Source of the DNA: a virus | IMG/VR virus record: IMGVR_UViG_3300005965_000002 | Location: 186,001 to 250,000 of that record | Direction: 5' to 3' (one strand) | DNA length: 64,000 nucleotides | In this document: positions 1-64,000 of the stretch, one piece after another | How the letters are laid out: each line of letters starts with the position of its first letter | How positions within the stretch are numbered: position 1 is the first letter of the stretch | Position numbers and translations under genes: made by a program | The notes under the pieces: model-generated | Seen by the model: only the letters and a program-made list of their open reading frames with translations | Database searches by the model: none | What the model was told of the DNA's origin: nothing

Positions 1-2
1 CA

Positions 3-890
3 GATGGGACTGTAGGTAAAGGTAAAGAACCAAGTTATCCTGGTAAAGTTTTAAAGGGTTACGTATATAGATTTCAGGAAGGCAGGCTTAATATAAATGA
101 TACAGAACGAGTGCAGTTAGATAGCGTTGTATCAGCTCAGGTAGAGTTAGAAAGAAGGCAGAGAGAGCTGTCGAACGCAAGAGATGAAAGCGCGGTAGAA
201 AAGTTGAACAGGGAGATAAGACAGCTCCAGAACGACATATTAAAAGATACTCTTCAAAGAGCTAATAATATAGTAAGCGGACCAAAGACCACAGGGCTAT
301 ATGATGTTGACTTAGCTCAAAAGAAAGCCATAACTATAGATAATGCAGGGACACAAGATGCAATAGTTTCTAATGAGCTATTAATGATAACAGACGAAAC
401 CGTTCCTTATACCGATTTAAATGGATACAGGCATATAGGGGCTTTTCCTTATGGGGCCAATTTAAAACTGGTAAGAGGCGGAATTACAGATGCTTTTAAC
501 AGAGCGGATGAGACAGATGCACAGGTATCTAGATTAGTCACTGCTGGTCCCTATCAGGAAGTTAAAACTAATGTATACAGGAATAATAACGATGAAACTA
601 TATATCAGTTTGGTAGAGATTCTTTGGAAGAAATAGACGAAAAAACATTTAATCAGCTAATAGAGAACCAGCAAAAAGCAGTGGAAGATGCTGAGCAAGA
701 TAGAAGAAACGGAGTGAAGGTAAGGCCAGATTTTAAAAATGATCCTAACTACAATCCTAAAACTCCCTTAAAAGCGGAGAAAACTACGGATGTTATTGTG
801 AACGCAAGTCCTAGAAATACCGGTGACTCTTCAATAGGTATCAGACCGGGACGCCAAGAGCGGCCTTCATCAGGAAATACCTTAGTGTAA
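3..890 (+). CDS. Virion structural protein, 5'-truncated by window edge
   Basis: The frame is open from the first complete codon of the window. The only internal start-like codon early on is a GTG at 111 with no Shine-Dalgarno sequence, so the gene most likely begins before the window and this is its C-terminal part (about 295 residues visible). I do not recognise the family. Visible features are a charged, probably coiled-coil helix (roughly codons 40-80, rich in E, R, Q and L), a beta-rich middle with the motif PYTDLNGYRHIGAFPYG, and a hydrophilic Pro/Asn-rich tail. It ends 12 bases before the spike gene. That position directly upstream of a gp5-like spike suggests a baseplate hub or tail-tip protein, but this rests on context only. 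Confidence 0.6.
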   Translation, partial: DGTVGKGKEPSYPGKVLKGYVYRFQEGRLNINDTERVQLDSVVSAQVELERRQRELSNARDESAVEKLNREIRQLQNDILKDTLQRANNIVSGPKTTGLYDVDLAQKKAITIDNAGTQDAIVSNELLMITDETVPYTDLNGYRHIGAFPYGANLKLVRGGITDAFNRADETDAQVSRLVTAGPYQEVKTNVYRNNNDETIYQFGRDSLEEIDEKTFNQLIENQQKAVEDAEQDRRNGVKVRPDFKNDPNYNPKTPLKAEKTTDVIVNASPRNTGDSSIGIRPGRQERPSSGNTLV

Positions 891-902
891 TAAGGAAAAA
901 AT

Positions 903-2942
903 ATGTTACAAGCAAAAGACTTATCATTAAGTGGTAGAAGAGTTCCTTCGGGTGACAGGCCACCACCAGGCTTCAGAAAACGCAATGATATGACCTTCCA
1001 GATGGGTCTGGTCAGATTAGTCAATGTCGAAAAAATGAGAATGAATATTGAGCTGTTTGATCGTAGGGGTACTCATATTAATATACCGATCAGTCAGCCC
1101 TACTCGGGTCCGGGTAGTTATATAGCTTCTACTCCTGAAATAGGATCAATTGTTTTATTAGCAGTCCAGGAAAATCTAACTATTCCTATAATGTACTTAC
1201 CTAATTATGCTTCAGCTCTTGATCCTACTCATACTCAAATGTGGCCCGATAGCGTTGATATTTTTGCGGATAATGATTACTTCTATAGAATGCCTCAGCT
1301 CCGAAAGGGAGAAATTGGATTAGGATCTTCTGAGGGTATCGATATACTCCTAAATGATAGTTTCTCTGTCCAAAACAGTTTAGGTGATAAGCTTGAGCTT
1401 AGGAGAGCAGATAAATCTTTCATCCTTACCGCAAGAAATAGCTATTTCTTTAATGGCGGAATTTGGCTAAATTCAGGTATAATTTATCGGAATAGTCTAG
1501 GGAAGGAAAACACTCAGGACGGCCAATTTGCCCAAAGGATCCCGCTTGAGGATGGTAGGTCTGCTTTTGCCTTGAAATATTCCGGAAAGGGTGCCGAAGG
1601 TGATTACTTTTCTGAATATTTAATAGAAGCGGAAGAAAAGACTAGTGGGGATGTACCCAGTAACGACGTTAGCCATTATAAGAACATTGGGGCCCGGGTA
1701 CCTATAGCTGTCTTCAGTCTTGGAAACTTTTCAGGAAACAATCCCTATAAGAGAAAATCTTATGGTAAGCTGCTGGGGGTATCTCTATTTAACGACGGGT
1801 TTGCTGAGGATGGCGCTTTTGATTTAAGGGCTTTAAGTAATGAGGATCCAAAGCGCTACGGTATGGCAGTTACTCTGTATAAGCCTGAAAGAAGGAATTA
1901 TGAGACCGGGGCTTTTTTCGGTATAGATAAAGAGGGTCACTTTTATCAGCATATACCTGCAGCTTCTGGCGGAGGTTTAGGGCGAGGACGCTCTATGTCT
2001 ATTCTTGCCAGAGGCAATAAAAAAGAAGTCTGGGGACAAGAGACTCAATACGGAAATTCATGGGATTTAGTCACCGAAGGCGGAATACGGTGGGTAGTCG
2101 GAAGGCATAATGATAGAGAGTCTGATTATAAGCAAAGAAGCATTGATATTAGGACGAGCTCATCTGTTTACTTTCAGTTCGGAGAAGATGTTGATACCTC
2201 TATTTTTGATATTGATACCATTAACAGTAAAAACCCACAACCAATTACCAATTTTAAGAAATACTCTAAGATAGAGCGCCAGGATAGAGCTGAACGAACA
2301 GAGGTTGCTGGTAATAAAGAAGCCATTGTTGGGGGGAGTGATAAACTTCATATTTCTGGAATGAAGCAGGTTGTCATTTCAGGGAGTAATACAGTCCAGG
2401 TAGGTAACGGAATGAACGTTACAGTAGGCGATGTTTACTCAGTTAAGGTAACTAAAGAGTGCCAGGAAACCTTTGGTAGTAGGGTGACTACGATAACAGC
2501 GGGCAGCAATGAGCTCGTTATAGACCCAAAACCAAACCCAGCCCGGGGAGATATAATTGAACGAATCAAAAGCGTTAGGGGAAATAGAACTCTTACAATA
2601 GAAAAAAACGGAAATATCGAAGAAACTATTAATGGGCGGGGAAATAAAGAATTTAGTACTAGAAATGGTAATTTTTCTGCGGATATCGCCACTCGTGGAG
2701 ATATTACTTTAAAAACTAATTCCGGAAAGATAGTTTATGAGACAGGGACAGGTTCCATAGATTTAAGAGGTAGACGAAAGATATTGTTACAGACTGCGGC
2801 TAAAGTAGAACTAGATGGCTCAAGTGTTGAGTTAAAAGGATCTGGCGGGCTGCTCAGTGGGGTGATTACAGAAAGATCCCATTTCGATTATGTAACGGGT
2901 GCTCCTTTGCAGCCCTCACGCACAGTAAAAGCGACTTTATAA
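903..2942 (+). CDS. Baseplate central spike protein (gp5/VgrG-like)
   Basis: The 679-aa product probably forms the membrane-piercing spike under the tail tube. An N-terminal segment (about residues 28-110) looks like the OB-fold of gp5/gpV proteins: it has alternating beta strands and a conserved-looking P(E)IGSIVLLAVQEN stretch. The middle (about 120-450) is a long beta-rich region. From about 480 to 660 come short repeating strands such as KLHISGMKQVVISGSNTVQV and GDITLKTNSGKIVYETGTGS, typical of the triple-stranded beta-helix needle of gp5/VgrG. No lysozyme domain is evident between OB-fold and needle, unlike T4 gp5. The ATG at 903 follows an AAGGAAAAA purine run; the stop overlaps the next ATG as TAATG. 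Family role is established knowledge; the assignment is by pattern recognition. Confidence 0.72.
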   Translation: MLQAKDLSLSGRRVPSGDRPPPGFRKRNDMTFQMGLVRLVNVEKMRMNIELFDRRGTHINIPISQPYSGPGSYIASTPEIGSIVLLAVQENLTIPIMYLPNYASALDPTHTQMWPDSVDIFADNDYFYRMPQLRKGEIGLGSSEGIDILLNDSFSVQNSLGDKLELRRADKSFILTARNSYFFNGGIWLNSGIIYRNSLGKENTQDGQFAQRIPLEDGRSAFALKYSGKGAEGDYFSEYLIEAEEKTSGDVPSNDVSHYKNIGARVPIAVFSLGNFSGNNPYKRKSYGKLLGVSLFNDGFAEDGAFDLRALSNEDPKRYGMAVTLYKPERRNYETGAFFGIDKEGHFYQHIPAASGGGLGRGRSMSILARGNKKEVWGQETQYGNSWDLVTEGGIRWVVGRHNDRESDYKQRSIDIRTSSSVYFQFGEDVDTSIFDIDTINSKNPQPITNFKKYSKIERQDRAERTEVAGNKEAIVGGSDKLHISGMKQVVISGSNTVQVGNGMNVTVGDVYSVKVTKECQETFGSRVTTITAGSNELVIDPKPNPARGDIIERIKSVRGNRTLTIEKNGNIEETINGRGNKEFSTRNGNFSADIATRGDITLKTNSGKIVYETGTGSIDLRGRRKILLQTAAKVELDGSSVELKGSGGLLSGVITERSHFDYVTGAPLQPSRTVKATL

Positions 2943-3559
2943 TGCCTGTAGTGCCAACAGCTATAACAGCAGCTATTAATGCTCAATTTGCTGCCGTTGG
3001 GTTTTCCGGTAGAAACGACTTTGATATCGCAGTTGCTATTGGTAATGGGGTAGGAAATTACATGATTACTCCAAATTTAGTAACGGGCACCTTATCAGGT
3101 ACAGCGGGCCCTACTTCAAGCGTAAGTAGCTTGGCTGTGATAGGGCTAGTACCCCAAGTAATGTCTGGCTTTATGGTACAAAGAGCAGCCGGAAGCGATG
3201 TTCGGGGTAGAGATGTCTTTAAATTTTTTAATGCCGTATCTACTGGGATAGTGACCGTGCTACAGACTGCTTTTTTAACAGGTACCGCTGTAGGGATAGG
3301 GCCTGGTGGAGGGATAGGGAGATTCACCACCGTTAATGAACAGGCTATTTCCAGTCTGGTTAATGCACAGTTTGTGGCTAAAAATATAACGGGCAGGGAT
3401 GCATTTAAGATAGCTAATGCGATAGGATTTGGTATCGCAAACCATTTAAGAACGTCAGTTACTTTTTCATTAGTAGCTATGGGAGCCGTAGCGCCTGTTC
3501 CGCCTGTTGGTCCGGTACCAGTCGCTGGGATTCCTACTGTAACTACAAAGATTAGTTAA
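2942..3559 (+). CDS. Small three-repeat virion-associated protein of unknown function
   Basis: A 205-aa protein translationally coupled to the spike gene (TAATG overlap). It has three copies of a short Ala/Gly/Ile-rich helix headed by G-R-(N/D)-x-F: GRNDFDIAVAIGNGVGNYM, GRDVFKFFNAVSTGIVTVL and GRDAFKIANAIGFGIANHL, near residues 23, 89 and 149. The first and third are preceded by the matching phrase N-A-Q-F. Linkers are Gly/Thr/Ser/Pro-rich and the tail is a PVPPVGPVP segment. The helices are amphipathic to hydrophobic but too short and Gly-rich to call as transmembrane. No family is recognised. Its place between spike and giant baseplate protein suggests a tail-tip component or spike partner. 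Confidence 0.6.
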   Translation: MPVVPTAITAAINAQFAAVGFSGRNDFDIAVAIGNGVGNYMITPNLVTGTLSGTAGPTSSVSSLAVIGLVPQVMSGFMVQRAAGSDVRGRDVFKFFNAVSTGIVTVLQTAFLTGTAVGIGPGGGIGRFTTVNEQAISSLVNAQFVAKNITGRDAFKIANAIGFGIANHLRTSVTFSLVAMGAVAPVPPVGPVPVAGIPTVTTKIS

Positions 3560-3570
3560 TAGAGGATTAC

Positions 3571-6500
3571 ATGTCATCAGAAGTATATAATTTAGTAACG
3601 CTTGATGTAGACAAAACAGTTACTCGCGGGGCAAGAGTCAGTTTTAAAAATAGCCCCACGACACCTCCCCTTATTGCAGTAGCGGATGCGGACCTATGCT
3701 GCACAGGCGCTAACTATTTAGTTCGTTCCTCTTTGGAAGGTAACAATCTTAAAGGTTATGCCAAATTTAATAAAAATAGTTCATTAGTGGAAAACGTTAC
3801 CGGAATAGAAGGAATTACCGGTGGAGATATAATTAGAAATGATTCCGATAATACTTTCTATACTGTAACAGGAATACAGGGGGATAGCCTCTATTTAACT
3901 TCTCGATACCAGGGGGATACCTCTGAAGGGCCAGCGACTCTTAGAAAAGTCAGACTAGGAAGCGCAAAATTCGAGTATTTAAAAAGTTATCAAGATGATA
4001 ACACTTTAGTTTATAATCAAGCAGATCAGGTATGGGAGCCCCTAGGCATCGAGATGAAGGGCCCTGTTGAAACCAGTAGCTCAGTATTAAAACCCTTTAG
4101 CGGAGACGAGCTAGGAATTCAGTTTCAAAAATCGGAAAACCCGAATGAGCCAGATTTAGCCACGGTAAAAAGTGTTTATAAGACTTTAGTATCAAGGACT
4201 CAAAGAGAGATACAGGATCTTTCTTTATCCCCTATTCCATACCCCCACGAAAGCCTAAAGGTTTATTTTGGCCCTGATGGTAATGTGGAATTAAAGGAGG
4301 AAGGAAAAGATTATGTAGTAAACTATTCTTCTAACCCTACTCTGTTATCTTCCCATCCACCTTTTGAAGATAGACAAGTTGCTTATATCAAATTCCTGGA
4401 AGAATTAGACAATACTACTCAAATAGAGTCTTTAGCTGGAAACTTCCCAGGTTCTTTCAGTATTATAAAGCGAGATGTCATTCCCGGGTCAGATGATTTA
4501 GTAACACCCATTCAGGATATTATATCGGGTACCGAAGACATTAAAGTTGGAGGTGAGACTCAGACCAGGTATAAGGATTATGACATCGATTACCCAAGTG
4601 GTAACGTTACCTTCATTGAGCATCAGAATTCAGAACTACTAATAGATAATATCACTTTCCCCACCAATTTGATTTGGGACGGGGTTAGCATAATAAGGGG
4701 TGTGACTAAGGATAAAGTAGAGGATGAATCAAATCTAATAATCCCACCAGTAACAGGTTTACCAGGAATTTCCGAAACACTATACTTCGAAGATAATGAT
4801 TCTAGAGCATTGGTAAAAAACGCTGACTATATACTAGAGTACAATTCTGGAGCTATAAGCATAGAAACAGATCTGGAAGAAGGAAGCGCACTACTACTTT
4901 CATACTTCGTAGAGGGAGAGGATCAAGAAAAAGAAGACCTGCCGCTTACAAACATTAGAACTGATAAGTTTCCTATACAACCGGACACATTAACGTTAAT
5001 CAAAAAATGGCGCAACAGTGAAACTCAAAAAACGGGTACTACAGTTTTAGTAGAGGGCGTGGATTATGAGATATTTTATTTGACAGGAAAAATTAGATTA
5101 TTGCGGACTATCGAAGGGGAAGAGATTAGGAGTTTGCAGGCCACATATACGCCCCTTACTCAGATAAATGCGATAATCCAGCCTACAGGGTCCCCAGGAT
5201 TTTATCAGTTTACTTTAGTAGATGATATTCTTGATAACGTGGATGTAAGCAATCTCAGGTTTCTGGTGAGAAACCCATCGGTATCAATAGCCTCTGAAGA
5301 TCCCTTTAAGGACGCTGGTGATCCTGATAGGTATAGCTTTGAGAATGATATAGAGCAGATTACTGCTGTAAAAATAAGAGGGAAAGAAGAATTTAATGTT
5401 GAAGATATTAGTTATGATCCTAAAACAAAAGAGATACAACTAGGTAAATCCCAAAATGCTGAGATAACAATGGAGCAGTATGACGTGGCGTTAGCTACCT
5501 ATAGGTACACGTCTGACACTGTTCCTTACGCTCCTGTTATACCCTTTTTCCCAATTTTTGCTGAGGGAAGTGACTCTTTTGTTATAGAGGGGTTTGATAA
5601 GACAGATGTTATTAGAACAGGGATGGTGATTCGGATAGATAATTTTGATCCGGAGAATACATACTATTTCAAAGTGAAATCGATATCTTATGATGGGGAT
5701 AATACCACAGTAACTATCTCAGGAATTTTTCCCGAAAATATTACAAATCCAACATTTTTCTTGTTTGATGATTTTATTACATGGGAATCTTTGCCTAGCG
5801 GGACACTAGTGGACAGAACGTCCTTAATAGGTTCGACACAGCTACGGTTCAAGAATAACCCGCTCTCGGTATTAAATCAAATGCGTAATGATAAGATACT
5901 GATGATCAATGATTCCTTTATCCATACTATTCTGTCAGCCGAAGTAGATGAAAGTGATCCGGATATCATAAATGTTTCCGTATTCCCAGCCCTACAGGAC
6001 GCGCCCTCTGGCACTGTAGTGGTGTCAAACACTCCCGTATATTCTGAAGGGGATACTGATCTTTTTGCAGAGTATCCTGTCTTGGATGACCCGGCAGAGC
6101 CTGCTTTTAGAATATCTTATAATGCTCCTGAAGGTTATGAGGGATCCGGAACTATAGCGGTGGATACAGAGAAGATCATACTTAGGGAGAACGTAGAAGG
6201 TAATGTAAATCCTAACTCTTATGAGTATAAATTTAGCGACTATTCTAATATTCGGGAATTAGCTGAGGCTATTGATGATACCCAGTCTACTTTTCCCTCT
6301 ATTAATAGTAAGATACCAAGTTATAGGCCTTTTACTTTTAACCCCGATGGGGTTGAAGAGTACTACCTGCCATCAAATAATTATAGCGCAGATTTAGTTA
6401 TTCCTTTCGAAGAAGGAGAAAAAGAAAATCTGCCTTATATGATCACAGTAACTCCCGAGTTATTTAAATGGAAGCTCGTTAGTGCCTACAAGAACAGGGA

Positions 6501-9500
6501 ATATTTCGAGGTAGAAGACAGAGACAGGACCGACCTTTTTAGTTCAGGAGCTCTGATAGCCTTTAAGACCAGAGATACGGGTACTGATTATTTTTACGAA
6601 GTAAAAGAATCAGAGTACGACGACAGCAGTGATCCTGCGAAGACAAAAGTAACCATTAAAGGGACTTTTTCTGATAATTTAATTAATCCCTATATTTATC
6701 GTTATGCTCGGCCTTCTTGGAGGAATGTTGTTACTGATATTGTGTCTATAGATAGGGATAATTCTATAGTTATTTTTTCAGGTGACATCTCTAGAACTGT
6801 AAAAGTAAATACTTTGGTGAGATTTGGTAGTACTTATGTTTATTCTATAAATAAAATAGAAGTTATTTCTGGAAATACTTTGGCATACTTAGAACCAAAC
6901 ATAGATCTAAATGTAAGAGATGAAAAATTTTTTAACTATGTTGAGTTTTCTGATGTCCCTGTAATTCTAGATGGAGTTACCAGACAACCCAATTTTACAA
7001 TTACTTACAAGGCTCCTAGCGGGTATGTGGGAAAAGGCTATGTTGAAATAACAGATGATTTTTTAAAACTTACAGAAGTTTTAGATGGATCGAAAAGCGC
7101 TGACAAAGAGTTTAAGTTTTCGGACTACAATGATCTTAACCAACTAGTAGCTGACATTGATTCTTTTGATGACTTTAACATCCCAGGATATTCCCCTTTT
7201 TCTGCTGATGCGAGCGCCTACGAGGAAGAGCTTGAAGCTGGTAAACTGGAAACATTTTCTTTAGCAGAGACTCCAAAGACAGAAGTTTCGTATAATGTAA
7301 AAATTGCTAAATCTACATTTGAAATTACTTACACAAGCCCTGTTGGATATAGCAATACGGCTAAAATTGAGTTTTACAGTGACCAGATGAAAGTAATCGA
7401 ATCCGGATCTGGAAGCGATATTAAAACTTCTACCATAACATTTGTCGGGAAATCCATATATGACATAGTATCTGAGATTCAAGATATTGAATCTTTAGTG
7501 CCTGGTAACAATCCTTTTTCGGTTGACCTAAAGAATACAGAGGAATTTGTAGGTAGAGGCGATCCAGGTAAATATCAAGTTGCAGGGAACCCGGAAAAGG
7601 TTACGCTAGATAATCCTTATCGAGTAAAATGTATTGTTTTTGAAGATTGGTGGTCCCAACTTATACGGATTAATGAAAATAGATTAGTGGAAAACAATGA
7701 TTATACCATTGAAGGGGGCTCTGTTGTACTAAGTGATACAGTAGAAAAAGGTGATAGATTCCGAATAAGCTATATGGGACTAGACACCTTACCGCAGAGT
7801 GGTGGAGAGGCTATTACATGTAGCTGCAGGTTTATCTCAGTTCTGCCTGAAGGGTACAGAGTCGATGTTTATATGGATTATTTAAATATCGATCAATTTT
7901 ACCTACAGACTCTTACTGAAAGATTTTTCTTAGAGATAGTCACAGCCCCACAGGTTGAACAGTTATTAAGGACAAAAACCGGTGGTGGTGGTAACGGTGC
8001 AGATACTGGAGATAGCGGGGAGATTCCGGTATACGAAGGTGGAGCAGTCAATAGTCAGTACCGGCTTAGGGACGAACAGATAAAGAAAGAACTATATCTA
8101 AAAATATTTGAGTGGTACAAGCAGCGTCGGAGGAATTTTACCTCTGAGGCTCAGTTAATAATGGGATTTAAATACGGCAACTGTCCCCATGTTGCTTATC
8201 AGGACGGGAGGTTTACTTTATCGGATAGCGCTGTTGAGGGACCTCAATACTCAATGATCACTAATAGCGATATAGAACAAATTAATAATGACTCCTCTAG
8301 ATTTTTCCCTCTTGGGTATGATGGCAGTGCTCCTGTTTATATAGACAGATTAGGTGATAAGTATATATCCTATAACGAAGTCTATCCTTACAATGTTAGG
8401 TATGTTTTCGAGGATGGATCTCCTGATGTACTAGAGGGTAGAGTCAAGTCCGTAAATCCTTATTGGACTCAAAATTTAGATTTCGAAATTTTGCAAAATG
8501 AATCCAATACTATTGTGGCACCGTATAATATGCCATTTGAGGAGTATGATAGAACATTCTTTTCCGACGATAAGAAGACGAACTTTTTGAAGAGAATTTC
8601 AGTAGGTGACAAATTTAGGATAGAAGGAAAGAAAAACAGGTATACCATAGGAAAAATAGAAGTAGGTAAGGATAGTAGAGTAGGAGGCACTTATGAAGTG
8701 CTGGTTATGGAGGACGGTAAGTATTTCACTGAAAGCGGCATTCAGACAATTGCTATACAGGTAAAAGAAGATGGAAGAAAAGTAAGGGAAGAAGTAGTAA
8801 AAGAATTTTTTGGTGACCAGGTAAAAACAAAAAGTTTTTCAGAATTTGAGTCCTTCTATGCAGGAGAAGGCTATAAATTAGAGGTGCAAACATTTAATCC
8901 AGCTTTTTTCCCAGCGTATGATGATAATTTTAATTTGGGTGTAAAGATAGAAGGAAAAGACATTGATGGGAAGGTCCCAAATAAAAATCAAATCAAAAAA
9001 TTTGGGCGTTTTAATTTCTTTGCTGCTCTTTTTGCGCTAGTACCTGGCGAATATGATCCAGCAGAAAACTTTAGATTACAAGCCGGGCACTTAGATGAAG
9101 ATTCTTTGACTTTCGTGCCTGAAGAAACTATTACTGTAAACATCGCTGATTTGAATTATTTCCAGGAAAGAAATGTAATTAACGTACAGGACGCTCTGTA
9201 TAAGAATACGGATGGTGACGCTGATGATAATGATAAGCCTGGGTTGAGTAAATATTTCTATCTTTCCCTGGAGCGCGTATACGTAGCAGGCTCAGAAGAA
9301 GGATATGTAGAAGGATTTGTTCTTAGATCAAGGGATAAAAATAAAGTCTTTAGATTTTTATTAGAAGATGGATTAGACGTAGCTGACCAGTATGGATATA
9401 GAGATATTGATGAAACTACGGGCAATAGTATAGTATACGAAAATTTCTATGATCCCAATAATATTTATAGATGGCTTCTTAAAGAGCAGCAGGCATGGCT

Positions 9501-12500
9501 TACGGAGGAAGCAATAATTAGAGATGTTTTTGATGTAAGCGATAAAATTGGTAGAGCTTTTGAGGCCGCTATCCTAAACGGATCCATAAGTGGTTTTAAA
9601 GACGATCTTATAAGTATAAGTAATGTACTAGATGTGAGAATCCCAAGGTATATGGACCACTTACTATTCCTTACCGGAATGACTTCGGAACAGGGTCCTA
9701 TTGAAAGGACAATGGAAGAGGTTATTATCTCTGAGACTGGTGAGCTTAGTTTTGCTTCCCCTGCTATTAAGGAATCTTATGAAGACGCAGCAGGAAAGAC
9801 AGGGACAAAAGGAGCAATCCAGGTATATCAGGATTTTTTGAATGAGCAGAATTTAGCGATATCGGTAAATGCTAGTAACAGGTCTATATGGATCACGGAC
9901 TATATCAGGTGGGTTTTGAGCCTAAATGAAGGAACGGTTTTTCAGAAAGAAGCACGCAGGCAGTACGATTTGTTGAGGCAAGATATTGATATAGGTTTCT
10001 TATCTTTTGATGCTGTGTCTTTGCGGTATAACCAGAACCCGGAAGCATATCTATTATCTAATCCTAAGTACGGAGTTTATAGCTATTCTAATTCTGGCCC
10101 GTCATTAGTGCTCCAGGTAGAAGCAGACAGTGTAAGTAATTCAGAAGATCAAGGTGTCAGAACATTCGTATTTCCATTTAGAGAGCACACAACCCTAAGC
10201 TCGTTAATTTCAGCCGTAAACAGCCAAGCTAAAGTTGGTAATGAACAGCTCTTTTCTGCTCAGCTAATCTTTGCTCATTACCCTAAAGGAAACTATACAA
10301 CTCAGAGGTTGGTATATACGGATGGTTTATTAAGCATAGATGATGACACTGTCTCGATACAGGCTTCTAACGTTTCTGACCACAGAAAAAATGATAGTAG
10401 AGTGCTTTTCCTTGATAAACGTAGGGAGCAGCGTCTTATCCTCGATAATGCCGATAGTACCGCTATTGAGCCGTTTCCTACTTATGTAAGTAACGGAGAC
10501 CCAAATAAGAAATTCATAGACGATCTGAATATTAAAGTACCCGGCAGGTGGGCTCGGGTACCGGAAGATTTTCCTGAAGGCTATTTTGATGTCCTTAAAA
10601 TAGGTCCTTATAATTCAAATTGGTCTATTTCCTATACCTTTGAAGATACTTATAAGGATGGAACAACAAGGGACGACATTACTACGCCAGAAGATGTTAT
10701 CGATAGGTATAACGAGCAAAGCCGGGTAGATATAGATAAAGATACATGGGAAGTTCTTCTATCTCGTGGTAACAAGAGTCGCCCCGAGACTTTCCTCTTG
10801 AAGAAATTAATAATCACGAAGAAAGGCGTTACCTCGTTCGATGAGGAATTCGACTTAAGGAGATACGAGGATATCTCCAGTCTTGTTACCGCTATTAATT
10901 CTGCTAAAGATGATCAGGGTAATAGGCTTTTCAAAGCCGAGGTCGTAGGAGAAGAAAACATTCAAGGCAGAATGAAAAGTTATGAGCTAAAGGCGGACTA
11001 TGAGAGGCAGATATTGAAGGTATTAGTTGGGGTAGACGTAGATACTACCGATACTGAATCAGTCCAATATTATCTAAGAGATTTTCCGGTGGGATGGAAG
11101 GTGGCAACTGTAGAATTAGACCCGGGGCAAACCGCTACTATAGAAATTAACCCTAAAAGATATAGTTTACTTGAAAATTATGCTTTTTTACCGGAGCCCC
11201 CAGAGCAGGCCCGGGATACCGCTCTTTCTAACCAGAAAATAGATATTTTGCCTTTTGATCTTTATACATGGGCGGAAAACGGGTCATATAAAATCGAGTA
11301 CGAGGTGTCTGGGGACACAGTAATCAAAAATAGTTTAATACTATCAAGCGATAGAGGTACTTGTACGATACCTCTCAAGGAAGAAGAGCTTTTATACGAT
11401 TATTCTGGTGACGGCAAGGGTTTAATTAACAGGATCAACAGAAATCCTGATTGTAACAGGTATTGGTATGCAAATCTAAAATTTGGAAGAAAGGGAAAAA
11501 ATAATTTTGTGTACACCTATCTTCCTAAGACTAAATCTACCTCTGTGCCTAAAGCATCTTTAGAGGATTTATACCTGGATAAAGATTCTGCTTTAACAAT
11601 AGAATCCGATGGGATCAATTTTGAATATCAGGTAGTTCCTACGGATACTCTACCATCTCCGATAGATCTAGACACAGTATATGAGTCTAAGCAATTAAAT
11701 TTAGAAGCTGATATAGGTGCTATAAGGTTAAGCTTTGGGGATGGGTACACTAACAGTACTCAGGGGACTTACACGATAGACGGAACAGCAGAGACCCTAT
11801 CTTTTTCAGTGAGCTATGAGTATGATTATGAATATTCGGTATCATTTAATCTATCATCTTATACCTTAGACGACTTAAAAGATGCTATTAATGGTGAGCG
11901 GGATCCTGTTACTAATACTGATTTATTTAACGCTTCCCGTGGCGTAGGGGTGCCAGAATCTGAACCAGCAAGTAAGTTGGTTGTACAGTCAGGGGATCTT
12001 CCGGGTACGTTGCTGAAATCTGATTCTCCTTCTGAGGCTATAGTTATTTCCTTATTACCCCCGGATCCTTCGTACACGGTTAGATCGGCTAGGTATTCTG
12101 TATCCCCTGGTGGGACACTTACATTACAGGCTACCTTAAGGTACACAGGAACATTTAATCCTCCTGCATTTAATCTATTAAGCGCGTCTTATGGTACTTT
12201 GCAGAATCTTACTGAGGCTATCGGAGACCTAAAACCGGATTCAGCCTTTAATAGTATATTTAATGCTGAGCTGTTAATACCAGATGATGATTCTACTGAT
12301 TTATTAGATTCGGGAGGCGCTCAAGCGTTAGGGGAGTTCTCATATTTACGTTTACAATCAGTTAAATCATACGATATTACTAATATTACTTTAAACGGAT
12401 TAGTATCCTCTATTAACAATGATGCTGATAGTACCGGGTTTACGGCTACCGCTGTTGAAGGGTATGGTACTTATCCAGCTAAGTATTTAGTGCCTAGTTC

Positions 12501-13236
12501 TACGGCACAAACTGCTGATGAATCAATAGAGCTAGTAATTGATTTAAGAAATCAGACGGGATTGCGGCTGTTGAATATGGACACACCAGCATCCTATGAA
12601 GTTAGCGGTACTGGTTTAAATAAGAGTTTGACTGTAAATAAAGATAATAAAACAAAAGTTTTTAAGCTTACGACTAAACAGCTTAACACTATTAGAGATA
12701 ACTTATCTGGTAGTGTGCTGTCAGGATTACAGGAGATAGGAATATACCCAATACTTCTAGAAAGTAATCAGTTCGGCTTACTAAATAATGTTGATAGTAA
12801 TGATCTACCAATAAATGCTCCTCCAAGTTCTGGAGCTCATGTTTATTTTGGATTTCTTTCTGACATCCGTTTTTATCAGATTTCTGATAAAAATTTGGAT
12901 GCACAGCTATCGTACATTAAACGTAGGCTGGCAAAGCCCTGGAAAGACAGCGAAGGTAATTTCATTCCCGATTATTATAATAGTGATAATTACTATGACT
13001 TTGAGTACGGAATTAGTAGGGATCAATTTTTAAGCTTTTTAAGGGATACCAGGTTTACACAATTAGCCAACAGCATAATAAATGAAGAGCTTAATAATAA
13101 AGCCTATCTGTGGCTTTATTTAAAATTTCACAGGGAGTTCGGATGCGACCAACAGGTAAAGGTACTGACCAAACAGATAGAGGAAGACGAGGAGTCAGGA
13201 AATCAACTGGGGATAGCACCAATAAGTGGAGAGTAA
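3571..13236 (+). CDS. Giant modular virion structural protein, 3221 aa
   Basis: One uninterrupted 9.7-kb frame, preceded by AGAGGA about 6 bases before ATG. It reads as a chain of small beta domains rather than an enzyme. The N-terminal part (about 210-680) repeats a unit with a D-Y-x-(I/V)-x-Y-x-S/T-G core, as in NADYILEYNSGAISIETD and GVDYEIFYLTGKIRLLRT. A second unit, ending in Y-x-(S/D)-(I/L)-x-x-L-(V/I)-x-x-I-(N/D), occurs near residues 846, 1140 and 1250 and again several times between 2170 and 2970. The centre (about 1470-2140) contains mixed alpha/beta sequence, including a Gly-rich hinge TGGGGNGADTG near 1470. The C-terminal 120 residues are helical and charged. Its place between spike and wedge genes suggests a baseplate or tail-tip fibre protein. 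No catalytic motif was seen. Confidence 0.65.
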   Translation: MSSEVYNLVTLDVDKTVTRGARVSFKNSPTTPPLIAVADADLCCTGANYLVRSSLEGNNLKGYAKFNKNSSLVENVTGIEGITGGDIIRNDSDNTFYTVTGIQGDSLYLTSRYQGDTSEGPATLRKVRLGSAKFEYLKSYQDDNTLVYNQADQVWEPLGIEMKGPVETSSSVLKPFSGDELGIQFQKSENPNEPDLATVKSVYKTLVSRTQREIQDLSLSPIPYPHESLKVYFGPDGNVELKEEGKDYVVNYSSNPTLLSSHPPFEDRQVAYIKFLEELDNTTQIESLAGNFPGSFSIIKRDVIPGSDDLVTPIQDIISGTEDIKVGGETQTRYKDYDIDYPSGNVTFIEHQNSELLIDNITFPTNLIWDGVSIIRGVTKDKVEDESNLIIPPVTGLPGISETLYFEDNDSRALVKNADYILEYNSGAISIETDLEEGSALLLSYFVEGEDQEKEDLPLTNIRTDKFPIQPDTLTLIKKWRNSETQKTGTTVLVEGVDYEIFYLTGKIRLLRTIEGEEIRSLQATYTPLTQINAIIQPTGSPGFYQFTLVDDILDNVDVSNLRFLVRNPSVSIASEDPFKDAGDPDRYSFENDIEQITAVKIRGKEEFNVEDISYDPKTKEIQLGKSQNAEITMEQYDVALATYRYTSDTVPYAPVIPFFPIFAEGSDSFVIEGFDKTDVIRTGMVIRIDNFDPENTYYFKVKSISYDGDNTTVTISGIFPENITNPTFFLFDDFITWESLPSGTLVDRTSLIGSTQLRFKNNPLSVLNQMRNDKILMINDSFIHTILSAEVDESDPDIINVSVFPALQDAPSGTVVVSNTPVYSEGDTDLFAEYPVLDDPAEPAFRISYNAPEGYEGSGTIAVDTEKIILRENVEGNVNPNSYEYKFSDYSNIRELAEAIDDTQSTFPSINSKIPSYRPFTFNPDGVEEYYLPSNNYSADLVIPFEEGEKENLPYMITVTPELFKWKLVSAYKNREYFEVEDRDRTDLFSSGALIAFKTRDTGTDYFYEVKESEYDDSSDPAKTKVTIKGTFSDNLINPYIYRYARPSWRNVVTDIVSIDRDNSIVIFSGDISRTVKVNTLVRFGSTYVYSINKIEVISGNTLAYLEPNIDLNVRDEKFFNYVEFSDVPVILDGVTRQPNFTITYKAPSGYVGKGYVEITDDFLKLTEVLDGSKSADKEFKFSDYNDLNQLVADIDSFDDFNIPGYSPFSADASAYEEELEAGKLETFSLAETPKTEVSYNVKIAKSTFEITYTSPVGYSNTAKIEFYSDQMKVIESGSGSDIKTSTITFVGKSIYDIVSEIQDIESLVPGNNPFSVDLKNTEEFVGRGDPGKYQVAGNPEKVTLDNPYRVKCIVFEDWWSQLIRINENRLVENNDYTIEGGSVVLSDTVEKGDRFRISYMGLDTLPQSGGEAITCSCRFISVLPEGYRVDVYMDYLNIDQFYLQTLTERFFLEIVTAPQVEQLLRTKTGGGGNGADTGDSGEIPVYEGGAVNSQYRLRDEQIKKELYLKIFEWYKQRRRNFTSEAQLIMGFKYGNCPHVAYQDGRFTLSDSAVEGPQYSMITNSDIEQINNDSSRFFPLGYDGSAPVYIDRLGDKYISYNEVYPYNVRYVFEDGSPDVLEGRVKSVNPYWTQNLDFEILQNESNTIVAPYNMPFEEYDRTFFSDDKKTNFLKRISVGDKFRIEGKKNRYTIGKIEVGKDSRVGGTYEVLVMEDGKYFTESGIQTIAIQVKEDGRKVREEVVKEFFGDQVKTKSFSEFESFYAGEGYKLEVQTFNPAFFPAYDDNFNLGVKIEGKDIDGKVPNKNQIKKFGRFNFFAALFALVPGEYDPAENFRLQAGHLDEDSLTFVPEETITVNIADLNYFQERNVINVQDALYKNTDGDADDNDKPGLSKYFYLSLERVYVAGSEEGYVEGFVLRSRDKNKVFRFLLEDGLDVADQYGYRDIDETTGNSIVYENFYDPNNIYRWLLKEQQAWLTEEAIIRDVFDVSDKIGRAFEAAILNGSISGFKDDLISISNVLDVRIPRYMDHLLFLTGMTSEQGPIERTMEEVIISETGELSFASPAIKESYEDAAGKTGTKGAIQVYQDFLNEQNLAISVNASNRSIWITDYIRWVLSLNEGTVFQKEARRQYDLLRQDIDIGFLSFDAVSLRYNQNPEAYLLSNPKYGVYSYSNSGPSLVLQVEADSVSNSEDQGVRTFVFPFREHTTLSSLISAVNSQAKVGNEQLFSAQLIFAHYPKGNYTTQRLVYTDGLLSIDDDTVSIQASNVSDHRKNDSRVLFLDKRREQRLILDNADSTAIEPFPTYVSNGDPNKKFIDDLNIKVPGRWARVPEDFPEGYFDVLKIGPYNSNWSISYTFEDTYKDGTTRDDITTPEDVIDRYNEQSRVDIDKDTWEVLLSRGNKSRPETFLLKKLIITKKGVTSFDEEFDLRRYEDISSLVTAINSAKDDQGNRLFKAEVVGEENIQGRMKSYELKADYERQILKVLVGVDVDTTDTESVQYYLRDFPVGWKVATVELDPGQTATIEINPKRYSLLENYAFLPEPPEQARDTALSNQKIDILPFDLYTWAENGSYKIEYEVSGDTVIKNSLILSSDRGTCTIPLKEEELLYDYSGDGKGLINRINRNPDCNRYWYANLKFGRKGKNNFVYTYLPKTKSTSVPKASLEDLYLDKDSALTIESDGINFEYQVVPTDTLPSPIDLDTVYESKQLNLEADIGAIRLSFGDGYTNSTQGTYTIDGTAETLSFSVSYEYDYEYSVSFNLSSYTLDDLKDAINGERDPVTNTDLFNASRGVGVPESEPASKLVVQSGDLPGTLLKSDSPSEAIVISLLPPDPSYTVRSARYSVSPGGTLTLQATLRYTGTFNPPAFNLLSASYGTLQNLTEAIGDLKPDSAFNSIFNAELLIPDDDSTDLLDSGGAQALGEFSYLRLQSVKSYDITNITLNGLVSSINNDADSTGFTATAVEGYGTYPAKYLVPSSTAQTADESIELVIDLRNQTGLRLLNMDTPASYEVSGTGLNKSLTVNKDNKTKVFKLTTKQLNTIRDNLSGSVLSGLQEIGIYPILLESNQFGLLNNVDSNDLPINAPPSSGAHVYFGFLSDIRFYQISDKNLDAQLSYIKRRLAKPWKDSEGNFIPDYYNSDNYYDFEYGISRDQFLSFLRDTRFTQLANSIINEELNNKAYLWLYLKFHREFGCDQQVKVLTKQIEEDEESGNQLGIAPISGE

Positions 13237-13361
13237 TTAAACCTCAAGAGCGTACGTCTCCTATTTTAGATGAAATGATGGCTCCGATTATATCGGCTGT
13301 CGATAGAACTATAGATATTGAAAAAGAGAATCTTTTGCAGAAGATAAAGAGGACTGTATGA
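13143..13361 (+). CDS. Small basic protein overlapping the giant gene
   Basis: A 72-aa hypothetical protein. The in-frame ATG at 13143 is preceded by AGGGAG at 13131-13136, a good ribosome-binding site; an upstream in-frame ATG at 13110 has no comparable site. The first 94 bases lie out of frame inside the end of the 3221-aa gene, and the stop overlaps the next gene as ATGA. The N-terminal third is very basic and Gly/Arg-rich (GKGTDQTDRGRRGVRKS); the rest is a probable amphipathic helix (DEMMAPIISAVDRTIDIEKE). The only alternative reading is a 120-base gap with no gene, which would be unusual in this dense cluster. Function unknown; probably a minor structural or assembly factor. Confidence 0.6.
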   Translation: MRPTGKGTDQTDRGRRGVRKSTGDSTNKWRVIKPQERTSPILDEMMAPIISAVDRTIDIEKENLLQKIKRTV

Positions 13362-15067
13362 AGGTCAGATTTTCTCCCAGCAGGGGATCAGAACTCGTAA
13401 AACCTAAGATAGAAGAAGATACTACGGCTGTATCATTTTCTGATTTATTAGGATTTACTGTGCAGCCTTCAAGTACGGCGTTTGCCGAGCGGTCCCCTGG
13501 GACGACAACTAGCAGCTACGACTGGAAGAATTGGACTCTTAACTTTGGGTTGTCGGATGTACAAAAATTTGTTAATGGGGCAGATTATGTGCTCTCTACT
13601 TTACAGATAATCTCAGAAACTATTAGTAGTACAGCAAAGATATTAAGGTTATTTTCAAACGACTTAAAGTCTGTCTCAAGGCTATTAAAAACTGTATCAA
13701 ATGCCCTGGTAAGTAGTATTCGTGGTTTCACCGAGTCTTTGGCGTCCACGCCACTAGCCGTTACCCTGATTCTACCTGATGTGGATAAACGAAAATCCGG
13801 GTTTGTTAATCCAATAAATATGGGATTTCAAGAGTTTAAAACGAGGGTTTCTAGTGCTTGTTTGAACCCAAATGATCCAGGAGCTCCAAAATTTGAAGAG
13901 CCGGATCAGGTTGGTGGTATAGTGGTTGCAGGTATCGCAGGCCAGAACGACCCTAATGCTTTGTTTGACACTTTACGTAATTTTGACATTTTATCGAGGT
14001 TCTTCAGCTTTAAAAACCCGAATTTATCATCTCCACAAAACGTGACATTAAAAGCAGGGAGATACGGTAAGGACGATAGGTTTGGTGTAAAGGTCATATG
14101 GGACCACCCAGGGACACTCGGTATTAAAAATTTCGCCATTTTCCGTAGCAGATACCATAATGGTTATATAAGTAATGTGGAATACAACGGGAAACCGGTA
14201 ACAATAAATGTATTTGAGGATGAAGATTTTAATAATAACGAGCCGGTTATTAAGTCAGCCTTGTTGACTCGGCCTAAATTTAGTTATATAGATTACGAAG
14301 TCGAAGAGGGCGTTCAGTATCACTATGTAGTATACAGTTTACCTAGTAAGGATTATCTGGAAAAAGTACCTGTAATGAAATCTTTAAAAAGTCCATTAGC
14401 GTCAAATAGGGTATCCATTGTTGCAAGAAACTGCATTCCTGTCTCTGAGCTAAGAGAAAAGTTGTTACTGGATGTAGACGGAAATCCTGTAGATCCTGAT
14501 TTTTTTGACTCCGAATGGATATCCCTCAACGTCAGGTCTCTCTTAGGAACTGAATTTGAAAATATTTTGAGACGATTAGAAAGATACGTTGATATCTTTA
14601 ACGGCTGGGTAACTACAGGAAGTGATGCCATAACGCAGTATGTTGACTTTTATTCTAACAGAATAAGGCAGTATACTAATATAATAAAAACTATACAAGA
14701 TACAATACAAACAATATCACAGTATCGACTTGGGGGCAGTATACTTTATTTAGAATTAGAATTGGAAAATGGTGGTATTGAGAATTTTGTGCGCCGGTTT
14801 AATGATGCTACTATTAGTCCGGATGTTCTTGAATTGGATGGAATTTATTTCGGAATAGTAATAGTTTATGGTTTTCCAAACTTTAATAGCCGCACGTATA
14901 AGCTATATTTCCCGCAGGAAGAAATAGATCAATTGCAGACGAGATTAGATATGAGTAAATCTTCTAAAGAATTTTTTAATAAGGAAAAAGAAAGAATAAA
15001 AGAACTGATCGACAGTAGCGATAATGCTTTTTCTTTCTTAAAAGAAACATTATTTGGCGGAGATTAA
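13358..15067 (+). CDS. Virion structural protein with fibronectin III-like domain
   Basis: A 569-aa protein coupled by ATGA overlap to the small gene before it. The N-terminal 150 residues include amphipathic helices (DYVLSTLQIISETISSTAKI onward). Residues about 225-350 look like an Ig/fibronectin type III fold: a FGVKVIWDHPG strand, then GIKNFAIFRS, then an aromatic YIDYEVEEGVQYHYVVYSL strand near the end, the usual FnIII pattern. The C-terminal third is helical with a coiled-coil-like segment (IDIFNGWV to TIQDTIQTI) and a charged end. FnIII-like folds are common on phage tail proteins as surface-binding or spacing modules. Exact baseplate role is not recognisable. Confidence 0.58.
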   Translation: MKVRFSPSRGSELVKPKIEEDTTAVSFSDLLGFTVQPSSTAFAERSPGTTTSSYDWKNWTLNFGLSDVQKFVNGADYVLSTLQIISETISSTAKILRLFSNDLKSVSRLLKTVSNALVSSIRGFTESLASTPLAVTLILPDVDKRKSGFVNPINMGFQEFKTRVSSACLNPNDPGAPKFEEPDQVGGIVVAGIAGQNDPNALFDTLRNFDILSRFFSFKNPNLSSPQNVTLKAGRYGKDDRFGVKVIWDHPGTLGIKNFAIFRSRYHNGYISNVEYNGKPVTINVFEDEDFNNNEPVIKSALLTRPKFSYIDYEVEEGVQYHYVVYSLPSKDYLEKVPVMKSLKSPLASNRVSIVARNCIPVSELREKLLLDVDGNPVDPDFFDSEWISLNVRSLLGTEFENILRRLERYVDIFNGWVTTGSDAITQYVDFYSNRIRQYTNIIKTIQDTIQTISQYRLGGSILYLELELENGGIENFVRRFNDATISPDVLELDGIYFGIVIVYGFPNFNSRTYKLYFPQEEIDQLQTRLDMSKSSKEFFNKEKERIKELIDSSDNAFSFLKETLFGGD

Positions 15068-15068
15068 T

Positions 15069-16493
15069 ATGGGATACAGGCGTGATAACATAAATAATCT
15101 TTCTAAGATCGATAGGGTTGATGATTTAATTGATTATCAGGATCTTCTGGAGGTTGCCAGCCAAACTCAGGAGCACAGAAGCCTCTATATCGAGCATCTT
15201 CGGGTAGAGCAACGTAGGTATGAAAAAAGGATTAAAGAGCTCACTCGGCAAAGGTCCCAACAAATTCTACTCAAGGATATACTTACAAAGACAGATAACC
15301 CTGAGGAGACTTTAAAAACTTATAGGCCATCGGTCTTCCACGTACCTAAGCCCGATCAGTCATTAGAGAAATTTGATTACTCAAAGATTTATGGGCCTAA
15401 TCCCTCCTTTGATATGAAATCTGTAGCTCAGGAAGAGATAAGAGACGTAATCCGAGCTATTGATATAGCTATTAGAGATATTGATTATGAGCTATCCAAA
15501 ACCGACTTATTTGAAAGACGGACTTCGTATATAATAAAAAAACTCCAGTCTCAGGAAAGTAGCCTAAATAAAGCTAAGCTTACTAGCGGGGCAAGGTATA
15601 AAAATATTGTTCAGAATATATCTGATATAAACAATGTGATCAGTAAGGTGAGTAGCTTAATATTTGTTTTAGAAGATATACCTGAGAATTTTACCACTGA
15701 AAGTGAATCTAAGAAGTTCGAAACCGAGTTTAACCAAAAAACTTTTTCATATAATTTGGAGCGTAGGGCACTAATTGAAATTTCTGAGGATTATATAGAA
15801 GATTACCCCGAGCAGACAGTAGCAACTACTTATATTATCGATTTAAGAGTTTACGTGGAATCTTTACCACAGCAACTCACAGTCATAATGCCTCAGAAAG
15901 AAGAGGTATTAAAGACATTAAAAGTATTTTTAAAGAGAGCTATATCCGATAAGATCAGAATAAAAGGAAAACTTGAGGCTTTGGCTGGGGAAAAACATAA
16001 TGCTGAGATAAATAAGAGGGTCAAAGATCTAAAGGATGAGCTTAATACGCAGTTAGCTACAGACGCTATAAATGATATAGTTGATAAGTCACTCACACAA
16101 GATGTAGCTCGCCAAGCCACACAGAGACTAAAAACAGCCACTGATAATAGAATTAGGCGCTTTCGAGAAAGACTAAAAAAGGCAAACACTGTAGAGCTCA
16201 TAAATGATTTCAAGTATGAATATTTAAACTGGGGATCTCTTTTTAAGAGAACCGAGGAAAAGGATCGTACAGGTGATCAGACTTTAGAAGAGTATTGGAG
16301 AGAAGAGCTTAGACAAAAATATGGAGGTGACATACCTTTTTGTGACGAGGTGCGTCTTCTGGACGGCAGCTTCGCTAAAAAGACAGATGTGATATTAGAC
16401 TCAGAATCAGGCACATATATTAGGCGGCAAGATAAGAAAAATCAAGAAATTATAGATGAAAATCTGGCGAATGACCCTCGCCAGAGGATTTAA
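15069..16493 (+). CDS. Coiled-coil-rich virion/assembly protein
   Basis: A 474-aa protein, highly charged and helical nearly throughout, with long K/E/R/L heptad-like stretches (about residues 30-85, 125-200 and 270-360). I start it at the ATG at 15069, with GGCGGAG at 15057-15063 as ribosome-binding site. A TTG five codons upstream lies inside that site and is less likely. It starts one base after the previous stop. There are no enzyme motifs. It could be a baseplate scaffold, tape-measure-like or wedge protein. A 27-base gap carrying the ATNATCTANTAAT motif follows it, so it may be the last gene of its transcription unit. Confidence 0.55.
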   Translation: MGYRRDNINNLSKIDRVDDLIDYQDLLEVASQTQEHRSLYIEHLRVEQRRYEKRIKELTRQRSQQILLKDILTKTDNPEETLKTYRPSVFHVPKPDQSLEKFDYSKIYGPNPSFDMKSVAQEEIRDVIRAIDIAIRDIDYELSKTDLFERRTSYIIKKLQSQESSLNKAKLTSGARYKNIVQNISDINNVISKVSSLIFVLEDIPENFTTESESKKFETEFNQKTFSYNLERRALIEISEDYIEDYPEQTVATTYIIDLRVYVESLPQQLTVIMPQKEEVLKTLKVFLKRAISDKIRIKGKLEALAGEKHNAEINKRVKDLKDELNTQLATDAINDIVDKSLTQDVARQATQRLKTATDNRIRRFRERLKKANTVELINDFKYEYLNWGSLFKRTEEKDRTGDQTLEEYWREELRQKYGGDIPFCDEVRLLDGSFAKKTDVILDSESGTYIRRQDKKNQEIIDENLANDPRQRI

Positions 16494-16504
16494 TTATCTA
16501 CTAA
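16492..16504 (+). promoter_or_regulatory. Candidate late promoter motif, copy 1
   Basis: AATTATCTACTAAT (16492-16505) contains the 13-base core ATTATCTACTAAT, matching ATNATCTANTAAT, and is followed by TAAAAG. It overlaps the stop of the coiled-coil protein gene and fills most of the 27-base gap before the gp25-like gene. That gene lacks a clear Shine-Dalgarno sequence. Promoter role inferred from recurrence. Confidence 0.45.
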
Positions 16505-16520
16505 TTAAAAGACCTTCCAT

Positions 16521-17270
16521 ATGTCACAAGATTTTAAAATACAGAATAGATGCGATCATAAGATAAATTGGGAGGAAGGAACTCTTTCTTCTGATAGAAA
16601 ACGCATAGATGTCACTTATCGAATAGCTTCTAAATCATCTGTTTCGTTACGAATAAATAATGTAGCTATTCCAACCTCGAATTATAAAATAGTAAAAGAC
16701 GTAACGGTAGTCGATACTGAAAAGCCTTTTTATATACTAATGAACAATAAAATAAGGCATAATAACCCTCTGGTCGAGGTAAAGTACGTAACTTTTTTAA
16801 ATAGATGCCCAAAATGCCAGGGTACTAAATTTTTGGATGATATTGCTTATAGTTCATCTGGGGATATTACACAAGTAAAAGATGAATTTTTATTGTTACA
16901 AACAGTAGAGAAGTACATAGTTACAAATATAAGAAGTAACAAATTTCATTCTTGGATGGGAACTAACCTCCATGAATTAGTAGGTACAAAGATACTGGAC
17001 ATGGAATTACTACGGAATAAAGTTGTAGATGAAGTAAACTCGGCTATAGAAAAGCTAAAGGATATTCAGAGGCAGTTAGTCTCTACCGGAAGGCCGGTAA
17101 GTGCGGGTGAGCTTTTTGGTGAATTGATATCAGTAGACCTCACCCAGGATTTCGAAGATTTAAGCATAATATCAGTAACCGTAAGATTTACAGCTCAAAG
17201 CGGAAAAAGGCTAAACTATACGCAATTACTGGAGCTGGCAGATCTAAGGCAAAGGATTAACTTCTCATGA
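16521..17270 (+). CDS. Baseplate wedge/sheath-initiator-like protein (gp25 family candidate)
   Basis: A 249-aa protein directly upstream of the J-like wedge gene (ATGA overlap), the usual order of gp25/GpW-type and gp6/J-type genes in contractile phages. The C-terminal half fits a gp25-like fold: helix GTKILDMELLRNKVVDEVNS, a second helix, then paired strands around FEDLSIISVTVRFTAQSGKRL. An N-terminal extension carries a CPKC pair (residues 96-99) plus C11 as possible metal ligands, followed by a Q-T-V-E-K-Y-I-V-T phrase. gp25 proteins nucleate sheath assembly at the baseplate. No clear Shine-Dalgarno precedes the ATG. An alternative is an unrelated wedge adaptor. Confidence 0.55.
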   Translation: MSQDFKIQNRCDHKINWEEGTLSSDRKRIDVTYRIASKSSVSLRINNVAIPTSNYKIVKDVTVVDTEKPFYILMNNKIRHNNPLVEVKYVTFLNRCPKCQGTKFLDDIAYSSSGDITQVKDEFLLLQTVEKYIVTNIRSNKFHSWMGTNLHELVGTKILDMELLRNKVVDEVNSAIEKLKDIQRQLVSTGRPVSAGELFGELISVDLTQDFEDLSIISVTVRFTAQSGKRLNYTQLLELADLRQRINFS

Positions 17271-20200
17271 CTATAGCTGCTCCTATTATTGAGTACCCTA
17301 TGACCGATTGGACTGGCAGCGGTACTGATAAATATTACACATCTGAATTGATACAGATAATATCGGGCACTGTTCCTGTGACTACTGCTGACGTTCAGGA
17401 ACTAGGCTCTATAATTACTGTAGAGTTTAGGTACAGAATTACCTCAGGCGGCACTACTTCGCCTTATTCTAACTTTAGCAATGCTGGAATCACAGTAGGT
17501 AGCACTCTTAGCACGGCTACTGAAATTCCCTGGTCGCTAAACACAGAAGGTATAGTTAGCTTCGATGTTGATGATACTATAGAGTTTGAATTAAAAACAG
17601 TAAAAAGAATTTCAAACAATCAGGGTGCTGGTTATGTATCCGAAGAGAGCTCCCTATCAAAGGTAACAGTAGGGATTATTGCAGAAGATAAAATCACGGC
17701 TTCTGTCATAGAACCTACTGGAACCAGATTAGAGCGTGCTAGGGATTACATAAAGGTATTTGTCCCGGTTAATTCTTTAAAGACAAACAGAGACAATGAT
17801 CTTGTAGGCGTAAACTTTTACATTTCATTAGATGCCGGTGGTGGAGTAAACGGTTACCAAAAGATAAATCAATCCTATATTGTTGAAGCAGATGTGTCGG
17901 AAACAGAATCGGAAGTATTACAGGTTTCATCAACGGAAGATACTACTAATAACCTGACGGTTACAACTACAAAAACCCGTCAGGTGCAAAGAGAGTACGT
18001 AACTTACACTATCAATTCAACAGTATTGAATAGACTTGTATCCGAGAATAAAATTAGGAATGTATTTTTGGATAACGATGCTACTTTAAACCCGGACATA
18101 GTTTATTATTTTGTAACCACTGCTCTTTCCTTTGATAAGTCATTAAAGCAGGTCGTCGAGAGTAATTACTCGGTTGAACTTGAGGGTGAATTCCTGGAAT
18201 ATGCTACAGATTTTCAAAGCATACCGGGTAGAAATAATTCGGATATAATTTTTTCTGTAACAAAAACTCTTACTACTGATAATAATACTGTTAATGTAAT
18301 AGGCGGTTCTGTTGTAAGAGACATATTAGATCCCGTAGCATTAGAATTTTCTAAGTATTACATAATTCAGGATTTTATATTCAAGACGCTATCAGTGGAT
18401 ACGCTTATAGATTTTGACGACGCCGATGGAGATGGTGTCAGTGATCCCATCGAAACTAATATAGATAAGCGAAACTTAGCCGACGCTCTCGGGATTAGGG
18501 ATGGGGCAAATTTACAGTTAATTATAAATGAACAGTTCGATAAAAGAGCTGCAAACTGCAATATCACACGACGAGATCCGATACAGGCTACAGGTAAAGT
18601 AACTTTTTTTGTATCGAATGCCCCGACAAATGATATAATCATTCCAGCAGGTACTCAGGTAAGCACAGCGGCTGACCCGACTACGGGCTCAACATCCGTG
18701 GCTTTTACTGTAGTAGGGACAAAATTAATTGATTCTTCAAATCCTGACTTTTACTATAATCCTACTTTAAGAAGATACGAAATTGAGGCTGACGTAAGGG
18801 CTGTGCTCGGCGGGTCTCAAGGTAATGTACCAGCTGGGTCTATAGAAAGAGCTACTGGATTACCTAGTAATATCCAGGTAACTAATACTAATCCCACTAA
18901 CTACGGCGCTAATAGAGAAACTAATAGAGAGTTGTCCGAAAGAATAAAGCTAGCTATAGCTGGTGTGGATTCAGGTACAGAGGGTGGCTACAAGAAAACG
19001 AGCGAAAGCGTTCCCGGGGTACAGCAGGCCCGAGTAGAAAAAGCTGGTGATGAATTAATGGTTAGAGATTTGGATATCTCCAGCAGAAGACATTTGGGCG
19101 GTAAAGTAGACATATACATTAAAGGCGAGAGAAGACGCCAATACATTGATCAGGTAGCCTTTAAATTTGAGTACCCCACCGACACATTCGGTAAGCTCAG
19201 CGGGGAGAGATTTTACGTAATTAATGCTAATGAATTTAGAATCCAAACCCGGAATACAAAAGTTACGGCCACTAATCCTATTATTTCGGTTTCTAATGTT
19301 AGAAATGTAACTAGAGGATCAGATTATGATATAAGCGGGTACCGTATTATAGGGGATGGGGATACCGTAATTTTAGAAAATAATCAGACCAATAATAGAA
19401 TAGGTATGGCTACATTAGATGTGATAGAGGTAAACTACAGCTATCGAAGCTCTAATGTAATTACTCTGGAACATCAACCCGTAAATACTATTATTTCTGT
19501 AACTGATTCAGATGGTAATCTGGTAGATGAAGCAGAATATAGGTTAGTGAGACTGGAAGATCCGCTGCTAACGGGGGAGTCCTCTATTTCTAAATATGGT
19601 ATAGAATTCTTATTCGACTCTCAAAATGACGTAAATGAATTTAGACAGATAGATGATGAGCAACATGACATGTTTCTCGATATACCGATATCTTTGTCTT
19701 TAAAGGGTGTAGATATTGATTCCATTACGGTTTTGAACGCGGATGACGAATCCATAGTCTATAAAAAAGATATAGACTATGAGGTTACCGGAGGGACGCA
19801 GGTCATACCAACACAATTATCCCTGCTGCCTAATAGTGCGATTAGGCAAGGACAAAGAATCTCTGTATCTTATAGAGCAAATGAAAATTTTGAGGTCACA
19901 TACCAAGCCAACTCATTGGTTGAGCAAGCTCAAGAAGAAGTAGAAAAGTTAAAGCACGCAGATGCCGATGTTGTTGTTAAACAAGGGATAGGAAATAGAG
20001 TCGATATCAGCGCCCGTGTTATAAAAGATGGAAGGTTAGATAGTAGGTATTTAGAATCTGATCGAACTGTTTTAAAATCTAGAATACAAACAGCCGTAGC
20101 TAACTATGTACAAAAGCTCAGGATGGGGGAAACCTTTACTCAGGCCTCACTGGTAAATGTTATCCGTAGCGTACCTGGGGTAAAAGATATAAAATTGCCC

Positions 20201-20665
20201 TTAATACGAATGATGAAACGTAACGGGTCTTTTATTCCTCTCGATGATTTAGGGAATCTTTCATTTGAAGTTTTCCAGAAAACTAGCAGCAGTGGGGTGC
20301 CCTCGTATAGGACACTTGATAGTGTTCTTACTTACCGGACTTCAGAAAACGGCGGGCCTGATCACCTTTTCCGTACCGTTTACGAGGATAATATCAGCTT
20401 AATGCTTGTAGATGACCCGACTGAGGTATCGCATGGTCCTGGTAGAGCTTATATACAGTCTGATGGTAGGATCATAGTCAGTACAAAAGACGGGGCCCCT
20501 CCACAAAGTAAATACTATAAAGCTGCCTATTACGTTTTATACCCAAATGATGTTAATGTAGCTGAGGATATAGAAACCACGGAAATTGAATACCTAGTGG
20601 TGGACTCAGCTAGTTTAAAAGATTTAGAAATTATAACTGAGCAAGTTACCAGAAGAGGATTATAA
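17267..20665 (+). CDS. Baseplate J-like wedge protein (T4 gp6-like)
   Basis: The 1132-aa product contains the baseplate J/gp47 core found in T4 gp6, P2 gpJ and pyocin wedges. Around residue 450 an IIIPAGTQVST motif is followed by a strand-rich region, then AVLGGSQGNVPAGSI (about 510-525), then the helical ETNRELSERIKLAI and GTEGGYKKTSESVPGVQQAR. A C-terminal J segment near 890-985 has VVVKQGIGNRVDISARV, an R-x-x-I-Q-T-A-V-A-N-Y helix and ASLVNVIRSVPGVKDI. Between them lies a phage-specific insertion. The N-terminal 330 residues are extra and beta-rich, probably fibre- or neighbour-binding. This protein would form the ring joining the central hub to peripheral fibres. The assignment is strong on motifs. 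Confidence 0.8.
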   Translation: MTIAAPIIEYPMTDWTGSGTDKYYTSELIQIISGTVPVTTADVQELGSIITVEFRYRITSGGTTSPYSNFSNAGITVGSTLSTATEIPWSLNTEGIVSFDVDDTIEFELKTVKRISNNQGAGYVSEESSLSKVTVGIIAEDKITASVIEPTGTRLERARDYIKVFVPVNSLKTNRDNDLVGVNFYISLDAGGGVNGYQKINQSYIVEADVSETESEVLQVSSTEDTTNNLTVTTTKTRQVQREYVTYTINSTVLNRLVSENKIRNVFLDNDATLNPDIVYYFVTTALSFDKSLKQVVESNYSVELEGEFLEYATDFQSIPGRNNSDIIFSVTKTLTTDNNTVNVIGGSVVRDILDPVALEFSKYYIIQDFIFKTLSVDTLIDFDDADGDGVSDPIETNIDKRNLADALGIRDGANLQLIINEQFDKRAANCNITRRDPIQATGKVTFFVSNAPTNDIIIPAGTQVSTAADPTTGSTSVAFTVVGTKLIDSSNPDFYYNPTLRRYEIEADVRAVLGGSQGNVPAGSIERATGLPSNIQVTNTNPTNYGANRETNRELSERIKLAIAGVDSGTEGGYKKTSESVPGVQQARVEKAGDELMVRDLDISSRRHLGGKVDIYIKGERRRQYIDQVAFKFEYPTDTFGKLSGERFYVINANEFRIQTRNTKVTATNPIISVSNVRNVTRGSDYDISGYRIIGDGDTVILENNQTNNRIGMATLDVIEVNYSYRSSNVITLEHQPVNTIISVTDSDGNLVDEAEYRLVRLEDPLLTGESSISKYGIEFLFDSQNDVNEFRQIDDEQHDMFLDIPISLSLKGVDIDSITVLNADDESIVYKKDIDYEVTGGTQVIPTQLSLLPNSAIRQGQRISVSYRANENFEVTYQANSLVEQAQEEVEKLKHADADVVVKQGIGNRVDISARVIKDGRLDSRYLESDRTVLKSRIQTAVANYVQKLRMGETFTQASLVNVIRSVPGVKDIKLPLIRMMKRNGSFIPLDDLGNLSFEVFQKTSSSGVPSYRTLDSVLTYRTSENGGPDHLFRTVYEDNISLMLVDDPTEVSHGPGRAYIQSDGRIIVSTKDGAPPQSKYYKAAYYVLYPNDVNVAEDIETTEIEYLVVDSASLKDLEIITEQVTRRGL

Positions 20666-20667
20666 AG

Positions 20668-23600
20668 ATGGCCACAAACCTCGGTGATGATGTTTTTAGC
20701 GTATATGACGGACTTTCTTATGCCTATGATAAGGTATTCTTCCAACCCGGAAAGCCTCCTCTTGCTGCAGAGCTTAATGATGCCCAGCAGTTTGTTGAAC
20801 TACTTTCACAAAAGAGCACGGGGCACTTACCCTCTGGGTGGTTAACCAGTAGGTCTCACTATACTTCTTCTGAATTAGTGAATAAGTTTTACACTCAGAA
20901 CCCAAAAGGAGCCAAACCAGAGGTAGCTTTGGTAAACGGTTGGCCAATCTATGTAACCAACACGGATACTGAACTAAAGCACGTAAACTCTATAGATTTT
21001 AATGATTTTGAGTTACGCTCAGGTACGCGAGTAGACGGAGTTTTCCTTGAAGTATGGAGAAAGAAAATAGCTCCTAATAGAGATGATATGGATGCTTCGT
21101 CAGCTAAGCCTCAGCCCATACGTATCACCAACGATATTAATAGTGTTGATATGCTTGATAACAATATTGGATGGGCTGTCGGGGATAATGGAGTCATTTT
21201 AAAGACTACAGATGGCGGTAACAATTGGGTTTCTAAAGAGGCTCCTGTTTCTGTAAGTTGGAAGGCTGTCAAATTTCTAAACAGCTCTATTGGGTTTGCC
21301 GTGGGTTCTGGCGGATACATCATTAAGAGCTTAAACGGCGGACAAACCTGGTTTACGGTAGATACCGACATAAACGATACGTTGAACGATATAGTGATTT
21401 TAGATTCTAAAAATGTGGTGGCAGTTGGTAATAACGGCACGGTTCTATTAGCATCCGATGGTTTAACTTTTAATGTGATTACTCAGACTTCAGGGGTCAC
21501 GGAAGATTTTAACGGTGTATTTTTCTTTGATACATCTGTGGGGTGGGTCGTAGGAAATAATGGCACACTTCTTATTTCTTTAGATGGCGGTAGATCCTGG
21601 ACTAAACAAACCATTACTGATTCAGATACAAATGCTAAGATTGAGAAAAATCTAAATTCTGTTGGTTTTTATAATTTAAATGATGGGATTATAGTAGGTG
21701 ATGATGGCCTAATCCTAAAGAGCACAGATGGTGGGTATAACTGGGCTAACGTGAGCGGCAGAATATGGACAGGATCCGAATATAAGTCCCTAGTTCAGAT
21801 AGACCCACGAAAAGAGAACCATCTAAATAAAGTGTTTATTAGCAGAAACTTTCCGTTAAATTTTACCATTTCAGTTTATTCTTCATCTAAGAATTTTTTC
21901 ACTGGTGCCACATATAAGATATCTCCTGCAAGTAGTCCGAATTCGTTAGTGCTTGAGTGGAGAGGTGTGCAGGACGGAAAGTCTTACTCAAAGGTATTAG
22001 ACCTTGAGGTATACGCATCATCAGAAGAACTGAGAGATGCTATCAATAATATAACAAGTCCTTATTTAGCATCAGATGTGGGTTTACCCTATGACGATAG
22101 AAGAAAAACAAGAGTTTTCGAGTCTATCGTAAACTTCGCCCCCATTGCTTCTCCGTCAAATATTAACCCTATATCTGGAACGATACCTTCCAGGACAACT
22201 ACTAATATCAACTTTTCTATTGAGGATAGAGCATGGATAGCCGGTAATGACGGCACCGTACTGACCACGGTTAATAGCGGTTCTAGGTGGCAAATATCAG
22301 ATACCGGTAAGGGTATAGACTTTTATGGTATAGAATTCATAGACGAGAATTTAGGTTGGGTGGTAGGTGCCGAGGGTTTTATCCTAAAGTATGACCCGGA
22401 AAACCAGACTAACAATTATGAAGAGCAGACTACGGATTTAAGTGTGGAGACTACAGAGAGAATATATCCGGAGGGAAATATCTTATCAGACGCCGAAGAT
22501 TTCCTTGAGGATTTAATGGTCGATCCTAATGTGGGTGTTGAAACCTCCAGGAGAGTCCAAATTCAGTACCGTATTCGGATAGTGGATGGAGTGGATCCTT
22601 TTAATTATCCTGAGGCAGGGTTAGGTGCTCAGTACGTATACAGCCAAGGGCCTAACAATAATGCATCGGATGCGGGTAGCTACACGTTTAAGAATATGGG
22701 CAGTGAGAATGGAGACTACGGGCTTTGGAGAGCTCGGTGCAGGAACACCTTTGATGGGTTTACTTGGGCTGTCCCAATGTTTTTTGTGTCAAGAAGGAAT
22801 TCGTCCCCTTTTAATATAGAGTCTAATATTAATGGTTCTACCTATTTTGAATTAGGAGCTGTCCGCCCGGATGGTCTAACATATGAAGAGATTGTAGATA
22901 CTGATATTGTAGATCTTAGAAGAAAGTTAAATATCAATTCCTATAGTCATTTGCTTGAGCAAAATTTGGACTCTCTGCTAAGCAATAATCTTAGGACAAA
23001 GCTCGATAATAGAGATAACCGTGGTACTCAATTTAGCACAAGTATAATGGGGGTTGACTCTTATGAGGGAATTTCTTCCATTGGAAATTTAGCTACAGGA
23101 GGAGTTTCTTCAACAGCGGTTGTTCGAGAAGATGTTAAGCAATTGAATCCTACAATAGCATTGACCGAAACAGAGCTCACTTTTGGACCCCGCGAAAAGG
23201 CTCTGTATCATAACGACTTGGCTTTTTATAGCGCTGTCGTCGTACGTGATGGTGAAGTTACTACTGAGCCTGTGGAAGGTACCTGGGAGGGTTTGGGTAC
23301 AAATACGGTAACTTTTGTTTTGAGTGATGCTAATGTTGCAGAAAACAACATCGAATATAGATTTACAGCCAGCTACATAGACTACTCAGGTACAGGTTTA
23401 TCCAAGGTCCCCCACAAGCCTTTAGGTATTCTCTACGTACCGGATGCCACGGGCAACTCCAGATTTTATCGAGGTATAAATACTCGTGACGTGTCCCAGA
23501 CCATTGAGACTTTAGCGGAAAGAGTAACCGGGTATCCTGATTATACCGTGGCCTATTCCGGTAGGACCATTTTGGATAATAAAGAATCCAGAGATCTGTA

Positions 23601-25143
23601 TAAGTTAGCCGTAACCTCGGATGAGGGTAGTACTTCTTATAACAGATCAGTACGTACCTTTAAAGGACAACAATTTAGAGGGTCATTGGTAGAATACCAT
23701 TATTTCTATCGGACAAGTGCTCCCACCAGAACTTTGGAAATACCGAAAAACGTAAACAATTATAGTGTGTTTTCTGTTCGTCAGGTAAAAGGAGTAAATG
23801 GATCCCTTTATAAGATTTCTAATAGTTATGCTAAGGGGGAAACACTTAGAGACTGGAAAATTAATGATCTGAATCAGTCGGTGAATAGCAATATTATTAT
23901 TTATCTTGATGAGTCATTCACTATACCTGCTGATACTGTGGTAGAAGTGATAATGGAAGTTAATACGGCACCATCCTCTTTATACTCTGATTTAGGTATC
24001 ACAGTTACCAATGAGGGTGATAATCAGGGAAGTTTACGTGCTCCGTATATCGCAAACTATAATGTAGGATCAAAAGGCATAGGCGGACTATACAGCTCCA
24101 TCCTATTTCCAGTTTTTATCAATGATCAGCAGAATTATATAGAGGTCGATTTAAATAATCAAAAAAAAATAAATCAAGATGAGCCCTATACGGGGTTTCC
24201 GGCTTTTTCTGGTATGGGAGAATTAGAAGATGGGTCAATTCTTGGTGTAAGCACAATTCAAACCGATGACAGCAACCATCAGCTCTATGTTTGGTACCAG
24301 GAGAATACCGGAAAAAAACAATTTTCTGCTTTACCCATTTCAAGCATTACAGGTACAACGGACGACCCGGATAATACCGGACTAGGAACATCAATAATCA
24401 GGCTGAATATAGACCCTAGAGTTACCCTCAGCCAGAAGCTGGTGTACGTGCCTATGCTCGTTAAGCAGACTACTCTACCTAATTTAGGAGATACTAGCGT
24501 AGCATACGCTACATATTATTACAGGCCCTATCAAACATTGAATACATTACCGGAGTCACTATCTGTAGAAATAATGAAGTCTTTTGAGAATGTTTACGTA
24601 TCTAACCTCGGAACTGGCGGTACTCCAATAATTAGAGGGGAGCCGTACCAGAACCCTATTGAGCATATTCCTGTGAATGACCCTGGATTTCTGAATGAGA
24701 ACATATTTTCAAATGTTGATGATTTAGATTTTATTAATTATAGTATTGATTCAGGGTTTGTTAAACTGCCCGCTATAATCTCCAGGACATTGGGAAAAAC
24801 AATTACTCTATCAAATCCTAATAATGTGGGGGATAGCCTGGGTAGGGCTTTCTACTCAGAGTGCTCCGAAAATTTCAGGGTACAGGCTGAGGATTTAACT
24901 ATTGCTACTCCAAGAAAAGTTTTTATACCAATGATCGCCAGAATAAGGTCAGCCGTAACAGAGCCTTTTGTTAGGGGAGAGCTGGTGCTGTTGGTAGTCT
25001 CAAAGGTGTATAAAGCTAGAATCGAAAACTCTACTGGTTTTTATGAGGACGAGAATGAGGAATACCAGCCCGGTTACATAGAGGAAGCTGATACTGCAGT
25101 AGGTGTATACCGCCTGGCAAATAAACCCATTGTTCGGATGTAA
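20668..25143 (+). CDS. Tail protein with inserted seven-blade YCF48-type propeller
   Basis: A 1491-aa protein, three bases after the wedge gene. Residues 1-136 and from about 598 onward match the 1189-aa protein at 50642: shared phrases are FFQ/VFQ, LPSGWL/YPSGWL, VNGWPI, VFLEVWRK, VETSRRVQIQYRIR, VPMFFVSRR and DIVDLRR. Between them sits an insert of about 460 residues made of seven G-(W/F)-x-V-G-x-x-G-x-(I/L)-(L/I)-x(S/T)-x-x-G-G-x-x-W units, the signature of YCF48/BNR-like beta-propeller blades. Five blades span about 155-366 and two more about 533-585. A separate beta module with an L-R-D-A-I-N-N motif is lodged between blades 5 and 6. A receptor- or glycan-binding tail component is inferred. 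Confidence 0.72.
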   Translation: MATNLGDDVFSVYDGLSYAYDKVFFQPGKPPLAAELNDAQQFVELLSQKSTGHLPSGWLTSRSHYTSSELVNKFYTQNPKGAKPEVALVNGWPIYVTNTDTELKHVNSIDFNDFELRSGTRVDGVFLEVWRKKIAPNRDDMDASSAKPQPIRITNDINSVDMLDNNIGWAVGDNGVILKTTDGGNNWVSKEAPVSVSWKAVKFLNSSIGFAVGSGGYIIKSLNGGQTWFTVDTDINDTLNDIVILDSKNVVAVGNNGTVLLASDGLTFNVITQTSGVTEDFNGVFFFDTSVGWVVGNNGTLLISLDGGRSWTKQTITDSDTNAKIEKNLNSVGFYNLNDGIIVGDDGLILKSTDGGYNWANVSGRIWTGSEYKSLVQIDPRKENHLNKVFISRNFPLNFTISVYSSSKNFFTGATYKISPASSPNSLVLEWRGVQDGKSYSKVLDLEVYASSEELRDAINNITSPYLASDVGLPYDDRRKTRVFESIVNFAPIASPSNINPISGTIPSRTTTNINFSIEDRAWIAGNDGTVLTTVNSGSRWQISDTGKGIDFYGIEFIDENLGWVVGAEGFILKYDPENQTNNYEEQTTDLSVETTERIYPEGNILSDAEDFLEDLMVDPNVGVETSRRVQIQYRIRIVDGVDPFNYPEAGLGAQYVYSQGPNNNASDAGSYTFKNMGSENGDYGLWRARCRNTFDGFTWAVPMFFVSRRNSSPFNIESNINGSTYFELGAVRPDGLTYEEIVDTDIVDLRRKLNINSYSHLLEQNLDSLLSNNLRTKLDNRDNRGTQFSTSIMGVDSYEGISSIGNLATGGVSSTAVVREDVKQLNPTIALTETELTFGPREKALYHNDLAFYSAVVVRDGEVTTEPVEGTWEGLGTNTVTFVLSDANVAENNIEYRFTASYIDYSGTGLSKVPHKPLGILYVPDATGNSRFYRGINTRDVSQTIETLAERVTGYPDYTVAYSGRTILDNKESRDLYKLAVTSDEGSTSYNRSVRTFKGQQFRGSLVEYHYFYRTSAPTRTLEIPKNVNNYSVFSVRQVKGVNGSLYKISNSYAKGETLRDWKINDLNQSVNSNIIIYLDESFTIPADTVVEVIMEVNTAPSSLYSDLGITVTNEGDNQGSLRAPYIANYNVGSKGIGGLYSSILFPVFINDQQNYIEVDLNNQKKINQDEPYTGFPAFSGMGELEDGSILGVSTIQTDDSNHQLYVWYQENTGKKQFSALPISSITGTTDDPDNTGLGTSIIRLNIDPRVTLSQKLVYVPMLVKQTTLPNLGDTSVAYATYYYRPYQTLNTLPESLSVEIMKSFENVYVSNLGTGGTPIIRGEPYQNPIEHIPVNDPGFLNENIFSNVDDLDFINYSIDSGFVKLPAIISRTLGKTITLSNPNNVGDSLGRAFYSECSENFRVQAEDLTIATPRKVFIPMIARIRSAVTEPFVRGELVLLVVSKVYKARIENSTGFYEDENEEYQPGYIEEADTAVGVYRLANKPIVRM

Positions 25144-25146
25144 TAC

Positions 25147-26223
25147 ATGGAAATTCGTTTAGGAAAAAACAATGTCATTAGAAGAGTTAAGGATGGACAA
25201 GGCAATACTAAGTACATCGTTAACTTAGGTACTATCATATATAACAATGTATTTAAGACATTAGATAACCTTGAAATTCCTATTTTTAATGAATCCATAT
25301 TTAGATTGCCTGATGATGCCAATAAGTACGCTGCTGTAAACGCTTACTATAATGTAGAGCAAGGCAGGTTCATATTTAAGACAGTCAAGAAGTCTATCTC
25401 AAATATCGGCTCTGTTAAGTCTGATGTAGTATATAATTCACTTCCTATCTGCCAGTTCATTTTAAGGCAAGTAGACCCTACTTTTGAAGTTATTCAAGTC
25501 TATGAGTATTCACAAGCTGCTACTTTTAGTATCTCAGATTCTCTAGAAAAAGGAGAAAAGGGGCTGCAGGGTCCTTTAGGGCAGACAGGAGCTCAAGGAG
25601 AAACAGGAGCTTTAGGCATAACAGGAGCTTTAGGAGAAATAGGATATACGGGTATACAAGGACCTACAGGCGTAGGTGAGACAGGGTATCACGGCCCGCA
25701 AGGAGAAACAGGGTGGTATCCCGATCTTGATTTAACTTTTCACTTAAAATTTAAGAGTGCAGATACGGTGCAGGTCGATTACTCCGTTTATGAAAAAGAT
25801 TTTCAATGGATTTCTAGTGGTGCCTCCTATTTTTCTACAGAGACAGGAATAATTGATAATGCCCATTTTGCTCAGTACGTCGGTGGGACTTCTAGATATT
25901 TAAGAAATGAATACATTGGTATCGGTAAGTCAGGTATAGGTTCAACCGGTTCTTTTTCTATGTGGTTCCGTCTTGACGTTCCGCCAATTCCTTCTTTTAC
26001 GTATAGCATAGATTCACAAGTATCTACGAAGGTACGGTTTCAGGATACTTCTGAGAATTATCCGTCGAACTGGTTCTGGGAATTTGGTGGAATAAATAAG
26101 ACCAGCACCGGTACAGATATCCCTGTCATTGATTTTGAATCCTCAGGATCATATGAGGTTTCATTGACGGCTACTAACAATTATGGATCTAATAAAGTTA
26201 CTCAAATTGTAGTGGTTCCATAA
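25147..26223 (+). CDS. Collagen-like tail fibre protein with half LamG and PKD domain
   Basis: A 358-aa protein. Residues 1-137 form a beta-rich attachment domain. Residues 138-194 are Gly-X-Y collagen-like repeats with Q-G-E-T-G type triplets, expected to make a trimeric rod. Residues about 195-278 resemble the first half of a LamG/concanavalin-type domain (DLTFHLKFKS, later GSFSMWFRLDVP). That domain stops abruptly and is replaced by one PKD-like domain (about 280-358; VRFQDTS, NWFWEFGG, SYEVSLTATN). The complementary second half of the LamG fold appears at the end of the protein ending at 29753. The stop overlaps the next start as TAATG. Receptor-binding fibre is the likely role. Confidence 0.7.
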   Translation: MEIRLGKNNVIRRVKDGQGNTKYIVNLGTIIYNNVFKTLDNLEIPIFNESIFRLPDDANKYAAVNAYYNVEQGRFIFKTVKKSISNIGSVKSDVVYNSLPICQFILRQVDPTFEVIQVYEYSQAATFSISDSLEKGEKGLQGPLGQTGAQGETGALGITGALGEIGYTGIQGPTGVGETGYHGPQGETGWYPDLDLTFHLKFKSADTVQVDYSVYEKDFQWISSGASYFSTETGIIDNAHFAQYVGGTSRYLRNEYIGIGKSGIGSTGSFSMWFRLDVPPIPSFTYSIDSQVSTKVRFQDTSENYPSNWFWEFGGINKTSTGTDIPVIDFESSGSYEVSLTATNNYGSNKVTQIVVVP

Positions 26224-26744
26224 TGGATAGAATATTAGCAATGATTCCGTTAAAAGATGGGCACGCCTTTAAGTCTGAGGTTTTAAGGGGCTTGTGCAAG
26301 CAAACAGTGCCTGTTGATATAATGGCTGTTTCTAGACCTAAAAGCGAAAGGCATCGTAATATTCCTGCGGGATATATATCGATGTCAGAATGTAGAAATA
26401 TAGCAAAAGAAGAGGGTTTGGAGCAATACAATTCTGAATATTTTCTTTTGCTCAATAGAGACGTGGTATTAAAAAGAGACACAGATATTGAGGATATGAT
26501 AAATTTTCTTCAGTTTAATAGAGATTTTGGAGCTGTAGCTATAAATACTAGAAAAAAAGAAATCCGATTATTGGTTGATAATACTCATACAGATATAGCA
26601 TGCATGGTAATAAGAAGAAGTATATTGGAGAAGATTACTTTTCATAATGAAAAACATTGTAATTGCAGATGCGTGTGTGGCTATATAAGATCTAACGGTT
26701 TGAGTGTGGGCTACATAGACCATAGAAAATGTCCGGAGATTTAA
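26223..26744 (+). CDS. Small glycosyltransferase-like protein (GT-A fold candidate)
   Basis: A 173-aa protein whose layout follows a minimal family 2 glycosyltransferase: an N-terminal strand-helix pair (ILAMIPLKD, VLRGLCKQTVPVDIMAVSRP), an S-x-x-x-x-R-N-I-A-x-x-x-G helix, YFLLLNRDVVL at the place of the usual D-x-D strand (here N-R-D), then IACMVIRRSILEKITF and a C-terminal G-Y-I-R-x-x-G-L-x-V-G-Y segment. Five Cys in the last 40 residues (HCNCRCVCG and KCPEI) could bind metal. The canonical D-x-D is incomplete, so activity is uncertain. It is wedged between two fibre genes with zero spacing, so a role in glycosylating or assembling fibres is plausible. It may also be an inactive relic. Confidence 0.5.
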   Translation: MDRILAMIPLKDGHAFKSEVLRGLCKQTVPVDIMAVSRPKSERHRNIPAGYISMSECRNIAKEEGLEQYNSEYFLLLNRDVVLKRDTDIEDMINFLQFNRDFGAVAINTRKKEIRLLVDNTHTDIACMVIRRSILEKITFHNEKHCNCRCVCGYIRSNGLSVGYIDHRKCPEI

Positions 26745-29700
26745 ATGCTAGATTCTGTTTATTTTGTAGACCTATCAGCTACGGGTACTAGCCACGCAGG
26801 TACACCAAAAGATCCTTTTTCTTATGAGGATTTTTCTAATATTGTTGGGCCTTCAACTGATGATGAGCTTTTCTATTTTAAGGGCCAATATACTATTACA
26901 TCTGCATCACCAGCATTTAATACGGGTGGCGGTAATAAAAGAATAATAGCATGGGACTTAGAAGAGTTTGGTCCTTGGAGATTAAAGGTAGAAGACTTTT
27001 CTAAATTTTCATTAGGATCTACTTTTATCATAGAAGATGGTATCCTTTTAATAGATGACACAGGGGATATATCTTTTGACTTATTTCAACTAGAAAACGT
27101 CTATTTATATAGAAAAACATCTACAATTACAGACAAATTTATATTGGGAGGCTCGGCTGCTTCTAATATCTATATGTCCACAGTACAGATAGATGGAATT
27201 TTAGAGTACGACACCGGATCCATAACTACTAGTTGTCTTAAGGTAGAGAACGGTATATCAATTCCTTCTACAGCATCCACCGCAGCACTAACCTATTCTA
27301 CTTACAACGGAGATTCTACTGCAGTTACTCCTGATCCTGGATTCTCAGGGTATTTTAACTTTGCGAACAACCAGGATTTATTTGATTTTACGGGAATTAC
27401 GGACATAAATGATGACCCGCAGTTCCCTTCCGGGATTACTGTATCCGACCCTTTTAATGACCCCATTACCTTCTTTTTTGACGGTAATCCCAAAGTTAGA
27501 TCCCAGGGTGCCTTTTATAGCAATGGGGCTAATCCAATAGTTTATGTAGATTTGAATAGTGGTGTCCCCGCTGGTAGTGGGACTTCCGGATCCCCCTATA
27601 ATTTTACTCAATTTTATTCTGACCTGGATACCCGGTCATATGACACGGGTACGATTATTAAGCTTAAAGGGATGGCACAAACTACTAATTATATTTCTAT
27701 AGGCCAAAGATCGTTTGAGGGACATCTACTATTAGAAAGGTGGGAGAGTAGTATCCCCTGGGGAATTCATACTACGGATGGTATATCAAATAGAGGTATA
27801 TCAAGAGGCGGAATATTTAAAACTGATGCCGATTTTATTAATACATTGGATTTGTCGAATACCTACTTAGAGGCAAATAGAGTAATACTGTATTCTACTG
27901 ATAGAGGTGCTAAGATTAAAGGATCTACAGTGATAAGTTCTGGCACCCCAACAAGGATAGGTGACTGCTACACTCCCGAGATATACCTATTTGTCGATTC
28001 TAATTACATAGATTCCGGGGTAGCGGATGTCGGGTCAGATGTTTTTGTGTGGTATTTTGGGTTGTCCACAGCGTTTAGCCAAGCCTCTAATTCCGAATCT
28101 GACTTTTTTGATCCTTCTGAGGGTATTATTAAGACCTTTCAATTAGATGATTGCGTTTTTGGTGTCACTCCCTCAGTGGTTTCTTTTTCTACTACTTTCG
28201 ATGAAAATAATTACTTATACCCTTCCGATATATATAATAGCATCACTACTACCTCTTCAGATTATAGCACGAAATCAGGTTACTCTACTGGTATCTCAGG
28301 CAATCCCAGATACGGGGTGGGTGCCTACTATTTTCCGGAGGTGGTAGCTTCCTTTACAGCGTCCCCTACTTCAGGCGGTATACCGTTAGAAGTGAATTTT
28401 AATAATGACTCTACAGGTATTATAACTGAATACTCATGGGATTTTGGAGATGGTACTACTTCTACAGAAGAAAACCCTGTAAAGACTTATACCAGTGCGG
28501 GTACTTATACGGTTACGTTGACAGTTACTGGGTTAGAAGGGATTACTGATACTTTTACTAGAACTGATTATATTATAGCAGTTGATTCACTCACAGCTGG
28601 GTTTTCAGGATCACCTTTATCTGGATCAGAGCCCCTCACTGTTAATTTTACGGATAGCTCAATCGGTGACATAAGTTATCGTATATGGAATTTTGGTGAT
28701 GGTACGGCTTTAGAAGATGTAACCGATCCATCTCATACTTATAGTAATCCAGGAACATATACCGTCTCTCTTACAGTGCGTGATGCAGATTCTAATGAAG
28801 ATACAGAAACTAAAACAGATTATGTAGAAGTATCCTCTGGACCTTTAACTGCTAATTTCACGGGTACCCCACAATCTGGAGAAAAACCACTTACTGTTAA
28901 TTTTACAGATAATTCTGCGGGCAGTATTACATACAGATTGTGGGATTTTGGAGATGGGAATACGCAAGAAAACGTTACTGACCCATCTCATACTTATAGC
29001 GACTCCGGCGTTTACACAGTTTCTTTAACTATTAGAGATGCATCTCTCAATCAAGATATAAAAACAAGAACCGAGTATATAACAGTTACAGAGCCGCCTC
29101 TAAATGCTGATTTTTCTGCTAGTCCTGTTTTTGGCACTGAGCCTTTATCAGTATCTTTTACAGATAGCTCTACAGGGGATATATCTTATAGGCTATGGAC
29201 CTTTGGTGACGGGACTTCTGAAGAAGATACCGTAAACCCCTCCCATACATATACCAGCCCTGGTTTATACACAGTCAGCCTGTTGGTGAGGGATCCTTCA
29301 TTAGAAGAAGATTTAGAGACAAAGGTTAACTACGTAACTGTAGGTGAAGATTTTATAGTAGCCGACAAGGTTTTGATGGAATCCAGTAATGCTTCTACAG
29401 GGGATTATTGGAAGATATACATAGATGACCAGAAAAGATTTGTTTTTGAGACCAATGTATATATATGGAGAACTGTAGATCCTCAAGCTGAGATTAAAAA
29501 ATGGACGTTTATCCAATTTTTACCGCATAAAGATACCATGTACGTTGGGAAATACAGCTCTGGTTGGAAAAAAGTAGATCTTGTTAAATTCATTAACGGG
29601 TCTCCGGATACTCCAACCAGCACCAGAACGTATGTCGTTCCGAATTCTACATTTAAGATAGACGACATTCAAATATGGGATAAAGAAGTAAACAAAAAAA

Positions 29701-29753
29701 CCCATTTTCAGCAAAATAGGGGTAAAGCGGGATTACTGGATAATCGATCCTAA
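26745..29753 (+). CDS. Fibre protein: beta-helix modules, four PKD domains, second half of LamG
   Basis: A 1002-aa protein beginning at the base after the previous stop. Residues 1-530 contain two modules that open with a Y-(F/V)-V-D-L strand and continue into solenoid-like short strands; the first has the W-D-L-x-x-(F/Y)-G-P-W-R-L signature. Residues about 533-870 are four tandem PKD domains with classic WDFGDGT/WNFGDGT cores and HTY-x-x-x-G-x-Y-T-V-S-L ends; PKD 2, 3 and 4 are close to one another. Residues 871-1002 look like the second half of a LamG-like lectin fold (KKWTFIQFLPHKDTMYVGK, FKIDDIQIWDKEV), with no first half in this protein. Likely an extended receptor-binding or decorating fibre. 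Confidence 0.7.
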   Translation: MLDSVYFVDLSATGTSHAGTPKDPFSYEDFSNIVGPSTDDELFYFKGQYTITSASPAFNTGGGNKRIIAWDLEEFGPWRLKVEDFSKFSLGSTFIIEDGILLIDDTGDISFDLFQLENVYLYRKTSTITDKFILGGSAASNIYMSTVQIDGILEYDTGSITTSCLKVENGISIPSTASTAALTYSTYNGDSTAVTPDPGFSGYFNFANNQDLFDFTGITDINDDPQFPSGITVSDPFNDPITFFFDGNPKVRSQGAFYSNGANPIVYVDLNSGVPAGSGTSGSPYNFTQFYSDLDTRSYDTGTIIKLKGMAQTTNYISIGQRSFEGHLLLERWESSIPWGIHTTDGISNRGISRGGIFKTDADFINTLDLSNTYLEANRVILYSTDRGAKIKGSTVISSGTPTRIGDCYTPEIYLFVDSNYIDSGVADVGSDVFVWYFGLSTAFSQASNSESDFFDPSEGIIKTFQLDDCVFGVTPSVVSFSTTFDENNYLYPSDIYNSITTTSSDYSTKSGYSTGISGNPRYGVGAYYFPEVVASFTASPTSGGIPLEVNFNNDSTGIITEYSWDFGDGTTSTEENPVKTYTSAGTYTVTLTVTGLEGITDTFTRTDYIIAVDSLTAGFSGSPLSGSEPLTVNFTDSSIGDISYRIWNFGDGTALEDVTDPSHTYSNPGTYTVSLTVRDADSNEDTETKTDYVEVSSGPLTANFTGTPQSGEKPLTVNFTDNSAGSITYRLWDFGDGNTQENVTDPSHTYSDSGVYTVSLTIRDASLNQDIKTRTEYITVTEPPLNADFSASPVFGTEPLSVSFTDSSTGDISYRLWTFGDGTSEEDTVNPSHTYTSPGLYTVSLLVRDPSLEEDLETKVNYVTVGEDFIVADKVLMESSNASTGDYWKIYIDDQKRFVFETNVYIWRTVDPQAEIKKWTFIQFLPHKDTMYVGKYSSGWKKVDLVKFINGSPDTPTSTRTYVVPNSTFKIDDIQIWDKEVNKKTHFQQNRGKAGLLDNRS
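28340..29355 (+). repeat. Four tandem PKD-domain repeats
   Basis: Four consecutive units of roughly 250 bases encode PKD folds within the 1002-aa fibre protein. Units 2-4 share near-identical phrases (DISYR or SITYR before W, then FGDG, then DPSHTY or NPSHTY, then YTVSL). This indicates recent duplication, and recombination between units is likely. Confidence 0.75.
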
Positions 29754-29762
29754 CATTAAACC

Positions 29763-29775
29763 ATGATCTATTAAT
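29763..29775 (+). promoter_or_regulatory. Candidate late promoter motif, copy 2
   Basis: ATGATCTATTAAT matches the 13-base consensus ATNATCTANTAAT found in four intergenic gaps. It lies in the 64-base gap between two fibre genes, 42 bases upstream of the ATG at 29818, and is followed by a T-run. The short gap also holds AGGG ahead of the start. Promoter function is inferred from recurrence in intergenic positions only. Confidence 0.45.
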
Positions 29776-29817
29776 ATTTTTCCCTTATCATTACATGCAG
29801 CGAATAGATGAGGGAAT

Positions 29818-30288
29818 ATGAGTTTAGATGCGGCTTTTACAGTAAATTCAAATGTAGGCGCGGCTCCTTTTAGTGTAACTTTTTCATCTACACTTTTAGA
29901 GGGCACAGCTTCTTCCTATTTGTGGGATTTTGGGGATGGCACCACTAGTACTCAAGCATCTCCTACACATACTTACAATAACTTAGGCTTATATACTGTT
30001 AAGCTTACAGTTTCTAATAGTAGTACTTCAGAGTCTATTACCCTCACAAAAAATAAGCATATAATTGTTGTAGCTGTAGATTTTGAAGCTATCCCTGTAC
30101 AGGGATATGCTCCGTTGTCGGTAAAATTCACCGACAAAAGCACAGCTCCTACGGGTTTTTCTATTGCTTCAAGATCCTGGAGCTTTGGAGATGGGTCTAG
30201 TGCGGTCACATCTCAAAACCCTGTCCATTCGTACTCGCAACCGGGTACATATGCTGTTGATCTACAGCTTACGGTAAAGAGGACATAA
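29818..30288 (+). CDS. Small double-PKD protein
   Basis: A 156-aa protein consisting of almost nothing but two PKD domains (about 3-83 and 84-156), with cores YLWDFGDGTTST and RSWSFGDGSS and ends GLYTVKLTVSN and GTYAVDLQLTV. AGGG precedes the ATG and a candidate promoter motif lies upstream. PKD folds are Ig-like protein- or sugar-binding modules common on bacterial surface proteins. As a free-standing gene it could be a virion decoration protein. It could also be a remnant of a longer fibre gene, since its neighbours carry the same domains attached to beta-helices. No signal peptide is visible. Confidence 0.65.
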   Translation: MSLDAAFTVNSNVGAAPFSVTFSSTLLEGTASSYLWDFGDGTTSTQASPTHTYNNLGLYTVKLTVSNSSTSESITLTKNKHIIVVAVDFEAIPVQGYAPLSVKFTDKSTAPTGFSIASRSWSFGDGSSAVTSQNPVHSYSQPGTYAVDLQLTVKRT

Positions 30289-30289
30289 A

Positions 30290-33200
30290 ATGAGCATCGT
30301 TTATGTATATAAGAAGGCTACTGGGGCTAATAACGGTACTAGTTGGACAGACGCTTATACCGAACTTTATACAGCGGTTAATAATGCCTCTGCGGGGGAT
30401 GAGCTTTGGGTAGCGCAAAGCAACGGTTTCCTTGAGTGGTACCATCCGGGACCTGGTGTTTCTCCTAGCACTGAAGTAATAACAGTAAATAAGCCTTTAA
30501 CCATCTACGGTGGGATGCCCGTAGGTAGCACTTCTATTAGTGAAAGAACTTTCGATAAAAAAAGTATACTTAACGGGCAAAGTAACTCTTTTCATTCCCT
30601 ATTAAAGCTCGAAATTAGTACAGGCGAGTTTATATTAGATAATTTTGACATAGTGAATTTTGGTACTACGTCATCATACCCCATTATAGTGGACGGTACT
30701 GGCCCGGAAATAACACAGGTTAAGTTTAAAAATTGTTTATTTGAAGGTAATGTGTCTTCTGTAGCTTGTGTATATGAATTAGCTTCAAATAATTCTGTTT
30801 TGGCTATAGAAAATTGTTATTTCACCAGGAATGAAGGCAAACTTTCTTCCTGTATTTCTAAAAATAGTATCTTAGCACTTTATGTAAATAATTCAGCATT
30901 TTTTAATAATAAGGCTGATTCTACGACAACTACACAGTCGGGAGCAATCTATTCTATATATGAGACAACGATAGACAACTGCGTTTTTAAAGAAAATGAA
31001 GGTGATCTCGCAGGAGCAGTTTATATAGTTAATTACGGGGCTTATACAATAGATATAAATCATTGTGTTTTTTACAAAAATAAATCAACTGCAAATCCTG
31101 CCCTATATGGAAGTGGGGGGGCTCTTCGTATAGCAACTAAAAGTGATGAAAGCGTAAAGAACTCTATCTTTTGGGAAAATGAGAGCACGTTATCTTCAAA
31201 CGGTAACCAGATATATGTAATAAATACAAGTTCTACAACTGTATCCTTTGAAGTGCAGCATTGTTGTATTCAGGACGGTATCTCGACAGGAGCAGTACTA
31301 ACAGAGAATAGTCCAGGAAACATAGTTGTTTCAGATGACGGCACGCTAGTCATAACTGACCCACTATTTAGAGAACCTTCTTTATTTGGGTTTGATGCTC
31401 ATTCTTTTCTTTGTGAAGGCCAAGCTTTAGACGGTTTAGATATAGGTATTGTAGGAAACGATGTATCGGATTTTGAGTTTTTTCCCACTTCTGGATTTTC
31501 GCCTCTATCTACTACAGCCGTTTCGACCGGTAGGTATAAATGGGGTTATGAATTTGATTTCTTATGGGAAATAGATGGGGTTTCAAAAACAGATCCGCTT
31601 CCCACATATAACCTTGAAGAAGCAAAATATTATAATGTTTCCTTACATACTAAGGTAGTAGAATTTTCAGTTTATTTATGTGGCTTTTCCTCTGCCTATA
31701 AATATGAGGATTCCTCGATAAAATTATCCTATTTAAATGTAGAAACTAATATTAATCCCTCTTTTACTGTAACTCCTATAGAGGGTGATGTACCATTAAA
31801 TGTAAAATTTACTGACACCACTACGGGTACAATTACTTCTTGGCTGTGGTCTTTCGGAGATGATGGGACGGATACCGATCAAAATCCTGATCGTACTTTT
31901 GCAGCAAATGGTCTCTATGATGTAGAATTAACGGTTACCGGTCCTGAGGGTAGTTTTTCTACTAATCTATTCGAGCAAACAGGAGAAGACTATATTAATG
32001 TAAGACCTGTAGCGGATTTCAACCTAAGTTCTTCTATTATATCTATTGGTGACACTGTTAATTTTACTGATCAGTCATTAGTGACCATATGCGGATGGGT
32101 TTGGTCGTGGTATAAAAAAGGGAGCTCGCCTGAGGACGGGGAAATATTTTATTCTACAGAACCGGAAGCTTTAAACTGGCCCTATGAAGATCCTTCCCTA
32201 ACTTTTTCAAGTCCTACGTTCTCTCCCGGGGAGACATATGTAGTTTCGTTAAAGGTTTATAGTCCTTATGAAGGGACTGTTATCGATGATGAAGCGAATA
32301 TTAGCAATAATACAACCACTAAAGAAGTGACTATACTTGCTGAAGTTTCCGCTAATTTTACTTTTACTCCTAATACAGGCCAGCAGCCATTAACTGTAAA
32401 TTTTGAGGATACCTCTACCGGAGGTGCAGATGCTTGGAGTTGGGATTTTGGTGACGGGGACACATCTACCAGTCAGGATCCTAGTCATACCTATACCGAA
32501 AATGGTTCCTATACTGTTACACTTACGGCTACACGTACTAGCCCGGCTTCTACCGATACTATTACTAAAACTGTAAATGTTTCCCCTAGGGCTGAATTTG
32601 AAGCTAGCCCAGTTTCAGGATACACCCCGCTAACCGTGCAGTTTACTGATAAGTCGGTGACTACAGTAACTAACTGGCAGTGGTATTTTGGAGATGGTAC
32701 CTCAAGTAGTTCTCAGAACCCCACAAAGACTTACAACCAAACTGGGACTTATACTGTTGAACTCATAGTTACAGGTCCTGGGGGGTCAGGATCAGCTACT
32801 AAAACAGATTACATTACTGCTGACTTCCCGGGAGATGCATACTATGTAGACTTAAACAAAACAGCTTCTGGGGCAGGCACGGAGACCGACCCTTTTAATT
32901 ATGAAGATTTTAGTAGTAGAACAACAAGCGCTGATAACTCCTTGGAGTATAAAATTAGAGGTTCATTAAATCTACAACAAGGTGTTCATTCTTCTTCTAC
33001 AATTGGAGAATCGAATATAGTAATGACGCCTTGGGATTTAGATAGGTATGGTCCTTGGCGATTACATGTGTCTTCATCAAACTTTGATAATCTAAATATA
33101 TCAGCAAAGAAAATTTCTGGTGCTATCCTAGCTACTGATTTAGATATTTCGTCTGGGGATCCCGTAAGATTCAATTTATACCTATGTGGATCCACTATAG

Positions 33201-34297
33201 AAAACACTCATATAGTTTCACATGATAGATTATTTTTTACACTTTACGGGGATGCGTACATATGTGGTAGTAATATAGTCGGGCCCAGTGGGAATAAAAC
33301 TCTTCTCGATATAAATAGCGAAGAGGATTCTGATCCTGTTCAATTTTCTATTAAAGACTCTATTATAGATTTTAAGGATTTAGGAGTAACGGGAGATAGC
33401 GCTAAGCTAGAGGGGTCCATCCTGAGGACAAGCAACACATCTTTTAACTATGGTGGAATAAATAGAATTGGGGATTTACATGGTATCACGGGTATTCATG
33501 TGGATCCACAATTTGATTTTGATATACCAGAGGCGTGGCCTGATTGGAACGCTGGAGCTAATGCCTCTACTAGCCCAGATGACTCAACAAAGTGGGCAAG
33601 GTGGTCTACCTGGGGTAAATTAGTACGGGTAGGCAGCAGTGAGTATACGGAGATACCCACGGGTTTATTTGAGAATGATAGGCTAGGTATAGGTGCTCTA
33701 TATTTTGATACTAACCCAACATTTACGGTTAACTATACAGAAGGTAACCTTGTTAGTGTACTGGATAGACCAGAAAAAACTTGTAATCAATTTATAGCGA
33801 TAGGGTGGGTAAAAAACCCATCTGTTTCTGACGGCAAAATTATTTATCCTATAGCTGTGTCAGATATGTACGGGAATGTCCTTGGAGATGATGTTGCTTC
33901 TTTTAAAATAGGAATAAAAAGGGAAGACGAGGACTATCGTCTTGTTTATTCCGGAGCGCAGTCTTTGCTAATAAATAGATCTAATAGAATAGATTTAGCT
34001 GATAATAAATGGCATTTTTTGAGCTATGTTTGTGTTAATGATGAAGGGTTAATGAAGTTCTATGTCGATGGTATTGAGGTTCCTTCTGATACGGATACGG
34101 ATGATGAGGGTTTTACAAAGAATATAGCCAGGTCTAAATTTGTGCGCATAGGAGGAGGGGATGTCTATAGCCCCTACCTTACTCAAGAGAGTTCTGCTAT
34201 ATCGCTGTATAATTGGAGAGTAGGATTTAATTTTACCATTCATCAAGAATGGCTAAAAGAGTTAATGGAAATAGATAAAACAAACTTGGGTATATAA
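30290..34297 (+). CDS. Fibre/adhesin protein: beta-helix, PKD array, intact LamG domain
   Basis: A 1335-aa protein. Residues 1-390 begin with IVYVYKKATGANNGTSWTDA, shared with the N-terminus of the 2062-aa neighbour, and continue as a right-handed beta-helix with N-C-x-F turns like those of polymorphic surface proteins. Residues about 394-845 hold five PKD-like domains: the first is degenerate, the third is expanded and lacks the GDG core, and the last two are canonical (WDFGDGDTST, WYFGDGTSSS). Residues about 848-1130 carry one Y-Y-V-D-L module with YGPWRL. Residues about 1140-1335 form an apparently complete LamG-like domain (NKWHFLSYVCVNDEG, MKFYVDGIEVP, SAISLYNW). Function is inferred as host-surface binding. 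Confidence 0.68.
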   Translation: MSIVYVYKKATGANNGTSWTDAYTELYTAVNNASAGDELWVAQSNGFLEWYHPGPGVSPSTEVITVNKPLTIYGGMPVGSTSISERTFDKKSILNGQSNSFHSLLKLEISTGEFILDNFDIVNFGTTSSYPIIVDGTGPEITQVKFKNCLFEGNVSSVACVYELASNNSVLAIENCYFTRNEGKLSSCISKNSILALYVNNSAFFNNKADSTTTTQSGAIYSIYETTIDNCVFKENEGDLAGAVYIVNYGAYTIDINHCVFYKNKSTANPALYGSGGALRIATKSDESVKNSIFWENESTLSSNGNQIYVINTSSTTVSFEVQHCCIQDGISTGAVLTENSPGNIVVSDDGTLVITDPLFREPSLFGFDAHSFLCEGQALDGLDIGIVGNDVSDFEFFPTSGFSPLSTTAVSTGRYKWGYEFDFLWEIDGVSKTDPLPTYNLEEAKYYNVSLHTKVVEFSVYLCGFSSAYKYEDSSIKLSYLNVETNINPSFTVTPIEGDVPLNVKFTDTTTGTITSWLWSFGDDGTDTDQNPDRTFAANGLYDVELTVTGPEGSFSTNLFEQTGEDYINVRPVADFNLSSSIISIGDTVNFTDQSLVTICGWVWSWYKKGSSPEDGEIFYSTEPEALNWPYEDPSLTFSSPTFSPGETYVVSLKVYSPYEGTVIDDEANISNNTTTKEVTILAEVSANFTFTPNTGQQPLTVNFEDTSTGGADAWSWDFGDGDTSTSQDPSHTYTENGSYTVTLTATRTSPASTDTITKTVNVSPRAEFEASPVSGYTPLTVQFTDKSVTTVTNWQWYFGDGTSSSSQNPTKTYNQTGTYTVELIVTGPGGSGSATKTDYITADFPGDAYYVDLNKTASGAGTETDPFNYEDFSSRTTSADNSLEYKIRGSLNLQQGVHSSSTIGESNIVMTPWDLDRYGPWRLHVSSSNFDNLNISAKKISGAILATDLDISSGDPVRFNLYLCGSTIENTHIVSHDRLFFTLYGDAYICGSNIVGPSGNKTLLDINSEEDSDPVQFSIKDSIIDFKDLGVTGDSAKLEGSILRTSNTSFNYGGINRIGDLHGITGIHVDPQFDFDIPEAWPDWNAGANASTSPDDSTKWARWSTWGKLVRVGSSEYTEIPTGLFENDRLGIGALYFDTNPTFTVNYTEGNLVSVLDRPEKTCNQFIAIGWVKNPSVSDGKIIYPIAVSDMYGNVLGDDVASFKIGIKREDEDYRLVYSGAQSLLINRSNRIDLADNKWHFLSYVCVNDEGLMKFYVDGIEVPSDTDTDDEGFTKNIARSKFVRIGGGDVYSPYLTQESSAISLYNWRVGFNFTIHQEWLKELMEIDKTNLGI

Positions 34298-34306
34298 GAG
34301 GGCGTA

Positions 34307-37300
34307 ATGGCGATTATTTATGTAAATGAAAGCGCAAGCGGTTCAAATAATGGTACTACTTGGACTGATGCTTACACTAGCCTAGTTACAGCTTTATCCT
34401 CGGCGACTGACGGGGATGAGTTGTGGGTGGCCCAAGGTACATATTCACCAGGAGGGGCAGCGGGTGACTTTTTTGACGTTGCTGTTTCCAACCTAAGTAT
34501 ATACGGAGGGTTTCGAGGGGATGAAGTAAATAAGAATCAGAGAGATAGAACAAGATTTGAATCCATTCTCGACGGCGACGGTGTAAATGAAGCGATATTA
34601 AAAAATACAAACACAACATATCCATCCACTCTAATAATAGACAGTCTGTATTTTGAAAATTGCGCAGGTGATTTTTTCTTATCAGCTTTAGTCTTTAATT
34701 ATTCAGGAACAGACGGAGACGATAACTTAGAAGTATACAATAGCGTGTTCCGCAATAATAGCGGTTTCGACGGCGGTGCCGTTACAATTATAGGAAACGC
34801 ATTTTATTCTTATTGGAAAATAGAGAATTGTGAGTTTTATAATAACACAGCCTCACGCAATGGTGGGGCTATTTATGTGGGTGGTACATATGTTGGCGGT
34901 ACAAATATTAGGAATTGTATGTTTCATAACAATTCTGCTGTTAGAGGCGGTGCCGTTTATATTAGTACAAGACTAAATGTCTTGGAATCTTGTGCGTTCT
35001 ATAATAATACCGTGACAGAGAACGGTGGTGCTGTATACAATACGTTAACAACAGCAACCTTCAGAAACAATTCTTTCTACGGGAATACAGCGGGTATTAA
35101 CGGTGGAGCACTTTTCATAGTTAACTCAAATACAGACCCTTATAATTGTGTTTTTTATGGTAACACCGCTACTTCCTCAGGTAATGACATTTATGTAGAT
35201 CCTTTTGTTTTAGGTTCCGAAATAAACTATTGCTCTGCTACGTCTTTATCCGCACCTGATGTAGTAAATATTACAATTGGTAGTAGTAATGTAGCTGGAG
35301 ATCCAAATTTTGTCGATCCTTCTAATGGCGACTTAAGGTTAAAGTATACATCACAATGCATTGACGCTGGAGATGGAGATAACGCCACTACATACGACAT
35401 CGAAGGGAATCCAAGAGTCCAGGTAAAAACTAGTCCTGCTGGCACAGGGTCTCCCAATTATACAGATATGGGAGCCTATGAGTTTTCAGATGCTGTGAAA
35501 AGATATTACGTACAGCTTAGTAACTCATACACGTCTACAGGCCATACAGGTTCATATAATGATCCATACTCTTATGAAGATTTTGTAAGTAATATTTCCG
35601 CTGCTACAGGTAGAGCTATCTATCTTTTAAAGGGGACAAGGTCCTCATCCCTATCGGATATTACCGCTACCTCTCTTTATCAAGTAAGCCTTATCGCTTG
35701 GGACTTAAATGAGTACGGTCCCTGGAGAATACTACAGCCATCGAATGCTTTTGATGTAGATGCTTATATGCAAGATGGTATTGTAGATGCTGAGCGCATT
35801 TACTCTCTTAATGGAAGTAAGAGAATGTATATGCAGGGTAGTGCCGCGTCTACGACCGACTATATAGCGGGTACCCACGAACAAACTAATTTCGTAAATA
35901 CGGGTACGTCTAATCCGTTTACAGTAGAGACAGGAGACACAGCTACTGTCGATAGGTGCATCTTCAATGGTAATGAGGTTTTTGTAGATACCGGCGCTAC
36001 ATTTACCGTATCTAACAGTGTCAGTAATATTATTACCGGAGGAGCCTTTCTCACGGGCACAGGCACTATTAGCTCCTCTAATATGACATACGGATGGAAT
36101 CCTCCAGTTCTGCCGAGTAACACGAGTACAGATCTAACTGTATTTTCCTTAGATGGAGGTACTAGCCCAGCAACAATAAGTGATACTGCTGGGGTAGGGT
36201 ATGACGACGGATGGGCTAATGGTGAGTCTATATTTGTTAATCTATCCGTATCTTCTACAGGTAATGATGGTTACTATGGGGAAAATGCTGTAGGACTAAC
36301 CGAATTTATAGCAGCACTTTCGGATGGTCTAACATTTTATTTAAGAGGAAAAGCAAGTCTTCCAAGTTCTACGAATATCACAATAACATCAGGCACAGCA
36401 TCTTTTAAAGCCTGGAATCTTTCTAAGTATGGACCGTGGAAGTTAGAGATTAATAAGAATGCTGTAGGAGGTTTTTCCTCTGGCAGAGTCAACATGCAAG
36501 GTGGAAGTATAAGAAATAATTATTCAGGGGGAGCGGGTGACTTATTTCTTAATAACGGAGAAGATCTTTACATAGAGTCGGTTGGTAATCAATCAACTAT
36601 TTACGGTAACTTAACTAGATGTACCCTTAATTTTGATACGAGAGTACTTGTACAAAGTGACAGTAGCGCAACTTTTAATAATTGCATACTGAATAAAACA
36701 GGGTCGGCTAAGCTAGATTGTCAGAATGTAGGCGTAGACTTGATAATTAGCAATAGCATATCTGATGCGTCTAACTTCGCGGATTTGGTAGATGATAACT
36801 CAAGCGGTGGAGCCCTAGTATATGGAGAAGATAACACCTTTAACTGGACGGCTCCTACATTACCAGATTGGGATACCTCAGACTATAATGAATATCGATT
36901 AGCGGGATCGCCGTCAGCTATTTATTATGGTGTGCAGAGTTTTCTTACCACGATTTACGTAGACATAGCAAGTAGTAATGATACCTCTCTTACAGAAGGC
37001 GGTGATAGCTCATCCCCGGCATCTTACATATATTTAAATGATGTTATCTCTAGGATGCGCGGAGGGGATTTTAGGCTAAAAGGCGTGAGGGATATCACGA
37101 ATACTGCTGCCGATGAGATTTATTGGTTAAATGAGGGTATACCGTATAGAAACAACCTTTTATCTGATTGGGATAATGATACCGAAGGGCCCTGGAGATT
37201 AAGAGCCGACAAAGTTACCCTTAGTGGGGTAAACTTATTTAATGGTATCATATACTCGGATAAGCATGTTTATCTAACTGGATACACTATAGAGCCCTAT

Positions 37301-40300
37301 ACCGACACAACTTACTTTAGAGATGTCTTTGTAAGGGCGAGTGACCAGATAATAATAGGGTCTGGGGGATATGAGTTCTACGGCGACACGCTTCTTTCCG
37401 AAGCTAATCCCATAGCTTTTGTAGAGACAGTACCTCTAAGCCAGAACAATACCTGGTCTTATATAAACGATGGTTTTGTAGGCGGTGAATATAACACTTG
37501 GTGGAGTACCGATTTTAGAACAGGTACTGACGCATGGGAGCTTGAGGAAATACCCGAAGGTAGTGATAACTGGGTAGCGGTTCAGAATAGTTCTGTAAAT
37601 GTAAGGCTGACTCCTACGGGAGTAGCTTTAACTGGAGATTTTGTTTATAGATTCTGTATAGTAGATTCTAAAACTGGATTAGGAAATAGATCAGAAAAGT
37701 TTTATATATATGACGATACTGCGGGAACAGCTCGAGGCGGAATTGAATTCAGTATGGGCACAAATGTGCTCGAATTTGTAGATGCTTCCTTAGTAACTCT
37801 CGATTCTGTTATAGTGCCTACGGATCTTTATGACAAAATCTATATAGAGTTAAGGAGAAAAGATGGCGTAATTACTGCATCTTACTCCCCATATGTGCCA
37901 GATAATTATACGGATTTTTCTGGATCGTATACTTATGCCGACCCACATTACATAGTAATGGAGGGTGGTGATGTTATAGGTGCAGGCTGCTTTGCTCTGC
38001 AGGTTGAGGGTTCTACACCAGGGGATACTTCTAGTTTACCATATGGAGCAAAAGACCTTGATGCTATTCTAAAGGATTCTGTAATAGATACTCTCACTGT
38101 TTCTGAATCTTCATGGTCTTTTAATAGCATAAGTCTTTCTTATATAGCACAAACAGATAGTACGTGGTCAGCTAGTGGCTTAGTGTATTCCGGAACCAAT
38201 CAGTCTGGATGGGTTTCAGCTACTTGGCCAGCTTGGTCCTCCGTTTTATCTAATACAAAGGCAGATTTTGGGCTTTCTGTTATAGGATCAGGAATCACTC
38301 TATCAGGTTCAGGAAATTATACCAATTATAATGAGGGTCTGTGGGGAGAAATTAGAACAAATGTTGGGGCGTATTACTTTGATACAGCTCTAAATTTTAC
38401 GGCTTCTCCCACTCTAGCCTATTTTAGCCCTACTAACCCGGCACCTGTTACATTTACAGCAATTGATGATACGGGCGCTACCTCATGGAGATGGGATTTT
38501 GGGGATGGTACTGATTTTTATACTACCGATCCTTTATTTAAAAACCCGACCCACAGCTATACGTCAGAAGGTGTGTTTACTGTCTCCTTGACTATAAACG
38601 AATCCCCTGTTACTACAGTTACTAAAGCGGGATACATAATAATTCTTAGGACTCTAGAAGCTACCATAGTAGCTGATCCTCGTTTTTACTATGGGGCTAT
38701 ACCTCCTGGCGGGCTTCCTGTAGATTTTGGAGTAACTAACCCCACTAGGACATTAGATCCTACACCTGCTGGGGTTTACCCTGGTTTTTCCTGGGATTAT
38801 GGAGACGGATCTGCTGTAGTCACAGGATTAACGGGGCCTTCCCACGATTTTACTTCTTATGGAACGTTTAATGCACAATTAACAGTAAGAGACATAGGAG
38901 TTTCGGGTCTAGATTCCACAAAGCAGCTCACATCATTTGATATTGATGTTAAGATTTATAATCTAACTATATCTGTAAGCCCTACTTTAGGTAAAAAGCC
39001 TTTAGTTGTCAATTTTACAGCGACGCCTGCCTCTGGATTTTCTCCTGTGTCCTATCATTGGATATTCAGAGATGGGGCGGAATCATCCTCTCAGAGCCCG
39101 ACGCATCAGTATACAACTGAAGGAGTGTATGATACAGTACTGATAATAGATCAAGGTTTTGCTACTCAACAGATATTTAGCTCGGATGCAAGTTATCCAG
39201 GAGTCGATGTTGTTGACCCTGATATGCAAGTAATTGTATCCAGCGTTGATTCTGTTTTTACCGTATCTCCTATTTATGGGTATATTCCTTTAACCGGCTT
39301 GTTTGAAGACAATAGTATAGGTAATATAACCGGTTGGCAGTGGGATTTTGATGATGGCTCCTCTCAGGTACTAGGGGAAACAGGACTTTTTCATATCTAC
39401 GACACGGCTAATACATATAATCCTACACTTACCGTGTATGATATATACGGTCTTACGGATACATCTTCTGCAGAGGTGATAGCATTATCTCCTTTAGATA
39501 TAGATGTCTCAGATTCGACACCAACCGTAACTCAGTCAGTAACCTTCAGCCCTGTTAATGATACTTACGCTAATCAATGGGTGTGGGATCTTATTTATGT
39601 GGATCCAATACTCGGAGAGATAACAATAGATCGAAAAACAACTTCTACACAAGCTGACAGAAACTACGTAAAAGATATAGTAGTACCTGGTGATTATAAA
39701 ATCCAACTTACTATTACGGATGACCTGGGTAACTCGTATAGTAAAATCGAATCTTTTACAGCATCCGAAAATATCAGCATCGTCACTGATCCTTCTCCCG
39801 CTACAGGAGAAGTTCCTTTAGAGGTTGATTTTTCTACTTCTGGTTTGGACCTGACAGGAATTAATAGTATTAAATGGGATTTAAATGGTGATGGGACAAC
39901 GGATTCAACAAGCGATACTTCTTCTTATACTTATAATACTCCGGATACTTATTCTTCTACCCTGGTAGTAGAGTGGCATATTGAGGATGTTGACAACTCA
40001 GCGCTATCTACTACGGTGTCTATCCAGAGAGGAATTTTTGTAATAGCCGGTCAGAATCCTCTTGTGATTTCGATTTCTGCTAATCCCTTACATGGACATA
40101 AACCTCTTGTGTCTACTTTTGCAGGATCTGCAAATAATAGCGTTTCTACCTGGAAGTGGGAAGTAAGAAAAGCATCGACCTCATATACTACTATCGGTTC
40201 AACACAGCAGATTACATATACTTTTTCTGAGTCCGGTGAGTACTCGGTTAGACTTACAGTTACGGATGTGTATGGGGAAACTGATTCTGCTACTGTAAGA

Positions 40301-40495
40301 ATAACTGTCGTAAACGATATCTCCACTTACGATAGAGCCCCGGATCCAGATAAGTTAATGGAGATTACCGGGCCTGGGCAGCTTCAGATTTTTAATGGTG
40401 GTAGAGGCGTACGCTTTAGGATACCGAGTGGGGAAACAAGCCAAAAACCCTATGGCTTTAAGAGATCCAACGGGCCTAGCCATATATATGATTAG
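34307..40495 (+). CDS. 2062-aa beta-helix/PKD fibre protein
   Basis: AGAGGG lies upstream of the ATG. Residues 1-398 form a beta-helix with F-x-N-N and N-G-G-A-(I/V)-Y turns and the classic closing phrase DMGAYEF, typical of bacterial surface beta-helices. Three modules then open near residues 399 (YYVQL), 642 (IFVNL) and 883 (IYVDI), each with a (Y/E)GPW(R/K)(I/L) motif. A lectin-like jelly roll (about 1045-1245; STDFRTGTDAWELEE onward) interrupts the third. Residues about 1360-2005 hold seven PKD-like domains, some canonical (WRWDFGDGTDF) and some degenerate. The last 57 residues form a distinct cap (QIFNGGRGVRFRIPSG). It ends with TAG. No catalytic residues are apparent, although pectate-lyase-like folds can be depolymerases. 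Confidence 0.68.
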   Translation: MAIIYVNESASGSNNGTTWTDAYTSLVTALSSATDGDELWVAQGTYSPGGAAGDFFDVAVSNLSIYGGFRGDEVNKNQRDRTRFESILDGDGVNEAILKNTNTTYPSTLIIDSLYFENCAGDFFLSALVFNYSGTDGDDNLEVYNSVFRNNSGFDGGAVTIIGNAFYSYWKIENCEFYNNTASRNGGAIYVGGTYVGGTNIRNCMFHNNSAVRGGAVYISTRLNVLESCAFYNNTVTENGGAVYNTLTTATFRNNSFYGNTAGINGGALFIVNSNTDPYNCVFYGNTATSSGNDIYVDPFVLGSEINYCSATSLSAPDVVNITIGSSNVAGDPNFVDPSNGDLRLKYTSQCIDAGDGDNATTYDIEGNPRVQVKTSPAGTGSPNYTDMGAYEFSDAVKRYYVQLSNSYTSTGHTGSYNDPYSYEDFVSNISAATGRAIYLLKGTRSSSLSDITATSLYQVSLIAWDLNEYGPWRILQPSNAFDVDAYMQDGIVDAERIYSLNGSKRMYMQGSAASTTDYIAGTHEQTNFVNTGTSNPFTVETGDTATVDRCIFNGNEVFVDTGATFTVSNSVSNIITGGAFLTGTGTISSSNMTYGWNPPVLPSNTSTDLTVFSLDGGTSPATISDTAGVGYDDGWANGESIFVNLSVSSTGNDGYYGENAVGLTEFIAALSDGLTFYLRGKASLPSSTNITITSGTASFKAWNLSKYGPWKLEINKNAVGGFSSGRVNMQGGSIRNNYSGGAGDLFLNNGEDLYIESVGNQSTIYGNLTRCTLNFDTRVLVQSDSSATFNNCILNKTGSAKLDCQNVGVDLIISNSISDASNFADLVDDNSSGGALVYGEDNTFNWTAPTLPDWDTSDYNEYRLAGSPSAIYYGVQSFLTTIYVDIASSNDTSLTEGGDSSSPASYIYLNDVISRMRGGDFRLKGVRDITNTAADEIYWLNEGIPYRNNLLSDWDNDTEGPWRLRADKVTLSGVNLFNGIIYSDKHVYLTGYTIEPYTDTTYFRDVFVRASDQIIIGSGGYEFYGDTLLSEANPIAFVETVPLSQNNTWSYINDGFVGGEYNTWWSTDFRTGTDAWELEEIPEGSDNWVAVQNSSVNVRLTPTGVALTGDFVYRFCIVDSKTGLGNRSEKFYIYDDTAGTARGGIEFSMGTNVLEFVDASLVTLDSVIVPTDLYDKIYIELRRKDGVITASYSPYVPDNYTDFSGSYTYADPHYIVMEGGDVIGAGCFALQVEGSTPGDTSSLPYGAKDLDAILKDSVIDTLTVSESSWSFNSISLSYIAQTDSTWSASGLVYSGTNQSGWVSATWPAWSSVLSNTKADFGLSVIGSGITLSGSGNYTNYNEGLWGEIRTNVGAYYFDTALNFTASPTLAYFSPTNPAPVTFTAIDDTGATSWRWDFGDGTDFYTTDPLFKNPTHSYTSEGVFTVSLTINESPVTTVTKAGYIIILRTLEATIVADPRFYYGAIPPGGLPVDFGVTNPTRTLDPTPAGVYPGFSWDYGDGSAVVTGLTGPSHDFTSYGTFNAQLTVRDIGVSGLDSTKQLTSFDIDVKIYNLTISVSPTLGKKPLVVNFTATPASGFSPVSYHWIFRDGAESSSQSPTHQYTTEGVYDTVLIIDQGFATQQIFSSDASYPGVDVVDPDMQVIVSSVDSVFTVSPIYGYIPLTGLFEDNSIGNITGWQWDFDDGSSQVLGETGLFHIYDTANTYNPTLTVYDIYGLTDTSSAEVIALSPLDIDVSDSTPTVTQSVTFSPVNDTYANQWVWDLIYVDPILGEITIDRKTTSTQADRNYVKDIVVPGDYKIQLTITDDLGNSYSKIESFTASENISIVTDPSPATGEVPLEVDFSTSGLDLTGINSIKWDLNGDGTTDSTSDTSSYTYNTPDTYSSTLVVEWHIEDVDNSALSTTVSIQRGIFVIAGQNPLVISISANPLHGHKPLVSTFAGSANNSVSTWKWEVRKASTSYTTIGSTQQITYTFSESGEYSVRLTVTDVYGETDSATVRITVVNDISTYDRAPDPDKLMEITGPGQLQIFNGGRGVRFRIPSGETSQKPYGFKRSNGPSHIYD

Positions 40496-40503
40496 GATAT
40501 GAT

Positions 40504-41151
40504 ATGTTAAAAAGTAAAAAGAACACGATAAATGCTTCTTTAAAACCAACTATATCTAAGGGGACTGTTAGAATAAATGCGGGTTCCTTTGTATTTGATA
40601 ATAATTGGATAAATTTTAGAGGCAAACTGTTTAAGCTAGATGACTATATAGGTAGGGTCTTAGCTCCGCCTAGGACAAGGTTTTTTAATGATCGAAATTA
40701 CGCTTTCTATTTAGTTATTGGATTAGATAAAAATGGGGAGCTGACTTATTTAGAGGGTAACCAGGTAAAGTTTTCTTCTATTAAGTCTGTACCAGTACCG
40801 TCTGTGATAGATATTATTCCTCTTGTGGGGCTTATTGTTATTCAGGATGGCTCTAGAGATCTAAACTTTGGCTACAAACCTTTGAATGATTCCAATGTCA
40901 TATTTTTTTCTGGTGCCGGTAATGTCCTCGATAAAGATAAAAAGGGAATTCAGGGAGAATCAAATAGATCATATGGGTATACAGGGCTGTTGGGGGAGAC
41001 AGGAATAGAGGGAGAGCGGGGCGCAAAAGGCTTGAGGGGTGAGACTGGAATAATTGGCCCTACTATTTATGGGGATCGGGGGGAAACCGGTACTAAAGGT
41101 ATGACAGGAATTAACTGGAATATACATATTCCCTTTGAATTCTTTCTCTAA
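40504..41151 (+). CDS. Short collagen-like fibre protein
   Basis: A 215-aa protein. Residues about 20-150 match the N-terminal domain of the next collagen-like protein (GSFVFDNNWINFRGK against GSVAIGDTWIQFKGT, then R-x-x-F-N-x-R and a V-I-Q-D-G/L-T-Q-D-G strand), so it is probably a fibre-attachment domain. Residues about 150-200 are imperfect Gly-X-Y repeats (GLLGETGIEGERGAKGLRGE). It stops 14 residues later (NWNIHIPFEFFL) without the PKD or LamG tip seen in its relatives. It may be a short fibre or one that lost its tip. A promoter-like motif overlaps its stop. Confidence 0.65.
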   Translation: MLKSKKNTINASLKPTISKGTVRINAGSFVFDNNWINFRGKLFKLDDYIGRVLAPPRTRFFNDRNYAFYLVIGLDKNGELTYLEGNQVKFSSIKSVPVPSVIDIIPLVGLIVIQDGSRDLNFGYKPLNDSNVIFFSGAGNVLDKDKKGIQGESNRSYGYTGLLGETGIEGERGAKGLRGETGIIGPTIYGDRGETGTKGMTGINWNIHIPFEFFL

Positions 41152-41163
41152 TTATCTAATAAT
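41151..41163 (+). promoter_or_regulatory. Candidate late promoter motif, copy 3
   Basis: ATTATCTAATAAT fits the ATNATCTANTAAT consensus. It starts at the last base of the stop codon of the short collagen-like gene and ends 16 bases before the ATG of the next gene, filling most of a 28-base gap. The following gene has no obvious Shine-Dalgarno sequence, as with copy 1, so any transcript starting here would have a very short leader. Confidence 0.45.
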
Positions 41164-41179
41164 AACTTTGGCTTAAAAT

Positions 41180-42409
41180 ATGGCATTTAGAACTAGAAAA
41201 GTAGCTGATTTCTCTACCCTTAATAAAGATGTTAATGTCCACGGCGAGAATGTCGTGTCCATTAAAGGGGGCTCTGTTGCTATCGGAGATACCTGGATAC
41301 AGTTTAAAGGTACTAAAATTGATCTCCAGGATTTTGTAGAAAAGTATATAACCAATTCAAGAAGGTTGTTTAATCAGCGATTTGGTGTGCTTTATGTATT
41401 GATAGCGATTAACGAGAAAGCACAGTTAGAAGTAATACCTAGTATATCGTATAACAAGACATCGACCGGTGATGTTAAAGTTTTTCCTAGTTTATCGAGT
41501 AAATTACCTATAATGGTAGTTAAGCTTACCCAAGATGGAAGCTACGGGTTAACCGGTATTAGTAGAATAACTGAAAGCGATGTAGAACAGTACTTAGGGT
41601 ATGGTAATTTTACTCTGAGGGGCCCTCAGGGAGAAACAGGGGGTCTTGGCAGTACCGGTTTTCAAGGACTTACCGGTTTTATCGGAGCTACTGGTTATTC
41701 TGGTCCTACAGGGCTACAAGGAGAGACCGGAATTAATAGTTTTTCTGTAAAAGGGTATCCTGGAGTTAGAGGAGAGCAGGGGGAGAGCCTTCCAGCTTTT
41801 GAACCGACCAGATATGCGATTCCAGTAGCAAATTTTGTAGGTGCCCCTTTAAGCGGAGAAGCAAGTCTTTCTGTATCCTTTACCGATTTATCAAACGGAA
41901 ATCCAACTTCCTGGCTATGGGATTTTGGGGATGGAAATACTTCTACTCAACAGAATCCGACTCATAGTTACGCTTCAGCTGGGACATATACTGTGTCTTT
42001 GGTAACTACGAGCCCAGCTGGTGAGGATCAAGAGATTAAATATGATTACATAACAGTTACCGAAGCATTAGCTGCTGATTTTGCGGTAACCCCCACAGAA
42101 GGTGACGAGAGAGTAACTACATTTAATTTTGATGGCAGTTTCTCAGCCGGAACGATAACTTCATATAGTTGGGATTTTGGAGATTCAATTTCTGCTACGG
42201 GAGAGACTGCGACCCATGTTTATAATGGGGTATCTGGTCAAATTACAGTATCCCTTACAGTAACGGGGCCTTCTGGCTCAGATACTGTATCAAAAACTAT
42301 TACTGTGGACGGGTACATAATACAGAGCACAACAGATGACGATGAAGATACCTGGCAGGATACAGCGGATAGTTCAGAGGATAATGTACAAAATTCATCG
42401 GAGGAATAA
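41180..42409 (+). CDS. Collagen-like fibre protein with two PKD domains
   Basis: A 409-aa protein. Residues 1-150 are an attachment domain related to that of the preceding gene. Residues about 150-205 are Gly-X-Y repeats (GPQGETGGLGSTGFQGLTG). Residues about 215-375 are two PKD domains: one canonical (SWLWDFGDGNTSTQQNP, GTYTVSLVTT) and one with the core YSWDFGDSISATG, where the GDG has become GDS. The last 30 residues are strongly acidic (DDDEDTWQDTADSSEDN). It is directly followed by the next ATG. The architecture of attachment domain, collagen rod and adhesive tip fits a trimeric tail fibre. Confidence 0.7.
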   Translation: MAFRTRKVADFSTLNKDVNVHGENVVSIKGGSVAIGDTWIQFKGTKIDLQDFVEKYITNSRRLFNQRFGVLYVLIAINEKAQLEVIPSISYNKTSTGDVKVFPSLSSKLPIMVVKLTQDGSYGLTGISRITESDVEQYLGYGNFTLRGPQGETGGLGSTGFQGLTGFIGATGYSGPTGLQGETGINSFSVKGYPGVRGEQGESLPAFEPTRYAIPVANFVGAPLSGEASLSVSFTDLSNGNPTSWLWDFGDGNTSTQQNPTHSYASAGTYTVSLVTTSPAGEDQEIKYDYITVTEALAADFAVTPTEGDERVTTFNFDGSFSAGTITSYSWDFGDSISATGETATHVYNGVSGQITVSLTVTGPSGSDTVSKTITVDGYIIQSTTDDDEDTWQDTADSSEDNVQNSSEE

Positions 42410-44293
42410 ATGTCCAGCAATTCAACTGATAAACATATTTTGGCCATAACTGGGACGACCGCTCAGTTGTTCTGTGGCACACAAGCTCAGACTTTAAAAA
42501 GTCCTCAAATAGCAATAGAAACTACATCGGATATAAGACAATCCTTTGACTCTCGTCTGGTATTTAGAAATGCTTGTGGATGGTTTAGGCACGGAGCTGT
42601 ATTGGATGACCTGGACGCCAACAAAATGGTAGGCGGTCTTCATCGAGCAAGGAACCTGACACAGATAGAAGCTGATCTGGATTACCCTGCTACTGGCTGG
42701 ACTAGTTTAAGAGCATGTGGGATGCTAGCTTATGTGTGGGATGATGATAAGTATTATAAATTAGAGAGCGATCTTACAACCTGGACAGAATTAAAATTCG
42801 ATGTCACGCAACTTAATGACTTAAATGACGTTCAGATAAACTCTGTTGCTAAAAACCAGGTCTTGGTGTACGACACCGCTAACTCTAAATGGAATAACAT
42901 AGCCTACTCCTTAGCTAATTTGCCGGATACTACTGTTAGTTCTCCTGCTGAAAATCATATATTAAAATATGATAGTAGCACATCAAAATGGATCAATGCC
43001 GTCAACTCTTTGACTAATTTATCTGATACTAGTATCGGTTCTCCGTCAGGAGATCAGTACCTAAAGTTTAATGGTGGCTCTTCTAAGTGGGAAGCTGCTA
43101 CTCTTAGTCTTAATCTTGATGATATAGCTGATGTAGATATTACATCGGTTGAAGATGGTAGCATGCTTTATTATGACGGTACTAATAAAAGTAAATGGGT
43201 GAATACTACGACTTTAAGTATATCTTCGACAGGAAAATTGACTGTTAATTGTGACGATACCTTGTTTTGTGGAACTATAACTTTATATAGGTCAGATGAT
43301 CCCCATTACGGTCTTTTTATAAAAGATAATGTAACTTCTAGATATATAGACTTAAGTATTTCAGATTCTGACTATATGTATTTCCGCGCTGTATCAGATT
43401 CCACTACTCAACCTATTATTAACTACGAATACGTCTTAAGCGACTCTACGTCCGATAGTGGTAGCGAACCCGCCCATTTAATGGAATACTCTATATCTGG
43501 TGGGTCGAAAGTAGTTAACAGGGATTTATTAAGGATTGATAATGGTTCTGCGGGTTCTAAAGTTATACTCACTCGTTTGCGAGGAGATGGGGAGCTAAAT
43601 TTAAATTTTTATGGTGACGCAGACTTTGGTGGACATACGGTAGGTAGAAAGATGCTTCATTTTCAGTTACACGATGATGGTTTTTCTAATCCAGCTATGT
43701 CTGCAGATGATAACCCACTAGAAAAAACTATAGGAATTATAAAACCTATTTACGATGACGTCATGTACGGATCTGGGCACGGAGGGTTGAACATTACATC
43801 CTACAGTGATTCATCTATATCTATGATATTATGTGGTGTTTCACCATCGCCCCCTACTTATGACGGTTACCCTTCTAATACTGAAGCCGTAGTAACCGTA
43901 GTGGCAGCCACTACTTCAGGGGGATCCTTAGCCTCTTTAGTGGCAGCCGATAATGCGTTCGCCGTGCTTAATAGAGACAGAGGATTACTGTTAGTAAAAG
44001 GAAATGGAGATTTAATTATTGATGGTTCTCAATCGTCCTATGACGCAGAAGACGATTTACAGTTAGTGGAAACTGCAAAACTTACATTAGCCGGGATAAC
44101 AGAGGGTGTCATTGATAAGTACAAAGAAAGACTTAATTCTCTGGGCATCATGCACGGTAACTTAATTAATGTACGTAAGATGCACGCCCTGGAGTTAGGT
44201 GCGTTAGGTCAGATGATGAATATGGTCAGAGGTTTAGCGGAAAAAATAGGTGTCTCGGAAGACGAGCTTTTTGCCATGTCTAAAGTTTATTAA
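42410..44293 (+). CDS. Tail fibre protein with D-L-x-D repeats
   Basis: A 627-aa protein beginning at the base after the previous stop. Residues about 133-270 hold four units of the form L-x-D-(L/T)-x-(D)-x-x-I/V-x-S-P/V-x-x-x-x-x-L-x-Y-D-x-x-x-S-K-W, for example NQVLVYDTANSKW, NHILKYDSSTSKW and SMLYYDGTNKSKW. Such repeats are very common in phage tail fibre shafts. A beta-rich stretch follows (about 270-520). The C-terminal 90 residues are helical and include YDAEDDLQLVE, resembling the C-terminal helical region of many phage fibre/structural proteins. I did not find the S-D-x-R-L-K motif of an S74 autoproteolytic chaperone. Confidence 0.68.
   Translation: MSSNSTDKHILAITGTTAQLFCGTQAQTLKSPQIAIETTSDIRQSFDSRLVFRNACGWFRHGAVLDDLDANKMVGGLHRARNLTQIEADLDYPATGWTSLRACGMLAYVWDDDKYYKLESDLTTWTELKFDVTQLNDLNDVQINSVAKNQVLVYDTANSKWNNIAYSLANLPDTTVSSPAENHILKYDSSTSKWINAVNSLTNLSDTSIGSPSGDQYLKFNGGSSKWEAATLSLNLDDIADVDITSVEDGSMLYYDGTNKSKWVNTTTLSISSTGKLTVNCDDTLFCGTITLYRSDDPHYGLFIKDNVTSRYIDLSISDSDYMYFRAVSDSTTQPIINYEYVLSDSTSDSGSEPAHLMEYSISGGSKVVNRDLLRIDNGSAGSKVILTRLRGDGELNLNFYGDADFGGHTVGRKMLHFQLHDDGFSNPAMSADDNPLEKTIGIIKPIYDDVMYGSGHGGLNITSYSDSSISMILCGVSPSPPTYDGYPSNTEAVVTVVAATTSGGSLASLVAADNAFAVLNRDRGLLLVKGNGDLIIDGSQSSYDAEDDLQLVETAKLTLAGITEGVIDKYKERLNSLGIMHGNLINVRKMHALELGALGQMMNMVRGLAEKIGVSEDELFAMSKVY
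42812..43215 (+). repeat. Four fibre-shaft repeats (D-L-x-D ... S-K-W)
   Basis: Four units of about 33 residues in the fibre protein at 42410, each ending in a Y-D-x-x-x-S-K-W or equivalent phrase (DTANSKW, DSSTSKW, GGSSKW, GTNKSKW). They are a typical phage fibre shaft repeat. Confidence 0.7.
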
Positions 44294-44298
44294 TAATT

Positions 44299-47200
44299 AT
44301 GAGAAATATTAGTCAAATATCAAATCAAGATAGAGTCGGTGAAAGTAGAACCGATACTGGGATCGAGTTTCAAAAGAACCTTCGTGAGGTAACTAATAAT
44401 ATCCAAGCGAGGCTGCTGAGAAATCTACCTAGTAATTATCCCCGGACTACAAACACCAATCTTGCTTTACTGTATAAAGCTATAGCTGAGGAAATAGCGC
44501 GTCTACAGGTTAGCCTTTCTAATATTAACTTAGATCAATACCACGAAGGTACAAGAACCAAGTACCTTTATCAGATACTCGGGGATTTGCTGTTTTTGGG
44601 TGAAAGATCCATAAATGAGAAGCTAACTGATGTAGAATACAGAGAGTATCTTTTAAAAATACGTAATGCATACCTTGGCGGTAGCGGTAAGGATAATTTA
44701 GAATCATCTGTATCCGAAATTTTAGGTCTTCCCGTAAAATTGAAAGAGTTGTATCTTGAGCTGCGTAAGCCAGACACAGTGTACAACCTAAAGGATACAA
44801 ACAAAATCTTCTTTGATATATTAATGGATTCAGTTTCCGCCAGTTCCAACATCGGAGACTTGTTAGAAGATTTGAATTTCTTTATTAGCCTTATCAGACC
44901 GGCTCATGTTTTGTATGACACTAGGTTGATATGGACTGACGAATTTAAAAATAACGATCAAAAATGTACCTTTGAGTACGTTACTAACCCTATTGCAGAA
45001 ACTGTTTACGACACAGAAATAGCTTATGTAGTAACGTACGATTTAAAGAAGCTATATAAGTTAGAGAGCTCGGGAAGCGGCAGCGGTTACGGAGTGATAA
45101 CAAAAATAGAAGGCGATACTGAAAAAATCATATTAGAAGATGGTAAAGTATTAATATACAGTTCTGATACCGATTACTTTGAGAAAGATGGGAGTGAAGT
45201 AAGCAGTGCTTCTTTAAGTGATTTTTCCGTCGGGGATCCTGTAGAATATTCTGCTACTAAAGATTCTTCTTCAAATTCCTCAGTTATTAAATCTGATTGG
45301 TCCTACTCCGGTACGATCTCTGATATTGATGAATCGCTATCAATAATTACTTTATCCGATAACTCTAAAATTGTATATAACTCTGATACATTGTTCTATA
45401 CCAGGGATGGAAACGGAGAATATAGAACATTCTTTTCTACTATAGAAATCGGTGACGAACTTGTATTTAAGGCAGAGAAATTTACATCGGAGTTTACCTT
45501 CTACAACACTCCTGAAGAAGTAAAAGATAATTATTACGCCCAGTTTGACCGCACAGTTAGATCTAAGCCTTACTTTCAGGAGAATGTAAAGAAGAAGCTA
45601 AAAACCATCAATAATCTTTCTGAAGGTTATCATGTAATAAATGAGAATGGTGTAGCTAAGGTAGTAAAAGTAGATGGAAGCTTTTACAAGTTTTTAAACG
45701 AGAAGTACTATAAAGAGATTTCAGTAACTCGGTTTGATCTTTTCATAGACGGGGTTTTTAAGCAAGAGCTAGAGTATGAGGAACCGGAGATTGTACCAAG
45801 CTTATCAGAGATAAAAAGCATCTTCATAGATGTATACGGTTATACTGAGATAATAGAGCCTGATTCGAATTGGGAAATTAAAAAGACTACCACTAAGAAG
45901 TATAAAGAGGCGCAGGATGGCGGCTCTTTGATGACTACTTCTGACGATAGTATGCATTTATGCGACAGAAAGGGGTCATGTTACCTTACCCCCTTCTATG
46001 AAGATACAAGAAAATATTTCACCTGGCCAAGTCTACAGCTAATATCAGGATTTATAAAAATAGATTACGATACCGATGAAGACGGAGATAATGCTGAGGA
46101 TAAATTAATAGATGGTTATTCTGAAGACACCACTGGAAAAAGTACACCTGCTTATTTTAATATTTCTTCAGACCCCAACTCTTATTCCATGCCCTCATTG
46201 CCAATGTTCAGTGCAGAGGGGGATCTAGCTGAAGCATCAGATCTAGTAGTTTACTTAGATGGGCTAAAGGTAGATAACGCAATATCCTCTGTAGACCCCT
46301 GGACTGGGGAGGTGACATTAAATTTTCTCCCGCCATATTATACGACATTACGTATAGACTATTATTACGCAAAAAGATATCCGAACCCAGTACAATACCG
46401 GGAAGAATTTAAAACCGATATTGTTGATGATGAGGAAAATGTAGGTGGTGAATTTTCCATTATACCTCAGAATGGAGTGGTAAAGAGGCTTTATTGGCCG
46501 TACGAGATATCGGATCCATTAATGTATGGTGACTCTAGGGATTACAATGTAAATTTGTTTCCTATACTAAATCGAGAGGGACATTTAGCTGATGTTGATG
46601 ATATTAAGGTATCGGTGGGGTATACGGTAGTTGCAGGGACACTAGAAGCCGATGAAGGTAGTTCTTCTTTAACTTCTACAGAAACTAATTGGGATGAAGT
46701 CCAAGATAATGATACAGTAATTATCGAGGCCCCTAATTATTTAGATCAAGAGATAATCTATAATATTAATTCTGTAGAATCTAGTGAAGAAATAACTATT
46801 GATGCTAATTTTGGTGTAGACTCGGGGACTTATTCGTACAAAATTATACGATATGTAACAGTAGAAAACGCAGTAGAATCAGTAAGGCCTTTATTGGGTC
46901 ATGTTAGGATTAACTTTTTACCACCTTCTGGGTCAATAATAAAGTTTGATTACTACTATACGCACTTTGAAAGAAAGTATAGATTTGTCCCTGATTTTGT
47001 AGATGCTTTTTCAAGAACTACAGATACCGCTTGGGTATATAATGGATCAGGGTATCTACTAGATGCCTTTTATGGTCCTAGGTTTGGCTATAGCCATATC
47101 TATGACCAAGGGGTTACTGGTATACAAGAGCCAGTCATTGACTTTGAAAAAATTAAAAAAATAGGATATCGGTATAGAGCTTTCATGCTTTCCGAAAGCT

Positions 47201-49002
47201 CTGTGCTTAATTCCCCTGAGACTCTTATTCTCGATGGTTATGAAAAGTATGGCACGCAGGCCTCTTTAAAGTCCAATAGAAATTTATTAGATCAGTACGG
47301 GCTCACTTTTAGTCCTGAATATCTATTGGACAAAGATAAGAATGTCATTCTTAATGATAAATATTTGGAAAAAGAATTACCTGCAAATACTGTGCTGTAT
47401 GAGGGCACTCCTCTTTTTATAGAAACATTCACAGATGACGGGCATTATAAGAGATTTATACTCCCTGATGGAGAAGATACTTATGAGGAGGCTGATGAAT
47501 ACACTCACGACCTTAAGGCTGGATTTAGTATTATAGATCCAGATCAATCAGGATTCATCGATGAAAACCCTATTTGCGAATATGATAAAAACGAAAAACT
47601 GAATTTTTATTCTGACCTCAAGATAGTTGAGTTTGATAATGGGGGCTATGACGCACATCTGGCATCCATTTCAGAAGGTAGCAGATCTCTACCTTTCTCT
47701 TTTTCATATGTGGATATCTATTATCCTAATAGAGAGCTCAGAATTAACGATTATCTGGATTATATAAATCTGCTTCCTTCAGAAATTGAGACAGGTAGAG
47801 CCCAGACATTAAACGGATCTAAGACCATCAAAGCCATAGATAAAAATTGGCTTACTCTCCATAGAGGTGATGCAATCACTTTTAAGGAAGTACCCATAAC
47901 TGAATGGGATGATGATTCCAAAGAATACGTGACCACATATGAGGATGTAGTATATACTGTAGTTGAGATCATCGATTATCAAACAGTAAGGCTGCACACC
48001 AGTTTTAAACATAAAACGGGACGCTATGATTATCAGATAGTTAGAGATTCTGTGATTGCTGTGGACGTGTTGCTGCCGGGCGGTAACTATGTAGTGAATA
48101 ACGGCGTAACAGGTAAGGTTGGAAATCTAAATAGAGAGCTCGTATTTAAAGAATCTACTGGGTTTGGCTATGGCTTACCAGAGTCCGTACTAAAAAATTT
48201 ACCTGGATATTCAGGTGCTGGTTTTTCCTTGAATTTTCCGGATCCTGACCCCGATCCTTATCCTCGTAGCCCAGACAACCCTTATATTACAGGTTTACCC
48301 GCAGGATCTGAGCTATTAAGCTCTGAGATTATTAAATGGGATGGAAGTTCAGTCTATAATGTAACAGGTTCTCTGTCAGGATTCACAGGACCAAGTGGGG
48401 CTGTTGATCTCGGTTTGACTGGTCCTACGGGATCTTATAACCCCCTAATAGTAACCGACGATGACAAATATTTTGTCCCAAGTGCTGTAACTGGTACATA
48501 CGCCTCCTATAGTGAAGCAGAATACAGGGTACAATGGAGAGATTGGGATCAGGACTTAGTGCTTATTTCTTTTGGCGGGGGGACTGGTGCTGGTGGAGAA
48601 ACCTCTCCTAGTGGTATTTTATTAGAAGATCCTATTAACATGACCGATGATATAGGGGACAGTATAAGAAGAAGTTATTGGGATCCTAATAAGTATAGAG
48701 CTGGAGAAACAGGTATTATTCATAATTACTATTTTGGAACATTATTAGAGATGTCTGAAGACGAGGACTCTACTGTAGATACTACTTTAAATACGGACGC
48801 TCTCATAGCGTTAGATAGCAATGAGGCTATGTATTTAGATTATCTCTATTTAAATGACCCCTATACTGGAATTAATAACGCCGTATCTGCTTTAAATTTA
48901 AATAGCGATACATATCCTCTCTATACTAGGTTCGTAAGAGAAATATTACACGATAACTCCCTTAAGGTCACAGAAATTAAAGAGTTCGGTAGAACGAGCT
49001 AA
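44299..49002 (+). CDS. Large baseplate/tail protein with gpI-like N-terminus
   Basis: A 1567-aa protein. Residues about 25-215 resemble the P2 gpI/DUF2313-type baseplate domain: NIQARLLRNLPSNYPR, a helix with LLYKAIAEEIARLQ, then YLYQILGDLLFLGE. In other phages this domain links wedge and fibres. The remainder is a chain of beta modules. Two tandem copies of a small barrel-like unit lie near residues 260-395 (IILEDGKVLIYSSDT and IITLSDNSKIVYNSDT). Two copies of a W-x-x-x-x-x-x-D-x-(V/I)-x-(I/F) unit ending Y-x-Y-(K/Q)-I-(I/V)-R lie near 780-855 and 1165-1255. A short Gly-X-Y patch (GFTGPSGAVDLGLTGPTG) is near 1360. It follows the fibre gene by five bases. Confidence 0.58.
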   Translation: MRNISQISNQDRVGESRTDTGIEFQKNLREVTNNIQARLLRNLPSNYPRTTNTNLALLYKAIAEEIARLQVSLSNINLDQYHEGTRTKYLYQILGDLLFLGERSINEKLTDVEYREYLLKIRNAYLGGSGKDNLESSVSEILGLPVKLKELYLELRKPDTVYNLKDTNKIFFDILMDSVSASSNIGDLLEDLNFFISLIRPAHVLYDTRLIWTDEFKNNDQKCTFEYVTNPIAETVYDTEIAYVVTYDLKKLYKLESSGSGSGYGVITKIEGDTEKIILEDGKVLIYSSDTDYFEKDGSEVSSASLSDFSVGDPVEYSATKDSSSNSSVIKSDWSYSGTISDIDESLSIITLSDNSKIVYNSDTLFYTRDGNGEYRTFFSTIEIGDELVFKAEKFTSEFTFYNTPEEVKDNYYAQFDRTVRSKPYFQENVKKKLKTINNLSEGYHVINENGVAKVVKVDGSFYKFLNEKYYKEISVTRFDLFIDGVFKQELEYEEPEIVPSLSEIKSIFIDVYGYTEIIEPDSNWEIKKTTTKKYKEAQDGGSLMTTSDDSMHLCDRKGSCYLTPFYEDTRKYFTWPSLQLISGFIKIDYDTDEDGDNAEDKLIDGYSEDTTGKSTPAYFNISSDPNSYSMPSLPMFSAEGDLAEASDLVVYLDGLKVDNAISSVDPWTGEVTLNFLPPYYTTLRIDYYYAKRYPNPVQYREEFKTDIVDDEENVGGEFSIIPQNGVVKRLYWPYEISDPLMYGDSRDYNVNLFPILNREGHLADVDDIKVSVGYTVVAGTLEADEGSSSLTSTETNWDEVQDNDTVIIEAPNYLDQEIIYNINSVESSEEITIDANFGVDSGTYSYKIIRYVTVENAVESVRPLLGHVRINFLPPSGSIIKFDYYYTHFERKYRFVPDFVDAFSRTTDTAWVYNGSGYLLDAFYGPRFGYSHIYDQGVTGIQEPVIDFEKIKKIGYRYRAFMLSESSVLNSPETLILDGYEKYGTQASLKSNRNLLDQYGLTFSPEYLLDKDKNVILNDKYLEKELPANTVLYEGTPLFIETFTDDGHYKRFILPDGEDTYEEADEYTHDLKAGFSIIDPDQSGFIDENPICEYDKNEKLNFYSDLKIVEFDNGGYDAHLASISEGSRSLPFSFSYVDIYYPNRELRINDYLDYINLLPSEIETGRAQTLNGSKTIKAIDKNWLTLHRGDAITFKEVPITEWDDDSKEYVTTYEDVVYTVVEIIDYQTVRLHTSFKHKTGRYDYQIVRDSVIAVDVLLPGGNYVVNNGVTGKVGNLNRELVFKESTGFGYGLPESVLKNLPGYSGAGFSLNFPDPDPDPYPRSPDNPYITGLPAGSELLSSEIIKWDGSSVYNVTGSLSGFTGPSGAVDLGLTGPTGSYNPLIVTDDDKYFVPSAVTGTYASYSEAEYRVQWRDWDQDLVLISFGGGTGAGGETSPSGILLEDPINMTDDIGDSIRRSYWDPNKYRAGETGIIHNYYFGTLLEMSEDEDSTVDTTLNTDALIALDSNEAMYLDYLYLNDPYTGINNAVSALNLNSDTYPLYTRFVREILHDNSLKVTEIKEFGRTS

Positions 49003-49013
49003 TAATCTATTAA
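49001..49013 (+). promoter_or_regulatory. Candidate late promoter motif, copy 4
   Basis: ATAATCTATTAAT... here read from the second base of the stop codon region as A-A-T-A-A-T-C-T-A-T-T-A-A-T (49001-49014); the 13-base core occupies 49002-49014. It is followed by CAAAAG, as copy 1 is followed by TAAAAG. It sits at the start of a 72-base gap, 60 bases before the ATG at 49075. Confidence 0.45.
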
Positions 49014-49025
49014 TCAAAAGTACAT

Positions 49026-49046
49026 ATATAGAGTGTATCTCTATAT
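49026..49046 (+). promoter_or_regulatory. Perfect 8-bp inverted repeat in 5' leader
   Basis: ATATAGAG (49026-49033) and CTCTATAT (49039-49046) form a perfect 8-bp stem around the loop TGTAT. It lies between the promoter-like motif and the strong GAGGAG ribosome-binding site. It lacks a following T-run, so it is not a typical terminator. It could be a 5' mRNA stem-loop or a protein-binding operator. Confidence 0.45.
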
Positions 49047-49074
49047 CTAAATTAAAATTTAAGTGAGGAGCATC

Positions 49075-49656
49075 ATGGCCCTGTTTAAAGAGATTTTAAA
49101 GAAAACCAAGCCACTAGGAATGTTGTTTGGTTCGGCGTTGCGTTACCAAGAGGAAGGTCCCAAGGTGAAGGGTCATCTTACTATACATTTGTATGAGGGT
49201 GGCAAAGAGATCTATTCATATGAAAAGCACAATATTATTGTGAATAGTGCTTCTATTCTTATTGCTCAATTGTTAAAAGATAATACAGAACCCGATAACG
49301 GGATTTCTTATCTTGGGGTCGGCAGCGGATCTGGTGGTTGGGACCCTTTTGACCCACCCGCCCCTACTACCTCTCAGACTCAATTAGAGAATGAGTTCTC
49401 AAGAAAATCTATTGATTTAAAGAGCTTTGTAGATCCTGACACTGGAGAGCCCACAACAACTCCTACGAATATAGTCGATTATTCGGTCACATTTGGGGAA
49501 GCTGAAGCCGTAGGTCCTATTATGGAGCTTGCTTTATTCGGTGGTGACGCTACATCTTCTTTGAATTCGGGGACAATGGTAAATTGGAGAACCTTCCCGG
49601 TGATCAATAAGACAAACTCTATGATCATGACTATTATTTTTAGAATTACTTCATAA
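49075..49656 (+). CDS. Conserved-looking virion structural protein, 193 aa
   Basis: I place the start at the ATG at 49075 because GAGGAG (49065-49070) sits four bases before it; a GTG at 49063 lies inside that site. The sequence has an exposed basic N-terminus (MALFKEILKKTKP), then a beta-rich body with the phrases HNIIVNSASILIAQLL, YLGVGSGSG and, after an insertion, E-N-E-F-S-R-K. This pattern (N-x-I-x-x-x-A-x-x-x-I-A, then a G-x-G-S-G strand, then E-x-x-R) is one I associate with phage tail or capsid decoration proteins. The exact role is not identified. It has its own leader with hairpin and strong ribosome-binding site, so high expression is plausible. Confidence 0.55.
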   Translation: MALFKEILKKTKPLGMLFGSALRYQEEGPKVKGHLTIHLYEGGKEIYSYEKHNIIVNSASILIAQLLKDNTEPDNGISYLGVGSGSGGWDPFDPPAPTTSQTQLENEFSRKSIDLKSFVDPDTGEPTTTPTNIVDYSVTFGEAEAVGPIMELALFGGDATSSLNSGTMVNWRTFPVINKTNSMIMTIIFRITS

Positions 49657-49657
49657 T

Positions 49658-50629
49658 ATGAAGCATTTACTTAAAAAGATATCATATAGTAGGTCCAAGG
49701 TAATAGGGCATGTTAAGATAAAGGATGATAGCTTAGCTATCCTATCGGAAAACAGCTCTGTACGGTATATTCTGAATGGTTGCGAGGTGTTTACCGGGCC
49801 TTTAAGAGAAGCATCCAAGGACGTAAACACCTCTGTCATAGCAAGTTTAGTGGCGGTTCTAAAGAGTGATGACGATAGCAAATTAAGTTTTTATTCGGGG
49901 GACTGGAAGAGCGCCCCCGATCATTATTTAGAAAAGACAGTAAACTATATAAAGGCCTCTATAGATGAAAATAAATTTTCTGTCTATAAAAAAGCTACTG
50001 ATGCTAAGAACATGGAAAAGGCGCTAAATATTGACGTAGCTATGCCGACAGATATTCAGGAGGCGGATAAGGTAATAAAAAACAACACGGTAGTACTGTG
50101 CTCTATAATGAGAGATGCTATGCGCGTGTTGCAGAAAGCCTTGGATCATGGTACCCTTTTATGTAGGAAAAAATTGGTACCAAGCATGTGGGGGGCAAAA
50201 GATACTCAAAAGTTTATTAATGAGATCAAATATCAAATTATCGATAATAAGTGTCTTTGGTCACAAATGGAAATTCTTTATGTAACCATGACAAAGGCCG
50301 TCAATAGGTTAGTAATAAAACTGAATGAGAATTTAAAAGAAAATGCTCAATTTATTACTGAAGTAATTATTCCTGATATCATAAAATGCTACGAGGATAT
50401 GAAAACAATTATAGTAAAAGCGGTAACGATACTCACTCCTCTTATTTACGTTGATGACATTTTTCATAAGAACACCACATATCCCGCTACTTGGTTTTTT
50501 ACGGAAGAAGTATTAGACGGGTTACGGGAAGAGTATAACAAGCTAATAAAGTTCTTGACCCAAATACCTGTTATTGAGACTAAAGTAATCTACCCGTTAG
50601 ATTTTTATAAACTTCAGATATCCTATTAA
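49658..50629 (+). CDS. Hypothetical virion-region protein, 323 aa
   Basis: Starts one base after the previous stop. No family is recognised. The N-terminal 60 residues are beta-like and basic (KHLLKKISYSRSKVIGHVKIKD). The rest is mainly helical and charged, including CSIMRDAMRVLQKALDHG, a long helix at about 225-270 (KAVNRLVIKLNENLKENAQF) and a hydrophobic helix TIIVKAVTILTPLIYVDDI near 255-275 that is too mixed to call a membrane span. It sits between two structural genes, so it is probably structural or an assembly chaperone. Confidence 0.5.
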   Translation: MKHLLKKISYSRSKVIGHVKIKDDSLAILSENSSVRYILNGCEVFTGPLREASKDVNTSVIASLVAVLKSDDDSKLSFYSGDWKSAPDHYLEKTVNYIKASIDENKFSVYKKATDAKNMEKALNIDVAMPTDIQEADKVIKNNTVVLCSIMRDAMRVLQKALDHGTLLCRKKLVPSMWGAKDTQKFINEIKYQIIDNKCLWSQMEILYVTMTKAVNRLVIKLNENLKENAQFITEVIIPDIIKCYEDMKTIIVKAVTILTPLIYVDDIFHKNTTYPATWFFTEEVLDGLREEYNKLIKFLTQIPVIETKVIYPLDFYKLQISY

Positions 50630-50641
50630 TAGGAAATCCTA

Positions 50642-53600
50642 ATGAGCGATAATTTTGGAACAAATCAGAATCGTGTATTAGACGTAGAGAATCGTAGCCT
50701 GGACAATGTTGTATTCCAGAATAGGATCCCAAGTCTTACGTCTGAACTCAACCTAATAAATCAGATATCAAACGATAAGACTCAAAAGGTTCTGAAGTCT
50801 ATATATCCTTCCGGTTGGTTGAAGGTAGATAGTATAGATCAGTTATCTGATAGCATTACTGAGAATAATGCTAGAAGTGGACAGGTTCTATGCTCTTCCT
50901 CTTATGGATCTAATACCTTTAAATTAGTATCTACGGATATGTCGAATGTAGCGGTAGTTAATGGGTGGCCTATATTAATTCAAAAGACAATTCCTGAAAA
51001 ACCATATGACCTAGTTAAAGATCTTATTTCCATAAAATTGCCCCCTAATTCTGGTTCATACAGGTATGATGTAGTTTTTCTAGAAGTATGGAGAAAACTT
51101 GTAGGAGAAAGTGATTTAATATACCCGTACGGAAATGTCCAGGCTCCCTCTTCCTTAGATAAACAGATAGTATGGGATAGTGTCGGGATTGAAACCACAA
51201 AGAGAGTGCAGCTACAGTATAGAATTAGAGATAAAATAGACAGTGCCTATACTAGCAATATTGATTTTAACCAGTACCCCGAAGGGTTAGGTTCACCTCA
51301 GATAAAAGCTATAGGGGGAAACCCAGACGGAACCTTTACTACTTACTCTTTTACTAATGCAGGAGTAAAAGATCCGGGATTATATATAGCCGGGACAGGA
51401 TCAGATGCTGACAAAATAGCTTTAAATACAGTAGACGGTTTTGTGTATGCTATTCCAATGTTTGTCGTCTACAGAAGAGCTAACTATGATTATAGCACAA
51501 ATAAAATCCATGGTGCTAAAGTAACTAGTAATAATACTCGTTCCGACCGTCCTGATGGTAAAAAATTAGATTTAATATATAGTTCAGATATTGTAGACCT
51601 GCGACATACGTCACTGTCTAGTAACGGTAACCTGGATAGCATTTTAAAGAGAAGTTTCAGAAAACTAATATCAGGAAATCTGAGAACAAAAATAGGAAAA
51701 GTATTTGGGAACTCTGGGTCTAGGTATACGGCTTCCGGGGGCTCCGAGATACTTAAAATAGAGCAACTGAACGGGAGCGGTAGTTTACCAAACATTGGAA
51801 GCGGAAGTGATTCTGGTGCAAATTCTGTAAAAAGAACACAATTTTCTTTTGCTTCGGGTTACTCAAAAAGAAACGTAGTTCAACTTGATATCTCTCCCGA
51901 AAGTACATGGCATACTAACGAAATAAATCTTAACACTTATTTTATCCAATCTTTCGGGACTATAACAGACGTGACTGGAATTTTTTATGTAGATAGTTCA
52001 AGCAGTCCCGCGACTAGCGACGGTATCGATATCAGTTGGGATTATGCTGATCCTGATCCAAGCGATAAAGTCTATGTAAAATATAAAGCAACTACTATCT
52101 ATAAATTAGTTCAGAATAATTCATATTCTAATACAGACCAGATAATTGAAAAAGACGCTAACTCTATAACACTTGCTAGTGGAAGAAAATTAGATGTATC
52201 AGGAACTGTCTCTTATAAATCTAAAGATTTAGAGGGCAATACGGAGGCAATAACTAGTGTTGACTTATCTGTAAATGATTATATAGAATACGAAGATGAT
52301 CCCTATATAGAGTTTACAAACCAAGCACCTATAAGCGGTAAAAGCACTACAGATGTGAAAGTTTTTGTAGAGTTTGACTTTTACTATAACGAGAGCAATA
52401 ACGGTTTTAAGGATTTGCCTAAAAAGATACTAGAGGTTAATAAAGATTATCGAGTGCCTATTCCTGTCAGAAATAGCGATGTCTTGTTGAGGTATGATAA
52501 TGACCTCAATCTATTAGAGTTTAATAACGGTTTAGCCTCCGATGGTACCTCCGAGAACGATTATGTTCATTATGCAGGTGGTAACGAAACTGAAAATTAC
52601 AATTTTGGTGTGGACTTAGTAATCCACCGAACAATCGACGTTAGATCTGGAGGATTTTCTATAGAGTGCGAGAACGGAAAATTAAACGGGTATCCGGTTT
52701 TAGGCGTAAAAACAGTACAGTATAAAGAACTCGGAACTTGGTCAGACCCTATTTCCTTTAGTCTACAAATGGAAAGAACTACTTCTTCAATTTTTTATAT
52801 AAAAAGTACAGGATTATCTGACGGTTCTTATGAGTTTAAAATAACACTCTCTGTAGGATCTAATGAATTTGGGTCGTTTAAGTTTTTCGAAACAAGTCAT
52901 CAAGCAAGAGGTGTCGTAGATACGTATGAATTAATAGAGATTGATGCTTCGGCTGTTAGTAACGGATCGGCAGATTGGGTAGTTGAAAGCTTAGACAAGC
53001 CTTTCATAGCTTTTTCCTCAAAGACATTTAATTCTAACCCTGTAGAATCACAAGCATATGTATATGTTAGAAGATCTGATCACTCAACTTATTATGCTGC
53101 TGAATCCTTCGAGCTGTACCACCCATCAGCAACTAGTGACCCTGCTAATAGCTTTTTACCGGTAGAACCCGATCAATATGGAGAAGATTATTTACCAAAC
53201 AGATTAAAAATAAAACTGAGAAATCCTTTGGAAATTCTTGATGTAAAAGTAGTAGCACTCGTACGAAGCTACGTAGAGTCTGGAGAGGGCGCTTATAATT
53301 TCGTTTTGAATGTTTCTCCGTATCAGGGAAGGTTAGAGTTATCAACAGATAAGTTTTACGGAAAAATAGTAGCGCAAGGCCCAGCGCTAATAACCACATC
53401 AGGGTCTGGTAAAATTAGTAACTACACCTACTCTAAGGGTTCTGTAACAGTAATAAATAACTCAAGAACAGTTAATGGAAAAAATACTGATTGGGTCCAG
53501 GACTCAGGAGCTACTTTTAACGTTCTTTCAGGGGACTACATTTCGATCAATGGTTCCAATTACTATAGAATTGAAGAGGTTCAACCTACACACCTGACTT

Positions 53601-54211
53601 TATCAGAAAAGTTCTACTCACCCTCTGGGGCTCCTTCTGCAAATTCATCATATCAGATTGTAAGACTTGATGTCCCAAAAAGTTATTTAGCTAATGTAAT
53701 CGATAGAATGCCAACCCTTAAGTTAGAAAATGATTACCAGGCTAAATCTACCCTTATGGATGTAGGAAATATTGAAACTGATATATATGAAACAAATCCT
53801 CGTTTAGTAGGCCAATCACCTCTTGATGCCGCTACAAATGATTTTACGGTGGGTGATTCATCAAGTATAAGGTTGCGTGGCTTTTCTAATTTTAAGCTTA
53901 CTTTGTCAAACTCCTCAGAATTTTTTGGTAAGAAAACTACTTCTATAGAATATGAAAAAATGAAAGCTATGATTGATGATAGCTCTTTAGAGTGGAGTAC
54001 CGAAGAAGGAGTAAAAAAGGTTTATCAATCCTATATCCTTAACGCTGCGGTTAGCAGTAATCCCTCAGATTTAAGTGGTAAATTATATATGGTTGTTATT
54101 GCTAACGAAACAGGATTAAAAAGCGGAGCAACTATCCTAAATGGAAATTCAGAAATAGATGTTGTCGATTTGTTCGAGTTAGAGGGAAGACCGATCATTA
54201 AAACTGTATAA
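50642..54211 (+). CDS. Large tail protein, paralogue of the propeller protein
   Basis: A 1189-aa protein with AGGAAAT upstream of ATG. Its first ~330 residues match the two flanks of the propeller insert in the 1491-aa protein (PSGWL, VNGWPI, VFLEVWRK, YPYGNVQAP, ETTKRVQLQYRIR, AIPMFVVYRR, SSDIVDLRH, LISGNLRTKI), here without any propeller. Later regions are beta modules: a barrel-like unit near 500-555 (ITLASGRKLDVSG) and a W-x-x-D-x-G unit near 935-1010 (TVNGKNTDWVQDSG through YQIVR). Both are also found in the 1567-aa protein. Likely a second baseplate-attached tail or fibre-anchoring protein. No enzyme motifs are visible. Confidence 0.62.
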   Translation: MSDNFGTNQNRVLDVENRSLDNVVFQNRIPSLTSELNLINQISNDKTQKVLKSIYPSGWLKVDSIDQLSDSITENNARSGQVLCSSSYGSNTFKLVSTDMSNVAVVNGWPILIQKTIPEKPYDLVKDLISIKLPPNSGSYRYDVVFLEVWRKLVGESDLIYPYGNVQAPSSLDKQIVWDSVGIETTKRVQLQYRIRDKIDSAYTSNIDFNQYPEGLGSPQIKAIGGNPDGTFTTYSFTNAGVKDPGLYIAGTGSDADKIALNTVDGFVYAIPMFVVYRRANYDYSTNKIHGAKVTSNNTRSDRPDGKKLDLIYSSDIVDLRHTSLSSNGNLDSILKRSFRKLISGNLRTKIGKVFGNSGSRYTASGGSEILKIEQLNGSGSLPNIGSGSDSGANSVKRTQFSFASGYSKRNVVQLDISPESTWHTNEINLNTYFIQSFGTITDVTGIFYVDSSSSPATSDGIDISWDYADPDPSDKVYVKYKATTIYKLVQNNSYSNTDQIIEKDANSITLASGRKLDVSGTVSYKSKDLEGNTEAITSVDLSVNDYIEYEDDPYIEFTNQAPISGKSTTDVKVFVEFDFYYNESNNGFKDLPKKILEVNKDYRVPIPVRNSDVLLRYDNDLNLLEFNNGLASDGTSENDYVHYAGGNETENYNFGVDLVIHRTIDVRSGGFSIECENGKLNGYPVLGVKTVQYKELGTWSDPISFSLQMERTTSSIFYIKSTGLSDGSYEFKITLSVGSNEFGSFKFFETSHQARGVVDTYELIEIDASAVSNGSADWVVESLDKPFIAFSSKTFNSNPVESQAYVYVRRSDHSTYYAAESFELYHPSATSDPANSFLPVEPDQYGEDYLPNRLKIKLRNPLEILDVKVVALVRSYVESGEGAYNFVLNVSPYQGRLELSTDKFYGKIVAQGPALITTSGSGKISNYTYSKGSVTVINNSRTVNGKNTDWVQDSGATFNVLSGDYISINGSNYYRIEEVQPTHLTLSEKFYSPSGAPSANSSYQIVRLDVPKSYLANVIDRMPTLKLENDYQAKSTLMDVGNIETDIYETNPRLVGQSPLDAATNDFTVGDSSSIRLRGFSNFKLTLSNSSEFFGKKTTSIEYEKMKAMIDDSSLEWSTEEGVKKVYQSYILNAAVSSNPSDLSGKLYMVVIANETGLKSGATILNGNSEIDVVDLFELEGRPIIKTV

Positions 54212-54222
54212 TGGGATAGAAA

Positions 54223-55380
54223 ATGAGTACTATAGAGGAAAGACTATATAAGGCAGTAATGGCCGCAGATGCAAAAGATGTTTTAGATGCTCAGCCCGCT
54301 AATAATCCGACAGTACTAAGGTACTATTATTATGAGACGTCTATAGCCGCAAATGATATTAATCAAATAGATTATGATAGAGTATTTGAGGTTGTGTCAA
54401 AAGCCAATGATCCATCAGCTATTAAGAATGTTATATCTCGTTTAGAAAAAAGCTTAACTGGTGGTGATAAAGGTGATAATTTTGGTTGGACTAATTTGGT
54501 AGTTAAGGCTGATAACTATAATGGAAGAACGGTTGTATACAGATGCGGCTTGCGTAGAGATGGGCAGCAAGTTATTAACGCAAATAGAAAAGCGATTTCT
54601 GAAGATGGCGCTAATATAAATCTGGATGATTTCGAGAATAAATTTAACTTATTTGTAAGTCAGTTTGGCGGCAAATATGTGAATGTGCAGTTTGGTCCAA
54701 ATGATTATTTTGTAGAAGGTGAGCCGGAAGAAGAACATTTAAAAATGTTATTGAAAGCCGACATTAACTATAATAGGAAGAATAAGCCTGGCCAAAGCGG
54801 GGTGCAAAAGACATCGCAAGAGTTTATGAGAGATTTATCAAATCTTAGATTATTTTTGATACCGCAGAACCAGCTTGCGTCTCCTGATTATCAATTAGCA
54901 CAGACAGATGAGTTTGCTGGTATACCAGGGCAGTTAGAAAAATTAAAACAGATAGCAGATAAGAGATTAAAGGAACTAGGCTCAGAGCAACCGGAAGAAG
55001 AATCCCTGGGAGAAAAGATGAAAACGGATAAACCGAATAAACCTAAAGAACCAATGACTACTGAAAAATCGAAAGATAAATATGTACAAGCCTCTGTTGA
55101 CGACTACACCCATGAGTATACTGGCGGGTTTGATATTATGCAGAGGTTAGTGAGAGACCAGCATAAAAAAATGAAAGTCCGTAAAGAAGCTCAGGATACC
55201 TCCAAGCAAATGCACCAGAAGGCTAAGAAGTACGAAGAAATTGCTAAGGTATTAAAGGACACTTCCCAGAAATTACAGCAAGTAGAAAAAACGGTTGAAC
55301 AAACTGAGTCCGCATATTCCCCTAATAAGTATGCCTCAATGACACAGCGCGTTTTAAAAAAGTATATGCAGGAATTGTAA
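54223..55380 (+). CDS. Hypothetical protein with C-terminal coiled coil, 385 aa
   Basis: Last gene before the only sizeable intergenic region. Residues 1-240 are mixed alpha/beta with no recognised family (for example RTVVYRCGLRRDGQQ and KYVNVQFGPNDYF). Residues 240-295 form a low-complexity Lys/Glu/Pro linker (TDKPNKPKEPMTTEKSKDK). Residues 305-370 are a strongly predicted coiled coil (KKMKVRKEAQDTSKQMHQKA and following). It could be a structural, scaffolding or DNA-packaging accessory protein. A hairpin with a T-run follows its stop, suggesting the structural transcript ends here. Confidence 0.5.
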   Translation: MSTIEERLYKAVMAADAKDVLDAQPANNPTVLRYYYYETSIAANDINQIDYDRVFEVVSKANDPSAIKNVISRLEKSLTGGDKGDNFGWTNLVVKADNYNGRTVVYRCGLRRDGQQVINANRKAISEDGANINLDDFENKFNLFVSQFGGKYVNVQFGPNDYFVEGEPEEEHLKMLLKADINYNRKNKPGQSGVQKTSQEFMRDLSNLRLFLIPQNQLASPDYQLAQTDEFAGIPGQLEKLKQIADKRLKELGSEQPEEESLGEKMKTDKPNKPKEPMTTEKSKDKYVQASVDDYTHEYTGGFDIMQRLVRDQHKKMKVRKEAQDTSKQMHQKAKKYEEIAKVLKDTSQKLQQVEKTVEQTESAYSPNKYASMTQRVLKKYMQEL

Positions 55381-55390
55381 AAAAGTAAAC

Positions 55391-55418
55391 AGGTTTAATC
55401 AGATAAACCTAATGTTTT
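55391..55418 (+). terminator. Rho-independent-like terminator after structural block
   Basis: AGGTTTA (55391-55397) and TAAACCT (55404-55410) form a perfect 7-bp stem with loop ATCAGA, followed by AATGTTTTT. It lies 10 bases after a stop codon, between the structural and replication gene blocks. The stem is AT-rich, so strength is uncertain. Confidence 0.55.
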
Positions 55419-55483
55419 TAAAAAAGTTAATGAGTCCCCGTTTTTGGATTTTTTCTAAAAAAATAGTTTTTGATGCTTTAAGT

Positions 55484-55512
55484 TCGTATTGCTGATCAGT
55501 ATATTAATACGA
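55484..55512 (+). promoter_or_regulatory. Inverted repeat and possible promoter/operator of replication operon
   Basis: TCGTATT (55484-55490) and AATACGA (55506-55512) are perfect inverted arms. Between them lies the 8-bp palindrome CTGATCAG (55492-55499) and a TATATTAAT run that resembles the 3' half of the structural-region motif. No convincing -35 box is seen. An AGAGGACC ribosome-binding site follows before the ATG at 55551. The rest of the 170-base gap (55381-55550) shows no gene. Confidence 0.35.
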
Positions 55513-55550
55513 GCACAAATAGTTTATAGATTAAGAGGACCACAGATTAA

Positions 55551-57314
55551 ATGGCGAGCTTTGCAAAAAGACCTTCCAATCTTGATACCATCCTAGCCAT
55601 CCGATCTAAAAAGGATCTCAAACTCAAACCTAATAAGTATCTAAAAGATACTACTGAGTTGAGATACTACCAAATAGTCGGGTGCCTTCATTTTCTCCTA
55701 CTCTCCAGATTTATTCTTGGCGATAGCGCCGGTTTAGGTAAAACCCTGCAATCTATATCGGGGTATGTCTTCTCTCTTATAAGACACCCAGGCCTAAAAC
55801 TTCTAATCGTTACTCAAAAATCTGCTCGTTATCAATGGAAAGAGGAATTTGATAAATTCACTCAGGGCATCACGTCTCATGTAGTACAAAACACATGGGG
55901 CAAGGTAGTAGGTGATGATATTTTTGGGGAGCCGAAAGAGCTAAGAAAAAAAGGCTACAAGGTAGAAACATTAACCGGACTTGATGCCCGAATAGCCCAG
56001 TATCAAACCATCGATACTGATGTGCTTATCGTTAACTGGTACGCTGTTCAGAATGAGGCAAAAATACTCTGTGAGAACAGACTGCCCGATTATATGGTAA
56101 TTTTCGATGAAATTCAGGAAATAAAAAACAACGAAACAGTAGCTTATTTAGGCGCTCAGTATCTGGTAAAGCACTCTGTTAAGGCGGCAGGTCTCAGTGC
56201 TACTATCATTAAGAATAGGCTCGAAGAAGCATATAATATATTTGAAGCTATTATCCCCGGTATCTTTGGTGGTAAACAGAAGTTCCTAAAGCATTACACG
56301 AATCAGAAAAAAATAAAGATGAGGCGTGGGGGCCGTACCCGCTTTATTAATAAGATAGCATCTTACAAAAATTTGGGTGATTTCAAGGAAGTAATACGCC
56401 CCTATTTCTTGATCCGCAGAACCTCGGAGGTAGCCTCAGAGCTGCCTAGTTTAATATCCAAGCGGGTACTCCTGGATATGGACGAAGACCAGTTTTCTCT
56501 GTATAAGGAAGCTTTGGCTGGTGATGTATATCGTCGGATAGTAAAAAAGCGATACTTCGAGTTTAAAGAGCTGGTTGAATCCAAAGAACAGCCTACTGAT
56601 AAAGAATTAGAGAAGCTTGAAAAATTAGAGACTCAGTATGATGAGTCTACTATGGAAGATTGCATGTGGAAGAATAAAGCGGCTTCTCTCACATATTGCC
56701 AGATGATATCCAACGGCCCCCAGTGGCTGGATGAAGATGAAAAGGGCTCCAGTGTAAAAGAAGAAGAGTTTAAGCGTATATTTGAACAAGAGTTGTGCGC
56801 AGAGAAAGTGATCGTTTTCACTCGTTTCGAGTCTGGAGTAAAAAGGCTGGAAAAGATTTTAGAAAATCTTGGGTTAAAGTCGGTTAAAGTGACCGGGACT
56901 ATGAACCAGAAGAAAAGGGACGCGGCTCGTCATGCTTTTCAAAACGATGATGATGTAACAGCTATCATCATTACTTCTGCAGGTTCTGCTGCAATCAATT
57001 TGCAAAAAGCCAATGTTTTATTGTTTTATGACACTCCATGGAGTTATGGAGATCTGTATCAAACTATAGGTAGAGCTCAGCGTATTGGTAGTATGCATGA
57101 GCATGTTTATGTGCTTCATTTTGTTGCTAAGGGTACCATCGATGAGCATGTTTTGAATGTGTTAAAAGATAAGAAAAAGCTTATTAATGAAGTAATGGGA
57201 GATATAGCCGAAGGCTCTCTGGAATTTGATAAAAATAAGGAATTGTTCGTTGAGGAGGAAAGTGATATCGATGCCCTCTTTGACGCTGTTTTTGACTACC
57301 AAGAGGAAAAATGA
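55551..57314 (+). CDS. SNF2-family DNA helicase/translocase
   Basis: A 587-aa superfamily 2 ATPase. Walker A is GDSAGLGKT (residues 57-65, Lys64), preceded by the RYYQ Q-motif-like phrase. Motif Ia is LLIVTQKSARYQWKEEF. The Walker B/DExx box is DEIQ (186-189), motif III is GLSAT, motif V is TSAGSAAINLQKA, and motif VI is QTIGRAQRIGS (Arg508 and Arg511). The order and spacing fit Swi2/Snf2 proteins, which translocate on double-stranded DNA. Phage members are linked to replication or recombination-type remodelling (compare the SF2 UvsW role). It leads the replication operon and overlaps the next gene by ATGA. Confidence 0.88.
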   Translation: MASFAKRPSNLDTILAIRSKKDLKLKPNKYLKDTTELRYYQIVGCLHFLLLSRFILGDSAGLGKTLQSISGYVFSLIRHPGLKLLIVTQKSARYQWKEEFDKFTQGITSHVVQNTWGKVVGDDIFGEPKELRKKGYKVETLTGLDARIAQYQTIDTDVLIVNWYAVQNEAKILCENRLPDYMVIFDEIQEIKNNETVAYLGAQYLVKHSVKAAGLSATIIKNRLEEAYNIFEAIIPGIFGGKQKFLKHYTNQKKIKMRRGGRTRFINKIASYKNLGDFKEVIRPYFLIRRTSEVASELPSLISKRVLLDMDEDQFSLYKEALAGDVYRRIVKKRYFEFKELVESKEQPTDKELEKLEKLETQYDESTMEDCMWKNKAASLTYCQMISNGPQWLDEDEKGSSVKEEEFKRIFEQELCAEKVIVFTRFESGVKRLEKILENLGLKSVKVTGTMNQKKRDAARHAFQNDDDVTAIIITSAGSAAINLQKANVLLFYDTPWSYGDLYQTIGRAQRIGSMHEHVYVLHFVAKGTIDEHVLNVLKDKKKLINEVMGDIAEGSLEFDKNKELFVEEESDIDALFDAVFDYQEEK

Positions 57315-58000
57315 GCTGTCCTTACTGTAATGATGCAGGGTTTATAAATAAGATAAGAAAAACGAGAGATAGGCATGGAAATGAAATGGAGAAGAACGCT
57401 TCTCTACCCTGTCTGTGCAGAATAAACCCCTCGATCAGTAAAAAATATAAGGTGCTCTCCGGCACCCCCGATGCTGTTCCTGCTGATATTAAAGAAGCAG
57501 TAAAAACTCTCGGGTTCAGGCACCTGTTGGTGGTAGGACCAGAGCAGCTCTTCCTATATGCTGTAAGGGCTTTCATTGCTTGCCCTCTATATTTTTCCTG
57601 GCGCTCTTTTATCATACTCAACGGCTATGAGATGATAAAAGATTTCCATAGTGCAGGAGCTCAAGAGGGGCGCAGCCTAAATGATTTATTAGAATACGAT
57701 CTTTTAGTACTTACATGTTTTGCTACTGCAAGTATGGCTCCTATGAAGGAAGCTGTGTATCAAGTCATAAGAGATAGGATTGTACGAAATAAGCCGGTAT
57801 GGATCTTTGCAGCTTCCGTACGAGATTTTGAGCTCAGCCAAGAATTTTCTAAGGATCTATTCGATGTAATGAAAAGAGCTCAATTCAAATCATTTAGTGT
57901 AGATAAGTTCAAATTTCAGCAGACAGTTTCAAGAACTGCCTACCACCAAGCATTGATCGCTCAAAAAAGGGAAGCTCAGGAAGACGCTGGGAGCTATTAA
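57311..58000 (+). CDS. Degenerate AAA+ helicase-loader candidate with zinc finger
   Basis: A 229-aa protein. The N-terminus has a possible zinc site, CPYC (C3, C6) with CLC (C34, C36). From residue 70 the layout recalls DnaC/DnaI loaders: strand LLVVGP at the Walker A place, a helix, strand SFIILNG, an L-N-D-L-L-E-Y-D-L-L-V-L strand at the Walker B place, then IRDRIVRNKPVWIFAAS at the sensor 1 place. The nucleotide-binding residues are missing: no G-K-T, and the strand ends L-T-C-F rather than D-D/E. Its position immediately upstream of the DnaB-like helicase supports a loader or helicase-binding role. The function is inferred; an ATP-independent adaptor is an alternative. Confidence 0.5.
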   Translation: MSCPYCNDAGFINKIRKTRDRHGNEMEKNASLPCLCRINPSISKKYKVLSGTPDAVPADIKEAVKTLGFRHLLVVGPEQLFLYAVRAFIACPLYFSWRSFIILNGYEMIKDFHSAGAQEGRSLNDLLEYDLLVLTCFATASMAPMKEAVYQVIRDRIVRNKPVWIFAASVRDFELSQEFSKDLFDVMKRAQFKSFSVDKFKFQQTVSRTAYHQALIAQKREAQEDAGSY

Positions 58001-58043
58001 AATATTAGTATTTAGCTTCATTTTTCAGATTAACTGTTAAAAT

Positions 58044-59579
58044 ATGATTACATTAGATACCATTTTCAGATCTGTTCTGAATTTCAAAACTGCTGACGGA
58101 AAACCTACCCTATCCCAAGAGGATTTGGTTAAGAATTTCCGGTCGCTGCAGAAGATTATTCCTAGTACGCCAGAGGATCCAGCGTATAAGAGGCTCTACA
58201 CTTTTTTATATGATTTTCTGAAGAAGTGTGAAGGAGAGTTTTTAGAGCTTCCTTCTTATCAGTATACGAAAAAGTACTTTGAGGATAGGGAAGGAAACGA
58301 AGCAGTACTCGCTGTATTAGAGCGGATAAAAAATGAGAGGCCCTGTGAGGGCGAAGAATTCAGAAGTATACTGCGTGAGTATAAAGAGGACCAGGCGCTT
58401 GAGGAGTTAGAGTACGTTTTAAATAATGTTAATAAAATAGCTAGAGTAGGCCTTGAGGTAGGGGTTGGAAGAAATAAAAAGAAGATAGAAGGTTTAGAAG
58501 CAGCTATAGGATACTTTGCAGAAAAATCCCGTAAGCTTCGGCAAAACCGTACGAACATTGTCACCCAATCCCAGATTATATCCAAGAAGAGTGCAGAGAG
58601 CGTTAAGAAAAAATACCAGCAAGTAAAAACAGAACCCGAAGATGTAATGGGTATCCCAACCGGTATCGATGCTATAGATAAAAACTGTAACGGTTTGGGA
58701 AGATCTCAGTTAATGCTCGTAGGTGCTTTTACCGCTCACGGTAAGACAACGTTTTCCATGAATATGGCATATCAAGCCATCATCTCTGGGTGGAATACCT
58801 GTTATGTTTCTCTGGAAATGTCTCACGACGAGATACGTGATAAATTTTACACACTCCATACGTGTCACCCTAAATTCCGCACATTGTATCCTCATCTTAG
58901 CCACGTAGTAGGAAAAATCAACGTCAACGACGTAACGTATGGGTTGCTCAGAGATGAAGAAGAAGAGCTCTTTTACATAGCCTCTGAGGACTTCGGTAGC
59001 ATAGAGAGCAATGGGTATGGGATGTGTGATCTGTGGCAACCGGAGAAAACGCTTACCACGTTGGGAGATATAGAATTTCATCTTCTTGACGTGCAGCAGC
59101 AATTTAAGGCAGGTGATCGTGATCTAGAATTTTGCGTCATTGACTATATCACTCTTTTAGGCATTGATAAGGACATGAAGAGTCATGACCATAAGCAGGA
59201 TATGAACAATATAATTAAAAGCTTGAAGCGGACCTGCTTGACCTTCAACCATGGCGCTGGTATAAGAATGGTTTCCCCTTTCCAGATCAGCCGTAGAGCT
59301 TTTCTTGAAGCTAAAAAGAACGAGGGCCGCTATGACGCTACTGCTTTAGGTGACTATAACGAAGCTGAAAGATCGGCTGATATAGTAGTATCCCTGTATG
59401 TAGATGAAGAAATGAGGGAAAGCGGACAGACCCGTATACAGAATCTTAAGAGTAGAAGAGATAAGCATTTCCCTACATGCATAGCCAATGTTAATCAGGC
59501 TAATGGCTGTATTACAGATAGGATAGAGTTAACGGATGAAGATCCTGTAGAAATCATCGGACAGGTATATGGGCTATAA
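58044..59579 (+). CDS. DnaB-like replicative helicase
   Basis: A 511-aa protein with a helical N-terminal domain (about 1-150) and a RecA-like C-terminal motor. The motor opens with GIPTGIDAIDKNCNG. Walker A is GAFTAHGKTT (227-236, Lys234), then CYVSLEMS, which is the usual phrase after the first core helix. Walker B is FCVIDYITLL (Asp367). FQISRRAFLEA resembles the conserved Q-R-x-x-E motif region, followed by G-D-Y-N-E-A-E-R-S-A-D-I-V and an NLKSRRDKHFP arginine-finger-like region. This is the ring helicase that unwinds the fork 5' to 3' on the lagging strand. A 43-base gap without strong Shine-Dalgarno precedes it. Its end overlaps the primase gene by 11 bases. Confidence 0.88.
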   Translation: MITLDTIFRSVLNFKTADGKPTLSQEDLVKNFRSLQKIIPSTPEDPAYKRLYTFLYDFLKKCEGEFLELPSYQYTKKYFEDREGNEAVLAVLERIKNERPCEGEEFRSILREYKEDQALEELEYVLNNVNKIARVGLEVGVGRNKKKIEGLEAAIGYFAEKSRKLRQNRTNIVTQSQIISKKSAESVKKKYQQVKTEPEDVMGIPTGIDAIDKNCNGLGRSQLMLVGAFTAHGKTTFSMNMAYQAIISGWNTCYVSLEMSHDEIRDKFYTLHTCHPKFRTLYPHLSHVVGKINVNDVTYGLLRDEEEELFYIASEDFGSIESNGYGMCDLWQPEKTLTTLGDIEFHLLDVQQQFKAGDRDLEFCVIDYITLLGIDKDMKSHDHKQDMNNIIKSLKRTCLTFNHGAGIRMVSPFQISRRAFLEAKKNEGRYDATALGDYNEAERSADIVVSLYVDEEMRESGQTRIQNLKSRRDKHFPTCIANVNQANGCITDRIELTDEDPVEIIGQVYGL

Positions 59580-60120
59580 GGATTTAAAGGCCGTAAAGGA
59601 GGAAATTAAAAAGCATGTTTCCCTAAAAGACATACTTATAGAGTCAGGGAAAATAAATGGTATATTACCCGAAGAGCAGTTCTCTTGTACATTCCATGGA
59701 GCAGATTTTAAAAAGAGTGCTAGATATTACGAAGAATCAGATACATGCCATTGTTTCACATGTCATAAGAGTTGGGACCTATACTCTTATTTACAGCAGC
59801 GGGATACATTAACGTTTAAGCAGACGCTTAATTACCTATTAAAAACATACCGTATTGATATATCTAAGCTCCCCGATGCAATCTCTACTAATACAAACCT
59901 ACGTAAGCAAAATAAACAGGGTTATGACAATAAGAAATTATTCCTTTTTAAAGTAAAGGATATGATTTCTAGTTTTGAAAACAAAATACCGGCTGAAAAA
60001 TATATCCGGTTAGTTTACGCCTATATGGTTATCAAGTATTCATTCAAAGAAGAGAATGAATTTTTAGAGAACGCTCTAAAATTAAAAAGAGCGGTGGAGA
60101 AGATCAGTAAGGAGATTTAG
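59569..60120 (+). CDS. Stand-alone CHC2 zinc-binding primase domain protein
   Basis: A 183-aa protein matching the N-terminal zinc-ribbon of DnaG-type primases: C40-T-F-H43, a beta hairpin KKSARYYEESD, then C62-F-T-C65 (C60 nearby), followed by SWDLYSYLQ and a helical region typical after CHC2 zinc ribbons. This domain recognises priming sites on template DNA. There is no TOPRIM catalytic core in this gene or in the visible downstream sequence. It overlaps the helicase end and abuts the polymerase start. The catalytic half may lie beyond the window, or the protein may be a regulatory subunit. Confidence 0.78.
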   Translation: MGYKDLKAVKEEIKKHVSLKDILIESGKINGILPEEQFSCTFHGADFKKSARYYEESDTCHCFTCHKSWDLYSYLQQRDTLTFKQTLNYLLKTYRIDISKLPDAISTNTNLRKQNKQGYDNKKLFLFKVKDMISSFENKIPAEKYIRLVYAYMVIKYSFKEENEFLENALKLKRAVEKISKEI

Positions 60121-63100
60121 ATGCCGAAGATGGATATGGGATTAGCTACCAGGGAATTAGATATGTTTGTGGATGATAATGTCAAAGATATTATTGACCT
60201 ACATCCATGGATGCAAGACAAAGAATTTAAGTTATTGACTGATAGAAAAGAGATAGAAAATTATATCTATAGCTTAATAGAGAATGGTATCGCTGCTCTA
60301 GATCTTGAAACCACATCGTTGAACACTCGGGTAATAGACGGTGAGATCGTCGCCAAGCTTGTCGGTATTTGTTTAGCCCCAAGCGCTAACGAATCCGCTT
60401 ACATACCTGTAGGGCACGAGGGATATGATGATAATGTCTCCTATGAATTTGCTGTCCATATGCTTAAGCTCCTCTGTCTATCCGATTGCCGTTTAATATT
60501 CCATAATTTTAAATATGACGGACAAGTTCTGTACAATCACGGCATCAAGATGCTTGATCCTGATCAGATAGAGGATACGCTGCTGATGGCTGCGGTCGAA
60601 GATGCTTCACGAAAAAATAAACGTCTGAAGTACCTATCTGAGCATCTTTTGGGAAGGCCCATGCTTGAGATAAGTAACCTGGGTGTAGAAGGGTCAAAGA
60701 AAAAAGTAGTAAGTTTTACCGATGTATCGCCTAAAAAAGCGGTTATATACGGCGGCTCTGATGCTATGAATACGTTCGCCCTATATGAGTATTTAGCTAA
60801 GAGCTTAAATAAGCAGGACCCGAATGGGGCTGGAGGCCCCTGGCTCGTATACAACAAGATTGAGAAAAGAGCCGTGTTTCCGGTGATGGAGATGGAGCGC
60901 AATCTTGTAAAAATGAACAGGAAAAAATTAGAGGCAATTCGTGATGAGATACATCTAAAGGTAAAAGACTGTGTTACTAATATCTATAAGTTAGCTGGTA
61001 GAGAATTTGATATAGCTAGCGGCAAACAGTTAGGTGAAGTTCTTTTCGATGAAATGGGTGTAAGATACCCGGAAAAAGAAAAGAACGATAACGGTACGTA
61101 TAAGACCGACGAAAAGACTTTAGAGAAGATTAAAGATGAGTCCCCGCTAGTACAATACATTTTAAACTACCGGTCCTACCAAAAAACCCTTTCCACCTAT
61201 GTGAATAACTTCCTCAAAAACATGGATAGTAATGATGAGGTGAAATTTCAGTTGAATCAGGTACAAGCGGATACTGGAAGATTTTCAGCCTCAGGTGGAG
61301 CAGGTTTGGAAAAGGACGGTTATTCAGGGGTGAATTGTCAGAATATTAGTACCTATAATAAGAAGGACCCCACCTCATTTGATCTTAGAGATTGTGTGGA
61401 AGCGCATGAAGGCTATAAGATTGTTGCTATCGACTACAGCGGAGAGGAACTGCGTATAGCCACAAACTTGTCAAAGGAGCCAAAATGGGTAGATGAGTTT
61501 AATAACGGTACCGGCGATATCCATACTATTACTGGCAGGGCTATTCATGGAAGAGAAAATATTACAAAAGCAGAACGTTCGACTGGAAAAGTCTTAAACT
61601 TCCTCACATTGTATGGCGGAGGAGCGCTAGGATTTTCCCAGCAGGCAAAAATTCCATTAGAGACTGCTAAAAAAATGCAGTATAATTTCTTCAAAAGTCT
61701 GCCCGGCTTGAAAAAATGGATAGATCTTGAAGCCGCTAGATCTAGAAAAAGAGGTTATAGTAAAACGGCCTTTGGTAGAAGAAGGAATCTTAGTTTTTTC
61801 TACGAATCAACAGATCGGTATACAAAATCCCAGGGAGATAGAAGAGCAGTCAATAGTGCCGTCCAAGGATGCCTACAACCACATGAGAGGTGTTTAACTA
61901 ATAAAGGCTATTTGCCTATAGCTGAAATTCAGAGAAGGCTATCTATAGGACAACCTTTAAAAGTATGGACAGGTACTTCTTGGGAAGATTTTACAGTGCT
62001 TAATAGAGGTGAGTGCCAGTGGGCCCAGATTAAGTTAATAAATGGTATGGTTCTGGATTGTGACACACGCCATGAAGTTTTAACTGTAGGTAAAAATGGA
62101 TATGAATTTAAAAAATACGAGGATTTAGATGAGACTACTAATATCTGTGTCTCCGCACCGAATTGCCTGGAATTTGGTGAAATACCGGAAAAAAAGAAAT
62201 TTAGCGGGGGGAGTGCACATAACTCAAAAGATATCAGGTTAAAAGATAAAAAAGATTTTGAATTTATTTCCTTTTTTATGGGGATTTTAATTGGAGACGG
62301 AAATACTCGCGGTTTTATAGATGGAAACAAATGCTCTACTACAATTTCTTTTGGAAGAAATAAAATAGAAGAATATTATCGAGTACTTCAAGAAGGATTT
62401 ACCCGTATAGGAGTTACTCTTGCCCCTTACCGAAAAACTAAGGAAGCTAAAGGAGAAAGTTATCAAGCAGATATTTCTTCTAAAGCTTTAATTGAATTGT
62501 TAAAATATTACGGATATAATCAGGCTAATTCAAAGACTAAGAGAGTTCCTACGCTATTGTATGAGTGCCCGGTATTTATGAGACGTGCTTTTATCAAGGG
62601 ATGTTTATTATCAGATGGTAGCAGAAGCGCTAAGAATAGATATGGTATACATAATAAAAATGAAAAATTATTACTGGATATACAGCTTTTAGCTTGGACT
62701 ATCGGATTAGCTTCTTATGTAAAAAATAGAAAAGACGGTAGTTCAATTTTGCTGTGGTCGGATCTCTCTTTGGTTGAGGAGACCTTTGGTTTAAGTGTAA
62801 GAAAAAGAAAAACGGGGGGATCAATGTTACTCCCAGGTTTTCTTTATGATGAAGTTTATGATTTATTGAAAGATAAGGACTATGCTAAAGTTAATAGTGA
62901 CAAGGCACTTGTAAGTCATATAAAAAATAAGAAAAAAATACTTGTTCCTACTGTAATTAAACTATTAAAAAAGTATAATTGTGAATTGCCAACAATTTAT
63001 TACCATTATCCTTTAGAAATAAAGAACCAAATAGATACAATATCTAATACTTATACTTTATCAGTAAAATCTCCTTTACATAGATTTGACTCAGCTGGGA

Positions 63101-64000
63101 TTATAAGTAAAAATACAGGGGCTGACGTTATTAAAATAGCATTATATCGCGTCTGGAAGTGGATCTATGATAATGGATATGAGAATGAAGTGAAGATACT
63201 CATGCCCGTCCACGATGAAATTGTATTTGAGTTGAAGGGTGAATGGGAAAAGCTTGATTATTATATCCCGGAATTAGTTAGAATCATGAAGCTGGATGAC
63301 CTGGTGGAAAAATTAGGTTGGGATGTGCGCTTTGAACTCGATGCTGAATTTGGAGATACTTGGAAAGTGGAATACGACTATTACAAGATAAAAGCGGGGA
63401 AACAAGAATACGGCCCTGCTAAAGATGCAGAACAGAATGAAGAATTTATATCAGATGAGATAAAAAATGAAAACACAATTGAAAATATGTCTTCAAACTT
63501 TAACCCCTCTGAGGAAGGAAAGGAGAATACTTCAGAGGAAGTATCGGAAAAAATAACCGCTGCAGAAAAACTTACCGTAAGTCAGCCAGTACAAAAATTG
63601 CCTCAGGAAGAATATGAAGCTCACCCGATTACACTAAATGATTCTACAGTGCACCATTTTGTGGTAACTATAAGAGATCAAATTAATAAAAAAGCAAACG
63701 ACTCGGGAAAAAGTACGGATCTACTTGATAACTTAGAAAAAGAAACAGATAAGGCTGAAATATCTAACGGTTCAAATTTATTAGACCGCTTGGATGACGA
63801 TGACTACTTCGTCTATCCAATATCAAAAAACAAGTTAGATTTTGTAATTTCAGAGCAGTTTGCTACGGTATTAAGGTTATTAGTGCATGGAAACGATGTG
63901 TTTGTAGGCCCTAAAAAGAGAATAAAATTGAAGCTCCCGGATGGACAGGTAGCCTATGTTTGTAGAAAAAAAGTATCAATCGATGCGTTCGTTTTTGCAT
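60121..64000 (+). CDS. Family A DNA polymerase with intein, 3' end beyond window
   Basis: AAGGAG (60109-60114) supports the ATG at 60121; the frame stays open to base 64000 (1293 residues). The proofreading exonuclease shows DLETTS (Exo I, Asp61/Glu63), HNFKYD (Exo II, 128-133) and YGGSDA (Exo III, Asp214). Polymerase motif A is DYSGEELR (438-445), motif B runs from R486 through K490 to YG at 498-499, and motif C is PVHDEIV (His1031, Asp1032). There is no 5' nuclease domain. An intein occupies residues 584-998 at the QG/TGADVIK site of helix Q. After the core (about residue 1086) an acidic linker and a further domain of at least 200 residues follow, unusual for Pol I. This is the phage replicative polymerase. 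Confidence 0.9.
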   Translation, partial: MPKMDMGLATRELDMFVDDNVKDIIDLHPWMQDKEFKLLTDRKEIENYIYSLIENGIAALDLETTSLNTRVIDGEIVAKLVGICLAPSANESAYIPVGHEGYDDNVSYEFAVHMLKLLCLSDCRLIFHNFKYDGQVLYNHGIKMLDPDQIEDTLLMAAVEDASRKNKRLKYLSEHLLGRPMLEISNLGVEGSKKKVVSFTDVSPKKAVIYGGSDAMNTFALYEYLAKSLNKQDPNGAGGPWLVYNKIEKRAVFPVMEMERNLVKMNRKKLEAIRDEIHLKVKDCVTNIYKLAGREFDIASGKQLGEVLFDEMGVRYPEKEKNDNGTYKTDEKTLEKIKDESPLVQYILNYRSYQKTLSTYVNNFLKNMDSNDEVKFQLNQVQADTGRFSASGGAGLEKDGYSGVNCQNISTYNKKDPTSFDLRDCVEAHEGYKIVAIDYSGEELRIATNLSKEPKWVDEFNNGTGDIHTITGRAIHGRENITKAERSTGKVLNFLTLYGGGALGFSQQAKIPLETAKKMQYNFFKSLPGLKKWIDLEAARSRKRGYSKTAFGRRRNLSFFYESTDRYTKSQGDRRAVNSAVQGCLQPHERCLTNKGYLPIAEIQRRLSIGQPLKVWTGTSWEDFTVLNRGECQWAQIKLINGMVLDCDTRHEVLTVGKNGYEFKKYEDLDETTNICVSAPNCLEFGEIPEKKKFSGGSAHNSKDIRLKDKKDFEFISFFMGILIGDGNTRGFIDGNKCSTTISFGRNKIEEYYRVLQEGFTRIGVTLAPYRKTKEAKGESYQADISSKALIELLKYYGYNQANSKTKRVPTLLYECPVFMRRAFIKGCLLSDGSRSAKNRYGIHNKNEKLLLDIQLLAWTIGLASYVKNRKDGSSILLWSDLSLVEETFGLSVRKRKTGGSMLLPGFLYDEVYDLLKDKDYAKVNSDKALVSHIKNKKKILVPTVIKLLKKYNCELPTIYYHYPLEIKNQIDTISNTYTLSVKSPLHRFDSAGIISKNTGADVIKIALYRVWKWIYDNGYENEVKILMPVHDEIVFELKGEWEKLDYYIPELVRIMKLDDLVEKLGWDVRFELDAEFGDTWKVEYDYYKIKAGKQEYGPAKDAEQNEEFISDEIKNENTIENMSSNFNPSEEGKENTSEEVSEKITAAEKLTVSQPVQKLPQEEYEAHPITLNDSTVHHFVVTIRDQINKKANDSGKSTDLLDNLEKETDKAEISNGSNLLDRLDDDDYFVYPISKNKLDFVISEQFATVLRLLVHGNDVFVGPKKRIKLKLPDGQVAYVCRKKVSIDAFVFA
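61870..63114 (+). mobile_element. LAGLIDADG-type intein inside the DNA polymerase
   Basis: A 415-aa in-frame insertion that splits the conserved helix SAVQG / TGADVIKIA. It begins with Cys1 (CLQPHERCLTNKGYLPIAEI, splicing block A). A block-B-like TRHEVL follows. Two LAGLIDADG helices are seen: FMGILIGDGN (intein residues 136-145) and FIKGCLLSDGS (241-251). The block F-like LHRFDSAG and block G-like GIISKN end before the +1 Thr. The C-terminal Asn is present but the penultimate residue is Lys, where His is usual. Together this is a homing-endonuclease intein that would splice out post-translationally. The exact junctions follow from polymerase homology. Confidence 0.88.

Follow-up and report, generated by a model that had tools for sequence, protein, structure and literature searches.

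A LamG-like domain divided between two fibre genes in a clade of large phages

We found that in a clade of large phages one LamG-type lectin domain is encoded in two pieces by two separate genes of the fibre array. The N-terminal half (LamN) follows the collagen stalk of a fibre protein, A, and the C-terminal half (LamC) belongs to a second protein, B. On the evidence of sequence profiles, conservation and structural models, the halves probably complete one LamG fold in trans, where they would act as a docking joint between the fibre and an adhesin.

Results

Two genes of the fibre array carry the parts of a LamG domain

The window, by which we mean the whole stretch of 64,000 nucleotides analysed, corresponds to bases 186001-250000 of an IMG/VR virus record of 258,580 bases. 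Tail genes surround the locus: a baseplate wedge gene (17267-20665; PHROG match, E=9e-22) is followed by a gene for a 1491-aa protein (20668-25143) and then by the fibre array. The three open reading frames of interest, 25147-26223 (358 aa, gene A), 26223-26744 (173 aa) and 26745-29753 (1002 aa, gene B', the window's form of gene B), lie where an earlier note on this DNA had placed them. Their parts are as follows.

25147..25542, + strand: N-terminal domain of gene A, residues 1-132; kept in all relatives by alignment, with 44% identity to L020
25552..25713, + strand: collagen triple-helix stalk of gene A, residues 136-189 (Pfam Collagen, E=2.8e-7)
25711..25986, + strand: LamN, N-terminal half of the split LamG, residues 189-280, ending ..SMWFRLDVPP (Pfam match of the joined halves; 16 lineages)
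25987..26220, + strand: PKD domain of gene A, residues 290-355 (Pfam PKD_4, E=3.4e-7); directly follows LamN in all lineages
26223..26744, + strand: glycosyltransferase-like (GT-like) gene, 173 aa, between A and B (weak Glycos_transf_2 match, E=0.0042; ortholog at the equivalent place in L230)
26745..29753, + strand: gene B', 1002 aa, with a long N-terminal head, four PKD domains and LamC (open reading frames and Pfam; ortholog in L230)
28347..29354, + strand: the four PKD domains of gene B', approximate extent (Pfam PKD_4, four stretches)
29358..29750, + strand: LamC, C-terminal half of the split LamG, VADKVLM..KIDDIQIWDKEV.. (Pfam match of the joined halves, alignment, AlphaFold2 model of the L098 ortholog)

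The N-terminal domain of A is a probable tail or baseplate attachment. Pfam placed PKD domains (PF18911 / PF00801) above the curated cut-off once in A and four times in B', and by alignment the last of the four is the counterpart of the single PKD in compact B genes. The earlier note had read the material between the halves as PKD domains, a glycosyltransferase-like gene and beta-helix modules. The PKD domains hold; the glycosyltransferase match lies below cut-off, with 17.5 bits against the 23.3 bits set for glycosyltransferase family 2 (PF00535); and Pfam reported no beta-helix family in the 1002-aa protein. The L230 ortholog of the GT-like gene did not match PF00535, and the gene has no relative among named phages. 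Small glycosyltransferase-like genes recur in the fibre array of the clade (window 26223-26744, L230:8685-9209, L115:10225-10815, L039:22905-23384), none passing the Pfam cut-off.

Two further observations concern the setting. The large tail proteins at 20668-25143 and 50642-54211, which flank the fibre array, look paralogous and have a VFLEVWRK region in common. A collagen-repeat-rich open frame of 1555 aa lies elsewhere in the source phage genome (G000:C1:146777-150274).

The halves match a LamG profile only when joined in native order

We joined nucleotides 25711-25986, which follow the collagen stalk in gene A, to nucleotides 29358-29750 at the end of gene B'. The joined product matched Pfam Laminin_G_3 (PF13385) with E=4.3e-5; the match takes in profile positions 16-146 of 151 and continues through the joint. 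Alone, the N-terminal half had no Pfam match and the C-terminal half had none to Laminin_G_3. Joined halves of relatives gave E-values of 4.7e-7 (L027), 1.1e-5 (L026), 4.5e-5 (L230), 9.6e-4 (L024), 1.4e-3 (L021), 2.1e-3 (L039) and a weak 0.038 (L223); the match was absent in six of the 14 joined lineages tested (L020, L023, L043, L098, L115 and L224). Against the curated cut-off of 27.6 bits, only L027 scored above (30.5 bits), followed by L026 (26.1) and by the window and L230 (24.1 each).

Single halves reached E=0.068 at best, and control joins, in which one half was shuffled or the order was swapped, reached 0.051. Four extra residues (EDFI) at the window joint abolished the match; the signal is therefore modest and dependent on the exact junction. 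When the joined profile was compared with eight phage LamG domains by local HHalign, the match was weak (E=0.0026, probability 12%; the halves gave 0.13 and 0.058), and we do not use it as main evidence. The Pfam comparisons confirm, at the level of sequence, that the LamG likeness of the window halves is more than chance. They bear out the earlier reading of a LamG domain divided over two genes, since the joined halves match and the single halves and controls fail.

The division is conserved in 16 lineages

Relatives were sought with an alignment of the baseplate wedge protein and two distant named relatives; the scan recovered phages about 50% identical in the wedge protein, eleven of which encode both halves. 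Scans with an alignment of B, an alignment of LamN and the N-terminal domain of A added more. The total was 20 contigs, or 16 lineages after near-identical contigs were merged: the window and its twin; L020; L021; L022/L025; L023; L024/L028; L026; L027; L039; L043; L098; L115; L127; L223; L224/L225; and L230. L028 was placed solely by tblastn coordinates that agree with L024; L127 is a short contig (WJJK01000007.1) with part of A only. That contig is filed in a Candidatus Altiarchaeales MAG, yet bears a phage fibre array. It is probably of phage origin and was grouped with the archaeon in binning; alternatively, it is a hint at the host.

Gene A consisted of the N-terminal domain, collagen, LamN and PKD in all relatives read. 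Gene B ended in PKD and LamC, except that in L223 the ORF continues past LamC into further modules. A PKD after LamN and a PKD before LamC were present without exception in the lineages read. A and B were separate ORFs in all 20 contigs (16 lineages), so that in the contigs read the Laminin_G_3 domain is not one continuous domain on one polypeptide. No ORF in the 20 contigs held both LamN and LamC, including those where B is fused downstream (L223) or long-headed (window, L230, L027, L223). In 12 of the 16 lineages A and B are direct neighbours, 2-16 nt apart and without the cassette; L127, with its part of A, likewise shows the adjacency.

At informative divergence dN/dS was about 0.06-0.27 for LamN and about 0.11-0.23 for LamC, values similar to or lower than those of the PKD domains. 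Both halves are under purifying selection. Between-lineage distances of LamN and LamC were correlated (r=0.72, Mantel p=1e-4, 14 sequences), as were those of each half with the distances of the 1491-aa protein encoded nearby (LamN, r=0.71; LamC, r=0.91); such correlation is also expected from shared inheritance and shows co-inheritance, not contact.

The last strand of LamC is predicted to form only with LamN

A and B share one frame in L098, with a single TAG between them, so that a read-through chain LamN-PKD-PKD-LamC could be folded. We ran AlphaFold2 on this artificial linkage of the two chains, with separate LamN rows and B rows in the alignment. The model had a mean pLDDT of 77 and a pTM of 0.61; most of LamC scored 90-95, LamN scored 61-92, and the first PKD was poorly modelled. 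The final LamC strand (361-368, KIDEFKIW) and the next helix were formed. B modelled without LamN kept most of LamC, but the final strand, which formed only with LamN present, was gone, and confidence at the C-terminus fell to 56-84. The first and last strands of concanavalin-like folds neighbour each other, so this loss is expected if LamN supplies the partner.

A Foldseek search of the read-through model against viral structures recovered several proteins named concanavalin A-like lectin or LamG-like jellyroll, with E down to 3.6e-6. Some of these alignments exceed the length of the target (403-418 columns, where the targets have 223-256 residues); alignment of the two halves on either side of the inserted PKD domains would produce such an excess. 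The PDB fold search returned PKD and Ig-like tandem matches and no LamG.

The PDB result and the confident prediction of most of LamC from B alone would also suit halves that fold independently. Equally, the halves might pair with other partners or with themselves by domain swapping within the A trimer, where the collagen brings three LamN together; the LamG likeness would then reflect descent only. We consider this unlikely, because each gene always occurs with its partner and in most cases next to it, the models lose the terminal strand of LamC without LamN, and LamG is recognised only for LamN plus LamC in native order.

A and B are very probably separate chains

The short gaps between A and B in 12 lineages, and the shared frame in L023 and L098, raise the question of whether frameshifting or readthrough makes one chain, with LamG formed in cis around two inserted PKD domains. 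Such fusion does not fit the relative frames, which differ among lineages (0, +1, +2), the two in-frame stops in L023, or the whole genes that intervene between A and B in the window, L230 and L027. The B genes of compact relatives, moreover, start at their own ATG. We therefore regard a single chain as very unlikely.

The window insert is a later addition to a divided domain

In the window the halves lie about 3.4 kb apart, with the 173-aa gene and an N-terminal extension of B by about 780 residues between them. The earlier note had explained the split by insertion of this material into an ancestral collagen-LamG gene. If the insertion were recent, the halves would be remnants, and the PKD domains on both sides of the insert could be taken in its favour. 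This cause of the split is contradicted by the 12 of 16 lineages that carry the halves on adjacent genes without the cassette; the split is thus independent of the 3-kb insert. Purifying selection on both halves does not fit remnants, and the insert itself is conserved in L230, where the GT-like gene has an ortholog (62% identity, 8685-9209) in the equivalent place. Searches of IMG/VR, INPHARED phages and GTDB species genomes for the unsplit collagen-LamG relative that the earlier note had suggested looking for turned up none, and no fused form is known; searches of named phages gave similarity limited to collagen or PKD. That a recent insertion divided one gene in the window phage is, in our judgement, very unlikely. 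Division of a LamG carrying two inserted PKD domains, or some other route, are candidates for the original event.

Besides the GT-like ortholog, L230 has a long B ortholog of 834 aa, which two aligned blocks of 47% and 42% identity cover, and an additional 514-aa gene at the locus. L027 has a different 139-aa gene at the A-B site, and its B bears a short, unrelated head that includes an FN3-like domain; in L223 a glycine-rich and Ig-like head unrelated to that of the window is fused to B. Across lineages the N-terminal extension of B ranges from none to about 780 residues, with LamC strictly retained. The window insert is a later elongation by a small GT-like gene and a long head on the N-terminus of B, and the A-B junction and B N-terminus are a site of repeated elongation.

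An assembly error or contig chimera, a concern for any IMG/VR metagenomic contig, has a negligible chance of explaining the arrangement, since these 24.5 kb are present, with a single difference, in another IMG/VR contig (3300025377_000091), so that the arrangement is not private to one assembly, and 15 further lineages, known from other contigs, have the architecture too.

Other genes of the fibre array

Many fibre genes of the clade end in a GFxRxxGPxxIFD-type motif after very different N-terminal parts. The motif is seen in the window gene at 34307-40495 (GFKRSNGPSHIYD) and in fibre genes of L021, L023, L025, L026, L027, L039, L098 and L223; it looks like a common C-terminal anchor. That window gene, of 2062 aa, matches compact genes of 159-160 aa (L026:21659-22138, L027:21798-22280) at the C-terminus only, which again may reflect growth N-terminal to a conserved C-terminus. 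The window gene at 29818-30288 (156 aa, two PKD domains), together with the LamG-like C-terminus of the 1335-aa gene at 30290-34297, has as its counterpart a single gene of about 355 aa in each of three relatives (L023:19729-20793, L026:20595-21650, L027:20709-21785), so that a second large insertion or rearrangement lies beside the first. In L026 a papain-family cysteine protease gene (19684-20586; Peptidase_C1, E=1.8e-16) lies directly after gene B in the fibre array.

Discussion

Our data suggest that A and B are two structural proteins which share one LamG/concanavalin-like fold. A would comprise the conserved N-terminal domain, collagen stalk, LamN and PKD, and B a variable head where present, then PKD and LamC. 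The separately translated chains would be mutually complementary, with the final LamC strand (KIDEL/FKIW) dependent on the LamN sheet, so that LamN and LamC would assemble in trans into a single LamG domain whose break is bordered on both sides by a PKD. The collagen fibre would thus bear a socket and the C-terminal side of B a plug, and the joint would dock B, with a large adhesive N-terminal head in some phages, onto the fibre. A docking role fits the strict retention of LamC in B while the N-terminus of B varies. We infer the assembly in trans, the use as a docking joint, the stoichiometry and the location on the tail. The earlier note had suggested that the divided domain might still assemble in trans; purifying selection indicates that the halves are maintained, and the LamN-dependent terminal strand in the models that they are probably complementary.

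LamG3 and other concanavalin-fold lectins have been reported on jumbo phage tail fibres (PMC7824862), and the present domain resembles these in fold family, by the joined profile and the viral fold search, and in fibre/adhesin class. The known cases are one continuous domain, whereas here the domain is shared between two genes, and a PKD flanks the break on either side. Chaperone-usher pili use donor-strand or fold complementation between subunits. In both systems secondary structure of one protein would complete the beta-sandwich of another; in the phages, however, about 40% of the domain (90-130 of about 230 residues) would be supplied rather than one strand, both parts are remnants of one domain, and no chaperone was seen. 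Split inteins are naturally split domains encoded by two genes that assemble non-covalently. There too each gene encodes part of one fold, but no splicing motif or catalytic role is indicated here and the two halves would yield a structural joint. Modular phage receptor-binding proteins have a conserved N-terminal anchor and a variable C-terminal tip. A conserved anchor and exchangeable heads are common to both, with the polarity reversed in B, whose heads vary N-terminally and whose conserved anchor is C-terminal. Full-text searches of the literature outside subscription journals returned no account of a phage LamG domain divided in this way.

Single-gene domain searches miss domains spread across neighbouring genes. 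If our reading is true, the halves would be a ready pair for fold-complementation tests or a protein-joining tool, and the phages would hold a natural split lectin domain that has persisted while the genes around it diverged deeply, to about 45-50% identity; for a single fold this would be unusual. We lean, by a small degree, towards the view that a naturally split lectin fold serves these large phages as a non-covalent plug-and-socket, with one half held by the fibre and the other by the C-terminus of exchangeable adhesins. If so, heads could be swapped or enlarged without changing the fibre.
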